A stretch of 64,000 bases of DNA from Humulus lupulus (lineage: Eukaryota > Streptophyta > Magnoliopsida > Rosales > Cannabaceae). The notes beneath the pieces are model-generated. The model was not told the origin of the DNA and ran no database searches. It saw only the letters and a program-made list of their open reading frames with translations. The translations under genes and the position numbers were made by a program. Each line of letters starts with the position of its first letter. Position 1 is the stretch's first letter. Below are positions 1-64,000 of the stretch, in pieces. The stretch is from NCBI RefSeq assembly GCF_963169125.1, contig NC_084797.1, forward strand, positions 99,845,868 to 99,909,867, read 5' to 3'.

Positions 1-868
1 ACTCTTTATGTTATAGATATACTTTTACAGAAATCTTATCTTAAGTCGTCCATTGATATAACCATCTTACAATAGTTCAACCCTCTAATTAATTAGTTCA
101 TAAATTAGAATGGAACAATTACCATTTTACCTTTCTAATTTACTTCTTATTCCTTAAGTACCATTAATTCACTAGTGAATAATTAATCTATAATCTAATT
201 ATAGATTTGAGCTCAAAATCATTCAGTTCCAGAATTAACCCTTAAGGGAACTAATATACGATCCGTTAGGAAATATTAGATTCCTTATTGTTGATACATG
301 TTCCCAGCCATCCATTATATTAAATCTCCAAAACAAAATTCATTAGCCTCATTCCATGAAGAGACCTTAACGAATGAATAAAAATATTTAATAAACATGA
401 ACAGGAGTTCATGAACACTCAGGAGTTCATCAGTTATGATATGAATCACAAGTCTTTATTATTAAATAGTTTTTGGATAAAGACTTTTATTCATATCGGT
501 CCATGTCATATATAATCATATTATGTAAAGCACCTTTACCGAGATGTCTTACCACATCAGTAATCCGAATCTAGATTATTTGTATCAACAGGATACTCAG
601 CAAATCATACTTACAACCCCAATTAAAGAATTCCATAACTTTAATTTGTTGTTGTTGAATATTTTTATTCATTCATGTGATCTTAATTCTCTCGTACTAA
701 TACAAGATCACATCCTCAATAATGAATATGGAATTTTTCTGATATTTACAAAATTATTCAAACAATAATTTAACAATCTAAATATATCAATAATAATAAA
801 CCATTGTATGTATTTATTCACAGAAATAACAAATGTCTTTTACATGCTTTTAGGACACACTCCTAACA
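1..868 (-). repeat. Ty1/copia LTR, minus orientation, cut by window start
   Basis: Read on the minus strand it starts at 868 with TGTTAGGAGTGTGTCC, followed by AAAGCATGTAAAAGACATT, matching the start of the copia LTR at 45898. A second long block (about 300-420) matches the reverse complement of 46290-46400 (TCGTTAAGGTCTCTT, GGATGGCTGG). It sits directly against the decayed second RNase H region of element A, with no copia polypurine tract beside it, so this is the 5' side of a copia element or a solo LTR inserted into A. The far end lies outside the window. The 74-codon ORF at 544-768 is inside the LTR and not a gene. Confidence 0.8.
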
Positions 869-873
869 TGTAT

Positions 874-1531
874 TGGTTCTCTCAAGGGATCCTCTTGGAA
901 TCCAGTGCATTCAGCCACGAAATTAGGCAGGGCTTGGCTTTTGATCGCAGTTCAGGGTACGTTTAGTATTTCGAACTAGCTGAGCTCGACTGCCCATTTC
1001 AATAGATGTCCCGATGCCTCAGGTTTCTGCAGTACCTGCACTCCGAAAGTACACTTTTGGGGGTTTAACCTCATATTATACTTCCTCAGGATCCCAAAAC
1101 ATTCCTTCAGGACGGAAACATGGTTGTCGGTAGCTTTTGACTTGAACAACATGTCATCAACATACACTTCCATGTTTTTTCCGATCTGATCAGCGAACAA
1201 TCTGTTGACCAATCTCTGGTAGGTCGCCCGAGCGTTCTTTAGCCCGAAGGGCATGACCTTATAACAGTAAACGTTGGTCGGAGTCATAAAGCTAGTATGC
1301 TCCTGGTCCGGGAGGTTCATAGTGATCTGGTTATATCCAGAGTATGCATCCATGCCCGCGGTGGTCCACCAATTGGTCAATCCTTGGCAAGGGGAAATAA
1401 TTCTTGGGATAGGCTTTGTTCAAATCTGAGAAATCGATGCAGGTCCGCCATTTTCCATTTGGCTTTGGGACCAAAACGGGATTAGCGACCCAGATCGGGT
1501 ACTTTGCCTCACGAATAAAACCACATTTCAA
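874..1531 (-). pseudogene. Element A reverse transcriptase fused by deletion to an RNase H remnant
   Basis: The minus-strand frames read an RT finger/palm: PVLVPKPNGKWRTCIDFSDL, then MDAYSGYNQITM, VMPFGLKNARATYQRLVN and the catalytic YVDDML. Near 1330-1380 a short deletion and frameshift lies between RIDQLVD and MDAYSGYNQ. At about 1035-1045 the RT motif KCTFGV runs straight into VLQKPEASGHLLKWAVELS, which in intact relatives (element D) lies roughly 190 residues further on. The RT thumb, connection and most of the gypsy RNase H are therefore deleted. Downstream (990-874) decayed codons still match the QALADFIVECSG region before the second RNase H. The copia LTR at 868 ends the homology. Identification as Tat-type RT is secure; the gene is dead. 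Confidence 0.85.
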
Positions 1532-2450
1532 AGCCTAGGTACTTCCTCTTCTAGGGCCTTAGCACGGGTTGTACCCAGACGCCTCTATGCTCTTGTCCAA
1601 GTTAAGCGTATGCATGATGAAATTTGGGCTGATCCCTACCATGTCTTCATGGGACCAAGCAAAAACATCTAGATGTTCTTATAAAAATCCTACCAGCTCC
1701 GTCTTTCTCTCAGCGTCAAGATTTTTCCCGAGCTTAACCACCCTCAAGCATCTTTGGGATTGATGTTTACCTCTTCGAGTTCTTCAATAGCCTGGAGCTC
1801 GAACCTATCTTCACCTATTCGGGGATCAATATCCTCACTCGGGGAGGTTCCCCTGCAACTAACTTGCTGGGGTTCTTCCATCCCAGGATCATCTCTGACT
1901 TCCTGGGATTCCTCGCCTCCATCCTGCACGGCCATCGTTCGCTGCCCGGGTTGTGATTTTCCCTTCATGGAAATGTTATATCATTCCCTGGCAGCGAGCT
2001 GATCGCCTCGGACAATACATATTCCCGTAGATAAGGGGAACTTGATCACAAGGTGGCAGACATAAGTTATGGCTTCAAATGCCATCAGCGTGGGCCTACC
2101 AAGATTGCATTGTATGCGGTCGGACAATCGACGACCACAAACTCGAGCAGCTTGGAAACAGTTCGTGTTCCCTCCCCCAAGGTTATCACCAACTCGATCA
2201 TCCCGATAGCTGCCGATCCCTCGCCGGATTATCCATACAGCATCATGGAGGTTGCCTTCTACTCGGTCATAGACAATCCCATTTTCTCCAGTGTGGACCT
2301 GAATAGTAGGTTCACAGAACTCCCGTTATCAACCAGTGTCCGCCTAACTCTCCGATTGGCGAGCTGGACGGTTATGACAAGAGGGTCGTTATGTGGGAAC
2401 TGGACATGACTGGCGTCTTCTTCAGTAAAACCGATTGGTTGCTTTTCCAA
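1532..2450 (-). pseudogene. Element A aspartic protease and protease-RT linker remnant
   Basis: The frame at 2259-2450 reads [18 protein letters not shown] then [15 protein letters not shown], the retropepsin active-site region with Asp-Asn-Gly-Ser where most families have Asp-Thr/Ser-Gly. Downstream (to 1532) come decayed protease C-terminal sequence and an acidic linker (IDPRIGEDRFELQAIEELEE at about 1770-1830) resembling the linker before RT in elements C and D. Several frames are needed to follow it, so it is broken by frameshifts. In the living element it would cut the gag-pol polyprotein in the particle. Confidence 0.75.
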
Positions 2451-4540
2451 TCATTGCTGCTTAGATAAACGTTGCTCCGGGACGAACTCGACTCCATTGT
2501 GAGACCTCAGCTCATTGACATACCTCTTCTGGACATTTTTGCTCATTCCTGCCAGATGAGGTCCTCCGAAGATGGTTGTTATCTCTCCCCTTGTTATCGG
2601 AGGAGGGGTATCCTGATTCACCAGAGCTCCGATATGTTTTGCGGGGGTTTCCGGAGCTGATTGAATGTTTTGCCCAACGAGCTGATTACGGGTGACTCGA
2701 TTCCGGGCGTACTGAGCCAGAGGCCCGACTCTGATGAATGTCTCGATCTCATCCTTTAAGTGCCTCCAGTCATCAGTTTTGTGACCAATGTCATTGTGGA
2801 ATCGACAAAATTTTGAAGGGTTTCTCTTCGCCCTTTGATTTTTTAGAGGCTCCGGCTTCTTCCACGGAAGGCGGGCATAATTTGCCAAGAAGATGCGCTC
2901 CCTAGTATCCGTGAGGTCAGTGTAAGTTTCATAGATTGGTTTGAATTTCTCCACGGGCTTATTCTTCTTTGAACCGTTCTGGCCGCCCTCGCCACTTCCC
3001 TTCCTCCCCCTTGGTTATTCTGGGTAATTGTTTGAGCTGTAGTTGCAACGTCTGTTACTGCTCCAACGGGCTGGGCAGGGACTTGGCTGGTTCCTACGAT
3101 TGAAGCTCATGCCTCTTCTAGGTTGATCCATCTTTGAGCCCTGTTCAGGAACTCATCCATAGTGTTGACACCCTTTCTCTAGATCTCTTTCCACAGGTCG
3201 CCTCCAACAAGGATTCCTGTTCTCATCGCCATAAGCCTAGAGCTTTCATTCACGTCTCTAGCTCGCGCAACAATGTTGGCGAACCTACTCAAGTAAGCTT
3301 TCAGAGGTTCTCTGGGCTACTGCTTTACGTTTGCAAGGGAGTCTGCCTTTATCCAAGCTGCTCGAGAAGCCCAGAACGCCCTCTTGAAGTCAGCGGAGAA
3401 GCTCTTCCACGAGCTGATAGAATGCTTTTTGTATTGCTTGAACCATTGCCTAGCTGGTCTGACCAGAGTTGAGGGGAATACCAAGCACCTTAACTCAGGT
3501 CCGATATTATGGGCCATCATCAGGGTATTGAACATCCCCAAGTGGTCGGACGGATCTCCATCTCTGTCGAATTTTGATAAATGGGGCATCCTGAAACCCG
3601 GCGGATATGGGGTTGCCGCGATGTTGGGGGCGAAGAGCTCGAGCTCGTCCCCTGAATCATACTCGTCTTTCTCCTTTTCTGATAGGAGTCTTTTCACTAG
3701 TTCCTCCATCTGGGCCAACCTTTCGAGGGTTGGGTCCTTGGTTCCCTAGGGCTGTTCAACAGCTCCCATTCGACCGTAAGCGTTTGGTGGGTTATTGTCC
3801 CTCCAAGTTCAAGCTTAGTTTGGTGGGGCATTGCCATTATCGCGCACTTCAGAAGGACTTCCCTCGTGGTGAGTGCCGCTGACTCCATCGCGAGCTGGAT
3901 TGGTTCTTTGTGAGTTTAGGCGATCTCACAAATCGGTATGTGGATCTACTTGAGGGTTCTGAGCCGAACTCAGCCGATTCCTCAAATCTGCACTAGTCCT
4001 ATCACTTCGACGACCCTCTGTCCAATAGCTTCCATTAGAAAAGCTCAGAGGTTGCGGCCGAGGATGAGGATCTGGGATAATCCCGCGTGCTCGCGGGACA
4101 TGATTAGGGGCAGCGGGAGGAGGATTCCTCCTTCTATTTCCGTAGGTAAGAACATCTCGAGTTGAACGAGGTGGGGACGGATGCCTTATCAGCGACGGAG
4201 GATGTCTGATTGGTGAGGCAATTCTCGTCCCATCAGGTCGGACCAAGTCAGCCCGCGGTCGCTCTGCTCCACCATTTCTGGTTCCCTGCGCCTGGCGATC
4301 TGATCGCGGTACAGGGAAGTCGGTTGGGACATGCTGTCTTTGCGAGTTCGTCCTAGACCGTCTGTGTGGGTTGCCATGGGCATTTGACGGTGGTGCTGAA
4401 CTTGGAGTCAAGGTTCTGACCGACCGACTGACTCGTTGATGATCCTTAGGAAAGCCACCAAACGGGGTTCCTTGGTGATTATGCGGCATGGGCGCAGAAC
4501 TTGGAGTTGAGGTTCTAACCGATCGACTTGGCCTAGGTCG
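2451..4540 (-). pseudogene. Element A gag, middle and C-terminal part
   Basis: Minus-strand pieces in order: a Ser/Pro/Arg-rich N-terminal region (4540-3926) with SRSVRTSTPSSAP and ADLVRPDGTRIASP, shared with element E. Then the structural gag domain (3718-3317) with MPHLSKFDRDGDPSDHLGMF and ARQWFKQYKKHSISSWK, typical of the plant Retrotrans_gag family. Then the nucleocapsid part (2954-2451) with CRFHNDIGHKTDDW, a knuckle of the C-x2-H-x4-H-x4-C kind seen in C and D but with its last Cys changed to Trp, followed by HLAGMSKNVQKRYVNEL. Frameshifts separate the pieces. Gag would form the cytoplasmic particle and bind the RNA. Confidence 0.8.
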
Positions 4541-4545
4541 ACTAT

Positions 4546-5845
4546 TGTTTAACGCCCAAACGTGACTTCCACTTAGCGGTAGTCGTAGTATAGATGGGCG
4601 GTCGATTCCACAAGGAGGTAAAGAAACAAATAACAAATAAAATGGTTAGAAGGTAAGTAATGTGAAAGTAGTAAAATAAATTATATTTTTGTGGTTTTAA
4701 AGAATTGAAATGAAAGGAAAATAAATGATAAAAGAGGTTTGGTGAGGCATCGGGGTTCCACAATATATTTTGGTCACCTATTTACTTTGATAATTTGCAA
4801 ATGTATTTAAGTAATAAAATCTCTTAGTTGAAGTACATGCATATGTTATTGTTATGAGAAACCTAGAATCGACATACTACCATTGGCAATGTGCAGTAAA
4901 AGACTACTCACAAAATAACAAATTAATATCTAATGCTAATACTATTGTTAGGAGAAATCTTGAAGCGACACTATACCATATTGGCGATAATGCAGTAAAA
5001 GACTACCCACAAAATAATAAAATTAATATAAATTATTTTAGTAAAATTACATAGAAAAAGCTTGACTGAATCTATATAAAATTAATAATAAATATTAATT
5101 GCATAAATAATGATAGAAATAATAAAAGTCAAATATTTGAACATTAAAACACTTTTATAAATTCAAAATAAAAAGATTACAAAATATAAAGCTTCACCCC
5201 TATCCTCACCAAAAGAAAACTCTGGCCTAAGTTAAAAGTCATTCTCACATTTTCCATTGAAAATGTGAGAAGACTAGGCTTAGAGATAAAATGGAGAAGA
5301 GGAAATAGAGAGAAAAGATGGTAGGGAGAGAAGTGTATAGAAAATGTGTGTTTTCAAATGAAAACTACATCCTATTTATAGGTGTAGAATACAAATAAAC
5401 TATGGTACCATTGGTTGAGAGGGAAGCACATGGATTGCTAATTTTTGTTGAAAAGAAGACACTTCTATTGGTTGAAAATGAAGCACATGGATTGTCAATA
5501 TTTGTTGGAATGAGTTGTAATTGACATCTCTTATTGGTGGAGAAGAAATTGCATGGATTTGTGACATGGCATCTTCATGAATTGGATTGTGCTTTTTCAA
5601 TTTGGGCTTGACTTCTTAAAAATGCCAACTTTCTTCATTTTCTTCTACTTTTACTTCCTTTTCTTTTTGCTTTATTTTATTCAACCAAAATTGTATCATT
5701 TTCCTACAAAATAAAAACAAATTAAATCCAAATTAAATATTTTCATTTATAAAATATATCACATTAATTCATTGAAAACAGTAATTAAAACTTAATTTAT
5801 TTTGACAATTAAAATCAATAAATGTGCATTTTTGACCCTTAATCA
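4546..5845 (-). repeat. Solo LTR, 1300 bp, inserted in element A gag
   Basis: Starts TGTTTAACGCC and ends GACCCTTAATCA, so TG...CA on both strands, and is flanked by a perfect 5-bp target duplication ACTAT (4541-4545 and 5846-5850). Removing it and one TSD rejoins the gag reading RKSCRDS with RPRPSRSVRT, as expected from element E (SHRNNRSKLSQSVRT). A TATA-like CCTATAAATAGG on the minus strand at 5382-5371, followed by a CT-rich leader, suggests minus orientation. Two copies of a roughly 75-bp unit lie at about 4854-4915 and 4950-5015. I see no coding sequence. The family is not recognised. Confidence 0.9.
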
Positions 5846-5850
5846 ACTAT

Positions 5851-6180
5851 CCCGGCAGGACTTACGAGTCCCGCCTTGCCTCTTTCCGACGTTAACGTCG
5901 GTTGCAAGAGGGGATAGCCGTGCCAAGACCTCCTCAATTCGCTTGTTTTCTTTGGATAGATGGCTCCTCAGCTGCATGTTCTCCAACTCTACCACGGTCA
6001 AGTAATCCGGGTTCGGATTCGGCGGTAGAGGCGCTGAAATTCCAGTGTCGTCGTGGCCCATCGGTTGTTTTCCTGACCGATGCTAAATCTCTGGGCTTTG
6101 CTCATCTGAAACAGCGGTATGGTGAGCCTCCTATCCACCATGCTGATCCGTTTCGTTACCGTGCCTTGAAAGAGTGACCA
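5851..6180 (-). pseudogene. Element A gag N-terminus
   Basis: The minus strand reads HDDTGISAPLPPNPNP, ELENMQLRSHL, RIEEVLARLSPLATDVNVG, matching element E gag (LPPNPNPGYL, MENAQLRSHLARSN, IKEVLARLPPLATDVNVGKR at about 47390-47540). A charged, heptad-like helical stretch precedes the Ser/Pro/Arg region that continues across the solo LTR at 4540. The first in-frame codons lie near 6180, about 50 bp inside the PBS, but the N-terminal part has stops and the true start is lost. Confidence 0.75.
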
Positions 6181-6228
6181 CCATGATGAACTTTGTTATG
6201 AATCTTTTTCAATGGCAGTAATTTGCAG

Positions 6229-6249
6229 CTCTCAATGAAAGCACTAAAC
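6229..6249 (-). other. Primer binding site of element A
   Basis: Directly inside the 5' LTR the minus strand reads GTTTAGTGCTTTCATTGAGA. The core GTGCTTTCATTGAGAG is also directly after the LTR in elements C (15218) and E (47178). I could not assign the tRNA by eye. Confidence 0.6.
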
Positions 6250-7039
6250 TGTTGACGCGATTTTTCGCCAACGGTGTATTACGTAATTAGCTGGAATAAA
6301 CTAGTGCTTAAGGATAAACCATAATAAGAATAATAACTCTTAAGGATGCTTAGAATGATATAGTAAGAACACTCGTTCCTTTTCACGTGGTTTGGAGGCT
6401 AAAATCCCCCTAGTCCACGAGTCGATATTATTATTGTATATCTCTCTATATTTTGACAGAGTATTTGCATTACACAGAGAAAAAACCCAACCCCTTTTCT
6501 ATCCAAGGTCTTGGTTTTTTAGAAGAACCTTCCCAGGATAGGTGCAAGGGTCATCACGTGGATACCCTTCATATATGTGACCTGTCTTGCACAAATGATG
6601 AATATTACAATGTATATTAAGGTATGGTCTAATCATTAGGTAAAATTAGTCATGGGTCGTCTAGCATAATTAGACATGTGATGTTTGATCATGCACGTTT
6701 ATGTTATGTGTCCGAGAATTCAGGGATAACAGACATGTAATGTCTGACCACACACGTTTATAAATAACGTATCCAGGTTTATAAAGACTCCTGGACATGG
6801 TAGGTTGTCAGAGTACCACGACCTGAACATAACGCCAGCTCGTGCCTAGGATACTGTGTTTTATATCCATCTCCAGCCCGTGCCTTAATGCTTCATATTC
6901 CTCAACTCGTGTTATTACTTGGGGAGTCGCACTGCCTTCGCAGAGGAAATTTCAAGTTGTGGGTCCTTTAGTACTGTTCATAGCTAGCCAGCTGTACTCG
7001 AGCTGCATAAAAGACCCGGGCTGAATATCAGGGTGTACA
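6250..7039 (-). repeat. 5' LTR of element A (790 bp)
   Basis: On the minus strand it runs TGTACACCCTGATATTCAGC ... GCGTCAACA. Its end (TTGGCGAAAAATCGCGTCAACA pattern, 6271-6250) matches the end of the element E LTR at 47150-47172. It contains the U5 inverted repeat CGTGG...CCACG (6385-6420) also present in E and D. The candidate TSD is ATCAT at 7040; the partner lies beyond the copia insertion, so it cannot be confirmed here. Confidence 0.85.
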
Positions 7040-7434
7040 ATCATTAATTATTTGGTCCTAACTATTTTTATTATGTTGTGGGGTTTGTATTTATTGTCCT
7101 CTTCGTGGAAATGTTCCTCATCTCCCTCATTGTTAGAATTTCGACGCTCCTTCACGTTCAGAATGTACCTGAGAATTTAGCATTGGAGAGCACAAAATAA
7201 ACTTAAAAGAGTTAAGTAGTCACCTCAAGTAACTTTGCTAATGGGTTGTGTTGGATTTGGGATTAATATTGTGAAAGGGACTTATTATTACATTACATAT
7301 ATATGTGATGTATTGTGGTGTATTCATCTCATTATACACATGTATTGATTTAAAGAAATAAAAATAATATAAAACTTTGCACAAAAGCCTAAACTCCTCG
7401 AGATATTCCTCTTCACCCTTTTTGCTAAAACATA
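7040..7434. other. Unassigned AT-rich spacer between element A and a solo LTR
   Basis: No ORF, RNA gene or repeat of the window recognised. It probably is pre-insertion target DNA: it continues at 9825 once the solo LTR 7440-9819 and one TSD are removed. It could be older, decayed transposon sequence. Confidence 0.4.
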
Positions 7435-7439
7435 CAAAA

Positions 7440-9819
7440 TGTAACGCCCTACTAATCCAGGATTGTTACCTCGTGTGTTAAAAATAATGCTTAACTTGTT
7501 AAGCGAGTCGTTTGGACTCAAAAAATGTAATTCAGGTTAAACATTGGTTTTGGTATTAAAAGTTTTGGTCAATGAAGTCAAACTTTTCTTTAAAAGGGTT
7601 TGAATATTTACAAAGGATCCCAAAGGTCTTCAATCAAAACATAGGTATAACAAAATTACAGAACTAGCCGACCTAAGTGGCAAAATCGAGTTATAATCTC
7701 ATGTTTCTCAAAAGAATATCTCAACCGTGGTAGCCGAGCAGGCCGAGTATGTACACACTGCCCCTATAGCTCTCCAACTAATAGCTGGTTCAGTTTTCAT
7801 TTTCCCTTACCTGCACCACAAAGCACCTGTGAGCCAAGGCCCAACAAGAAAACTCAATAAAGTAAGACAGATATTCAGATAAATATTTCTATCAAATACA
7901 TGCTCTATAAAACATAATCAGATTCATATGGACTTTCCAACAAGTATAATGACTCATGTCAAGTAGATGCACACCGCATCCCTGTAATGGCCCCGCCACT
8001 ACGGCCTACATTATGCATGTAGTGCCTATAACAAATTCAAGGCCGATGATGGTCTCCCGATCGATCAATCATAAGCAACAATCAATCATTACAAATGGTT
8101 ACAACAACATATGCTTATATAGAGCCAGCATTTAACTTTAAACATATTCATGGCACCGTCACACCAACACTCGCTAATCAGGGCTCAAGCCCTACACTCA
8201 GTGCATGTGCCAATTTTCTTACCTCAAGTCTAGTGCTAACGACAGAGCGACCTCGAGTGTGATCCTCTTTCCCCGAGCCTCGTGGAACCCTAGTCACAAC
8301 ATCAATGATATGTTTATCAGGAACTAATTTTGATAATGGGCCTCAAGACTAAGCCCTAGCTCTTGGGACCTTGGATTCCACTAAACGTGATACAGAATTG
8401 TCCCTTGAGCCTCCCAAGATAGCTCCCCAAAACCCTAAACAAATGCATCCTGAAACTGCATTAGCACCGCGGCATCCTCCCTGCAGCGCCGCGGCCCACA
8501 ACAAACTGAGAAACCCTTTAGAAAAATTTCCACATTTTGAGTCGCGGCGCCACAACCACCCGAGAACATTCCCTATAAAAATTTTCCATTTTGAGTCGCG
8601 CGCGACCCCTCTAAAGGGATGCGGTGCCATGAAGGGCCAAATGCAAACCCACCCTCAAAGAAACCCATACGCGTCGCGATAACCCAGAAAATGCGATTTT
8701 AGGAACCCAAAATCTCAACTTCAAGGTGTTTCCCAATAGCTTAAACCCAGATTTTTGACCAATATCAACCTTAAACAACTTAGACAAACCACAAGTAACA
8801 ACAAGATATCACAAAAATGCACCAAAACACAAAAGATACCTTGATTTACCATTTTGAGCTTTTGAACTCAAGGTCTTGCTAAATTCAAACTCAATTCCAC
8901 AACTCCAGCAAAGGTTCAAGTCTCCAATCACAAATTTAACCAACCTCTATCACCAATATCTACTCTCTAATTGTCTCAAACTCACAGAAATCAAAACTCA
9001 ACCCTATACCCCAAATTCCTCAAGAACATAACAAGAAAGTGAATAATAGAGGTGAAGATTCATACCTCCTCTAGAATTTCAAAAATTCTTGTGCTATTCA
9101 AAACCTTGGCTGCTTCAATCACCTCCCTTGATACTCAAATCCTTCCAAGTTCCCTCAATTCCCAAGAATCTCTTTCAATTTCAAGTGTTTTCCCTTAGAA
9201 AAAATTGGTAACCATTAGAGAAAAAAATGAGAGGGAGAGAGACTAACGTGGATGACCCCTTGCTTCCTAGTTGAATTGTCTATTCCCTTAGCCAAAAGAC
9301 TATTTTACCCCTGGCCTTAACCTCAAAGCTCAACCCCAAGGGCATTTGGCCTTTTGCCTAATTTCCCACTAAACCTCAAATTATACCCCTAATCTCCAAA
9401 TTAATCAACTAGTTCATAAATACCATTTATTTTCCATCAAATACTCTCATTTAACAATAAATCCCAAAATATGTAAAATTACCAAAATTCCCATTGGTTC
9501 ACCCCGAGTCGGGTATTTATCTCCGTTGTGACTTTTTCGCTAAATTGCTCACAAGGGTACACTTCTATCGAATATCAGAAATATATCCACATAACCATGT
9601 GGTCACAAGCACATAGCACATAAAATACAAATATACCTTCAACAGGTCAAAATTACGAAAATGCCCTTTTTTTAACAAAAGCAGGTCTTTAAGCACATTT
9701 AATACACATAATCATGCATACTCGATTATATACTAATATAATTCACATATTTATCCCACGTGGCCACTCGACACGCTAAACCAAGCCCTTAATCCTATTA
9801 TGGGTTTTGGGACGTTACA
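7440..9819 (-). repeat. Solo LTR of the chromovirus family (2380 bp)
   Basis: Starts TGTAACGCCCTACTAATCC and ends TTTTGGGACGTTACA, with perfect 5-bp TSD CAAAA (7435-7439 and 9820-9824). The left end is the reverse complement of the end of the plus-strand LTR at 45444. The + reading TGTAACGCCC at left marks minus orientation, as for the LTRs of element F. It contains the two blocks conserved in all members: CCTTACCTGCACCACA (7805-7820) and TTTTCTTACCTC (8215-8226). It also has a GC-rich stretch with GCGCCGCGGCCC (about 8485). ORFs of 90-100 codons at 8349-8682 overlap on both strands within this GC-rich part and are not genes. Confidence 0.93.
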
Positions 9820-9824
9820 CAAAA

Positions 9825-10132
9825 GTCATGCCTTTTTAAACCCTAACAATCGAAGAAAATATGGCAATGGCGACAACCAACACAATGATTGCTAAAGAGA
9901 AAATTGAAGTACTAAGGACTACGATCAATGGTAGAGTAAGGGTGAAGAGAAAAGATAAAGGCATATATAAATTGCAAAAAGGTTGGTGATATAAATACTT
10001 CAAATCCACTACCATCATGACTTATTGAACTAACTAGGACTTATCTTCTAGTGCCGAAATGTTGGTGCTAGATTTCGTTCTCAATAATATGAGAGAACAT
10101 GAGGTGAAAGACTTTTTATGGATAACCTTAAT
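9825..10132. other. Unassigned spacer left of element F
   Basis: Continues the target DNA of 7040-7434. A short plus-strand ORF (M-A-M-A-T-T..., 9859-9987) and a hydrophobic 60-codon minus ORF (9836-10018) occur, but neither resembles a known family. I see no reliable gene. Confidence 0.35.
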
Positions 10133-11146
10133 TGTAATGCCCTGGATAGACAAGACCATTACACGCTGTATTTTAAATAGTGCTGGACTTGCTAATCAAG
10201 TCGTTTGGACATAAACGTGTTACTAAGGTCAATTAACGGATTAGGGTTAAAAGATTTTGATCATGAAAATAGTTGTTTTCATTAAAAAGTTGAGTCTGTA
10301 CATGGGATCCCGAAAATAGGTGTTTACAAGGCATTTACAACTCTCAAAATGATTACAATTAAAGCCAGCCTAAGCGGCAAAATCAAGTTTGACTCTAGTC
10401 CCCGTTGATCCCTCGGCCGTGGCGGTCGAGCAGCTGGCAAATGTACACGCTGCCCCTAAAGCTCTCCAACTCATGGTTGGTCCAGCCTTCCCTTTCCCTT
10501 ACCTGCACCACATAGCACCTGTGATCCAAGCCTCAGCAAGAAAACTTAATTCACAATCACAAATGAACAACAATATCTAAACAATAAACTTAAATCGACC
10601 AGTTCAATAACAACAGAACATAAGCAATAAGCTAGGCAATGATAATCAGCTCAATCCAACATGTAATTCAATCTCAGCATTCAATACAGTTAGTTAAGTG
10701 CAAATGACACTTCTCTTTATTCGGTGACGTTCAGGCCCGACGCCCTTAGGCCGAGCCCTCTGGTTATATAGCTGACCCTGGCTCCCTTAGGCCCCACTTT
10801 CAAATCAAATGTAACAAATGAATATATTGCAGAATATGCAATCGATTGCAACACAAACAAGCATGCCTATCTAAATATTCTCAAATATAGATACATTCAC
10901 AATCATAATCATATTCATTAACAGGGGTCGAAGCCCCGATCACAATCCGGGTGTAGTTTTCTTACCTCGAGTCCCGAGCTGCAAGTGTAAGATGGTCCCG
11001 AGCACGATCCTCAATCCCGAGCCTTAACGATATAACCTAGTCACAATGAAATAATGGATAACCATCAAAACCTAAACCGATTAAAAGCCTCAGAATAATA
11101 TACTAGCCTCCGGGACCTCAAATTCTACTAAACCAAGTAGTAGGAT

Positions 11147-13682
11147 TGTAACGCCCTACTACCCAGGGACCGTTAAGTTGTGCATTTTAAACAATGATAA
11201 ACTCGCTAACCTAGCCATTTGGCCATAATCGTGTAACTAAGTATAATTAACGGTTTAGGATTAAATTTTTTTGGTCAAGATACAACGTTTCACGAAAACG
11301 TTTACTGTATACATTGGGATCCCAAAATATAATTCAAAGGTTAATTACAATATAATATTTACAACCAGCCGACCTAAGCGGCAGAATAGGGTTAACCCTA
11401 GTTACTCTTTCAACCCTCAGCCGTGGTAGTCGAGCAGCCTCATATGTACACATCGTCACCTAAGCTCTCCAACTCAAGGATGGTCCAGCTTTCTTTTGCC
11501 TTTACCTGCACCACATAGCACCCATGAGCTGAAGCTCAGCAAGAAAACTCAATATGCTCATGAACAAGTAATAAAATGTCACTGAACCACAATAGGCATG
11601 CCTAGCAGTATTAACCCTACTCATGCATTCAAGAAAGTCCAAATAATGACTCATGGGCCCTGCTCTTTGTATAGATGACTATCAAGTCATATTGAGAATA
11701 GATGGCTAATGAGTCCATCTCTGGGGATCTTCTCCCTAAATAAATGGCTAATGAGTCCATCTCTGGGGATCCGCTCCCTAAATAGATGGCTAATGAGTCC
11801 ATCCCTGGGAATCTGCTCCCTGAATAGATGGCTAATAAGTCCATCTCTAGGGATCCGCTCCCTAAATAGATGGCTAATGAGTCCATCTCTGGGGATCCGC
11901 TCCCTGAATAGATGGCTAATGAGTCCATCTCTGGGGATCCGCTCCCTAAGCCATGTGACGTTTCAGTCACCTAAACCTTTTGGCCTTGACTCTAAATAAC
12001 TAGCCTTTAGACTAGACAAGCGCTTTTGTTTTCATCGAACTTAAGGTCGGTCAAGCATTTCATACTTATGTTGATAATGCTTATGTCGATTAGATCTAAT
12101 CTTTTCGGCTTGCGTTAGACATGCTAATACCAGTCTTGACTCATAAGCCAATACCATACGACCAGTGCTCAATACCACTACCGAACTTGACTAATAAGTC
12201 ACATCTTCATAGTCAATACTGACACCATTGCCGATTCTGACTAATAAGTCAGTTCCACTCACAAGTAAGCAATGCAACTAGGCATATATCATATGTCAAA
12301 TATCCAAATACAGGGCATTCAGCATGCTTACTCAACATTCCCTAGCATAATTATGATCATGCAAATTTATAGAGACTCAAGCTCTGATCAATCTCATATT
12401 CAACATTCATGCCATGCCCTAATCACATGTATCTTATGCATCACATGCATCACATACTGGGTGCATTTTTCTTACCTCTGGTTCGAGCGTGAAACAAGTT
12501 AAAAACAACCCTTGAGAACAATCAATCCTTTGATCCCTTAGCGGTCACCTAGTCATAATCAAATATGGAATTCCATCAATAAAATCAATAATAAAAGGTT
12601 CATGATCTAATCCTCGCTCCCGGGACCTCGAATCCTACTAACACGGTTAATAAATTCGATCCCGAGCCTTAAGAATTGAAATCCCGAGCCTAAAACCCTA
12701 AAAAGTACCCAAAAGAAGGCCCTGGAAAAATAGGGTAGCGCTACAACGCTGCCTTCCAGGCGCTATGGCGCTACAGCCAGCCAGCCATCCCCTAGACAGT
12801 GCTGTAGCGCCCTACACTGGGTGCTGTAGCACCTGAACCAGAGTGTTCAAACTCTGGTTTTTTCCTCTTCGAGTTCTCCAAATTATAAACCTAAAAAACT
12901 GACCCCAAACCTCAACCAAACCCACAAATGAACCCAAAAACCAATTCTACATGTCTTAGACATCAAAACCCAATCAAACTTTCCCAAAAAGCTCATTGAA
13001 TTCCCAATTAGTCAATCCAAGATTTCAACTAAAACCAACTGAAAAACAGAGCAAGAAACCAGAGAATTCATGGCTGAAACCTTACCTCAAACTCATGATC
13101 AAACCCCATTAAATGGCTAAACATAAGCCTAGAACCTCAAGCTTCGATTCCCTAGCTTGAATCCTCAAACTAAGCTTCAAAATTTCAAAGGAAAAGAGAA
13201 AAGAAGATGATCGGGAGGAAGAGGAAGGAAGAGCACTCTGTTTTGGCCTCTTTCTTCTACAACCATCCTACTTTAAACACATCCCTTGGTTAAAAGACCA
13301 AAATGCCCCTAGGTTAAATAATTTCCTTTCAAGGCTAGCAAGGGAAAAATCGTCATTTCCCGTCTGTCTCATTAATTATAATTAACGTCCTCCAATTCCT
13401 GTTATTCCTGATATTCTCAAATAATAATAAATCATATCTCATTACCCTATAATTCCCGGTAATGTACTAATCATCAAATTACCCCGAGACTCACCCCGAG
13501 CCCAGTAAATAACCCTGATATGACCAAACCGCTAACTTGCATTTAAAGATCGTCTCATGCCGAATAGCTTGAAAAAATCCACACTATAATGTGGCCTCAT
13601 CCATAAATCACCAATATGCATGAAAATATACAAATATGCCCTCAACGGGCCAAATTATGAAAATTGCCCAATTAATCAAGAA
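11147..13682 (-). repeat. Nested chromovirus-family LTR, right end deleted
   Basis: Begins TGTAACGCCCTACTACCC immediately after the host LTR sequence GTAGTAGGAT, with the blocks TTTACCTGCACCACATAGCA (11501-11520) and TTTTTCTTACCTCTGG. The right terminus (expected ...GTTACA) and any TSD are absent. Near 13682 it joins host LTR sequence AAAACTCAGTCACAAC directly. It carries a 42-bp minisatellite (11700-11955). Confidence 0.82.
11700..11955. repeat. 42-bp minisatellite, about six copies
   Basis: The unit TAATGAGTCCATCTCTGGGG plus GATCCGCTCCCTAAATAGATGGC recurs every 42 bp (starts at 11708, 11750 and so on). Because 42 is a multiple of 3, it gives an open frame on both strands (14-residue repeat containing MSPSLGIRSLNRWL); this is a by-product of the repeat, not a gene. 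It lies inside the candidate LTR intron of the nested LTR. Confidence 0.9.
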
Positions 13683-14541
13683 CAAAAACTCAGTCACAAC
13701 TTATACTAACCATGGAAATTCACAAAGAAATCAAGTTGTAAAGCTTACCTTAGAAAGGATTCAACCCCTTAGCTAACTCCAATCTTACTCCTAGCTTGAT
13801 TCCTCAGTTCCCAGTCCCAAATTTAAGAGAATTAGTGTTCTTCTTTCATCTTTCCAAAGTTCCCCAAAGAGATTGAGAAAGAGGGTAAACATGATAGAGA
13901 GAACCCTTAGTGGTTTTGTGTTTCTGGTCACTTCCTGTATACTTTCCCAAGCCTATCACTTAACACAAATGACCAAAATGCCCCTAAACATATCCTTAGC
14001 CTCTTATTGCCTTTAAGGGCAAACCTGTCATTTACCACATTTCCCGCTAATCCTCAAGTGATCCTATAAATTCCCAATTAATCTCGACGCTCCCAAACAA
14101 TCACCAAATAACTATCTGTTACCCAATAAATCCCAAGTACGCACTAAGTCCCCAAAATACCCCTAGGCTCACCTCGAACCGGGCATTTGACCCCGTTGTG
14201 ACTATTCTGCTAATCTGCTCACGCCTCAAGCCGAATATCGCAAATATATCCACATAATAATGCGGTCTCAATGATTTAACACATATAATCACATTTATAC
14301 CCTCAACAGGTCAAAATTACAAATATTCCCTTATTAACAACAATCGGCCCCACATGCATATTTAATACACATAAACATGCACATATGTTCATATTACCAT
14401 ATAAATCATGTATGCCACGTAGTCACACATTTAATCTATTAATTCCACACACACACACACATATATATATATCCAATAATGCCCTCCTGACACACTAATC
14501 AAGGCACTAATAAGCCTTATTAGAAAATTTGAGACGTTACA

Positions 14542-14606
14542 ACTACCCCCTCCTACTGAAAATTTCATAATTGAAATTTACCTGAATAATTCGGGATGTT
14601 GATCCC
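14542..14606 (-). pseudogene. Element F end of pol and polypurine tract
   Basis: The minus strand continues the chromodomain frame from 26180 into a tail (ISITKFSVGG-like, then stop) and the purine-rich AGGAGGGGGTAGT immediately before the 3' LTR start TGTAACGTCTC. This is the plus-strand primer of F. The last 5 bp, ATCCC, are the left TSD of element C. Confidence 0.75.
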
Positions 14607-15212
14607 TGTTATCCAAAAAACAGGCATGGATAACATGGCAGACGTTTAGTACACGTGGCTGACATCTGGCAAAGTCTTGTTCGACCATCGACCAAAAAGA
14701 TGTCTGCGGCGCAAAGCTCAATCTTTATATACGACCAGCTTGGTCGTATACTCACTATATTTGGAGAAAATCTTATGCAGTTATAATCATATCCGAAATT
14801 ATCTCCCATGATTTCCTGAGTATCCGATTATTTAGGAAAGAATATCTATAACAAATTAAATGTAATCTTCCTTGAGCCTATAAATAGAGAAAGATAGCTC
14901 AAGGAAAGGATTTTTTTGCTTTCTAATTATTGGAGATTAGAGTTTTACAAGTGTATTAGAGCTATCACATTCGATATATTGTTTTGTTCTTCAGAGATTT
15001 GTGAAACTCATTGAACCCTAGTTCTTTGATCACTCCTTTGAATCTTATATCAATAACAGCTCAAGTGGACGTAGGTTATTACCAGATTCTGGGGCCGAAC
15101 CACTATAAATCCTTGTGTGTTTTACTGTTTTTGTCATTATTCTCATTTCAACATATTTGTCCACATCAAATAATTTTGACTCCGTGTCAGTTGACCAAAA
15201 TTAGGGTCAACA
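14607..15212 (+). repeat. 5' LTR of element C (606 bp)
   Basis: TGTTATCCAAAAAACAGGC ... TTAGGGTCAACA, near-identical to 25568-26174. A TATA box CTATAAATAG is at 14878-14887, so R should start about 14910. Two inverted repeats are described separately. Related in start (TGTTATCC) to the LTR of element D. Confidence 0.95.
14728..14904 (+). promoter_or_regulatory. Element C promoter: two hairpins and TATA box
   Basis: TATACGACCA (14728-14737) and TGGTCGTATA (14741-14750) are a perfect 10-bp inverted repeat with a 3-base loop. CCTTGAGC (14870-14877) and GCTCAAGG (14897-14904) are a perfect 8-bp inverted repeat enclosing the TATA box CTATAAATAG (14878-14887). In the 3' LTR the first repeat is intact (25689-25711) and the second has one mismatch. 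The TATA assignment is sequence-based; any role of the hairpins is inference. Confidence 0.65.
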
Positions 15213-15234
15213 TTCTTGTGCTTTCATTGAGAGC
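15213..15234 (+). other. Primer binding site of element C
   Basis: TTCTTGTGCTTTCATTGAGA directly follows the LTR end, sharing GTGCTTTCATTGAGAG with elements A and E. The tRNA is not identified. Confidence 0.6.
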
Positions 15235-15259
15235 TTGATACAATATTGTTGAAATATCA

Positions 15260-17000
15260 ATGGCGAAAACAACCAAGAAGACTGGACAGGCGGCTAGCGC
15301 TGCACCATCTCAGCCTCCTCCTCCTCCTCCAAACGTGACCGAAGATGAGCCACATTTGGAATTCGATGAGGAAGAACTGGATTCTGAGACGCTGAGGAAT
15401 ACCCTGGGGGTATTGCAGGACGAACTGGCTAATCAGAGGGCCAGCCAGGAAAGTGCTGCCGAGATTATGGCACGGCAGCAACAAGAGATTGAGCGACAGC
15501 GCCTGGAACTAAGTGAAAGGCAGGTGGAGATGGACTGTCGCTAGAGGGAGGCCATGGCAGCCCTCGAAGTTGCCCTACAGCTGGCTAGGAATCAGGCTGC
15601 ACCTGCTTCGCAGCCTGATCAACCTACAAATGGGCCGCCCCAAAGGGGTCCTAATCCTAGCCCACCAATCCAGCCCTCGAGCCCCCAAAGGCCCAAGCAG
15701 CCACTGATGCCTTAGGACGATGTCCCGCTGAGGGACCCCGAGGCACAGCCTCCATCCCAGGCTGGTCGCGGCAATCCCCGGCAACCAAGGCAGAATAGGG
15801 CCGGGCAACCACCCCACAGTCTTAGACGCCATAGGGGCGAAGAGCCAAACCCTCCGAGCAGAGGACAGCGTCCTTCTGGAAACAGAAGGAACTCAGAGAC
15901 AGGCTCTGCAGTCCGAGGCCCCCCACGACATGATAATGCACGGGGACCTACCAACCAACGCAGGCCACCCTCTAACGCTCGGGAGGTTCCAGCCCGGGAA
16001 GGCAACCGAGGGAACAGTCGATCCCATCATAGCCAATCAAGACTCAGAGATGGCCATGATTATAATGAGGCCGACTCAGGCAGAGGAAACGCCGGTCGGA
16101 GAAATGAAGAAAGAGGTGGGGGCAGAAGCCTACCACCTAGGGATGACCAACCCGAAAGACGTGACGCTGGGGGGCAGCCCATACAAAATAACATCTTTAA
16201 CTGGCTCGGAGCTAGCGAGCAGCGAAGAAGAGATGAGGATTTGAGAGACGTACTCAACGATCACCGGGAACGGCACGACGAGTATGTTCCCCCAGCACTA
16301 GAGGTCCCGGTGATTCCTGGCGCCATGCAGGCCCAGATAGATGCCCTCAACCAGGCAGTGCAACAGCTGGTCGGGGGAAGAACATCTTATATCGATCACG
16401 ATAGGAGAAAGGGCACTCCTTTCGTTTAGAGGATAGCTATGGCAGAAACTCCTAGCAAGTTTAAGATGCCTACGCTTCCGAACTTTGACGGGTATGGTGA
16501 CCCGGTATCTCACGTCAACAAATTTGAGATACAAATGGACATTCAGAAAGTGTCCAAAGACGCTCGGTGCAGGATCTTCCCAGCAACACTTTCTGATGCT
16601 GCACAGGAGTGGTTTTTCAAATTCCCTCCTGCAAGTATAGTTTCCTGGGAGATGTTCGTGAAGGAATTTTACAGACAATTCTATGCGGGTCGTGTGCACC
16701 CAACTGAGGCAAATCAGCTGGTCGAAATACGCTAGCAAGACGGAGAACCATTGAAAGATTATGTCCAGTGTTTTATGCGAGCAGCTGCTGGAGCGAAAAT
16801 AGTGGGAGACGAAGGCAAGATGATGGCCATAACTGTAGGGGTTAAGCATCGCACGCCTCTCTGGAACAGCCTCAGAAAGCATGGGGTCAGGACTACCCAG
16901 GAATTTTTGGATCAAGCTGATCGATATATCAAGCTCGAGGATGCCATCACCAGTGAAGGAAAGCCCCAGGCAAGGATAAGGGGACTACCGAGCCCGCCAA
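15260..17000 (+). pseudogene. Element C gag
   Basis: ATG at 15260 is 26 bp after the PBS block (MAKTTKKTGQAAS). The N-terminal third is Pro-rich, then a charged helix (ELANQRASQESAAEIMARQQ), then a long Arg/Pro/Gly-rich linker. The structural gag domain (16439-16900) has FKMPTLPNFDGYGDPVSHVN, AAQEWFFKFPPASIVSWEMF, FYRQFYAGR and MRAAAGAKI. The frame is cut by four TAG codons (15542, 15713, 16427, 16733). At least 15542 and 16733 fall where Gln would fit. Near 17000 the frame shifts by one, and a Gly/Asn-rich stretch (GKGNGNGNGNGKNGG) leads into the nucleocapsid. Gag builds the cytoplasmic virus-like particle. Not translatable as one protein. Confidence 0.85.
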
Positions 17001-18306
17001 AGGGTCGAAACCCAATGGAAACGGCAAAGGCAATGGGAACGGCAATGGCAATGGCAAGAATGGGGGGAAACAGCCACATAATAAGCCTTCCACCTCTGAC
17101 AATAAACGGGCCAAGGGTAATCGTTATGAACCTCAGTTCACTAACTACACTGCCCTTATTGAGTCTCGGGGAGAGGTGTATCAGGCCATGAGTTCCAGTG
17201 TGCCTTATAAGAAACCTGCCCACATTCGAAAGGATATTTCGAGAAGAGACACTACCAAGTTCTGTCGTTATCATAACGACTACGGACATGATACAAATGA
17301 ATGCAACCAGCTGAAGGATGAAATCGAGTTCCTTATTAGACAAGGACACTTGAGAAGATATATACGGGCCTCGGGAAATTCCCAACGAGAAGCTCCAGGT
17401 GGCAACGAGCATGCGCCCACACGCCAACGCTCGCCACCTTTGCAGCCTGACCCCGTAGCTGGCACTTTACTCACCATCTGTGGAGGCCCGCATCTCGCGG
17501 GAGGCAGTGGAAAGGCGAGGGAACGATATGCTCGGACCCTACGCCACGACCAGGACATCGAGATGATGACTGTGGAGGACAGGGCATCAAAGAAGGCTCG
17601 GTCAGAGGAGGGTGAGATAACCTTCTCTGATAGCGACGCCCAGCATGTCCGGTTCCCACATTCTGATCCGCTGGTCGTGGACGTTCAAATCGCCAATATG
17701 ATGGTGAAAAGAGTACTAGTTGATACAGGAAGTTCAATGAACATCCTATACAAATCTTCGCTGGAACGCATGAAGTTGTCCGTTAAGGACTTGGAGCTCT
17801 GCAACCAAAAAATTTACGGCTTCTCTGGTGAGGGACTCGCCCCAGTAGGGTCAATCATACTTCCAGTGACAGCAGGTACAGCGCCCGCTACCAGGACATT
17901 ACTCGCTACTTTTATAGTAGTCGATTGTCCTTCGGCGTACAATGCTGTCATTGGAAGGCCCATACTGGTTGGTCTTCGGGCCGTCACCTCAGTATGGAAC
18001 TTGGCCATGAAATTCCTGATAGATGCAGGGGTAGGACGCGTGTTGGGAAATCAGAGGGATGCCAGGTAGTGCTACAACGCCTCAGTCACAAAGGCGAAGA
18101 AGGGAACGTCAAAGAGCACTCCCCCAGATAGGTTGCAGATGGCTATTGATACACAAGCCCAATCCGGTGATGGAGTCACTAAATAGGGTGTTGCCCAAAA
18201 TGAGGATAGGGATTTAGATCCTCGCTTTGGGGATTTTGAGGAAAATGTTGGACCCGTCGAGGAACTGGAAGAGGTCCAACTTGACGAAAAAGACCCGACC
18301 AGAGTT
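17001..18306 (+). pseudogene. Element C nucleocapsid, protease and linker
   Basis: The frame reads YEPQFTNYTALIESRGEVYQ, then CRYHNDYGHDTNEC (17260-17301), a zinc-knuckle-like C-x2-H-x4-H-x4-C. Then TICGGPHLAGGSGKARERYA and the retropepsin region RVLVDTGSSMNILY (17706-17747; active Asp-Thr-Gly), GFSGEGLAPVGSI and DCPSAYNAVIGRPIL. In-frame TAG codons at 18067 and 18184 break the link to RT. The acidic linker DLDPRFGDFEENVGPVEELE matches those of A and D. Protease would mature the gag-pol polyprotein. Confidence 0.88.
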
Positions 18307-20220
18307 GTGAAGGCCGGGAAAAACTTAGAAGCAACCACGAAGCACGCACTAGTGGAATTTTTGCGAAAGAACCAGGAAGTCTTTGCCTGGTCACACAAAG
18401 ACATGGCTGGGATAGATCCTGCAGTTATCAGCCATGTCCTGAACGTAGACAAGAGTTTTCCACCCGTGCAACAAAAAAGAAGGCTGCTCGATAAGGATAG
18501 ATCGAAAGCCTTAAAAGAAGAAGTTGAAAGATTAAAGGAGAATGGGTTCATCAGGGTAGCTTTTTATCCGTCGTGGGTCTCTAATCCAGTACTGGTTCCC
18601 AAGCCTAACGGCAAATGGCGAACCTGTGTGGATTTCACAGACCTTAATAAAGCCTGCCCAAAGGATTGCTTCCCACTCCCAAGGATTGACCAGCTGGTCG
18701 ATGCAACTACAGGACATGAGATCCTCTCCTTCATGGATGCATACTCAGGATACAATCAGATTAGTATGCATCCCCCTGACGAGGAGCACACCAGCTTTCG
18801 GACCGATATGGGGTTATACTGTTATAAAGTAATGCCCTTCGGACTGAAAAACGCAGGTGCGACTTACCAGCTATTGGTTAACCACATGTTTAAGGAGTTG
18901 ATAGGAGTAAACATGGAGGTGTATGTGGATGACATGCTGGTAAAGTCGAAAAAAGCAGAAGGACATGTGAAGGATTTACAAGAGTGTTTCGATGTGTTGA
19001 ACAAGTACCAAATGAAATTAAATCCTCTCAAATGTTCCTTCGGATTCGGATCAGGGAAATTCTTGGGGTTTATTGTCAATTCAAGAGGAATCGAGGCCAA
19101 CCCCGACAAGATAAAAGCCTTGATCGACATGAAATCGCCAGAGAAGATCAAGGATGTGCAAAGTTTAACTGGAAGAATTGCCGCACTAAGTAGATTCATT
19201 TCCAAGTCGACGGATAAATGCGTCCCTTTCTTTAATCTTCTTAGAGGCAACAAGAAGTTTGAATGGACAGGAGACTGCGAGCAGGCTTTCCAAGCCCTAA
19301 AAGCCCATATGGCACAGCCTCCTATTTTATCAAAGCCTATCGAAGGAGAAACTTTGTTCATCTACCTGGCGATCACCGAAGTTGCTGCTAGTGCGGTACT
19401 GGTAGGAGAAGAAGAAGGCGTACAAAAGGCAGTTTACTATGTAAGCAAAAGAATAATCGGAGCAGAGTTGAGGTATCCTCCCATTGAGAGGTTAGCCTAT
19501 TGTATAATCTTGGCCTCAAGGAAACTACGTCCTTACTTCCAAGCCCATCCCGTTACAGTCTTAACTGACCAGCCCCTTCGGCAAGTCCTGCAAAAACCAG
19601 AGGCGGCTGGGCGTTTATTAAAATGGGCAGTCGAACTCGGGCAGTTCGATATTACATATTCACCGCGAGCAGCAGTAAAAGGACAAGTCTTGGCTGATCT
19701 TATTGCCGAGTTCACTGAGCTTCCAGACAATGAGCAGTGCGAAGAGTCTAGTGCGCCTGAGCCCCAAGGTGAAGCTCCTTCGTGGAAGTTGTTCACAGAT
19801 GGATCGTCCAATGAATCTCACTTAGGAGCGGGAGTGATATTGATAACGCCAGAAGGGCATCGATTTCACTGCGCTATTAGGTTCGACTTCACTGCGTCAA
19901 ATAATGAAGCCGAATATGAAGCACTCCTCGCTGGGTTAAGATTGGCAAAAGACATGGGTATAAAGGTGCTGGATATTTACAGTGATTCACAGCTGGTGGT
20001 GAATCAGGTCCTAGGGGAATATCAAGCACGAGGCCTCAAAATGGTGGCCTACTTAAATAAAACTAAAGATCTGTTGGCCCATTTCGAGAAGTATACCCTC
20101 CAGCAAATACCTCGAGATCAGAATTCGAACGTAGATGCCTTAGCCAAACTCGCAAGCGTGAAAGACGCTGACACTTTGAATATTGTGCCAGTAGAAAGAT
20201 TGTGCGAGCTGAGCATATGA
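18307..20220 (+). pseudogene. Element C reverse transcriptase with two RNase H domains
   Basis: Open for 637 codons. RT (about residues 60-260): WVSNPVLVPKPNGKWRTCVD, FMDAYSGYNQISM, VMPFGLKNAGATYQ, catalytic YVDDMLVKSK, KCSFGFGSGKFLGFI. Gypsy RNase H follows: TLFIYLAITEVAASAVLV, VYYVSKRIIGAELRYPPIER, RPYFQAHPVTVLTDQPLRQV. A second, archaeal-like RNase H follows: WKLFTDGSSNESHLGAGVIL, ASNNEAEYEALLAGLRLA, IYSDSQLVVNQVLGEY, DQNSNVDALAKLAS, with all four acidic positions present (FTDG, NNEAE, YSDS, NVDA). Two RNase H domains in tandem are the known Tat-lineage feature. The frame is lost at TGA 20218, so integrase is out of frame. This is the best-preserved enzyme of C. Confidence 0.93.
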
Positions 20221-20227
20221 GACTAAT

Positions 20228-21475
20228 ATGGAAATCTGGATGGAGGATACATGGATGGCACCTTACTTGGAGTATCTTACAAATGGTGTACTACCAGCAG
20301 ATAGAAATAAAGCCAGAACCCTCCAAAGGCAGGTTGCTAGGTACATACTGGTCGATGGTGTTCTTTACCGAAGAGGATATTCCATGCCACTGCTCATATG
20401 TATTACACCGGAAAAGGCTAAAGAGCTGATGAAGGAAGTACATGAAGGCTTCTGCGGGGATCACGCTGGGGGGCAGAGCTTGTCAAAAAAGATTCTGAGG
20501 CAAGGTTACTTTTGGCCGACTATGAACGAAGACTCAATGGAGTTTGTGCGAAAATGCGATAAGTGTAAGAGATTTTCCAAGATCCCACGTGTAGCTCCCA
20601 ACGAGTTAAAGCAGATGCATAGTCCTTGGCCTTTCGTAGTATGGGGTATACACTTGACTGGATCCCTGCTAACGGGAAAGGGTGGAGTTGTGGCAGTCGA
20701 CTACTTCACCAAATGGGCCGAAGCTGAGCCACTCGCTACCATAACGACCAAGAAAGTTCTTGACTTCATCATCAAGAACATTGTTTGCCGATAAGGTTTG
20801 CCTCGAAAAATTGTCTCAGACAACGACACCCAGTTTGACAGTGACTTATTCACAGACTTCTGCGAAAGACATGCAATCGTCAAAAGCTTTTCTTCAGTCG
20901 CGCATCCACAAGAAAATGGGCAAGTTGAAGCAGTGAATAAAACGCTTAAGGACACCCTGAAGAAAAGGCTCGAAGATCCTAAAGGAGCATGGCCAGAACA
21001 GTTGCCCGAAGTACTCTAGTCGTATAGAACTTCTCATCGAACAGCGACAGGTCATACCCCGTTTTCCTTAGCATACGGGTATGAAGCTATGTTGCCTGTC
21101 GAGTTAGATCCGCCCTCACATCGACGAATTACATACGACCAAGACCGGAATAGCCAACTGATGATGGAGTCTCTAGAATCACTTGAAGAGAAACGGGAAA
21201 GAGCCCAACTCCGAGTAGCTGCGTACCAGCAAAAGGTCGCCCAGTATTTTAACTCAAAGGTGAAAGAAAGAAAATTCAACGTCAGAGATATAATACTACG
21301 ACGAGTTTTCTTAAACACCCGCGACCCAACTGCTGGAGTGCTCAGTCCAAACTGGGAAGGACCTTACCAGATTGAGGAAGTCCTTCATCCAGGCACCTAC
21401 AAGCTTGCACGCTTAAATGGAGATCTCGTTCCACGCTATTGGAATGGAGAACACCTGCACAAGTATTATCAATAA
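20228..21475 (+). pseudogene. Element C integrase
   Basis: Three open pieces in one frame, split by TAA 20792 and TAG 21017. HHCC zinc-binding region: EVHEGFCGDHAGGQSLSKKI ... FVRKCDKCKRF. DDE core: VAVDYFTKWAEAEP (first Asp), KIVSDNDTQFDSDLF (second Asp), HPQENGQVEAVNKTLK (Glu), all present. C-terminal part: NVRDIILRRVF, LSPNWEGPYQIEEVLHPGTY, ending NGEHLHKYYQ. A few codons before VVAVDYF are deleted relative to element D (GKGGVKYAIVAVDYF), and GIDL has become GIHL. No chromodomain, as expected for Tat. It would insert cDNA in the nucleus; the stops disable it. Confidence 0.9.
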
Positions 21476-22149
21476 ACAGTCCTTTTTAAAGGACTAGCTT
21501 GTATTAATTTTTACTTTTTACAAGTTTCGAAAAAGGGTTAGCCACGTTGTATGGCCAATCGCTTATAAGTGTAAGATCTTTTTAAGATCACTCGTAAAGA
21601 CATGTTTAGTCCATTTTTAATACGAGATTATAAGGGACTGTGCGCAGCCAGTCATTCTTGCCAACCTTTGTAAATTTATTTTTACAAGTATTTGTTCATT
21701 ACGTGTGTTGTTTTGCTGTATTATAAGTGTTACGTTTCCTACCGAGCAGTAATGTTCGCATAGGTCGTGGTCAAGGCAAGTGACCAAGGACCTAAAGCTC
21801 CTTGATCACTTGGGGGGCATATAAGGTACATCGATAGCAAAACATACCAATAGGTATGTAAACACATGAACAAAATGAGTGAAAGCATGCTACGGTACTT
21901 AGAGTATTTTTCAAAATTTATATTTTGTTAAATCAAGCCAAAGTACTATGCTAAGTTTGGTCATGCGAACAGATGTTATAATAGACAAAAATATTATAAT
22001 ATCAAAAGGCATTCTTTTACACCACGAGCAGTACTGCTCGGATGTAATTGTTTAATTAAAAGTAAAAAGCTGCCCTTGCAGCAATAAAAAAAAATTGTCT
22101 TTACAATACGACCCGTGGGCCATGAAAACGAAATAAATAAAAAAAATTA
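21476..22149. other. Convergent spacer of element C with internal polypurine tract
   Basis: No gene. It holds the facing 3' ends of pol (+) and the antisense gene (-). At 21806-21823 TCACTTGGGGGGCATATA repeats the core of the real PPT (ACTTGGGGGGCAAA, 25554-25567). The same arrangement occurs in D at 57232-57252. Confidence 0.65.
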
Positions 22150-24730
22150 TTAAGGAGCTGGAGGATCCTGAGGATTAGGAGGAGTGCCTTGGTCAGCCGA
22201 AGGACCAGCTTCAGCATCAGCAGCAGGCACTTTGGCCTTCTCTTCTTCTTCCAGCCGGATGGCGCACTGCGCCATCAGAGTCCTCTTCAACCACTTGGAC
22301 AGGTAGTTGAAGTTGGCCTCCTGGTTGTGCTTCCAGAATTCATTGATGCAGAGGTGAGTGGCCTCCTTATACTTCTTCAAATTCTTGGCCCCGTCCTCCT
22401 CGAGCTCCTGCACTCGCTTTTCAAGCTCCCTCGTCTCCTGCCTGCTGGCGATCAGATAAAGCTCAAGCTGCTTACATTCTTGAGTGTTGAGCCTGGCACT
22501 TTCCTTGAATTTTTCCCGGGAGTCGTTGGCTTTCTTCAAGGCATCTTGGGCATCCAGAAGCTCCTTGGTGAGAGTAGCTTAGTCCTCGTGCAGTTGGTCA
22601 TTCTGTTTGGACAACTCCTTATTCTCCTCGAGCAGCTTGTTGTAATCAGCCTCAAATGCTTGCTTAGTCTGGGCAAGCCTGGAGTCGAAGTTCTTTCCCC
22701 GAGAAACCAACGCCCCAACACGGCGCCAGCCAACAGTTAAAGTTAGCAACCCCTGAAGACAAAGAATGAGATAGAGTGAGGAAAAGAAATCAGGCATAAA
22801 TGATAAAGTAGCAGGAGGTAGCTTACGCTAACTATCTCGTTAAGCCCTCTGTTGACGAATTGATCAACCTCCATTGAGGTAGTTTCAGTAATGGCGGCCT
22901 GGCTGCGTCTGTGCTTCGAGAGCTTATATATCCTCTCCCTGGTTGAGCCGACCACGAAGCTGGGCAGGGAGCCTTCGGGCGAGGTGTCCAGTGCCTCCTT
23001 GTCAGCAGCCTTAGAAGAAGGCTGTGGATTAACAGGAGTGGGAGTCGTCTGCTCGGAGGGGGGCGAAGGTGGTGAGTTCTCCTTGGAAGGGGCGGTGGCT
23101 GGAGCATCGTCTGTTCGAGCCTTCTTCGAGGGGGTCTTGCTGCTTTCCCCCCGAGCCCTTTTGCTATCCTTCTTCGGGACAAAAGAGGCTGCATTAGCTT
23201 GATAGTGCTCAAAGACGTCCTCGGAGTCCATACCTGCACAAAAGGAAGCAACACAAGCAGTAAGACTAAATGGTCATGCAGGATAAAAGAATAAAAGTAA
23301 AAGGATTATAAGTAAAGTACCCGCGCTACAACTACTGGTCGTAACATTATTTACTGAACTACCTAGTTCCTGGAAGAAATCTGAATTTAAGGGGGGAGCA
23401 TTCCTAAAGTTGCCATCCCCATCAAATAGATGAGAGGGAATTGGAAAATGATTTAAAAGCGAGATTGTTATACCATTTTCATCCGACGAGTCGTCAGAAA
23501 GTTCGATAGGCTCAGCAACCTTTTGTTTTCGTTTGCCCTCGGGGGCCAAGGGTTTCTCTGCTCGACGAGGGATGGCAGGTTCCCTGATCGTAACCCCAGT
23601 TGGTCTCCTCTGCGGAGGAGACGCTTGGGGTTGCTGCTTGGGTTCCACTTCAGCTTGGGCGTTCTCCGCCGAAGGTTCGCTCGTCGCTGGTTGAGGATTC
23701 CAGAGGCCGACCAGCCTAAGGTTAGCCTCAGTAACTAAATTTTTGACACTCTTATCAGCATTCGGCATGCTGGCTAAGAGTGCCGCCCTTGACTCCATCC
23801 CTGGAGTTGGGGTTGGACGTAACCATGGGCCTGGAACACAATGGAATGTCAAGACATTGTGGCAGAAAAACACTAAGCGAAGAAGCTAGTGGCGTAAGAA
23901 TTTTTACCTCCTTAGGTGAAGGACAGATTGTCTGCGGCTAAGTCGGGAGTAAGGAAGTATTCCTGATGATACCTCCCCACGTTGGAGATGTGAGTAGTGT
24001 CGGACAAGAAAGTGCGCCCAGTTTCTTGATGACAAAAGTGGAAGAACCCCGTGCCTTCTTGGTTAGGTTTGGACTTAAGGTCAAAGAGAAAGTTGACCTC
24101 GTGGGGAGTGGGCTTCGGCCATTTTTTAAGTTTGTAAAGGATATAGAGTGCGGCCAGCATTCTACATCCATTTGGGGTGATTTGAAAGGGGGCAACTCCA
24201 AAGTAATTCGCCACCCCCTGAAAGAACGAGTGAAGAGGCAAAGTGGCACCTGCCTCAATGTGAAACCGCGACCAGGCGCTGTAGGCCCCGCCTGGCAGGT
24301 TGGCCCTCTGGTCGATAGAAGGTCTAACCAGGGTCACCCCTGTCAGTTTATACTTATTTAAGTAGTTGGAGATCATCCGCATCGTCACTCTACTCTGGGG
24401 AACAACAGGCCACTCGACATCCGGCTGAGCAGCGTGTTGAGGACGGGCATGCCTTTATACATTGGCATCAGGAGCATTTTCACCTCGACCACTGGTCGAG
24501 GGGGCATCAGCAGTAGGCTGGCATGAGGAGTTAGGGATTTTCCTTTTTTTGAGCTTTTGTTTTTGTTCAAGCCATTCTTTGGGTTGGAACTGGAGAAGGG
24601 TTTGGGCTAGGGTGAGAGAAAGGGATATCTGGTATCAGAGTAGAGGGGTTTTCTTCGCCTTCAAGCAGCTGAGCTAGGAGGTTGTCTTTAATGGAACTTT
24701 CTCCTCCCCAAGGGTCTTGCATATGAACTG
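22150..24730 (-). pseudogene. Element C antisense gene: PF04195-like domain plus coiled coil, four coding exons
   Basis: Transcribed opposite to pol. Candidate exons: 24730-23908, 23830-23321, 23233-22827, 22752-22150, bounded by GT..AG introns of 77, 87 and 74 bp with phases 1, 1, 0, the same pattern as the D gene. First ATG after the acceptor is at 24722 (MQDPWGGESS). Exon 1 carries the conserved domain (AYSAWSRFHIEAGATLPLHS, GVAPFQITPNGCRMLA, PTPHEVNFLFDLKSKP), resembling 'putative gypsy type transposon' PF04195. Exons 2-3 are low-complexity and basic (KKDSKRARGESSKTPSKKAR, nuclear-type). Exon 4 is a long coiled coil (FEADYNKLLEENKELSKQND; TRELEKRVQELEEDGAKNLK). Two frameshifts (about 24568 and 24387), TAA 23912 and TAA near 22577 show decay. 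Function unknown; not needed for known gypsy enzymology. Confidence 0.75.
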
Positions 24731-25553
24731 TAAACAGACAAAGGAGGAGATAAGACACATAGCCTGCGGAGTTACGTGGGAGATTGGGATAACGTTGCTC
24801 GCGTCTATTGACCAGCAGCATCCTACCCATACACTAAGTTTGGTGCTAGCAGTTTGAAAAACGGATCAAAAAGGGAATAAAATGTTTTCTGAAAGGGAAC
24901 TTTTTCAACTCCTAAAGGGCTAGAAAAAACCCAGTTTTTTCAACTAGCTTAAAGATTGAATTTTTACGTTGATCTTACGCCCTAAACCTATGATCCTTAC
25001 TATCAAACTAGCTCCTAACTTATATAAAGCAGAAACACACTCTCTTACCAAGCATCAGATGGTTTATACAAAAATCCTCATAATTTTTACTCAAGAACGC
25101 AGGAAATTACAAAGCACAGTAACAGCATGCATGGCATAATGAAGAGTTTAAAAGACGAAGTGATTGCCTGGGCAAAGGTGGAGATTCAGAAGAAAAAAAA
25201 AATTTGAGTCGGAAGGATCTTCGGTAGGACGTCTGAATGATTTCGAAATTCTAGGCTCTGAAGCAAAGTTCTTGAAGTTCTTGATTGGAATGGTGAGTAA
25301 AGAATTATAAGAAAGATAAAGAGGTTACTTATAGAGGCTGAAGTATGGCAAAAAGTGGCAATCATGACTTTCCCATTTTCGAAACGTGGGGGAGTGTATA
25401 AGCCGTCGAATTGATTTCTTGAAAACCGAAAAGGCTTGATTAGACATAATTATGTCACGGTTTTCAAAAACGCACAAGGATTCTGACAGATTTCGTGGGG
25501 CATATGAACGGTTGTTTCCCTAAAGTTTCTTTATTGCTGGTCGCATTAAACAA
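24731..25553 (-). promoter_or_regulatory. Promoter and leader of the element C antisense gene
   Basis: On the minus strand a TATA box CTATAAGTAACC lies at 25334-25323, followed by a CT/A-rich leader. A donor GTAAGAGAG lies near 25050 (CTCTCTTAC on +) and the acceptor TGTTTACAG at 24731, giving a leader intron of about 320 bp before the first coding exon. The D gene also has a TATA box and leader introns. No ORF is supported here. Confidence 0.6.
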
Positions 25554-25567
25554 ACTTGGGGGGCAAA
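25554..25567 (+). other. Polypurine tract of element C
   Basis: ACTTGGGGGGCAAA immediately before the 3' LTR start TGTTATCC; primes plus-strand DNA. Core shared with the PPT of D. Confidence 0.85.
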
Positions 25568-26174
25568 TGTTATCCAAAAAACAGGCATGGATGACATGGC
25601 AGACGTTTAGTACACATGGCTGACATCTGGCAGAAGTCTTGTTCGACCATCGACCAGAAAGATGTCTGCGGCGCGACGCTCAATCTTTATATACGACCAG
25701 CTTGGTCGTATACTCGCTATATTTGGAGAGAATCTTATGCAGTTATAATCATATCCGAAGTTATCTCCCATGATTTCCTGAGTATCCGATTATTTAGGAA
25801 AGAATATCTGTAACAAATTAAATGTAATCTTCCTTGAGCCTATAAATAGAGAAAGATATCTCAAGGAAAGGATCTTTTTGCTTTCTAATTATTGGAGATT
25901 AGAGTTTTACAAGTGTATTAGAGCTATCACATTCGATATATTGTTTTGTTCTTCAGAGGTTTGTGAAACTCATTGAACCCTAGTTCTTTGATTACTCCTT
26001 TGAATCTTATATCAATAACAGCTCAAGTGGACGTAGGTTATTACCAGATTCTGGGGCCGAACCACTATAAATCCTTGTGTGCTTTACTGTTTTTGTCATT
26101 ATTCTCATTTCAACATATCTGTCCACATCAAGCAATTTTGACTCCGTGTCAGTTGACCAAAATTAGGGTCAACA
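25568..26174 (+). repeat. 3' LTR of element C (607 bp)
   Basis: TGTTATCCAAAAAACAGGC ... TTAGGGTCAACA followed by TSD ATCCC at 26175-26179. About 97% identical to the 5' LTR by hand count. Confidence 0.95.
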
Positions 26175-27032
26175 ATCCCGCATAACCGACTCTAGCTCCC
26201 AGGTCGCTTCCTTGACTTTGCTATTCCTCCATAAGACTTTAACTAGAGGAATCATCTTGTTCCTTAGAACCTTGTCATTTCTGTCTAGGATCTGCACTGG
26301 TTGCTCCTCATATGACAAGTCCGTTTGTAGCTCCAGATCTGCATATCCCAATACATGGGTCGTATCTGACACATACTTCCGTAGCATTGAGATGTGAAAC
26401 ACATCATGAATTCCTGGGGCAGCACCATTCTATAGGCTACTTGTCCGATCCTCTCTAGGATCTTAAAAGGTCCTACGAATCTACGGCTCATCTTGCCCTT
26501 CTTTCCAAATCTCTTTACTCCCCGCAATGGCTAAACTCGCAGAAATACGTGGTCCCCTACCTAGAACTCCATGTCCCTATGCTTAGGGTCATCGTATCTT
26601 TTCTGTTTGCTTTGGGAAGAGAGCATTCGAGCTCAGATCTTTTCAATAGCTTCATTAGTCTTCTGAACCATCTATGGACCCAAATACTTCCTTTCCCCCA
26701 TCTCATCCCAATGAATGGGCGATCTACGCTTCCTTCCATACAACATATCGTATGGAGCTACTCCAATTGTTGACTAGTAACTGTTATTGTATGAGAATTC
26801 AATCAATGGAAGGTACTTACTCCAAGACCCCTCGAAGTCTATCACACATGCTCTAAGCATGTCCTCCAACATCTGAATTGTCCTCTAAGACTGCCCGTCT
26901 GTCTGAGGATGAAAGGCCGTACTGAACTTCAACTGAGTCCCCATAGCCTTCTGTAAGCTACCCCAAAACTTGGAAGTAAATATGGGATCCCGGTCTGATA
27001 TTATAGACTTTGGAACCCCATGGAGACGTACA
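26175..27032 (-). pseudogene. Element F integrase core, C-terminal domain and chromodomain
   Basis: Minus-strand reading: [20 protein letters not shown] (integrase second Asp), [10 protein letters not shown] then a stop where the catalytic Glu of GQSERT belongs, VAPYDMLYGRKRRSPIHW, FVGPFKILERIGQVAYRM. Then the chromodomain region: FHISMLRKYVSDTTHVLGYA, LSYEEQPVQILDRNDKVLRN, IPLVKVLWRNSKVKEATWEL. Several stops and a frameshift near 26400 are present. The chromodomain should direct insertion to marked chromatin. Its last codons continue at 14606 across element C. Right edge: TSD ATCTC of the LTR at 27038. Confidence 0.88.
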
Positions 27033-27037
27033 ATCTC

Positions 27038-29415
27038 TGTAACACCTTGGATAACCAAGACTGTTACACTGTGTATTTGAAATAGTGCAAGACTTGTTAA
27101 TCAAAGTCATTTGAATAAAAGTGTGAACCTATAATCATAATCAAGTTAGGGTTAAAAGATTTTGATCATAAACGGTTAGTTTTCATTAAAATAGATGTTT
27201 GGTACATGAGATCCCAAAACAGGGTTTAAAAGATAACTTACAAACTCTCAAAAGTTATATACAATCAGAGGCCACTCTAATGGAAAAATACACATTTTAG
27301 GTTTCTGTCCCTGTACAATCCCTTGGCCGTGGCGGACGAGCAATTGGCGATGTACACCTCACCCCCAGAGCTCTCCAACTCATGGTTGATCCATCTTACC
27401 CTTGCCTTTACCTGCACCACATAGCACCCATGAGTCGAGGCCCAACAAGAAAACCATAACAGCATAACATAAACAATGATGATAATCAATTAATTCACAA
27501 GACAGTTAACCAAATATTTTTTAAACTGTAGCATCAAGCTAACAACAATAAACATTTATATTCAACATTTTATCTCAATCATTACACATTACTCAAGGTC
27601 GACGCCCTTAGGTCGCACCCTTTGTTTAACCCACTAACTACAGCTCGCTTAGGTTGAGTCCAATGCTTATCTAGCTGACCCCAGCTCACAGTGGCCGAGC
27701 CACATCCTTTGCGCAAATTATCAGCCCTAGCTCTCTTAGGCCTTTCATTTCATGCTCACATGGCATTATCACAGTCATACAACATATGTATTCAAATACA
27801 GGGAATCTCAATCCCAACACAGCCACACAAGGGTGTAGTTTTCTTACCTTTAATTCCGAACGAAGATAATGGAATGGTCCCGAGCACGATCCTCAGTCCC
27901 GAGCCTTGGAGATAAACCTAGTCACAGTGTCCAATGGGTAATTTTTAACTTCCAATCCAAATAAATACTTAAGAGACAGAAACTAGCCTTCGAGATCTCA
28001 ATTTATACTAAACCAGGTAGTAGAAATTGTCCCAAGCACCTAGGTTCGAACCCCTGAGCCTTACCAATTCTAGAAACCATTATAAGGCCAAAATCCCTAG
28101 GCGGGTCGCGACTTGGCTTAGTGGGTTGCGACTTTCCCCTAAGTTAGAGAGCAAGGACCTAAGCCAAAGGGGAGGCGGGCCGCGACTTGGCCTCGTGGTG
28201 CCCCCCCCCCCCCCAAGTCAGAGAGCAACCCTGGCCAAACAGGCCACACGCGCCGCGGTGCCTCAGGGCTGGGTCGCGGCGCGCCTCCTTCGAGCCCAGA
28301 AATCTGGGTTTTTCTCAAGCTTCTCCCAACCACTCTCCCCCAGAACTTCACCCAACAAACCTTCCAACCACAAACATGCATAACTACGAGTTTGGGACCT
28401 TTATTCACATATTTTCATCATATAATTCCCAACAATCATACTAGAATCAACACTCCAATTCAGTAGAAAAATCATCATCAAAGTCAGAACTAACCAAGCT
28501 CCTATAATTCAATCTATATCCAACCAGAAACTCAAAGATGGAAAATTCAGGATTTTACCTCAATTATGGTTGAATTCTCACATATTCCAACTTTAGATTC
28601 TTAGCTTGAATCCCCCGTAGATTTCCTTCTATTTTCCTTCAATTTCCTTCAGCTCATAGCCTAAGATTTCTGCCCCTTCTTCTTCCTTAGCTCCCAAACC
28701 CAAGTTCTTCTACATTCCTTCAAGAGTGAGAGTGTGATAGAGAGAAAGAGGAACCGTGAGAGAGATGAGAGAGTTTGAGAGCTTTCCCTTCAGATTCTAG
28801 TTTCCTCTATTTTTCCTAAGTTTATGAGTATATCCCTTGCCTATTAAAATTAAAAGACTATTTTGCCCTCCTAAGTTTACTAATTCCTCAAGTGTCCTTG
28901 GGGGTAAAATGGTCATTTCCCCCAGTTCCCGCTAATTCCTCAAATGTTCCTAATATTTACCAATTAATCATGTTACTCCAAATAATTACCAGTTATTTAT
29001 TCAATATCTAATAATTCCCAAAATATTCTCTAAATTCCCAAAAATACCCCTAGGCTCCCCCGAGCCAGGTATTGAACCCCACTGTGACTATTTCACCAAT
29101 CCGCTCACTAGGACCGTCTCGAGCCATATGCTGTAAATATATCCACATAATAATGTGGTCTCAACAACTTATCACATATAATCACATTTATGCCCTTAAT
29201 GGGCCAAAATTGCAAATATGCCCTTATAAGCTATAAAGGGCCCACATGCATATCTAATACCCATAAACATGCATGTCACATAGTCATATAATCATATTAA
29301 TCATGCATGCCACATAATCATGCACTAAACCATTAAATCACACATATACCTATTATGCTCTCCCGACACGCTAATCAAGGCCCTTAAGCCTTACTAGTGA
29401 TTTTGGGTCGATACA
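27038..29415 (-). repeat. Solo chromovirus-family LTR in element F integrase (2378 bp)
   Basis: TGTAACACCTTGGATAACC ... TTTTGGGTCGATACA with perfect TSD ATCTC (27033-27037; 29416-29420). Removing it restores the integrase codons DQYAELYVKEIVRLHG. It carries the two conserved blocks (CCTTTACCTGCACCACATAG at about 27407-27426; TTTTCTTACC at about 27839). It includes a 14-base C run at 28201-28214. Confidence 0.94.
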
Positions 29416-29420
29416 ATCTC

Positions 29421-29461
29421 CTTCACATACAGCTCTGCATACTGGTCCACAGTATAGTTTG
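29421..29461 (-). pseudogene. Element F integrase fragment between two solo LTRs
   Basis: Forty-one bases left between two insertions; on the minus strand they encode part of RTNYTVDQYAELYVKEI, linking the flanking integrase pieces at 31474 and 27032. Confidence 0.8.
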
Positions 29462-29466
29462 TCCTC

Positions 29467-31468
29467 TGTAGAGTCCAAGAACTTTACTTAGTTAGTTAGA
29501 TAGTAGTAGTAATAGTAATAGCTAGTAGTAGTTGTAGTATGTTTATTACTGTGGATTTTGGTTCAAGCCGGGACTTAGTTGGACACTCGTAGCAACACTT
29601 GTAGATTTTATAAGTTTAACCTATAGTTTAAGAATATTAATTATAACCTAAGGTTTGATTAATATGACTGATTATGAAGATGATATTTAGTATACTATAA
29701 GGTTTAGATAGACCCAATAAGATAATGACACTTGTCATGTGTATGTTTAATGAATAATTAAGTATTTTTGAGGAATAGTTTATTAAGAGTAATATTTGAA
29801 AATCCCAGAGTCTGCCAGCAGCTTTGAAATTATTATTAGACTCAGTCAAAGTTGTTTACTCAATTCAAATTAGGCTGAAAAAGTGCAATTACGTGTATAA
29901 TATTTCAGCGTATGCCGATATATCACAGCTCTAGGGCGCGATATATCGCCACACGGGGATATGAAAAACACGTAACTTCGCACGACCACCTCGACGAGCC
30001 TCAGGCATATGAGCCCAGGTGATATATCGCCTATGGTAGGCGATATATCGGCCCTAGGGCATAAATTTTGAATGATTTTGAAACCGAGCTCATTTGAATC
30101 CTTAACCTCTTAATAAGTCCAGAATCTTTTTGACCAAGTCTTCAGCCTCTGCTGAACGATTATTCAAATGTTTTTCAATTAAAAAGACATTATTTTATTC
30201 AAGCTAAATGAAGATCTTTTCATTCTTGAACTCTATAAATAGGACCTAGTACCCATCAATTTCTTCATTCATCAAGCTGAGTTCAGAGCCTACAAGCTGC
30301 TAGGATTACTTTAGAGTGTTAAACACTTGGGTTGGGGTTATAAGCTTTATCATCTTAAGCTTATCAAACACTTGGGAAGTAAGGTTTATAGTGTATTTCA
30401 GTTTCGAGGTGTAGTTCGGGTATAGCAAATTCAAAGGTATCCCTATCCTTAGTTTCTTTCTGTATTGTTTCATTAAGTTCTTATAGTTTTTCTCTACTTA
30501 ATTCCTAACTCAGTATTCTTTATTTCTGGTTAGGCATCTAAGTTCTTTGAACTTGAGGTTCTCGTTGGTAAGTATTTTCTCAATGGTTTAGTTCATTCTT
30601 TTCATCTTTTTCTTTTAGAATACTCACCTTTCTCAATTATGGTTTTAGGAGTGTTCCAAAATCCCGACCTTGTTCTCATCATCCCGGTATTTTGGTAAGG
30701 AAAATAGGGTAGTTCTTACGTGATATATGTTTATATAAAAGTATTATGATTATGTTGTAGTATGCTTCTATGTGTTATGATATATGTATGCTTGGGGCTT
30801 ATAGTTGTTATATAGCAAACCCTATCACATTTATGTGTTGGGGCTTATAGTTGCTATATAGCAAACCCCAATAGTTATATGTTTTTGGGGCTTATAGTTG
30901 CTTAACTAGCAAACTTCATTATAGTTCGAGGCTTATAGTTGCTTAGTTAGCAAACCCCAATAGTCATCATGTACATGGGTTAGAATTATGATATATGTGT
31001 TATAGTATATGATATATGTTCATAGTTTATGTGTATGATTATGTTCATGCTAGTAGTAGATTTTCCTTGCTGGGCATTAGGCTCATTCCTTTATGTTTTA
31101 TATGTGCAGGAAAATAGTATGGCAGTGGGAAGGTTCTTGGTAGCTTGGGAATGTGTATTGAGGGAGAACAGAAATCGGTGGACTGCGCGAACGATTCGAG
31201 GATGAAGTTGTTTAAGTCTTTCAATCATATATTCTATGTATTTTTTCGCATCTAAGTTGTAATGAATTTTAAGATTTAAGTTATGTTATGCTTTATTTTC
31301 AAAACAATGGGATCCCATATCCTACTTATGAATTTTTATGTATTTTAACCCTGGTTTTACAGTTTTTAATAAAGTTACGACTATTTTGTATGTAAGTTTT
31401 CTTAAGGTTAGTATCTATGAATAGTAGTTATTAATGGTCCAAAGTCTAGAATAAGTTGGGTCGTTACA
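29467..31468 (+). repeat. Solo LTR with GATATATC palindromes (2002 bp)
   Basis: TGTAGAGTCCAAGAACTT ... TTGGGTCGTTACA with perfect TSD TCCTC (29462-29466; 31469-31473); removal rejoins the integrase reading KYTKSAHFLPVRTNYT. TATA box CTCTATAAAT at 30231-30240 gives plus orientation. Upstream lie four GATATATC palindromes (29917, 29940, 30021, 30042), two extended to GCGATATATCGCC-like. Downstream (30785-30960) a short tandem repeat has units containing GGGGCTTATAGTTGCTATAT. No coding sequence. Related to the LTR at 32129-34053 in opposite orientation; the family's internal region is not in this window. Confidence 0.93.
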
Positions 31469-31473
31469 TCCTC

Positions 31474-32128
31474 ACCGGCAGAAAGTGAGCTGACTTGGTA
31501 TATTTGTCTACTATCACCCATACCGAGTCATGTTGCCCCACCGTCCTGGGTAAGCCTCTTACAAAATCCATGGTAATGTCTTCCCACTTCCCCTCGGGAA
31601 TGCCTAAAGGCTATAGCAACCCCGCTAGCCGGTGGTGTTCAGCCTTCACCTACTAACAGGTTAAACACTTCGCTACGTAATCAACCGCGTCCTTCTTCAT
31701 CCCAAGCCACCAATACAATGACCTTAGATCCTAAGACATCTTCATGGTGCCTGGATGTAAGGAATATGGTGTGGTATGAGATTCATTGAGGATCTCTTGT
31801 CTGATACCCATGTCCATCGAAACATAAATCCGATCCTTATATCCCAACAAACCCGTCTTCGAAATGGAATAATCCTTAGCTACTCCAGCTAGGAGATCCC
31901 CTATAATCTCCTTCAATCGTGTATCACCCATCTGGCCCTCTTTTATTCTCTTTAAGAGGGTGGACTATAATGTGATATTGGCCAACTGACCCACTACCAA
32001 TTCTATCCTTGCTCTGATCATGTCTTCTGCTAATTCCTTAGATATTTACTTCGAACTGAATAGTTGTCCTGGGCCCCTCCGACTCAAAGCATCTGCCACT
32101 ACATTGGCTTTCCCTAGGTGATAAAGGA
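31474..32128 (-). pseudogene. Element F integrase N-terminal half and RNase H end
   Basis: The minus strand reads YHLGKANVVADALSRRG (end of gypsy RNase H), then RIYVSMDMGIRQEILNESH, HTTPYSLHPGTMKM, KCLTC (HHCC zinc site) and SVWVIVDKYTKSAHFLPV (first catalytic Asp of integrase). Several in-frame stops (for example near 31733 and 31660). The upstream RNase H body is missing where the LTR 32129-34053 abuts. Confidence 0.85.
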
Positions 32129-34053
32129 TGCCCCAACTAATTCTAGACCTCAGACCATTAAAAACTACTAAACATAACTACTATTTTGGAATACATAAGA
32201 AATAACATAACTTTATTTAAAACCCAAAATATTGTGCAAAATACAAAGTAAAGTATTAAATATAAAATACGGTATGGGTACCCTTTGTTTAGTACATAAA
32301 ACATAAAAAAAAAAACATCATAACTTTAATCAAATGTTTAAAAAAACTAAGTGCAGAAATACATAAAACATAAATCAAAAGACTTAAAAAACAACGTCAT
32401 CCTCAATCTTCCAGCAGTCCATTCAATTCATTTATCCTCAACACACATGCCAAGCTGCCACGAATCCTTCCTGCCTTCCATACTCATTTTCCTGCACCAT
32501 CTAAAAAGAAAGGAATGAGCCTAATGACCAGCAAGGAAAATCTACTAACAACATATAGGACTATATCATAAACATAAGACTATATCATAAACATATACTA
32601 TAAAGCATATGACTATAAAAACGTATATCATATAGGACTACAATATTAATGGTCATTAACTCATTAACATGGTATGTGATAAAACTATCTAGGTCCTCTG
32701 TCTACTAATCGAGGTAGATTAGATCACAACTATAGTATATGATAACCCATCTAGGTCCTCTGTCTACTAATCGAGGTAGGGTAAATCATAGCTCTAAACC
32801 ATGAAAATGATAAAAATTCTTGGGGTTCGCTATATAAGCAACTATAAGCCCCAAGTGACTACAAAACATATTTATACATATACATATAGCACATATCATA
32901 GCATAGAACATATCAAAACATATAAACATACATAATCTATCCTATTTTCCTTACCAAAAGCCGGGATATGGAGACAAGAAAAGTAGTTTGGAACACTCCT
33001 AAAACCAATAGTAAGAATCGTGAGCTTCTAAAGCAAAGAGATGAAAAAGAGAACTAAACCATCCAAGTAGAAACTTACCGAAAACCTTAATGTTCAAGGA
33101 ACTTATACACCTAACCAAGAATCATAAACAAGAGTTAGGATCTGAAAGAAAATGGAATAAAAAAACTATGAAGAACTGAACTTAAGGATAAGAATACCTT
33201 GAATGATCTTATGAATTGATCTATACCTCGATACCGAAATAACTCTATATCTTACTTCCCAAGTGTTTAGAAAAGCTTAGATTGGAAAATCTTTTATCCC
33301 AAAACCCAAGTGTTTCTCTCTATAGTAAACTTAGCAGCTTGGAGGCTCTGAAGAATGCTTGAAGAATGAAGAAAAGGGTTGAGTACTAGGTCCTATTTAT
33401 AGAGTTCAAGGAGTGAAACCAACCCCTTTCCTTCAGCAATCGCCCAGAACTTGGTCAAAATCGTTCAAGGGCAGGTCCAAGTGGTTAAGGCTGTTTTTAA
33501 ATTTAAACCCTCAAGATTCCAAAAATCACTCCCAGGGCGATATATCGCCTACCTTGATAGATATATCGCCTAGACCTATATCCCAAGCCCCGTTCGTTCG
33601 TTCGTGCGAAGTCAACGTGTTTTTCGTATCTCCCGTAGGCGATATATCAGCCCCTATAGCAGCGATATATCGACATATGTTGATATATCAAACACGTATT
33701 TGCACTTTTTCAGCATATTTTGAATTGATTAAACAGCTTTGACTAAGTCAAAACGTGATCCTAAAATCTGTTGGAATGTTCTAGAGCTTCTAGATCTTTC
33801 TTTTATTTAAACTATTCATCAAAAATACTTAAATCCTTGATAAACATGATTATGACAAGTGTCACATTCTTAATAATTCTATCTAAACCTTAGGTTATAA
33901 TAAATAATATTTCTAGGTTTAGCAATATTAATCAAACCTTATTTTATAATTAATATTTCTAAACTATAGGTTAAACTTATAAAATCCATATCTGTTGCTA
34001 TGAGTTTCCAACTAAGTCCCGGCTTGAACCAAAATCCACGGAATCAATACACA
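32129..34053 (-). repeat. LTR related to 29467-31468, both ends shortened, replacing RNase H
   Basis: Internal sequence is the reverse complement of the LTR at 29467: CTCTATAAATAGGA (TATA) on minus at 33404-33391, five GATATATC palindromes at 33539, 33560, 33641, 33664 and 33682, and AAGCCGGGACTTAGTTGG near 34010-34027. It lacks about 85 bp of the start and the GTTACA end of its relative, and has no flanking TSD (AAGGA / TCCTA). The chromovirus RNase H body is absent between FQELRLG and YHLGKANVVADALS, so insertion was followed by deletions. Confidence 0.8.
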
Positions 34054-34059
34054 TCCTAA

Positions 34060-34189
34060 CCCCAGTCTCAGTTCCTGGAAACTACTCTCACATTTGTCTG
34101 ACCATACAAACTTCAGATTCTTCACCCCAGCCTCAGTTCCTGAAAACTACTCTCACATTTGTCTGACCATACAAAATTCAGATTCTTCC
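34060..34189 (-). repeat. 65-bp tandem duplication in element F pol
   Basis: The block beginning CCCCAGYCTCAGTTCCTG occurs at 34060 and 34125 with few differences. It duplicates the codons for [17 protein letters not shown] at the RT/RNase H border, next to the deletion-associated LTR. Confidence 0.85.
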
Positions 34190-35331
34190 GCGTCAACTTG
34201 ATCAATGGTGTGACAATCTTCGAAAAACCTTCCACTAACTGCCTATAATATCCCGCAAACCCAAGGAAGATCCTAATCTCTGAGGCATTCCTTGGCCTCG
34301 GCCAATCTCTAACTGCTTTTACCTTGGCCAGATCTACCTTATTCCCATCTCCACTGACAATATGGCCAAGGAATATCACCTCCGGTAGCTGAAACTCGCA
34401 CTTCTTAAACTTATCATACAACCTGTGCTCCCTTAATTTTAGCAATACCAACCAGAGATGTCGGACATGCTTTGCCTCTGAACGAGAGTAAACCAGGATG
34501 TCGCCGATGAAGACAATCACGAACTGATCTAAATAATCCTTGAACACCCTGTTCATCAGATCTATAAACATTGATGGGGCATTGATCAATCCAAATGACA
34601 TGACCAGGAACTTGTAATGCCCATACCTTGTATAAAAGGTCGACTTTGAGATATCCTCGTCCTTGATCCTCAGCTAGTGATCACCAAATTGAAGATCAAT
34701 CTTCAAGAATATTGTGTTTATCCTGCAACTGATCAAACAGATCATCTATCCTCGGTAGTGGGTACTTGTTCTTAATAGTTAACTTGTTCAACTCCCTGTA
34801 GTCTATACAGATCTTCAAGGTCCCATCCTTCTTCTTCACAAACAAAACTGGAGAACCCCATGGTGAGAAGATAGGTCTGATAAATCCCAGGTCTAATAAC
34901 TTATGTAAATGTACCTTCAACTCTGTTGGAGCCATTCTGTATGGTGCCCTCGACACTGGTCCTGTACTTGGCGCTAAATCAATGACGAACTCGATCTTCC
35001 GGTGTGGCGACAATCCCGGTAAGTCCTCAATGAACACATCCAAGAACTCACATACCACCCTGGTCTCCCCCGGTCCCATTGACATGACCCTAGTGGTATC
35101 CACCACATTAGCTAGGAACCCTATACAACCTCCTTGTAATAGGTCTCTAGTCCTCAATGATGATATCAGGGGAATGCGAGGTCCATGCACAATACCAACA
35201 AAGACGAAGGGGTCCTCACCCTCAGGCGCAAAAGTCACCATCTTCTTCTTGTAGTCTATAGTCGCCCCATATTTGACTAACCAATCCATCCCCAAAATCA
35301 TATCAAAGTTGTCCATACCTAACTCAATCAA
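34125..35331 (-). pseudogene. Element F protease end and reverse transcriptase
   Basis: Minus-strand: [20 protein letters not shown] (protease C-terminal part), [100 protein letters not shown]. The YVDD-equivalent reads [10 protein letters not shown], so the first catalytic Asp of F(I/V)DD is Gly. [13 protein letters not shown] and [20 protein letters not shown] follow. A frameshift or stop region lies at about 34600-34700. Sequence type is clearly chromovirus; catalysis is lost. Confidence 0.9.
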
Positions 35332-35396
35332 GTCTACTGATAGTTGCTAGTTGTCCACCATCACTGACAATGACCTAACCCATCTCCTAGAAACTA

Positions 35397-36431
35397 TCAG
35401 TTCCTTTGTAAGTAGTATAGTCTCAACCCCCTCAGTATAATACTCACAAGGTCTACACGATTATCAATCACTTTGCTAGAAACAAATGAATGTGTAGCAC
35501 CAGAGTCAATCAATACATTATATGAAGTATCAGCGCTAAAAAGCTGACGTGTCACCACAGAGGGACTAGCCTCAGCCTCAGCCTGAGTCAAGGCAAACAC
35601 TTGAGCTGAAATCAAGCTGTCTGCCTTCCTTGGTTTTTCTTTCTTCAAAGTCGGGCAGTCCTTCTTAAGATGCCCAATCACCCCACACAAGTAGCATGCT
35701 TTCGCCCAACATTCACCCAGATGGTGCTTTCTGCATCTAGCACATTTTGGGTAACTCCTCCAAGCCTCATTGCCGCCCTGGACACCCCGACCCCTGCTAC
35801 CAGGATCAGCAGTGGTCGAGCTGTCAGGGGTCTTCCTCTTCTGATCACTGGGGCATCCGCCCCTACCATATCCTTTAAGTAGAGGAACTGCCCTCCGAAC
35901 ATCCCGTGTTGCAGCGCTCTCCCTCCTTATCTTGTTCTCTGCCTCCTCAGCTGTGAGGGCCTTCTCAACCACCTGGGCATAAGTAATCTCCCCAGGCACT
36001 GAAGTAATTCGTACATCTCGGGATATCATAACTTTTAGCCCCCGAACAAACCTGTCTTGCCTGGTTGCGTCTATAGGCACTAGATCAGGTACAAACTTCG
36101 CTAGTCTGTCAAATTTCAGGGCATATTCAGTAACTGTCATGCTGCCTTGTACAAAACTGGTGAACTCATTCACTTCTTCGCCTTAACGACATTATTGTAA
36201 TACTTCTAGTTAAACAAATCTCTAAACTCCACCCAACTCATAGTAGAAACATCTTGAGCCTGGGATGCCACCTCCCACCAAATGCGGGCATTATCTTGGA
36301 ACATAAAGGTGGCATAAGCCACTCTGTCATTACCTGTCACCCTCATAAAGTCTAGGATGGAGGTAGTCAGGCTCATCCACTGTTCAGCCTTAAGTGGATC
36401 TGGTCCTCCCTCAAAGATTGGAGGATGTTGC
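35397..36431 (-). pseudogene. Element F gag (C-terminal part) and protease active site
   Basis: Open over 258 codons at 36173-35397. Capsid region: NEFTSFVQGSMTVTEYALKF, FVRGLKVMISRDVRITSVPG, VVEKALTAEEAENKI. Basic linker, then two Cys/His groups: CARCRKHHLGEC and the classical CCHC knuckle CYLCGVIGHLKKDC. Then retropepsin NVLIDSGATHSFVSSKVI (Asp-Ser-Gly). The upstream capsid part (36174-36431) is off-frame (FNDIVVKAKK-like region), and gag is then cut by the LTR at 36432 with TSD GTTGC. The CCHC knuckle contrasts with the CHHC form of the Tat elements here. Confidence 0.9.
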
Positions 36432-38287
36432 TGTTGGGGTTTTATGCCCTAATTAAAACCCAATTTCTTTGTAATCTCATTTACTATCAATAAAAGAATA
36501 TAAATCATTTTTTGACTTGGTCAATCACTTTGCTCACATGTTTTATTTTCATGATTATTTGTTTAATATAAACTTCTATTAAATCCCGAGCATATGAATA
36601 ATCGTATTTATAGTGACGTAATCATAGTGGAATATAAATATGATTATATGTTCAAAATAAGTTAGTCCTAAGATTAGTCAGTGCACAGGATTTACACTGA
36701 CTTGCCAATCTACGATATGATCTAGTTACACATTGTAGTGTTATGTTCTTTCCAGAACATTAGCAAAGTAGATAAGATCGGATGTATTTGTTACATCGGA
36801 CTGGACTGATATTGACAGTTGATAGGATAAGTAAACATACCATTATTATCTATTCTAGCCATATCATATAGTTGACCATAGGTCAATTCAATCTCAATTA
36901 TGAGTGGTTAGTATTCTAACTGATTGTATTATTTGAGTTCTTTGACTTGTTCGTTTCCAGCTTACCCTACAGACTAGCCCATACTTACATCTTGGGAACT
37001 CGATAGTATAATTGAGTGGGAGTGTTGATCATAGATATCAACATCTATAGCTTCTGATGAAGAAGTGAAATGATGATTTCCTTTTAGTTTGGTTCAAGAT
37101 GTTAAATGATATGCATATCATTTCAGTAATTAATATTAGTTTACTGAAATATTATTTACAAGGAACTAAGTGTTTTAAGGATAAAATATAATGAGGGGTA
37201 AAATGGTATTTTAGTCCCATCTCAATGTAGACCATCTATAGAGGATTGAGTGACAATTGTGGTTGTAACAATGGATAATTAATAACGTATCTATATTTCT
37301 TATAGAGCATTCTATGAATTCAAGAGTGCAATTCCGAGTCTTTAGTGGAGTCACGAGGAATTAATAAGTTAGTAAATTTATTTGTTAGATTTATGATAAC
37401 ATATTGGAGCTTGATTTCATAGGCCCATCGTCCCCATTGTACCTTGGATAAAATCATCTAGATAGTCTCAATTAATTGATTTAATTATCAATTAGAATTA
37501 TCAAAGTTCACCAGGTCAATTTTGAATAGTTTCACAGAGTTATGTAATTTAGAGAAGAAAAGAGAAATTATGGCATATTTATTAATTAAGATAAATTGGT
37601 ATCTAAATTAATAAATAAATTTAAATCAAGGTTCAAATTATAAATAATTAATTTGATAAAGGTTTTGAATAATTATTTATTTAATTAAATCAATAGAAAA
37701 TAATACATGCATTGATTTTAAGTCCAACAGGCTTATAATTAAATGATAAATTTCAAGGGCCTAAAGCCCATAATAATTTCAACCTAGAGCTGTTAATTGG
37801 CTATTATTTTATTAATTTTTTAATTAAATAAATGACATAATTGAGTCTATAAAAGGAATGCTAAGAGAGAGTTGAAATCATAAGTTTAAGATTTTTGAAA
37901 CAGAAGTTTCTGATAGGTTTAGATTCTCTCTAAACATAAGTCATTTTCAAAGCTTCATTATTCTTTCTCTTCTTCTCTCTGTATCTATCTCATGTGTTGA
38001 GAATCGCCCACCCTAGTCTATGTCACTCTTAGGATACTTTGGAAGGCTGTCAAAAAAATTGAAGATCGGTTCAGTTTCTTGGTAATACTCTACGATAGAA
38101 AGGATACAAGGGTTAGAGAAACTAAAGGAATGACTCATTCATTCCGCTGCGTATAATATAAATGGTCTTATCATTATTTATCTTTGAATTCAATTTTGGA
38201 AACATGTTCTAGGTTGTCTCATATTAATTTGTTTAATATTAGATCTACATGAAAATAAATAAAGATCATGTATAAGTTTTCCCAACA
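36432..38287 (+). repeat. Solo LTR in element F gag (1856 bp), probably copia type
   Basis: TGTTGGGGTTTTATGCCC ... AGTTTTCCCAACA with perfect TSD GTTGC (36427-36431; 38288-38292). TATA CTATAAAAGG near 37849 and a CT-rich leader give plus orientation. The end region with ATTCCGCTGCGTATAAT is of a kind seen in plant copia LTRs, but no internal domain is present to prove the superfamily. No gene inside. Confidence 0.88.
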
Positions 38288-38566
38288 GTTGCTTCCTAAA
38301 TCTCTCGTACAACAGCTCCCACCTGTTCCCAATCTCAGCCAGCTGTACTACCGGTGCCACAACAGGTGGCAAGTCTGGTGCAGCGTTCCCTGGAGGAACC
38401 TGTTGTCTCAGAAGATAAATCTCTTACTCTTGACTCTAAAGTCTAGCTTGCATATCAGCAAGCATCTGCTACCAGTTCTCAGGGACTGGTGGAGGGTTCT
38501 GACCTTGATTATCATCCCTGGCCTCGATCTCAGCGTTGGCTAGTCGAAATGATCGCCTTGGAGGCA
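38288..38566 (-). pseudogene. Element F gag N-terminus
   Basis: Starts at ATG 38566 on minus: MPPRRSFRLANAEIEARDDN, NPPPVPENWQQMLADMQARL, one in-frame stop in QSQE*EIYLLRQQ, then NAAPDLPPVVAPVVQLAEIG, running into the LTR at 38287. A heptad-rich helix is typical for chromovirus gag N-termini. The start is about 440 bp inside the 5' LTR. Confidence 0.8.
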
Positions 38567-38990
38567 TAACTCTCCAAGTATATCTGCAATCAACGACTCA
38601 GATAATCAAGCAATGATAACAGGTTTTGAAATCGCTCCACGGTCCAATGCTAACAATCAAGCAACAACATGCAATCACAATGCTAACAGGGATTTCAACA
38701 ACTATCCACATACAATACCAATACTAATAAGCATGCCTCATCATATACACATAGCATTCAAGGGCCAAACCCTATCGGTATATCTCATGCTTCCTAGTAA
38801 ATAAGCAGATAAGGCATTCCCTATCAGTATATCTCATGCTTCCTAGTAAACAAGTAGATAAGGCATTTATATTTCATTTAAACATTTAAACATATAATCA
38901 CATATACAGTTACCAAACCCTGAGTCGAGCTTGTCTTTAGCAGCGAGTGTACATGCCCAACCAGTCTTCAGGAACCCATAAACCTAGACT

Positions 38991-39002
38991 GCTCTAATAC
39001 CA
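38991..39002 (-). other. Primer binding site of element F (tRNA-Met type)
   Basis: On the minus strand TGGTATTAGAGC, three bases inside the LTR end. It differs by one base from the TGGTATCAGAGC complementary to initiator tRNA-Met used by many plant LTR elements. Confidence 0.88.
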
Positions 39003-39005
39003 AGT

Positions 39006-41352
39006 TGTAATGCCCTAGATAGGCAAGACCATTACACTGTATATTTTAAATAGTGTTGGACTTGCTAATCAAGTCATTTGGACATAAATGTGTTACTAAG
39101 GTCAATTAACAGATTAGGGTTAAAAGATTTTGGTCATGAAAATAGTTGTTTTCATTAAAAATTTAAGTATGTACATGGGATCCTGAAAATAGGTGTTTAC
39201 AAGGCATTTACAACTCTCAAAATGATTACAATTAAAGCCAGCCTAAGTGACAAAATAAAGTTTGGCTCTAGTCCCTGTTGATCCCACGGCCATGGTGCTC
39301 GAGCAGCTGCAAACGTACAGGCCTCCCATAAAGCTCTCCAACATCACGGCTGGTTCAACTTTCCCTTTCCTTTACCTGCACTACATAGCACTCGTGAGCC
39401 AAGGCTCAACAAGAAAACTTAATTCTCAATCATAAATGGACAACAATATCTAAACAGTAAACTTAAATCAATCAGTTCAATAACAACAGAACATAAGCAA
39501 TAAGCTAGGCAATGATAATTAGCTCAATCCAACATGTAATTCAATCTCAACATTCAGTACAGTTAGTTAAGTGCAAACGACACTTCTGTTTATTCGGTGA
39601 CGTTTAGGCCTGACACCTTTAGGTGAGCCCCCTGGTTATATAGCTGACCCCAACACGCTTAGGCCGAGTTGCGTTCCGCACACTTAACATCAACCCCGGC
39701 TCCCTTAGGTCGGACTTTCAAATCAAATATAATAAATGAATAGATTGCAGAACATGCAATCGATCGCAGCACAAACAAGCATGCCTATCCAGATATTCTC
39801 AAATACATATATATTCACAATCATAATCATATTCATTAATAGCGGTCCAAGCCCCGTTCACAACATGGGTGCAGTTTTCTTACCTCTAGTCCTGAACTGC
39901 AAGTGTAAGACGGTCCCGAGCATGATCCTCAATCCCGAGCCTTAACGGTATTGCCTAGTCACAATGCAATAATGGATAACCATCAAAACATAAACTGATT
40001 AAAAGCCTCAAAATAATATACTAGCCTCCGGGACCTCGAATTCTACTAAATCGGGTAGTAGGATCCTTTTCGAGCACTTAGGTTTGTGTTCCCGAGCCTA
40101 AAAACCCTATTTGGCCAATATTTCCTATTTGAGCTGCGACCCTCCTCAAAGGCATCGTGGCCCTCTACAAGTTAGAGAGCAATCTTAGACTTTTCTCTAG
40201 ACACGCACCACGGCGTGCCCTGCTCAGCATCGCGGCGCCAAGATAGTTCAGCAACCCTTTTAGCCCTCCTGGTTTCATGCGGGCCGCAGCGCCCAAGAAC
40301 AGCGCCGCGACGCAACCCCGCGAACCCAGAAACTTCACCATTTTCCCTGTGTTTTCCAAATCAAATTCACTAAAAATTCAGCCTAAACAACAGCTAAACC
40401 CAGAATTTAGTCTAGAACTCCCATTCACACAACACAAGCAACATTATTACCCCTAAAACTAACTGAGAACCCTATCCAATCCTAACAACCAAGGCTAGAA
40501 CAGAAACTCAGTCAAAACCTATACTAACCATGGAAATTCACAGAGAAATCAAGTTGTAAAGTTTACCTTAGAAAGGATTCAACCCCTGAGCTAACTCCAA
40601 TTTTGCTTCTAGCTTGATTCCTTAGTTCCTAGCCCAAATTTCATAGAATTAGTGTTCTTCTTTCATCTTTCCAAAGTTCCCCAAAGAAAGTGAGAAAGAG
40701 GGTAAATGTGATAGAGAGAACCCTTAGTGGTTTTGTGTTTCTGGTCACTTCATGTATACTTTCCCAAGCCTATCTCTTAACACAAAAGACCAAAATGCCC
40801 CTAAACATATCCTTAGCCTTTTATTGCCTTTAAGGGTAAACCAGTCATTTACCACATTTCCCGCTAATCCTCAAGTGATCCTATAAATTCTCAATTAATC
40901 TCGACGTGACCAAATAATCACCAAATAACTACCTGTTACACAATAAATCCTAAGTACGCACTTTGTCCCCGAAATACCCCTAGGCTCACCCTGAGCCGGA
41001 CATTTGACCTCATTGTGACTATTCCGCTAATCCGCTCACTAGGATCTCCTCGAGCTGAATATCACAAATATATCCAAATAATAATGTGTTCTCAATCATT
41101 TAACACATATAATCACATTTATACCCTCAATGGGTCAAAATTATAAATACGCCCTTATTAACAACAATCGGGCCCACATGCATATTTAATACACATAAAC
41201 ATGCACATATATTCATATTACCTTTTAAATCATGTATGCCACGTAGTTACACCTTTAATCTATTAATTTCACACACATATATATATCCAATTATGCCCTC
41301 CCGACACACTAATCAAGGCACTAAGCCTTATTAGCGAATTTGGGATGTTGCA
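39006..41352 (-). repeat. 5' LTR of element F (2347 bp)
   Basis: TGTAATGCCCTAGATAGG ... TTTGGGATGTTGCA. Pairs with 10133-14541. Carries CCTTTACCTGCACTACATAG (about 39371) and TTTTCTTACCTC (about 39874) and a GC-rich patch with GGGCCGCAGCGCCC and CAGCGCCGCGACGC (40280-40315). Confidence 0.92.
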
Positions 41353-44300
41353 TTATTCTTGGATCTAACTGTAGGTATGAGGCTACTCATAGGATTGCAA
41401 ATGAGTTAATCTTTGAGGGCAATAGTTAGTTTTCTCAAGTTCTTGAATTTTGGTGATTGAGTGTGTTTTAAAGAGTTGGGGTTGTATGTTTTTGTGTATC
41501 TGTGTTGCTGGGAACATTTTCATGGTTAAATCTAGTTTAAACTGTATTTTGGGGTGAATTCGGAGGAGCTGTGATTTCTAAAAATCGTTCAAAATTCTGC
41601 ATTCGCGGGGTCACGTCGCAACGCTGTTCTTGGTGCGCCGCGGCCTGCACGAACTCAGCGAGGCAAAAGGTGCCTCAAACTGACTTAGAGCCGTGACACT
41701 TGGCGGTCTGCGTCGTGACACATGTGTAGGGATTTTGGGCGTGGGGCTCTCTGCCTAGTTGAGTGTCGTAGCCCTTTGATGGGGGCATGGCGATGCTAAG
41801 GCAACTTTTAGAGTATCTTGGTTTTGGGATTTGGGAATCAAGAACAAAGGGCTCGGGAGCGGTTCCACTACCCGGTTTAATGGGTCTGAAGTCCTGAGGG
41901 CTAGGGTTTTGTAACACCCTAAACTCTAGGGACCGTCACGGTGTGCCTTATAAACAGTGCTAAACTCACTAATTGAGTCATTTGGCCAAAATCGTGTAAC
42001 TAAGTATGATTAGCAGTTTAGGGATTAAAAATTTTGGTTAAGATATAATGTTTCGTTAGAACTTTTACTATATACATTGGGATCCCAAAAATATAATTTA
42101 AAGGTCTATTACAAGAAAATATTTACAACCAGTCGATCTAAGCGGCAAAACAGGGTTTAACCCTAGTTCCTCTTTTAACCCTCAGCCGTGGCGATCGAGC
42201 AGCCGCATATGTACACATCGCCACCTAAGCTCTCCAACTCAAGGATGGTCCTGCTTTCTTTTGCCTTTACCTGCACCACATAGCACCTGTGAGCCGAAGC
42301 CCAGCAAGAAAACTTAATATGCTCATGAACAGTAATAACATGTCATCAAATCATAAGGCACACGCCTAGCAAATATAGCCCTATTCAAGCAAGCAAATAA
42401 GTTCACATAATGATGGGTATCCAGGATAAGGAATCCTACCCTCCTGAGTGGATGACTATCAAGTCAATCCTAATCAGATTAGTGATTTAACACTGGTGGT
42501 TCCGGTAACCATGCTGGGCTTATAGCCCAAAATAGAAGATTGACAGTTGTAAAAGTCACTAAGGTGGGTTCCGTTCCCTTTATAAATAAGTGATTCTTTC
42601 ACTAGCTTAAACAAGATAGGTGTTCGATGAACTAGTCACCAATATAACCTATCACATGACCATAGAGTCACAACCATGGGATTCCGCTCCCTAGCCACGT
42701 GACAAACAGTCACCTAGGCCTTTGGCCCTGGCTCTGAGTAACTAGTCCTAGACTAGTCAAGCACTTAGAATTTTCATCAACCTTTGAGTCGGTCCAGCAT
42801 TAATGCTCCTAGAGTCATTCAACGCTGATATCGATTAGATCTAATCTTTTATCGGCCCTGCGTTCATGACGCTTATGCTGTTTCTGACTCTTAGGTCAGT
42901 AATACGCGACCAATGCCGACCCTGACTAGTCAGTGCCATACACAAGTAAGCAATGCTACCAAACATACATCATATGTCAAATATCCAAATACAGGGCATT
43001 CAGCATGCTTACTTAACAATTGCTAGCATAATTGGAATCATGCATAAACACAGAGACTCAAGCTCTGAACAGTCTTATATTCAATATTCATGGCATGCCC
43101 TAATCACATGTTTCTTGTGCATCACATGCATCACATTTAAACATCCAACATGCCTCATTAATAACCATATACAAGTGAGCAAGATTCTAAGCATTCAATA
43201 TGTTATCTATATTCACATTTAAACATCCAACATGCATCAAGAATAACCATGCATGTCACATATGGGGTGCAATTTTCTTACCTTTGGTCCAAGCACAGGT
43301 TACCAATAAACAAGCCACAAGCACGATCCTTACTCCAAGCCTCTAGTGATAACCTAGTCACAACCACAAATTGTGATCCAATGAGTTCAAGTTCTAAAAC
43401 CAAACCTGGAACCAAAACCTAGCTTCCAAGACATCAAATTCCACTAAACCAGGTAGTAGGAACGATCCCGAGGCCTAAGGTTTGAGTTCCCCTAACCAAA
43501 ACATCAATTTGGCCATAAACAGCACCAAGCACCACGGCCCTCCCGGCAAGCGCCGCGACCCTCAGGCCAAACAGAACCTCCACCTGCTTCTTCAAGCCTG
43601 GGCCGCGGCGCCCAAGAACAGGGTCGTGGCCCAACCTCGGACCAGCCATTTTTCCCCGTTTTTAACCTTTTAAAACCTTCCAATAACCTATCCAAACATC
43701 TCCAAACTCAAAAATCAAAGTTCCCAAACATCCCCATGATCCAAAACCCATAAAACCCAAGCTTCAATTCAATCAAAAACTCATTAAAACACAAAGTCCA
43801 ATTCAAGCTTAAAAACTTTAAAAACTTAAAACTTAAATTACCTCCAATTGAGTTGTTTCCAACTAAATCCTCCGGCTGATAAGCTTCTAATCTTTCCTAG
43901 GATCGCTATGCCTTGATCCTTGCTTGAATCAGAGTCCTAGAACTCAAGTTTCCTTTGAAAATGTGATCGAGAGACGAAAATGGAACTTTGAGGGAGAGAG
44001 AACTTCCTGAACGTTCTTTTTATTTATTAAAAGGTTACTTCAAGCTTAAGTAGCCTCAAACAAATCCTAACGCTCGGGGTCCCGAAAACACTCCTGGGGG
44101 GCAAAATAGTCAAAACCTCCATAATTTCCCCCTGATCTTACTAACTCCCAATTTATCATCAAATTTTTATTCCTATTACCCAATAATCCGATAATGCTCT
44201 AAATACCCTTTGACTCACTCCGTGTCAAGAATAAATCCAGTTGTGACTTTCCCACTAGCTTACCTCCTAGGATTGTCTCGCGCTGACTAACCCTAGCATA

Positions 44301-45444
44301 ACCAAATAATAATAAAGCACCACACACATATCACATATATGCCAAATATGCTCGAAATGGCCAAAATACGAAAATCACCCAATTAATCATAAATGAGTTC
44401 ACATGCATATTTAATACACCTAAACATGCATATTATCATTTAATAGCATATTAAATCAATTATGGCCCTCCCGGCCTCCTAATCAAGGTCCTAAACCTTA
44501 TTAGGAAATTAGGGGCATTACAGGTTTGGTCTTGGAACCCTTTATCGGTTTTAGTTCTTGATGGATTTCCCCAATGTGTGTGTGACTAGGGTTGACCGCT
44601 AGGCTTGGGAGGAAGGAATTGTGCTCGGGGTCGCCTCACATTATTGCTCAGGACTTGAGGTAAGAAAATTTACACTTGCACTGAGTGTAGGGCATGTGCC
44701 GCGATTATAGGGCACGAGGATGACCGTGCCATGAATCTGGTTAAAGTTAATGTCTGCTTTGTATAAATCTATGTTGTTATAACTGTTTGTACTAATTGAT
44801 TGTGATCATGATCGCTCGACCGTGAGCCCGTTATTAGCATTACATGCGTAATGTATGTTGTAGTGGCAGGGCCATTACAGGGATGTGATATCCACGATAG
44901 TGGCGGGGCCATTGTGGTGGTGCGATATCCATCTACTTGGTGTGAGTCGTATATTGATTGGAAAATCTATGTAAACCTGTTGTGGTTATAAAGTATGCAG
45001 TACATGTTAATGCCTATCTGGATAACTATTTTATTTGTTTGGCTTTTCTTATTGAGCCTTGGTCACAAGTGCTTCATGGTCCAGGTAATGGCAAAGTAAA
45101 GTTGTACCAGCCATTAGTTGGAGAGATTCGAGAGCGACGTGTACATATGCGGCCTACTCGACCGCCACGGTCGAGACTTCTTTTGGGGATCTAGGGTCTT
45201 GGTTGATTTTGTAGCCTAGGTCGGCCATTTTGTACCTTGTTTACAGTTGTAACTACTTATAAACTCTTTTCTGGGATCCCATATATATACTGAAACTTTT
45301 TAATAAACAATATTACTCTTTTGGCCAAAAAATTTTAATACGTAACCCTTTAATTACACGTTTGAGTCCAAATGAATCGCTTAACGAGTTAAACACTATT
45401 TTTAAACACATAGTGTAACAGTCCTGGATTAGTAGGGTGTTACA
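41353..45444 (+). repeat. Plus-strand chromovirus LTR, 5' half missing, split by a nested LTR
   Basis: Own sequence is 41353-41909 and 44523-45444. The end GATTAGTAGGGTGTTACA is the reverse complement of the start of the LTR at 7440. It carries ACTTGAGGTAAGAAAA (about 44653-44668) and CATGGTCCAGGTAATGG (about 45076). Its first half (U3) is not found: at 41353 it abuts the end of the element F 5' LTR, yet the sequence left of F (10132) is not LTR-like. Confidence 0.8.
41910..44522 (-). repeat. Solo chromovirus-family LTR (2613 bp)
   Basis: TGTAACACCCTAAACTCTAG ... TTAGGGGCATTACA with perfect TSD GGTTT (41905-41909; 44523-44527), inside the plus-strand LTR. Longest member; its extra length lies between the two conserved blocks (TTACCTGCACCACATAGCAC at 42267 and TTTTCTTACCTT at 43272). 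GC-rich patch with GGGCCGCGGCGCCC at about 43600. Confidence 0.94.
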
Positions 45445-45529
45445 AAAGTGTTTCTTTGGAGTATAAAAGAGTACCCAAAAAGCTTGAAGGCATTTGGAGA
45501 TGTTTTGGGTCGATGTACGGGGTAATTCA

Positions 45530-45882
45530 ACCATGGAAGCAAATACATAGCGACTTGTGAAGCAGCTAAGGAAGTGGTTTGGTTGAGGAAGTTTTACACT
45601 GATCTGGAAGTTGTTCCAGATATGGATAAGCCACTAATCTTGTACTGTGACAACAGTGGAGCAGTAGCTAATTCCAAAGAATCTAGAAATCACGAGAGAG
45701 GGAAGCATATAGAAAGGAAATACCATCTGGTAAGAGAGATTGTAAACCGAGGTAATGTGACAGTTATGAAGATAGTGTTGGAACAGAACCTGGCTGACCC
45801 GTTAACCAAGACACTTCCTGCAAAGTCGTTCATGGGTCACGTGCGCAATATGGGATTAAGGGAAATGCCTCACTTGCTTTGA
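45530..45882 (+). pseudogene. Ty1/copia RNase H C-terminal end
   Basis: Reads KYIATCEAAKEVVWLRKFYT, LILYCDNSGAVANSKES, KHIERKYHLVREIVNRGNVT, LEQNLADPLTKTLPAKSF, ending EMPHLL and stop. This is the typical copia RNase H/pol end (CDNSGA, HIERKYH, NLADPLTK). Upstream (45445-45529) the expected STMEAEY region is frameshifted and quickly lost next to the chromovirus LTR. It is the 3' remnant of an element whose LTR follows. It would have removed RNA from the RNA-DNA hybrid. Confidence 0.9.
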
Positions 45883-46401
45883 GGGCAAGTGGGAGATTGT
45901 TAGGATTAATGTCTTAAAAGCATGTAAAGACATTTTATTGGTGTTAAATAAAAGTACAATTTTATTATATTTGAATGTTATAATTATTGTTTGAATTAAT
46001 TATATAATAATATCAAGAAAATTCCTTATTCATTCATGAGAATATGATATTGTATTAGTACGAGAGAATTAATATCATATATAATGAATAAAATAGTCAG
46101 TAGCATATTAAAGTGAGGAATCTTTAATGAATGGTTACTAGTACAGTTTGCTAAGCATACGAGATGCAAGTAATCTAGATTCAGATTACTGATGAGAATT
46201 AATTATTTTTATAAACTTGTCGTTTAACGTAAAGATTTAATTCTTGTCATAACAAATTATTATTTGTAGATCAGTCTAAATCCTGAGTATTCATGAACTC
46301 TTATTCATATTTATTGGATCTTTTGATTCACTCGTTAAGGTCTCTTAGAATAATGAGGCTAATGACTTTTATTTTGGAGATTCAATATCATGGATGGCTG
46401 G
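45881..46401 (+). repeat. Copia PPT and 3' LTR, truncated by element E
   Basis: Polypurine GAGGGCAAGTGGGAGA (45881-45896) precedes TGTTAGGATTAATGTC at 45898. The LTR matches the minus-strand LTR at 1-868 at the start and around 46290-46400. It stops at GGATGGCTGG (46401), where element E begins. Confidence 0.88.
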
Positions 46402-47172
46402 TGTTGTACCCTAAAATTAGCACGAGTTCAATTACTCAGCTTGGGCACAACTGACAGGTAAATATGTAGAAAAATAGCCAGGTAGAATATTTGGTTATTA
46501 ATGATGTGAGCAGCTCGAGATTCAATATAGTTCATACACGGTATACAGGTTATTATCTGACCAACACTTTAGGTAACAATCGAGTTTGATACTCATAATG
46601 GTCAGATCCAACTTTGGGCTCTCTAAACTTACTACGAGCTCGGAGTAAGGTGGTTGTTAAACACGAACTCAGGTGAGATATTCAGCTCGTGAGAACCTAG
46701 ACAACGCATACTGAAGGATTCCAGGAGATTCAGGGTTTCTTTATATGCTCATTAACGACCAAGCTGTATCATATATCTATCATTTATTATCTTAGACAAC
46801 ATGAGTATATTTATTTTGTATACAAATCATATTCCAATGTAAATGGGAATAATCTGTATTAATTATATACCTCATTTAATTACGCGGTTTATTTACGTAG
46901 TTACCCAAACCTGTCCATGGAATTCCCCTATAAATACTAGGAATATTGAACAGGAAAAGGAGGATATTATTTTTGTATTACCAAAGCTCTGCAGAAATAG
47001 AGAGAAAAAAGTAATAATATTGACTCGTGGACGAGGTGGATTTTAACCACTGAACCACGTAAAATTTATGTGCTTTTGAGTGAATGCTTACTATTTCATT
47101 GTAGTTTGTAATCTAGCACTAATCTACCCGTCTAATTTCTAAATACATTGTTGGCGAAAAACCGCGTCAACA
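46402..47172 (+). repeat. 5' LTR of element E (771 bp)
   Basis: TGTTGTACCCTAAAATTAGC ... AACCGCGTCAACA. Its end matches that of the element A LTR. U5 inverted repeat CGTGG (47026-47030) / CCACG (47055-47059). Confidence 0.87.
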
Positions 47173-47193
47173 GTTTGGTGCTTTCATTGAGAG
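47173..47193 (+). other. Primer binding site of element E
   Basis: GTTTGGTGCTTTCATTGAGA directly after the LTR. From TGG onward it would pair with a tRNA ending ...AAAGCACCA; tRNA not identified. Confidence 0.65.
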
Positions 47194-47248
47194 GAAATTA
47201 GTGTTTCACAAGTTCCAGTCGACTTTCATCATAGTGCTCACTCGATCA

Positions 47249-48190
47249 ATGCATGATAATGAGATAGAACAACCTGGTGGGCAGGAGACCCATCATACTG
47301 CTATTCCCAATGAAAAAGGCCTGAATGTTCAACAACGTCCGGGAAAACAACCGGCGGGTTAAGACGATACTTGAAGTTCAGCATCACTACCGCCAAATCC
47401 TAATCCAGGATACCTGACTGCCATTGAGATGGAAAACGCCCAGTTAAGGAGCCATCTCGCTAGGTCAAATAGGCAGATTAAGGAGGTCTTGGCTCGGTTA
47501 CCCCCTCTTGCAACCGACGTTAATGTTGGAAAGAGGCAAAGTGGGTCTCATAAGTCCCACAGGAATAATCGGTCTAAACTGAGTCAATCCGTCAGAACTG
47601 CCACTCTGAGTTTTGTGCCTTCAGGGAAAAACCACTAGAATGCCCAGCCCACTGGTCATCACAGGGGTCATCATCAACATGTCAGTCGGTCGGTCAGGAC
47701 TGCAACCCCAAGCTCTGTACCTTCTTCACAGATTCCTAGAAATGCCCATAACAATTCGCGAGGAGGGGCTGGGACAAGCTTACGAAAGCACAATGCTCCA
47801 AAAAATCCTCCTGTGCCACGATCAGAGCCCCAGGTACAAAGAACTAGGGATGTTGGAATAGAACCAAGGCGGGCTAATTTAGTCTGTCCTGATGGAACGA
47901 GGATAGCCTCGCCCATAAGGCATCCTTCATCGCCTGTAAGACATCCAATACCACCTCGTCCTCAATGAGATGTATAAGCTCGTGGGAACAGTAGGAGAAA
48001 TCCTCTCTCGTCGGCAAATACTTCCACCCCACAAATGCGTGTTGAGAACCCAGGCCCTCGATCTCAACCTCGAGTTGTAAGTTTCGCAAACAGAAGTTAT
48101 TAGATGAAGAGTTAGCATGGCGGCAGGTCCAAGAGCGACCTAAGAAATCACCTGAGTTCAGCACAAAGTCCTCGATATGATCCACTGTCC
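47249..48190 (+). pseudogene. Element E gag N-terminal half
   Basis: ATG 47249 (MHDNEIEQPGGQETHH). Two early stops (TAA and TGA near 47358-47368) precede SSASLPPNPNPGYLTAIEME, NAQLRSHLARSNRQIKEVLA and RLPPLATDVNVGKRQSGSHK. A frameshift follows near 47637, then LVCPDGTRIASPIRHPSSPV, matching element A (ADLVRPDGTRIASPIRHPPS). The homology ends at DLRNHLSSAQSPRYDPLSGL, where the chromovirus LTR enters. The structural capsid domain is not reached. Non-functional. Confidence 0.8.
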
Positions 48191-48195
48191 GGCCT

Positions 48196-50079
48196 TGTAA
48201 CATCCCAAATTTCCTAATGTGGCTTAGTGCCTGGATTAGGGGGCCGGGAGGCAATAATTGAATTATTATGTGAATTATACTATAATATAATTATGCTTGT
48301 ATGTTAGGGATATAAATACGTGTCTGTGGGCCCGTTTCTTATAAGAAGGGTATTTTAGTAATTTGACCTGTTCGGGGTATAAATGCAATATTTGTGATAT
48401 ATTGGTGATATATTTGTGATGCGTGATCTGAGACGGTCCTAGGGTGCCAGTTAGCTAGAAAGTCACAACGTGGTCAGATACTCGGCTTGGGAGGAGCCTA
48501 GGGGTATTTTGGGAATGTAAAATGAGTTCGGATTTATGGAGTACGGGTAGTAGTTTGGTAAGGAATTGTATATGTCAGGATTAATGGGGATTTATAAGAC
48601 TACTCGGGGACTTAACGGGGTATGGCAAATGACTAAATTGCCCTTGGGTTACCCAAGAGGTTAGGATAAGCTTAAGGGGCAATTAGGTCTTTTGGTGAGG
48701 GTATACTTGGTTTAGGTAGGCTGAGGGGTCTAAGGAAGTCACTGGAAATCAAGGGATTGGAAAGAAAAAGAAGCAGAAACTCTCTCTCCCTCTCACTCTC
48801 TTGAGACTTGGAAGGTTTTGGGGATTTTTGAGGAGAAAGCTTTGAAGTTAAGGCTGAGAGATGGGGAATCAAAGCTAGGAGCAGGATTATAGACAACTGA
48901 GGGTCGAAACCATTCTTGAGGTAAGGTTCTTTGCTCTGGTTTTAATGAATTCCTGCCATGTTTTAAGAGTTTTCTTCTAGGTTCAAGCTTAAGTTTTGAT
49001 TTTGAGTTTGATGAAGTTGTGGAATAGTTCCTGGGGTTCTAGAGCTGCTTAAAGTATATTAGATTGGTTATGGAACTCAGTTCTGGTGTTAGGGTGTGTT
49101 TGAAATGACTTTCAGGGAAGTTATTTTGTAAAAGTTGCATGGAATTTCTTGGTTTCGGAGTTGAGTTGTGGCCCTGTTCTTAGGCGCCGCAGCCCGCTTG
49201 AGTTTATAGGCTAGTGGGGCGTCACGAAATTTCCCAGGCGCCGCGGCCCTAGGCTGGCAGATGCGAGGCAAGTTTGCCTCTGTTTGGGGCGCGCCGCGGC
49301 GCTTAAGGGAGGCTGGGTCGCAGCCCAAATGTGGATTTTTGGCAAAATGAGGGTTTTTAGCTCAGGATCTTGAACGTTAAGGCTCAGGAAGGTTTCTACT
49401 ATCCGGTTGGGTAGAAACCAAGGTCCCGGAGGTTAGAATTTTATCTCTAAGTTATTTAATGGATTAGAATGTGGTGGTTGATTATTATTCATGCGTTGTG
49501 ACTAGGATTTCTTCAAGGCTCGGGTTAAAGGATTGTGTTCGTGATCGCGGTGCGTGGATAACTTGGGTCACAGGTAAGAAAACTGCACCTGTTATGCGAA
49601 TGCATGATTAGAGCTTAGTTAAGGTGATGAATGAGGAGATGAATAAAGCTTGGACTTTGTTGATGAACATGATTATAATTATGTTTATGAATGTCTGATT
49701 AGGTACATTGTAATGTGCATAATTATGATTATGCCTATGACTGCTGTGTGAAAGTATTATAATGCATTGTGATTGTTGATAAGTATGCTATATGAAACAT
49801 GTGACTGTCTGTTATGACTGTGAAGCTTGGTTTATAAACTAGAGGGTTATTAGGGTGTTAAGTGGGAATCAACTTATAAGTTGAGAATACGATGGACTCT
49901 GGGAGACTCACCTCATAAGTTGAGAGTCCCAAGGCTTTAACTTATAAGTTGGAGGCACGTGGTGGCTTGACTTATAAGTCAAGGGCTTAAAGAACTTAGT
50001 TTATAAGCTAAGATTGGCATAATGTACGTGGAGTGTAGGCCACCATGGCTGGGCCACCCTGGGAGTGCGATATGCGCTT
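48196..50079 (+). repeat. Plus-strand chromovirus LTR cut by element D
   Basis: TGTAACATCCCAAATTTCC onward; left TSD candidate GGCCT (48191-48195). Carries GGTCACAGGTAAGAAAACTG (about 49565) and a GC-rich patch with GGCGCGCCGCGGCGC (49287-49301). Shares GCGATAT near 50068 with the LTR at 44880-44930. Its last part, including the second conserved block, must lie beyond 64000, after element D. Confidence 0.88.
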
Positions 50080-50969
50080 GTTTACCGAGCTTTTCGGAAA
50101 CGAATACAAACTGAATGATAAAAATATAAGAACTGTAGAAGTGCTGAAATGTAACTAAACAAACAGTGTTTTTACGTGGTTCAGGCGTTAACAAGCCCTA
50201 GTCCACGAGTCGATGTTATTATACTTGGAAAAGGTTACAGTAAGATGGCTGGTGTACAAGAACTTCACACACTCACAGTGTTTCTCTCGGGTTCTCTTGA
50301 AGAAGATGAAGCTAGAGAGATTTTGGTAGAGTTCTTGCTATATGATTTGTTCGCCCTCCCTCTTCTTGTAAAATGAAGGGGTCTTTATATCTAGGGTTTT
50401 GGATTAGGGTTTTTCTCTACGTACATGAGTCTTAATTACCCCAGCCATAAATAGGGGATACAATTACTGTAGTAGCATGGCTACAAGACTCTATGTGGGT
50501 ATATTTACGTGAAAGTATGGGGAACACACAAAGTCAGCCGTCTTTTCCAAGTTGTCAGCGGAACAGTAGGCGAAAAGGTACTCTTAGGCGTGCTGGGATG
50601 TGTGCGGCTTTGACCTGACGGGCGTGTCAGGCGGGATCCTGTGTCAGGTGGATATCATTCCAAATACGCCTCCTCCATGACTCGACCGCTTGGTTTTGTT
50701 CCGTGCGAGGCACGGAACTGTTTCCGCGGAGACCACTCGAAGAGCTTCTCCTGGAAGGGGCTTCCCCGAGGGATACCCCTTCGGGAGTCCGGGAGAGTTG
50801 ACGAGATTTTCGTATCGTGTTTTGCTTGGAAGAGTAATCCGGACACTAAACGGGAGAGGCGAAGCCTTTCTGTCCATCCGCGAGCTCTGGTCACCTATCG
50901 TGAAAGACATCGATAATTCTGCTTCCCCGAGGACATCAATCTAAACGCCATCCGGAAATCTGGATAACA
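50080..50969 (-). repeat. 3' LTR of element D (890 bp)
   Basis: On the minus strand TGTTATCCAGATTTCCGG ... CTCGGTAAACA; on + TGTTTACCGAGC ... TCTGGATAACA. TATA AGATATAAAGAC on minus at 50392-50381, so R starts about 50360. U5 inverted repeat ACGTGG (50174-50179) / CCACGA (50203-50208). Overlapping ORFs on both strands at 50641-50944 lie in GC-rich U3 and are not genes. Confidence 0.92.
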
Positions 50970-50985
50970 TTTACCCCCCAAGGTC
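50970..50985 (-). other. Polypurine tract of element D
   Basis: On minus GACCTTGGGGGGTAAA directly before TGTTATCC, with the CTTGGGGGG core of the element C PPT. Confidence 0.85.
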
Positions 50986-51919
50986 ACGGAGCTTGTGCAG
51001 TCCTCCGGGTATTTCGGTCTCTTAGATTAGGCGAGGGGCCACTTTCTGTGTTCCCGGAAGGGTTCCTTTTTCCCGCCTGAGTGTTAGTATGAAAAAGAAA
51101 GGGAATTTCTTCTGTTTGAACTCAAGTACTCAAGTGCGGCAAGGACCACGTGTCATGCTGGGAATGGTTCTGCGACCAAGACGTGTGCGTGAGGCGACTG
51201 GTTGAGTATGCGTGCGTCAGTCATCTGAGTAATGATTTGACAGTTTTTAATGGTACTCCGGGCCCGAGGTGGTGTAATGATGGGAAATAAATACTTTATT
51301 CCCATCCGAGGAGTCATAAATAGGATCGTCGCTTCATCTCCAGCCGTTGGATCTGATGCACACGGAATGGGAAGATCGGGACCGTCTATTTGAGGAATTC
51401 GAAACGACTTCTTCCCTGCTATAAAAACGAGGGAAAGGACCTTTCTTCCTCTTTACGCTTTCAAATTCTCTATCTTTCAGTTTTTCAGATTTCCAAACCT
51501 TCGAACTCTCAGGCTTCTCAGCTTCCGTTCCTCCGAACTTGCCACTTCTTTTGGTAAGGATCTGGAAACTTTTCTTTTGATCTGGCAGTGGGTTTATTCG
51601 CCGAAGTTCATGGTGTGAATCGCCGTTCGTCTTTGCAGCTTTTACTCCTCGCGATCGTGTTGTGCAGTGATCCGGTTACTCCTTCAACCTCCAACTACCC
51701 GAATATCAGTAAGTATTTCTACTTTGCTCTTTCCTCCCAAACCTTAGGTTGTTGGTAGTTGTTAGAGTTGGGGTTTCTGCCATTATCGCGTATGTGCATG
51801 CGTGAATAGGGCTTTGGTAGGCATGTGATTGATGTGAGTCGATAAGTAGCCTTTTTTGCATGCTTTGACGATTTGCGTTTGGAAAGTCGTTCTTTGTTTT
51901 GCTGTTTTAGGGCATAAGC
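50986..51919 (+). promoter_or_regulatory. Promoter and spliced leader of the element D antisense gene
   Basis: Plus-strand TATA box TATAAAA at 51420-51426, then a CT-rich leader. Candidate leader introns: 51554-51638 (GTAAGGATC ... TTTGCAG) and 51709-51910 (GTAAGTATT ... GTTTTAG). The first in-frame ATG after the second acceptor is 51920. Nothing coding is seen between the LTR and the TATA box. Confidence 0.65.
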
Positions 51920-54900
51920 ATGAACGCCTTTAGGGTGTCTTTCTCTGGAAAAACACTTCTTTTGGTGGGCTTAGGCTCGGAGTCTGAGTCTGGTTCCTTG
52001 CTGCCCCTCGGGTGGCATGGCGCCAATCCCTCGGTAAGCTCGGTGGGAGCCTCTCCAAGCAGTTTTCGGGGAGGGTCTCCCCGACACCTTTGATACCACT
52101 AGGGTATGACAAGGGTGCTGACTGCTTAGAGTGTTTTCTTCTCTCTTTCTTTTGTCCAGTGACGAACATCTCAAAGGAACAACTCCTTGCTGTGGGGGAG
52201 GCTGATTCTGCCCAGGAGAAGGGTTCCCCTGTCGCTGGTGCAAAGGGGAAAGGAAAGGCGAAAGTGGTCGCGGCTAGCCCACCGACTTCCAATAGTTCAA
52301 TCTGGGAGATGGACCAAAAGCCGAACCTTTTCAGGAATTATGGCATGCTGGAGCTGTATTCCTCCGAGGCAGGCCTGAAGAACATCCCAGGTCTGATGTG
52401 GCACCGTCTGTCGGTGCTGGGCGAGTCGGCCAGCCAGAGTCACGAGGGCTTTGGTGCCTGGAGCTGGGCACACATAGTGTGTGGGGCGCACTTGCCCCTA
52501 AGGAGTTACTTTTCCAATTTCTGTGTGAAGGCGGGGATTGCCCCCTTCCAGTTGATTCCTCCCAGCTACAAGCTCCTAGCGGGGTGGTTCATCTTTTGCA
52601 AGTCCCGAAAACTGGAAGCTCCTACTCCGGAGGAGGTGCTGTACTTCTACGGGTTGAAGTCTCAGCCTATGAGGGGTCATTCAGACAAGGTGGGGTTTTA
52701 CAGGTTGGAAAGGCACCCGGACGTGATGTGTCCCACCTGTCATACCGCGAGGGTTCCAGACCTCCGGGAGTACTGGTTCCTGACGACTGGCTTTCCGCTG
52801 AAGAGGGTGCCAGCCCTATCTTTGGACTTCAAAATCCCTGGTAAGTGCTCCTTTCTCTCCTTTTCAACTTTGTTTCTTTGCGTTTGATTTGCTCTTTGGG
52901 AGGATCTCTAATGCTTGTATTTGAATTTTGCAGAAGTCGTTCCGCGGACACCTCGCTGTGCGGAGATGATAAGGAGGTCCAAGTTCTACGAAGGGCTTTC
53001 GGAGGAAGAGCTGAAAGTGGAGGGACTTGTGACCTCCGAATCTTTGAGGGAGTATGGGCTACTCGCCTCTTTCCAAAACATCGAGCCAGTGAGTGGCAGG
53101 GGGCAAAGTCAGGTGTCCGCTGACATCCGGGAGCAGATCGCTCTGGAGCTGTCTAAGGTGATCACCCAAGCAGCCCGGGACGAGAATACTTTATCTCCTA
53201 GTTGGGCGAAGAGGTTCCCCGACCCCCAGCCGGAGGAAGAGGAGATCGAGGCCCGCCACGCCGCGGCTTACCCTAACGAAGGGGCTCCGGGGGCTAGCAC
53301 CTCCGGGAGAGGTAAGACTAGTTTTCGATTGATCCACACCCCCAGCCTGTCTGAGGTTTCCCGGACCTCTCAGATGGGGTTCGATCCCCGCTTCCTTAGG
53401 CTAGATCCGCGTAGGATACCCTTTGACAGATATTGCGATAGGGTAGATGAGCTCCTCGGGTGTCTGAGTGACGGTAGTCTGCCAGAAGGTGTCATCATGG
53501 TTGACCCTTCTTCCCTCAGCATGTCATTCCCGGACTTCAAGGAGTACGGGAGCTTCCTGGAGCAGGAAGCGGTGTTTTGTTTTGCTCGGGGAAGGCCATC
53601 CACGCTTCTCGTGCATGGTCGTCCCTTTTAAACTTTTCTTTTTCTTGTTTCTTGTTCCCTGCTGGCGGGCTTGCTTGTGCTTTTATGTTGTTGATTGTCT
53701 TGTCTTTCGCTTATCTTCTTTCTCATTGCTTGTTGGTTCGCTAACCTTGCTTTGTATGTTTCTTGCAGAGTATCCAGAAGCCAAGATGTTGGGGAGGGTT
53801 ACTTTGCTCAATAAGAAGGCTGCCACCAGCCAAGACCCGTCCACGGGGAAAGGACGGAAGACCAAGGCTGGTAGGGGAGGTAAAGCTGCCACCCCCAAGA
53901 AGACAAGTGGCGAGGCGCAAGCATCTCCGGAGGTAGAGAAATCTCCTGCTGACGGGCCTTCCGAGACTATGATGATCTCGAGTAGCAGCAGCGACGGGGA
54001 AGGGCTTGTATTTCCCGTGAAGACAACTGGGGTGAGCAAGCGTCCCGGAGAAGATGCTGAGGGTGCTAATAAGAAACGCCTTAGACACTCTTCTCCTGGT
54101 CGAAGGCAACAACAACAGCAACGACAGCAACCACAACTACAACAACAGCAGCAACAAGAACAACAGAGGCGATCACCAACGCCACAGCGGCAGCAACAAC
54201 AACGTCCAAACCAGCAGCAGCAACAAGGGCAATTACTTCCGCTGCCGCAGCAGCAAAAGCAACAGACCGGGGCCTTAATACCCCGGCTGCCTCCTCCTCC
54301 GGCCCAAAAGGGGTCCACCCTTTCGGGGTCTTCTTCTTCTCAGCTAACAAACCTTCCTCTGCCTGGCCTGAAGTTCCACTTCCCTCGGAAGCCAACCAGT
54401 TTCCCCGCTGCCCTCCTGGAGGGTGTAAGACGGGCCGCTAGTTTTTTGAAGAGGCGGTTAGAGGCGGAGAAGGCTGTTACTCAGGGAAGGGCAGATAACT
54501 TGTCTGCCGTGAAGAGAGCTGAGCTGGCCGAGGGGGTGAGATCCCTTCACCCGGCCGGAGTGGTTTTGGATGGCCCAGCCTTGGAGAAGAGGCTGGTGCC
54601 TAGGCTCGGACGTGCATTGGCGCCGTTCGGAGCTGAGATGATGGAGGACATGGCCCTGAGCTTGTGTGAGCTCAATTATGAGAAATGGGCCATCAGTAGC
54701 AGTAAGGATCCACTGTTGCTGACACACGCTGTGAAGCAGCAACTGTCCGGGGTAGGCCGTCAGTTGCGTTTTGGGATCACTTGTCTTAGCACATTTGGTT
54801 CTGCTTAACTCATTCTGTTATCTTTCCTTGCAGGCCTCTATGATAGCGGAACGCTCGTTCCGGGAGGTTGGCGCAGTTCTGGTTCAGTTGGAGGAGAGCC

Positions 54901-55856
54901 AGCTGGCTCGCCAGGCCTTAGAGGCGGAGAAGCAGAAACTGACCCAACAGGCCTTGGAGGCTTCGGAGAAGATTGATCAGGACCGGCGCACGGCTGAGGA
55001 AGAGGCGGACAAGAAATATCTTGCCAAATACCAAGAGTACCGGGCCAAGGCAGAGAATGAGTTCAGTCAGCGGTCGGATGAGATGAAGGCCGAAAACTCC
55101 AAACTCCGGGAAGAGCTGTCCCAAGCCAGGGTGGAGAAGGATACCTTGGAAGCCCGCTTGCAAGCGAAAAATGATCTCGTCCTTAAGCAGCAAGGGGAAT
55201 ATTCCACTCTTCAGAATAAGCTGCACGAGGAGGAGCAACTTCACAAGAGGAGCAGGGATCTCGTGTCTATGCTGGAGTTGGGGATCGCCGAGAAGGATAA
55301 AGAGATCGGAGCCTTGCAATTCACTGCCAAGGGGCATGTGACCGAGAAGCAATCCGTGCTAAACCAAAACAAGGAGCAGCGCAAGGAGATTGATTCTCTT
55401 AAGGGAGAGCGGGATGCCTCCAAGGCCGAAATGGGAAAATTGAGGGCTCAACTAACTGTCGCGGAGGCACAGCTGGCAACCTCCGAGGCGGAGCGCTTGA
55501 AGGAGAAGGAGGATGCTGAGGTGATACTGAACAGGATGATTAATATATCACATGTGGTCCTCATGCATCAACTCTGGAAAGTGAACCCGGAGGTACTAGG
55601 CTATCTGGGAGATGATGCCGAAGCCATGAGGGAGAAGCTACTCGTGTGGGATCAAGGCCCAGAGGCGTACGTCCAAACTTACAACATTGACGAACGTGCT
55701 GGAGCTCCTGAGGCGGGAGATCCCGGAGAGGCGGGGACCTCTGAACCTTCCCGTGACAAAGTTCCGCCTTCCAACGAGCCGACTCCGCCAGCCTCAGTTG
55801 AAGCCGATGCCCCCGCAGCCGCGGTCGTGGAAGCTGCAGCTACTCCCAATGCTTGA
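51911..55856 (+). CDS. Element D antisense gene: PF04195-like domain, polyQ and coiled coil
   Basis: Runs opposite to gag-pol. Exons: 51911-52033 (ATG 51920; uncertain junction), 52160 or 52177-52840, 52934-53617, 53769-54751, 54834-55856 (TGA). The last three introns (93, 151, 82 bp; GTAAGTGC..TTTGCAG, GTCGTCCC..CTTGCAG, GTAGGCCG..CTTGCAG) have phases 1, 1, 0, as in element C. Domain 1: GAWSWAHIVCGAHLPLRSYF, GIAPFQLIPPSYKLLAGWFI, PTPEEVLYFYGLKSQP, aligned with C and resembling PF04195. Middle: basic, Ser-rich stretches (NKKRLRHSSPGRR) and a Gln-rich tract (54104-54270). Exon 5 is a long coiled coil (KAENEFSQRSDEMKAENSKL; IDSLKGERDASKAEMGKLRA) with an acidic Pro/Ala tail. No stop interrupts the exons from 52160 on. 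Probably nuclear and self-associating; function unknown. The 5' start is uncertain because phases of exon 51911-52033 fit only the 52177 acceptor. Confidence 0.78.
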
Positions 55857-56499
55857 AGGGGTTTTATCTCTAATTATTTTTCATTTTGAGTTTTTCATTG
55901 CGGACATATTTGCCATAATTATAGCATTCTCCTTTCTTTTCTGCCGAGTTCTTTATTTATCTTTGCGCTTAGGGTAGACTTTTATACGGTAGAAACTGTT
56001 GTAGGGGCGTATGAGGTTTGGTTCCAACGGCCAAGACCTATGCACTTCCCACTTGAAGCTCTAACGGCTGATGTCTTTTCCCACGTAGTTTCTAGGTTAC
56101 GAAGGTTTCCTGGTTCCAACGGCCAGGCTCCTTTCACCGTATTTTAGCTTTCCTAAGGCAGATAGCCAATCCCGAGACTTGCAGTTATACTGTTCGCTGG
56201 GATTGCTAAGGTGAGCCGTTCCATGGTTTGGAACGGGAGTTCTTTTGGTGAGCGTCGCTAGACTTAAGGTTAGATCTTTGCGAAGCAAAACTAACCGTTG
56301 TTGCGAACCTCATGGTGGCTGACTTCAGGGACCTGGCATGGAGCCCTGCGAGGCAAGGCTCGTTGCTGTCGGGGAAATCGCCACGCCCACCAGGTGTGAT
56401 CCCGGAGCAGGGGCTTTGCGAAGCAAGGCCTGCTGTGAGTGGTGGATCGACCATGTCTGCTCCTGGAGCTGAAACTTGCAATGGTCGAGGAGCTCGCCA
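55857..56499. other. Convergent spacer of element D
   Basis: Between the stop of the antisense gene and the repeat array. AT-rich first 120 bp (possible 3' end and poly(A) region of the antisense transcript), then GC-richer sequence with repeated GGTTCCAACGGCCA (56020, 56110). No supported ORF. Confidence 0.5.
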
Positions 56500-56912
56500 T
56501 GCATTATTTTGTGAGATCCGGAGCTGGAGCCTGCGAAGCAAGGCTTACAACGGTCGCGGATCTTGCCATCTTTCGCCTTGCGGGACCCGGAGCTGGAGCT
56601 TGCGAAGCAGAGCTCTACAGCGATCACGGGTCTTGCCATCTTTCGCCTTGCGGAACCCGGAGCTGGAGCTTGCGAAGCAAAGCTCTACAGCGATCGCGGA
56701 TCTTGCCATCTTTCGCCTTGCGGGACCCGAAGCTGGAGCTTGCGAAGCAAAGCTCTACAGCGATCGCGGATCTTGCCATCTTTCGCCTTGCGGGACCCGG
56801 AGCTGGAGCTTGCGAAGCAAAGCTCTACAACGATCGCGGATCTTGCCATCTTTCGCCTTGCGAGACCCGGAGCTGGAGCTTGCGAAGCAAAGCTCTACAG
56901 CGATCGCGGAGT
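56500..56912. repeat. 70-bp tandem repeat array, about 5.7 units
   Basis: The unit beginning TCTTGCCATCTTTCGCCTTG recurs at 56561, 56631, 56701, 56771 and 56841, with a weaker copy before. Each unit contains GAGCTTGCGAAGCAAAGCTC, which can fold as a stem (GAGCTTGC / GCAAAGCTC). Since 70 is not a multiple of 3 and no unit frame holds a stop, the array is open in all three plus frames, giving spurious ORFs of 150-217 codons. Confidence 0.93.
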
Positions 56913-57231
56913 ATTCTGCAAAGGACTTGTCAGGGAGTTGGGGGTGTTTTGGCGTAGCTCTATGAACGTGCCTCAACCCCCAGTCCTGTCCATCGCTGGG
57001 CTAAACAGGAGATAATTTTCATGATACATAATGGCAGGCATTTCCATGGCAATTTTCACATAAGCACATAATGCACATATGACACGTAATGCAAGCATGT
57101 TCATGGCAACAAATAAACCTAAGCTTAACAATTTAAACATTTCAAACAATTTAAAAATTTCAAACACAATGCTAGCACATAAGTGGTGTTCTGTGTACGT
57201 TTTGTTCAAGGGGCGTATGGCTATGCCTTAG

Positions 57232-57252
57232 CCATGTATACCCCCCCAAGTG
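57232..57252 (-). other. Internal polypurine tract of element D
   Basis: On minus CACTTGGGGGGGTATACATG, about 215 bp past the pol stop; core shared with the 3' PPT (CTTGGGGGGTAAA) and with the internal tract of element C (21806-21823). It could prime extra plus-strand synthesis, or be a relic of an older 3' end. Confidence 0.65.
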
Positions 57253-57464
57253 AGCGTGGGGTCCGGACGTCTCCGGACCGCGTGGTCACTTGTTAAAACG
57301 CAGCTTTGAACACAGGGATAGAAAGTGCAGTAAAAGCGGAGTGAATCTCTCCGTGTTTCATTAAATTAGCCTGCTAGGCGTGAGTTTTACAACAGGGAGG
57401 ATTATTTCCACATTTTTCACTTTTCCTAATTTCACCAAGGACTTCCGACTAGATGGTCCGGGGC
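57253..57464 (-). other. 3' untranslated stretch after element D pol
   Basis: Non-coding sequence between the pol stop and the internal polypurine tract; no structure beyond short purine runs. The stretch 56913-57231 on the other side is AT-rich with repeated CATTTCAAACAATTTAAA-type runs and no ORF. Confidence 0.5.
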
Positions 57465-60458
57465 CTACTGGTAGTAACGGCGGAGGTGCTCCGCGTTCCA
57501 GGCGCGCGGGACTTTAGATCCGTCGAGTCTCTTTAAGTGATACGTCCCGTGGCCCACTTTTTCTTGGACTTCGTAGGGGCCTTCCCAGTTGGGTCCGAGG
57601 ACTCCGACTCCCGGATTCTGCGTAGCAGGAAATACTCTCCGTAGGACAAGATCCCCAACTTCGAATGTACGGCTCTTGACTCTCGTGTTAAAGTGTCGGG
57701 CTATCTTGCCTTGGTACATTTTTAGTTGGACCTGCGACTGCTCCCGGAGCTCTTCGATCATGTCCAAGGACTCCTGGAGAAGGGCATGGTTCCGGGTAGG
57801 GTCGTAGGTATCTTGCCTGTGAGAGGGGATCATAGTTTCTACAGGGATGACGGCCTCGCAACCGAAGGTCATGGAATAAGGCGTGTGCCCCGTCGAAGTT
57901 CTCTCTGTTGTGCGATAGGCCCAAAGTACTCGCGGAAGTTCTTCCGGCCAGTGAGCCTTGCAGGCTTGGAGTTTTTTCTTCAACGTGGTCTTTAATATTT
58001 TGTTTACAGCCTCCACTTGCCCATTAGCCTGGGGTCTGGCGACTGCGGAAAAGCTTTTGATAATTCCATGCGAAGCACAGAAGTTCGTGAAGTGTTCACT
58101 GTCAAATTGCTTTCCGTTGTCGGACACAATTTTTCGTGGAAGCCCAAAACGACACACTATATTCCTGATGACAAAGTCCAGTGCTTTTTCAGATGTGACC
58201 GTGTTCATAGGTTCGGCTTCAGCCCATTTGGTGAAGTAGTCTACTGCGACTATGGCATACTTCACTCCACCCTTTCCAGTTGGGAGGGAACCTACTAGGT
58301 CAATGCCCCAAACGGCGAACGGCCAGGGGCTGGTCATTAAGGTAATTTCTGTAGGCGGCGCTCGCGGAACCTTGGCGTACCTCTGGCACTGCTCACATTT
58401 CCTGACATAATCCACACAATCCTTCTTCATGGTGGGCCAGAAGTATCCTTGTCGAAGGATCTTTTTGGAGAGGCTCAGCCCGGAGGTATGATCGCCACAG
58501 AAGCCTCCGTGAACCTCATGGATGATGGTGCTGACTTCGGTTCTGGAAACACACCTAAGAAAGGGTATGGACAACCCCCTGCGGTAAAGCTTTCCATCCA
58601 TAACCACGTATCGGGGAGCTTGATACTGGAGCTTTCTTGCGTCAGCTTTATCAGTGGGGAGCTCTCCGGTGGTGAGAAATCTGAGGATGGGCCCTATCCA
58701 GGAATGGGAATGGTCGATGATGGCGTTTATCCTTCGTGTCTCAGTACTGGGGGCTTCTAAGTGCCCGATGGGGACTGGGCCATACTGTTCAATCTCCGGG
58801 TCCGTTGCAAGCTTGGCCAGCGTGTCCGCGAGTGAGTTCTGGTCCCGGGGGACCTGGCGGATTTTGTAGCCTTTGAAATGTTGCAGTAGGTCGCGGGAGA
58901 GAGACACGTAGGCAGCCATTCTTTCGCCTTTCGTCTGGTATTCCCCGGATATTTGGTTTACCACAAGTAGGGAGTTGCTGTATACTTCAATTTTTTGGAC
59001 TCCGACTTCTCTGGCCAGTCGTAATCCAGCTAACATGGCTTCGTGTTCTGCCTCGTTGTTGGATGCTGGGAACGCGAAACGGATGGCACTCTGGAGCTGA
59101 TGCCCTTGGGGAGATATTAAGATGACCCCTGCTCCAGCTCCTTTTTCATTCGAGGCTCCGTCTACGTAGACCTTCCAGGTGGGAAGTTCCGGGACAGGAT
59201 CTTCCGGGAGGTCGTTCATTCCCGAGCATTCCACAATAAAGTCCGCGAGAGCTTGACCCTTTATGGAAACACGTGGTTGGTAGTGGACGTCGAACTGGCT
59301 CAGTTCCATGGCCCACTTAAGCAATCTGCCAGAAGACTCGGGCTTCTGCAAGACTTGTCGGAGAGGGTGGTTGGTGAGTACTTTGATGGTGTGCGCCTGG
59401 AAATATGGCCTTAGCTTCCGCGAAGCAATTAGCAAGCAGAGGGAGAGTTTCTCGATCATTGAATACCTGGACTCGGCGTCCAGTAACCTCTTGCTTACGT
59501 AATACACAGGGAGCTGGATACGGCCATCTTCCTGGACGAGAGCGGCACTTACTGCGTGCTCTGTCACAGCTAAGTATAAGAACAACGCCTCTCCTTCGAC
59601 AGGTTTGGACAGAATGGGAGCTCGGGTCAAATGTTCCTTGAGGTGTTGGAAGGCTGCTTCGCATTCGGGGGTCCACTCGAACTTTTTGTTTCCTCGCAAC
59701 ACGTTGAAGAAGGGGATACACTTGTCAGTGGCCTTGGATACGAAGCGGCTGAGAGCAGCTATCCTTCCGGTAACACTCTGGACATCCTTATGCTTCCGGG
59801 GGGAAGGCATATCTATGAACGCCTTAATTTTCTCAGGGTTGGCTTCCACTCCGCGGGAGCTGACAATGAAACCGAGGAACTTCCCAGACGAGACCCCGAA
59901 AGTACATTTCTTTGGACTCAGTTTCATTCCGTACTTTCGGATCACGGCGAAAGCTTCCTCAAGGTCGTCACTGTGGTCCCCGGAGGTCTTGGACTTTACC
60001 AACATGTCGTCCACGTACACCTCCATGTTCCTCCCCAGTTGGTCCTTGAACATCCTGTTTACTAGACGCTGGTACGTCGCCCCAGCATTCTTCAAACCGA
60101 AAGGCATGACCACGTAACAGTAGACACCTTTGTCCGTGAGGAAGCTGGTGTGTTCCTGGTCCGCGACATGCATCTTGATCTGGTTGTATCCGGAGTACGC
60201 ATCCATGAAGGATAAGAGTTCATACCCGGAAGTAGCGTCTACCATCTGATCGATTCGCGGAAGAGGGAAACAATCTTTCGGGCAGGCTTTGTTTAGGTCT
60301 GTGAAGTCAATGCACATTCTCCAGGACCCATCGGGTTTCGGGACCAGAACTGGGTTGGCCAACCACACGGGATAGTGTGACTCCTGGAGAAAGCCTATGG
60401 ACATCAACTTGTCCACTTCAGCTCTGACGGCTTCGGCCCTCACTGGGTCTAACGGCCT
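57465..60458 (-). CDS. Element D pol: RT, RNase H, second RNase H, integrase (upstream end broken)
   Basis: About 998 uninterrupted pol codons on minus from FRPLDPVRAEAVRAEVDKLM to HLRRYYQ and stop. RT: ANPVLVPKPDGSWRMCIDFT, FMDAYSGYNQIKM, YVDDMLVKSK. Gypsy RNase H: ALFLYLAVTEHAVSAALVQE, VYYVSKRLLDAESRYSMIEK. Second RNase H: WKVYVDGASNEKGAGAGVIL, SNNEAEHEAMLAGLRLA, then EVYSNSLLVVNQ, where the third catalytic Asp (YSDS in element C) is Asn. DQNSLADTLAKLA follows. Integrase: EVHGGFCGDHTSG, CEQC, AIVAVDYFTKWAEAEP, IVSDNGKQFDSEHF, NGQVEAVNKILK (DDE complete), GPNWEGPYEVQEKVGHGTYH. It was continuous with gag-protease until the 252-bp insertion at 60459-60710. The first 26 codons of the open frame come from that insertion. 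Confidence 0.93.
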   Translation of the reverse strand, partial: RPLDPVRAEAVRAEVDKLMSIGFLQESHYPVWLANPVLVPKPDGSWRMCIDFTDLNKACPKDCFPLPRIDQMVDATSGYELLSFMDAYSGYNQIKMHVADQEHTSFLTDKGVYCYVVMPFGLKNAGATYQRLVNRMFKDQLGRNMEVYVDDMLVKSKTSGDHSDDLEEAFAVIRKYGMKLSPKKCTFGVSSGKFLGFIVSSRGVEANPEKIKAFIDMPSPRKHKDVQSVTGRIAALSRFVSKATDKCIPFFNVLRGNKKFEWTPECEAAFQHLKEHLTRAPILSKPVEGEALFLYLAVTEHAVSAALVQEDGRIQLPVYYVSKRLLDAESRYSMIEKLSLCLLIASRKLRPYFQAHTIKVLTNHPLRQVLQKPESSGRLLKWAMELSQFDVHYQPRVSIKGQALADFIVECSGMNDLPEDPVPELPTWKVYVDGASNEKGAGAGVILISPQGHQLQSAIRFAFPASNNEAEHEAMLAGLRLAREVGVQKIEVYSNSLLVVNQISGEYQTKGERMAAYVSLSRDLLQHFKGYKIRQVPRDQNSLADTLAKLATDPEIEQYGPVPIGHLEAPSTETRRINAIIDHSHSWIGPILRFLTTGELPTDKADARKLQYQAPRYVVMDGKLYRRGLSIPFLRCVSRTEVSTIIHEVHGGFCGDHTSGLSLSKKILRQGYFWPTMKKDCVDYVRKCEQCQRYAKVPRAPPTEITLMTSPWPFAVWGIDLVGSLPTGKGGVKYAIVAVDYFTKWAEAEPMNTVTSEKALDFVIRNIVCRFGLPRKIVSDNGKQFDSEHFTNFCASHGIIKSFSAVARPQANGQVEAVNKILKTTLKKKLQACKAHWPEELPRVLWAYRTTERTSTGHTPYSMTFGCEAVIPVETMIPSHRQDTYDPTRNHALLQESLDMIEELREQSQVQLKMYQGKIARHFNTRVKSRTFEVGDLVLRRVFPATQNPGVGVLGPNWEGPYEVQEKVGHGTYHLKRLDGSKVPRAWNAEHLRRYYQ

Positions 60459-60710
60459 AAACAGAATGATAAAAATATAAGAACTGTAGAAGTGCTGAAA
60501 TGTAACTAAACAAACAGTGTTTTTACGTGGTTCAGGCGTTAACAAGCCCTAGTCCACGAGTCGATGTTATTATACTTGGAAAAGGTTACAGTAAGATGGC
60601 TGGTGTACAAGAACTTCACACACTCACAGTGTTTCTCTCGGGTTCTCTTGAAGAAGATGAAGCTAGAGAGATTTTGGTAGAGTTCTTGCTATATGATTTG
60701 TTCGCCCTCC
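60459..60710 (-). repeat. Copy of the element's own R-U5 LTR segment inserted in pol
   Basis: Matches 50108-50359 of the 3' LTR over 252 bp with one difference seen (T50112 / A60463), no indels, same orientation as the element. Its upstream end (60710 = 50359) falls about 30 bp past the LTR TATA box, i.e. at the expected RNA start; the other end is 28 bp short of the U5 end. It sits between the codons IRQKRR and RPLDP with only CCT (AGG) repeated at the edges. It adds stops to the gag-protease frame. Confidence 0.92.
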
Positions 60711-63400
60711 TCTTTTGGCGAATTGGAGTTGCAGATGGGTCTATGTTGAGTGCGTGGCATGCAACATTAGGATTAATCCCCGTCATATCAGCGTGGCACC
60801 ATGCCAGGATATCCTGATTATTCTTTACAGTGGCCACAATCTTTTCTCGAACGGCCGACGAGAGGTTTTTCCCCACCTGAATGACTTTGGTGGGATCTCC
60901 TGGGTTGAGGACCACCTCTTCGACTTCCTCCATCGGTTCTATCACTCTCTCGACCCCCACTCTAGGGTCGAGTTCATCAAAGCGTGCCCCTTGAGCACCC
61001 CCAGTCTCTGGTAACTCTTCCATCAAAGGAATGGCAGCAACCGTCTCCTGGACCGTGTAAACGGATCGGACGGAGACGTTATAACAGCTTCGTGCACTTC
61101 GTTGGTCTCCTCGGAGGGTGCCAATACGCCCATCGTCGCACGGAAACTTTAAGCACAAGTGGCGTATCGAGGTTATGGCCCCACAATCTATTAGGACCGG
61201 TCGGCCTAGGATGGCATTATACGCCGTGGGGCAGTCGACCACCACGAATGTGCAGTGCTTGAAGGCACAGGCGTCACTTTCTCCTCTGAGGGTGACTGGA
61301 AGTTGAATCTTGCCTAATGGCATGAGTGCATCCCCATTGAACCCTTGAAGCTGGATGGGGCATGGGGTCAGGTCTGTCTCGGTTAATCCGATCGCGTGGA
61401 AGGCCGCTTTGAAGAGGATGTTTACGGAGCTTCCGTTATCGACCAAGATCCGTGAGACCTTCTTATTGGCAATCTGGGCTTCCACCACGAGGGGATCGTT
61501 GTGGGGGAAGTGCACATGTCGAGCATCGTCCTCCGTGAAGGTGATGGGAAGATCCATCATTCGGGGACGTTGAGCAGGTGATTGAACCAAGGCGCACATC
61601 TCCCCGGTGTGTTCTAACTCCCTCAAGTATCTCTTCTGGGAGTTGCGGGTGCTTCCGGCAAGGTGCGGTCCTCCGGAAATGGTGGCTACGTGTCCGTCAA
61701 TGGGTGGCGGAGCAAGGCCGGGCGGATATGGGTTGCCAGGTCCTGGAGCCAACAAGGCAATGGGTGCCGGAGCGGCTGGAGCAGGAAGCGCTGGGAACTG
61801 AGACCCGGGAGCTTGGGGGTGACCGGCTCCAGGAGCGCTAGCGGTCCCCCTCTGTCCCGGGGAATATGCAGCTCCGTGAACTACTCCCTGTCCAGGATAG
61901 ATAATGGGTATCCTCACCCACTGACTGAGGTGTCCCGCTCTTGCCAGGGACTCGATCTCATCCTTCAGCTGAAGGCACTCATTCGTGGTGTGCCCCACGT
62001 CCCCGTGGAACTCACACCTCTTATTGGAGTCTCGCGGACGCCTTCCTCCGTGAGACACTTTTGGGGGCTTCCTGTAGTTGACCATATTACAGGTCGCCCG
62101 ATAGACATTCTCTCGCGAGTCTATCAAACTGGTATATTCCGTGAACTTGGGCTCATAGTCCTTCCGGGGTTTCTTTGAATGGTCTCCCCGGTTGGAGTTT
62201 CTTCCGCTTCGTTTGCTCCGCGATTGGCTCAAATTTCGTTCTGGGCCTTCCGCTTGCGACTGCGGCATGCCAGGAGCGATACTACATCCGGTTTGTACAG
62301 TTCCGTACCCAGAGAAATGGGTTTGACTCGGCGTCTGAGCAGACGCAGAAGGCCCATACACACTTGGAGTGAATTGGGCTCCTGGAAGCGTGAGGGCTGG
62401 TGCGGGAGCTTGCGAAGCAAAGCTCGGCGCAGTCATGGAAGGCGCTGGAGCCGGGGGAACTCCAAAGGCCTGCTGGTAGGCATCCTCAAGGTTGATGATT
62501 CCCTGAGCTTTTGACATGAATTCGGACAGCGTTTCTGCTCGTCTCCTTTGCATTTCCCCCCATAGCAGGGAGCCGACAGTAAGGCCCGATTGAAGGGCGA
62601 TCAGCTTCATGTCATCGCTGACCTTGGTCTTTGCAGCAGCTTCCATCATTCTCTGAATGAAAGCTTTGAGGTTCTCATTGGGCTGCTGCTTGATGTTGGT
62701 TAAGGAACCAACCTCCATGTCGTGGTCGCGGGCAGCAATGAACTGTCTCCTAAACGCGGACTGTAGCTCCTTCCAACTGTGGATTGATCCGGGAGCTAAT
62801 CTTTTCCACCAGTCCTCCGCGGACTTGGTAAGGGTGAGTGAGAAGCACATGCATTTGGCGTCCTCACTGACACGCGCCACTTGCATCATTTTGTTGTATT
62901 TAGCTAGGTGGGTACGCGGGTCCGTCCTCCCATCATATAATTCTATGTGAGGCATTTTGAAGTTATCCGGGAGGGACGTTTCCGCGATCCTCCGAATACA
63001 TGGTTCCGGGTCTTCCTCCTCAGAGTCTGACAGGGCCCCACTTTGCTTTCGGACCAGCTTGGTCAAGGCAGCAATCTGTTCCTCGAGCCTCTTCGTATCA
63101 CTCTCCGGGAGGTCACGTCCCCGGAGCTTATCATTAATATGATTTCGGAGGTCATCTCCGCGAGGCCGGGCCTTTTCTCCTTTGGCCTTTTCATACTTGG
63201 CCTCCAACCTTCTTCTTAGGTCCACCGTGGACCAGCTATCTTCGGAGTGCGAGTTCGCAGCCCGACCGTCCTGGTTGACGGAATCACTGGGGCGGTTGTT
63301 CCTTCCCCTAGGCCTGGGTGCCTTAGCACCGGGCCCTTTAGGCACGGAGTGCCCCCTTGGGGCTGAAGGACGTCTGGGCTTAGGAGCGCCAGAGACCTTC
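60711..63400 (-). CDS. Element D gag and protease
   Basis: About 890 codons, no stop. Basic N-terminal region ([35 protein letters not shown]), helix ([35 protein letters not shown]), capsid domain ([55 protein letters not shown]), Pro/Ala-rich linker, nucleocapsid knuckle [14 protein letters not shown] (C-x2-H-x4-H-x4-C). Then [20 protein letters not shown], protease [14 protein letters not shown] (Asp-Asn-Gly), [14 protein letters not shown], linker [18 protein letters not shown], ending at [13 protein letters not shown] before the inserted LTR piece. Originally one frame with pol. Gag forms the particle; protease matures it. Its N-terminus is separated by a poly-C tract and a stop. Confidence 0.9.
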
Positions 63401-63407
63401 TGCGCGC

Positions 63408-63424
63408 GGGGGGGGGGGGGGGGG
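63408..63424. repeat. 17-base G/C homopolymer in element D gag
   Basis: Run of 17 G on + (C in the gag sense strand) between the two open gag pieces, just downstream of an in-frame TAG at about 63435-63433. Its length sets the frame, so it may be biologically unstable or a sequencing/assembly artefact. Confidence 0.85.
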
Positions 63425-63432
63425 CAGTCGGC

Positions 63433-63939
63433 CTAGTGATTCACGCCTTTAGGAGGTGCAGGGGCGTCAGCGCGTACAGGCTCTCTAACTTTTTCTTTGC
63501 CCTTGTTAGGGGCGGCTTTGGATGGTCCAGCAGCGGCTGGATCCGGCATAGCGGCATCAGCACCACCTAAAACAGAGGCGTCCTCGTCCGAGTCGCCTAG
63601 ATCTCCGAACTTACTTTGGAGGCGCTCCATCATGCGTTGCATTTTTTCGGAGACGCGCTCCTGCTCAGCAAGCTTGGCCTTAGTGGCCACCAGTTCTTCG
63701 GCTACTTGGACCAGTTCTGGGTCCTTCTCATAGTAGCAGCCGTTTTTGTAGTAACCGTCTTGGACATACTCCTCTTCGTCTTCTAAGTATGTCGTATCTT
63801 CGGTACTGACCCAATCCTGGCGGGATGTCGGGTCTTCACCTTGGTAGCCCAAGGGTTCGTTTTGTACCGCATCTTCCATCACGGTATCGGGGTTGACCGT
63901 AGCATTTTTGTCAACAGCGGATTTTCTCGTAGTCACCAT
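63433..63939 (-). CDS. Element D gag N-terminus
   Basis: ATG at 63939 (MVTTRKSAVDKNATVNPD); the open frame extends 8 codons further without ATG. Acidic region (STEDTTYLEDEEEYVQDG), then a coiled-coil-like helix (VAEELVATKAKLAEQERVSE, KMQRMMERLQSKFGDL), acidic DSDEDASV, and a Lys/Pro/Ala tail ending KGVNH at TAG. The same frame reopens beyond the poly-C tract as the main gag, so this is probably the true N-terminus of one protein. Only about 60 bp to the window edge, so PBS and 5' LTR should follow just outside. Confidence 0.82.
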   Translation of the reverse strand: MVTTRKSAVDKNATVNPDTVMEDAVQNEPLGYQGEDPTSRQDWVSTEDTTYLEDEEEYVQDGYYKNGCYYEKDPELVQVAEELVATKAKLAEQERVSEKMQRMMERLQSKFGDLGDSDEDASVLGGADAAMPDPAAAGPSKAAPNKGKEKVREPVRADAPAPPKGVNH

Positions 63940-64000
63940 CTCTTTAGCACGAAGTGAATACAAAAAACGTACACAAAAAGAGAGCTGACTAACAACTTCC

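Follow-up and report, generated by a model that had tools for sequence, protein, structure and literature searches.

A predicted spliced antisense gene, probably of the PF04195 family, in a Retand-type retrotransposon of Humulus lupulus

Element D and its antisense gene

The window analysed here, a stretch of 64,000 nucleotides of Humulus lupulus (contig NC_084797.1, positions 99,845,868 to 99,909,867), contains an LTR retrotransposon, element D, and a homologue of its antisense gene in a second one, element A (Table 1). The pol of element D lies on the minus strand, as a preliminary description of this DNA had stated, and its Pfam domains follow each other in the order RVT_1 (68-228), RNase H (291-418), RVT_3 (462-580), H2C2 (668-724), and rve (742-838). 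An additional RNase H (aRH) located between RH and INT characterizes both Ogre and Retand elements (PMC6317226), and by this order of domains element D belongs to the Ogre/Retand branch of the Tat clade of Ty3/gypsy elements. In its gag region, Retrotrans_gag scores above the cut-off and Asp_protease_2 just under it (23.0 bits, cut-off 24.3); the LTR end and the polypurine tract are almost identical in element A. The region between pol and the 3' LTR spans about 6.5 kb (50969 to 57465) and holds both the antisense gene and a 70-bp tandem array, and the text of a recent Retand survey gives a range of 2,933-6,566 bp for this region (PMC11963269). Element D has the long pol-3' LTR region and the antisense ORF by which the Retand lineage is recognized, and we call it Retand-type, a label that rests on the antisense PF04195-type gene.

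The plus-strand gene that had been proposed between integrase and 3' LTR is borne out by the sequence of the window: the TATA box is read directly at the predicted position, the three coding introns have the places and phases (1, 1, and 0) given for them, and the joined coding frame is uninterrupted up to its stop codon. The leader introns are likewise present, and their positions have now been set. Altogether, the model has six predicted exons and a coding capacity of 1,123 aa; as judged by eye, the frame would also be kept with a donor three bases downstream of the weak one of coding intron 2. The four longest plus-strand open stretches between 52160 and 55856 measure 446, 366, 241, and 239 aa, 1,292 aa together, as against simulated maxima (300 first-order Markov runs) of 307 aa for the longest single stretch and 626 aa for the four longest together. 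Moreover, the introns are T-rich (T fraction 0.35-0.52 vs 0.17-0.23 in the coding exons), and both plus-strand occurrences of GTAAGT between 51000 and 56000 (at 51709 and 52841) are predicted donors. That the antisense gene is real we regard as almost certain.

The start codon is divided by leader intron 2 (A51708|TG52160), and once spliced, the leader has its first ATG exactly at the resulting junction. Because this ATG is created at the junction, translation from the proper start would require removal of leader intron 2. Six relatives were checked at the place of the split ATG; four of them reach far enough upstream, and all four show V there and are compatible with it.

Table 1. Predicted and observed features of element D and of the homologous gene in element A (positions in the window).
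Feature	Position	Strand	Remarks
Antisense gene homologue, element A	22150..24727	-	decayed, in-frame stops; upstream limit set by eye
3' LTR, element D	50108..50968	-	left boundary known to within a few bases; partner LTR outside the window
Polypurine tract adjoining 3' LTR	50969..50982	-	read by eye
TATA box, antisense gene	51420..51427	+	TATAAAAA, direct reading
Leader exon 1	51450..51553	+	start approximate, inferred from TATA + 30; without ATG
Leader intron 1, 85 nt	51554..51638	+	GTAAGG...TTTGCAG
Leader exon 2	51639..51708	+	without ATG; its final base supplies the A of the split start codon
Leader intron 2, 451 nt	51709..52159	+	GTAAGTATT...TTTTGTCCAG; splits ATG
Coding exon 1, N-terminus and divergent PF04195 (Transposase_28) region	52160..52840	+	element A match, homologues
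Coding intron 1, phase 1	52841..52933	+	element A phase identical; crossed by P0019 and P0016 (element A family)
Coding exon 2	52934..53617	+	relatives P0026, P0027, P0028; Cannabis P0029, P0030, P0031
Coding intron 2, phase 1	53618..53768	+	weak donor GTCGTC; element A phase identical
Coding exon 3, basic Ser/Gln-rich stretch, then conserved segment (aa 653-780)	53769..54751	+	NLS-like motif; Cannabis P0029
Coding intron 3, phase 0	54752..54833	+	element A phase identical
Coding exon 4, coiled-coil-like segment and C-terminus	54834..55856	+	stop at 55854-55856
70-bp tandem array, between antisense gene 3' end and integrase	56518..56910	.	5.6 copies, 94% matches
pol of element D	57465..60545	-	RT, RNase H, RVT_3, integrase by Pfam
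gag and aspartic protease, element D	60616..63345	-	Pfam

Conservation between retrotransposon families

Exon 1 of element D matches the homologue in element A, which has CTATAAG upstream, with 36% identity (tblastn, E 7e-15), and the three coding introns of the two genes agree in phase, for which the random expectation is 1 in 27. Over 112 codons of exon 1, identity amounts to 0.54, 0.51, and 0.27 at codon positions 1, 2, and 3, respectively (Fisher p 9e-6): the first two positions are conserved and the third is near background. Both the intron phases and the codon-position pattern argue for the maintained function that the preliminary description had suggested. Outside exon 1, the two genes align weakly: for exons 2 and 4, the local scores fall inside the range of 200 shuffles, and exon 3 scores 61 vs a shuffled maximum of 63 (200 shuffles). 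Anchored at the start of exon 4, the match over 22 residues is reached by 45 of 20,000 shuffles (rank 1,316 of 56,604 offsets) and that over 30 residues by 203 of 20,000 (rank 3,142 of 52,700). When the two genes are aligned without gaps from the start of exon 2, over a length of 42 that was picked after the alignment had been seen, the match is reached by none of 20,000 shuffles and ranks fourth among 14,060 offsets.

Matches to two, three, or four of the exons, in order, occur in four predicted Cannabis proteins; P0030 aligns with pieces of exons 1-4 and P0029 with exons 1-3 in order. The exon 4 match of P0030 (E 2e-6) concerns coiled-coil-like sequence and was obtained without a low-complexity mask, and the conserved segment of exon 3 is present in P0029 with an E value of 2e-25. 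Exon 2 has relatives in P0026 (97%), P0027 (84%), and P0028 (79%). Coding intron 1 is spanned by P0019, gap-free at the junction, and its counterpart in the element A family by P0016, again gap-free, with a score of 410 for the joined vs 344 for the unspliced sequence; in one public contig, exon 1 reads through into exon 2 and the intron is missing. The search with the full-length protein yielded no relative at E 0.01 among 7,984 candidates scored, whereas relatives were recovered with a profile built from the exon 1 regions of both elements; scans of viral and prokaryote contigs found none. P0001 and P0002 were ruled out as spliced products, both of them continuing into the intron.

A decaying relic that is open simply through the youth of the copy would fit with the state of its surroundings: the gag-pol of element D is already broken at about 60459-60714 by a partial copy of its own LTR, and the gene of element A has acquired stops. 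It would not account for conservation that extends between families, beyond the element D copy, nor for the long open frames kept in several relatives, and we consider it very unlikely.

Relation to known antisense genes

A PF04195-like domain had been ascribed to the gene, and an HMM search had been suggested as a check. For the element D copy itself this search fails: neither exon 1 alone nor exons 1 and 2 joined to part of exon 3 match any Pfam family. The first exon ORF of element A, however, passes the Pfam gathering cut-off for PF04195 (30.6 bits, cut-off 26.2), and the bridging relative P0010, which is 47% identical to element D, stays just below it (23.5 bits); in P0001 and P0002, the closest relatives of element D, PF04195 was not detected. 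Judged from these alignments, the gene joins PF04195/Transposase_28 through intermediates (element A and P0010), and its membership in the family of Retand-type antisense PF04195/Transposase_28 accessory genes is highly probable.

The gene is less unusual than the preliminary description had suggested: a promoter-bearing antisense gene with introns does lie in a Tat-clade element, but antisense PF04195 genes as such are already published, and the gene of element D belongs to this class, which includes the Retand PF04195 antisense genes and Grande gene23. In an earlier survey, 23% of Retand elements carried the PF04195 domain (PMC6317226); for recently active Retand elements, the text of the recent one (Vicient 2025) places antisense PF04195 genes in 97% of clusters (PMC11963269). 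Like the gene of element D, the TRP28/PF04195 ORFs described there are antisense and located between pol and the 3' LTR, in a region that also carries tandem arrays, and some have Smc-like matches (PMC11963269). According to a review (PMC7264820), Silene Retand ORF4, which is said to carry pfam04195, and the antisense ORF of rice RIRE2 have the same position and orientation, a likeness by description. Maize Grande gene23 (Gomez-Orte 2013, via PMC7264820) is likewise an antisense accessory gene with its own upstream promoter, as predicted for element D; its product is described as nuclear, whereas the element D protein offers an NLS-like motif alone, and the likeness is one of description, not of sequence. 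The recent survey gives plain ORF Finder ORFs, in contrast to the supported multi-exon model with split start codon in element D; its main text does not contain the word "intron", and in the available text of survey and review (PMC11963269, PMC7264820) introns of antisense PF04195 genes go unmentioned.

Multi-intron genes are normal in hosts and introns are, according to the text of PMC12786077, generally missing from plant LTR retrotransposons, both of which would suit a captured host gene, or a reverse-inserted fragment of another mobile element, that is passively carried along. Such passive carriage is improbable, as two diverged families have the identical gene in the same position and orientation with the same intron phases, and as the domain recurs in nearly all Retand clusters surveyed (PMC11963269). 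This sharing therefore points to ancient common ownership, even if the gene may first have arisen by capture.

Proposed function

The basic Gln-rich middle and the coiled-coil-like tail that had been attributed to the protein are found in exons 3 and 4, respectively: the basic Ser/Gln-rich stretch of exon 3 includes a bipartite NLS-like motif (KRPGEDAEGANKKRLR), such as arises by chance in 287 of 2,000 shuffles of exon 3 of element D and in 54 of 2,000 of exon 3 of element A, and exon 4 contains a proline-free run of 254 aa and has the highest crude heptad excess among five segments. AlphaFold gave poor models for exon 1 (mean pLDDT 44.7 in one of them), and searches of solved structures by sequence and fold gave no match.

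In the mechanism we propose, transcription by RNA polymerase II would begin from the internal TATA box, two leader and three coding introns would be taken out by the host spliceosome, and translation would start at the ATG formed by splicing of leader intron 2. The introns would outlast retrotransposition because they are backwards in the sense genomic RNA and hence unspliceable there. The basic stretch would probably mediate nuclear entry and the coiled coil oligomerization, and the protein would most likely act in trans on the DNA or chromatin of the element; candidate activities are transcription, escape from silencing, and handling of the pre-integration complex. The product is most likely a nuclear accessory protein; that its role is directed at DNA or chromatin we put forward tentatively, at slightly less than even odds. 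To the account as a whole, a spliced antisense accessory gene of a Retand-type Tat-clade element whose product acts in the nucleus on element DNA or chromatin, we assign a probability of about 0.75.

Alternatively, the antisense RNA could be what matters, pairing by convergent transcription with the sense genomic RNA to feed siRNA production or to block packaging, with the protein being secondary. A full-length sense RNA would indeed cover the gene, which lies in antisense to it, and double-stranded RNA was raised as a possible role in the 2020 review (PMC7264820); an RNA-only role, however, leaves the conservation by codon position, the common intron phases, and the relative-compatible split start codon unexplained, and we think it rather improbable, though less so than passive carriage. 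What can be read from the DNA itself is an open frame across the predicted splices, a second family whose coding introns agree in order and phase, and conservation of exon 1 at the protein level.

A more speculative and on balance doubtful extension of the protein-based account is that Retand elements have long owned a fixed multi-intron gene, which is tolerable only antisense to the genomic RNA and in which splicing serves as a check on protein production. If this were true, the split start codon would tie the full protein to nuclear splicing of the antisense transcript, and splicing would limit the protein to integrated, transcribed nuclear DNA as a built-in timer or strand switch. Apart from this extension, the multi-exon model by itself offers a simple reason for the antisense orientation, the sole one that lets introns survive the RNA cycle. 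Antisense PF04195 genes occur in abundant plant retrotransposons, and a plain ORF search fragments genes of this kind and can overlook their start; the multi-exon model yields the full protein and makes RNA tests straightforward. In its way of working, the product would be comparable to HTLV-1 HBZ, an antisense retroviral product mentioned in the Retand survey (PMC11963269), as an antisense nuclear regulator in a retroelement, with no homology claimed.

An intron-containing gene on the antisense strand of element D

An antisense gene as such is an already published feature of Retand elements. The word "intron" has 0 occurrences in the main text of a 2025 survey (PMC11963269) and of a 2020 review (PMC7264820), the latter of which calls for a search for spliced antisense transcripts; among the titles and abstract openings covered by our literature search, we found no description of introns in this gene, and prior publication is possible. 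In element D, a minus-strand Ty3/gypsy element that reaches the right edge of the window, the antisense gene spans positions 51420–55856 of the plus strand and comprises six predicted exons, two in the leader and four coding. The TATA box TATAAAAA is present where the preliminary description had placed it, and the four coding exons claimed there do keep frame across the three coding introns: the joined frame contains a single stop, which is terminal. The four longest plus-strand open stretches amount to 1,292 aa in sum, the maximum of 300 Markov simulations being 626, and the codon usage of the proposed frame, compared with gag/pol of element D (correlation 0.64/0.53), is the best of six frames. 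The introns are T-rich, whereas the coding exons are not. The donor of coding intron 2 reads GTCGTC (53618–53623); because the relatives P0026–P0028 retain HGRP at that place, weak donors of this kind may be typical of this gene's family.

Features of element D and its antisense gene
Feature	Position	Strand	Phase	Basis
TATA box TATAAAAA	51420	+		
Leader intron 1	51554–51638	+		
Leader intron 2	51709–52159	+		
Coding intron 1	52841–52933	+	1	
Coding intron 2	53618–53768	+	1	
Coding intron 3	54752–54833	+	0	
Gag-protease ORF	60616–63345	-		Pfam
RT-RNase H-RVT_3-integrase ORF	57465–60545	-		Pfam
Polypurine tract	50969–50982	-		

In the unspliced sequence, the exon 1 frame is open from 51988 onward, and the earliest in-frame ATG (52309) lies ~49 codons inside the conserved frame. 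Removal of leader intron 2 joins A51708 to TG52160–52161, which yields the ATG that comes first once the leader is spliced; all nine further ATGs within 51400–52160 fall into the two leader introns. We compared this place, at the protein rather than the DNA level, in six relatives (P0001, P0002, P0005, P0013, P0021, P0022); for P0021 and P0022, the part upstream of the core was aligned by eye. All four with an upstream-extending ORF (P0002, P0013, P0021, P0022) have V here, the expected reading of GTG in AG|TG, preceded in each by a residue that a codon ending in A could encode. At this place P0001 and P0005 start with M, as would result if a bacterial gene finder had called a GTG start.

A decayed homologue in element A

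The second retrotransposon of the window, element A, is complete (14607–26177, pol on the plus strand), with LTRs (14607–15215 and 25568–26177) that are 96.9% identical and a 5-bp target duplication, ATCCC. Its antisense strand carries a homologue of the D gene, decayed by in-frame stops. The exon 1 products share 36% identity over 112 residues (E 7e-15), and sensitive blastn of this region gave no match at E 0.1. Identity at codon positions 1, 2 and 3 is 0.54, 0.51 and 0.27 (112 codons; Fisher p 9e-6), a pattern somewhat favoured by the choice of the alignment by protein similarity. Between the two elements, pol shows 65% identity across 564 aligned residues (codon positions 0.70/0.82/0.34), so the antisense gene evolves faster than pol.

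The coding intron phases 1, 1, 0 are common to both elements. When exon 2 is aligned ungapped from the splice acceptor, over a length chosen after the alignment was seen, its score is reached by 0/20,000 shuffles, and the exact register and three neighbours take the top 4 of 14,060 offsets; the free local score (37 vs a shuffle mean of 33.7) is not above shuffles. The start of exon 4 aligns weakly, both over 22 residues (score reached by 45/20,000 shuffles; rank 1,316 of 56,604 offsets) and over 30 (203/20,000; rank 3,142 of 52,700), and conservation of the third intron position therefore rests mainly on phase and order.

Related proteins and family membership

A D/A profile search returned 25 proteins at E <=0.01 among 1,078 candidates, and a search with exons 1–2 returned 7 among 7,999 candidates scored; the organisms named are Humulus lupulus (P0003, which shares 90% identity with element A over 180 residues) and Cannabis sativa (P0019, P0029, P0030 and P0031, taken to be gene predictions), which points to a probable host in the Cannabaceae, most likely Humulus. 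We compared the tails of ten exon 1 relatives at the exon 1/intron 1 junction: P0001, P0002, P0003, P0004, P0010 and P0015 continue into the intron and show GK at the donor, the expected reading of GGTAAR, and P0011 and P0017 have different residues there. P0016 and, by its alignment, P0019 cross from exon 1 to exon 2 without an intron. P0016 could represent either a transcript or a copy lacking the intron, since its source, an ENA contig of 684 bases, is not stated to be RNA or DNA. P0030 matches pieces of exons 1–4 in order, P0029 aligns to three exons and P0031 to two, with some gaps near the junctions.

The PF04195-like domain claimed earlier holds only indirectly: the HMM check of the D exons gave no match, and Pfam did not find PF04195 in P0001 or P0002 either. 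The element A ORF passes the cut-off (30.6 bits, E 4e-7; cut-off 26.2), and P0010, which scores just below it (23.5 bits), bridges to D with 47% identity over 183 residues; judged from these similarities, the D protein is, by transitivity, a divergent PF04195 relative.

Predicted protein and possible role

The claimed basic, Gln-rich middle is borne out in exon 3 (net +16 over aa 480–660). NLS-like motifs occur in exon 3 of D (KRPGEDAEGANKKRLR) and of element A (KRARGESSKTPSKKAR), each weak alone, since a bipartite match arises in 287/2,000 and 54/2,000 shuffles, respectively. A proline-free run of 254 residues, mostly within exon 4, and the highest heptad excess of five segments (0.36; others 0.21–0.29) suggest a coiled coil in exon 4, although the heptad measure is crude and falls short of a true prediction. 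The AlphaFold model shows no more than a partial three-helix core (~aa 115–163, pLDDT ~64–75), and a fold search with this model found no match among solved structures.

We favour a nuclear accessory protein that would act on the DNA or chromatin of its own element, because the antisense gene of Grande is reported to have a nuclear product and to be transcribed from its own promoter (PMC7264820), DNA binding is predicted for PF04195 (PMC11963269), and a basic stretch and a coiled-coil-like tail occur here. Introns are generally absent from plant LTR retrotransposons, with Ogre and EVADE as exceptions (PMC12786077, a 2025 review). The antisense orientation could be explained if only sense introns were spliced from genomic RNA: a sense-oriented intron would be spliced away and lost over cycles, and an antisense intron would be invisible to the spliceosome in this RNA.

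Lineage of element D

The pol of element D has a second RNase H (RVT_3) between RNase H and integrase, the marker of the Ogre/Retand branch (PMC6317226); Retand is abundant in hop (PMC10614002). The polypurine tract and 3' LTR end of element D are similar to those of element A. A 256-bp duplicate of element D's LTR end (60459–60714 vs 50108–50364, 99.2% identical) sits in the protease/RT interval of its own gag-pol and breaks the frame. Because it starts ~25–30 nt past the LTR TATA box and stops at about the LTR end, it looks R-U5-like, as expected from strong-stop cDNA joined by template switching. A 70-bp tandem array of 5.6 copies (56518–56910) is flanked by the antisense gene end and integrase and thus separates two convergent genes at their 3' ends.
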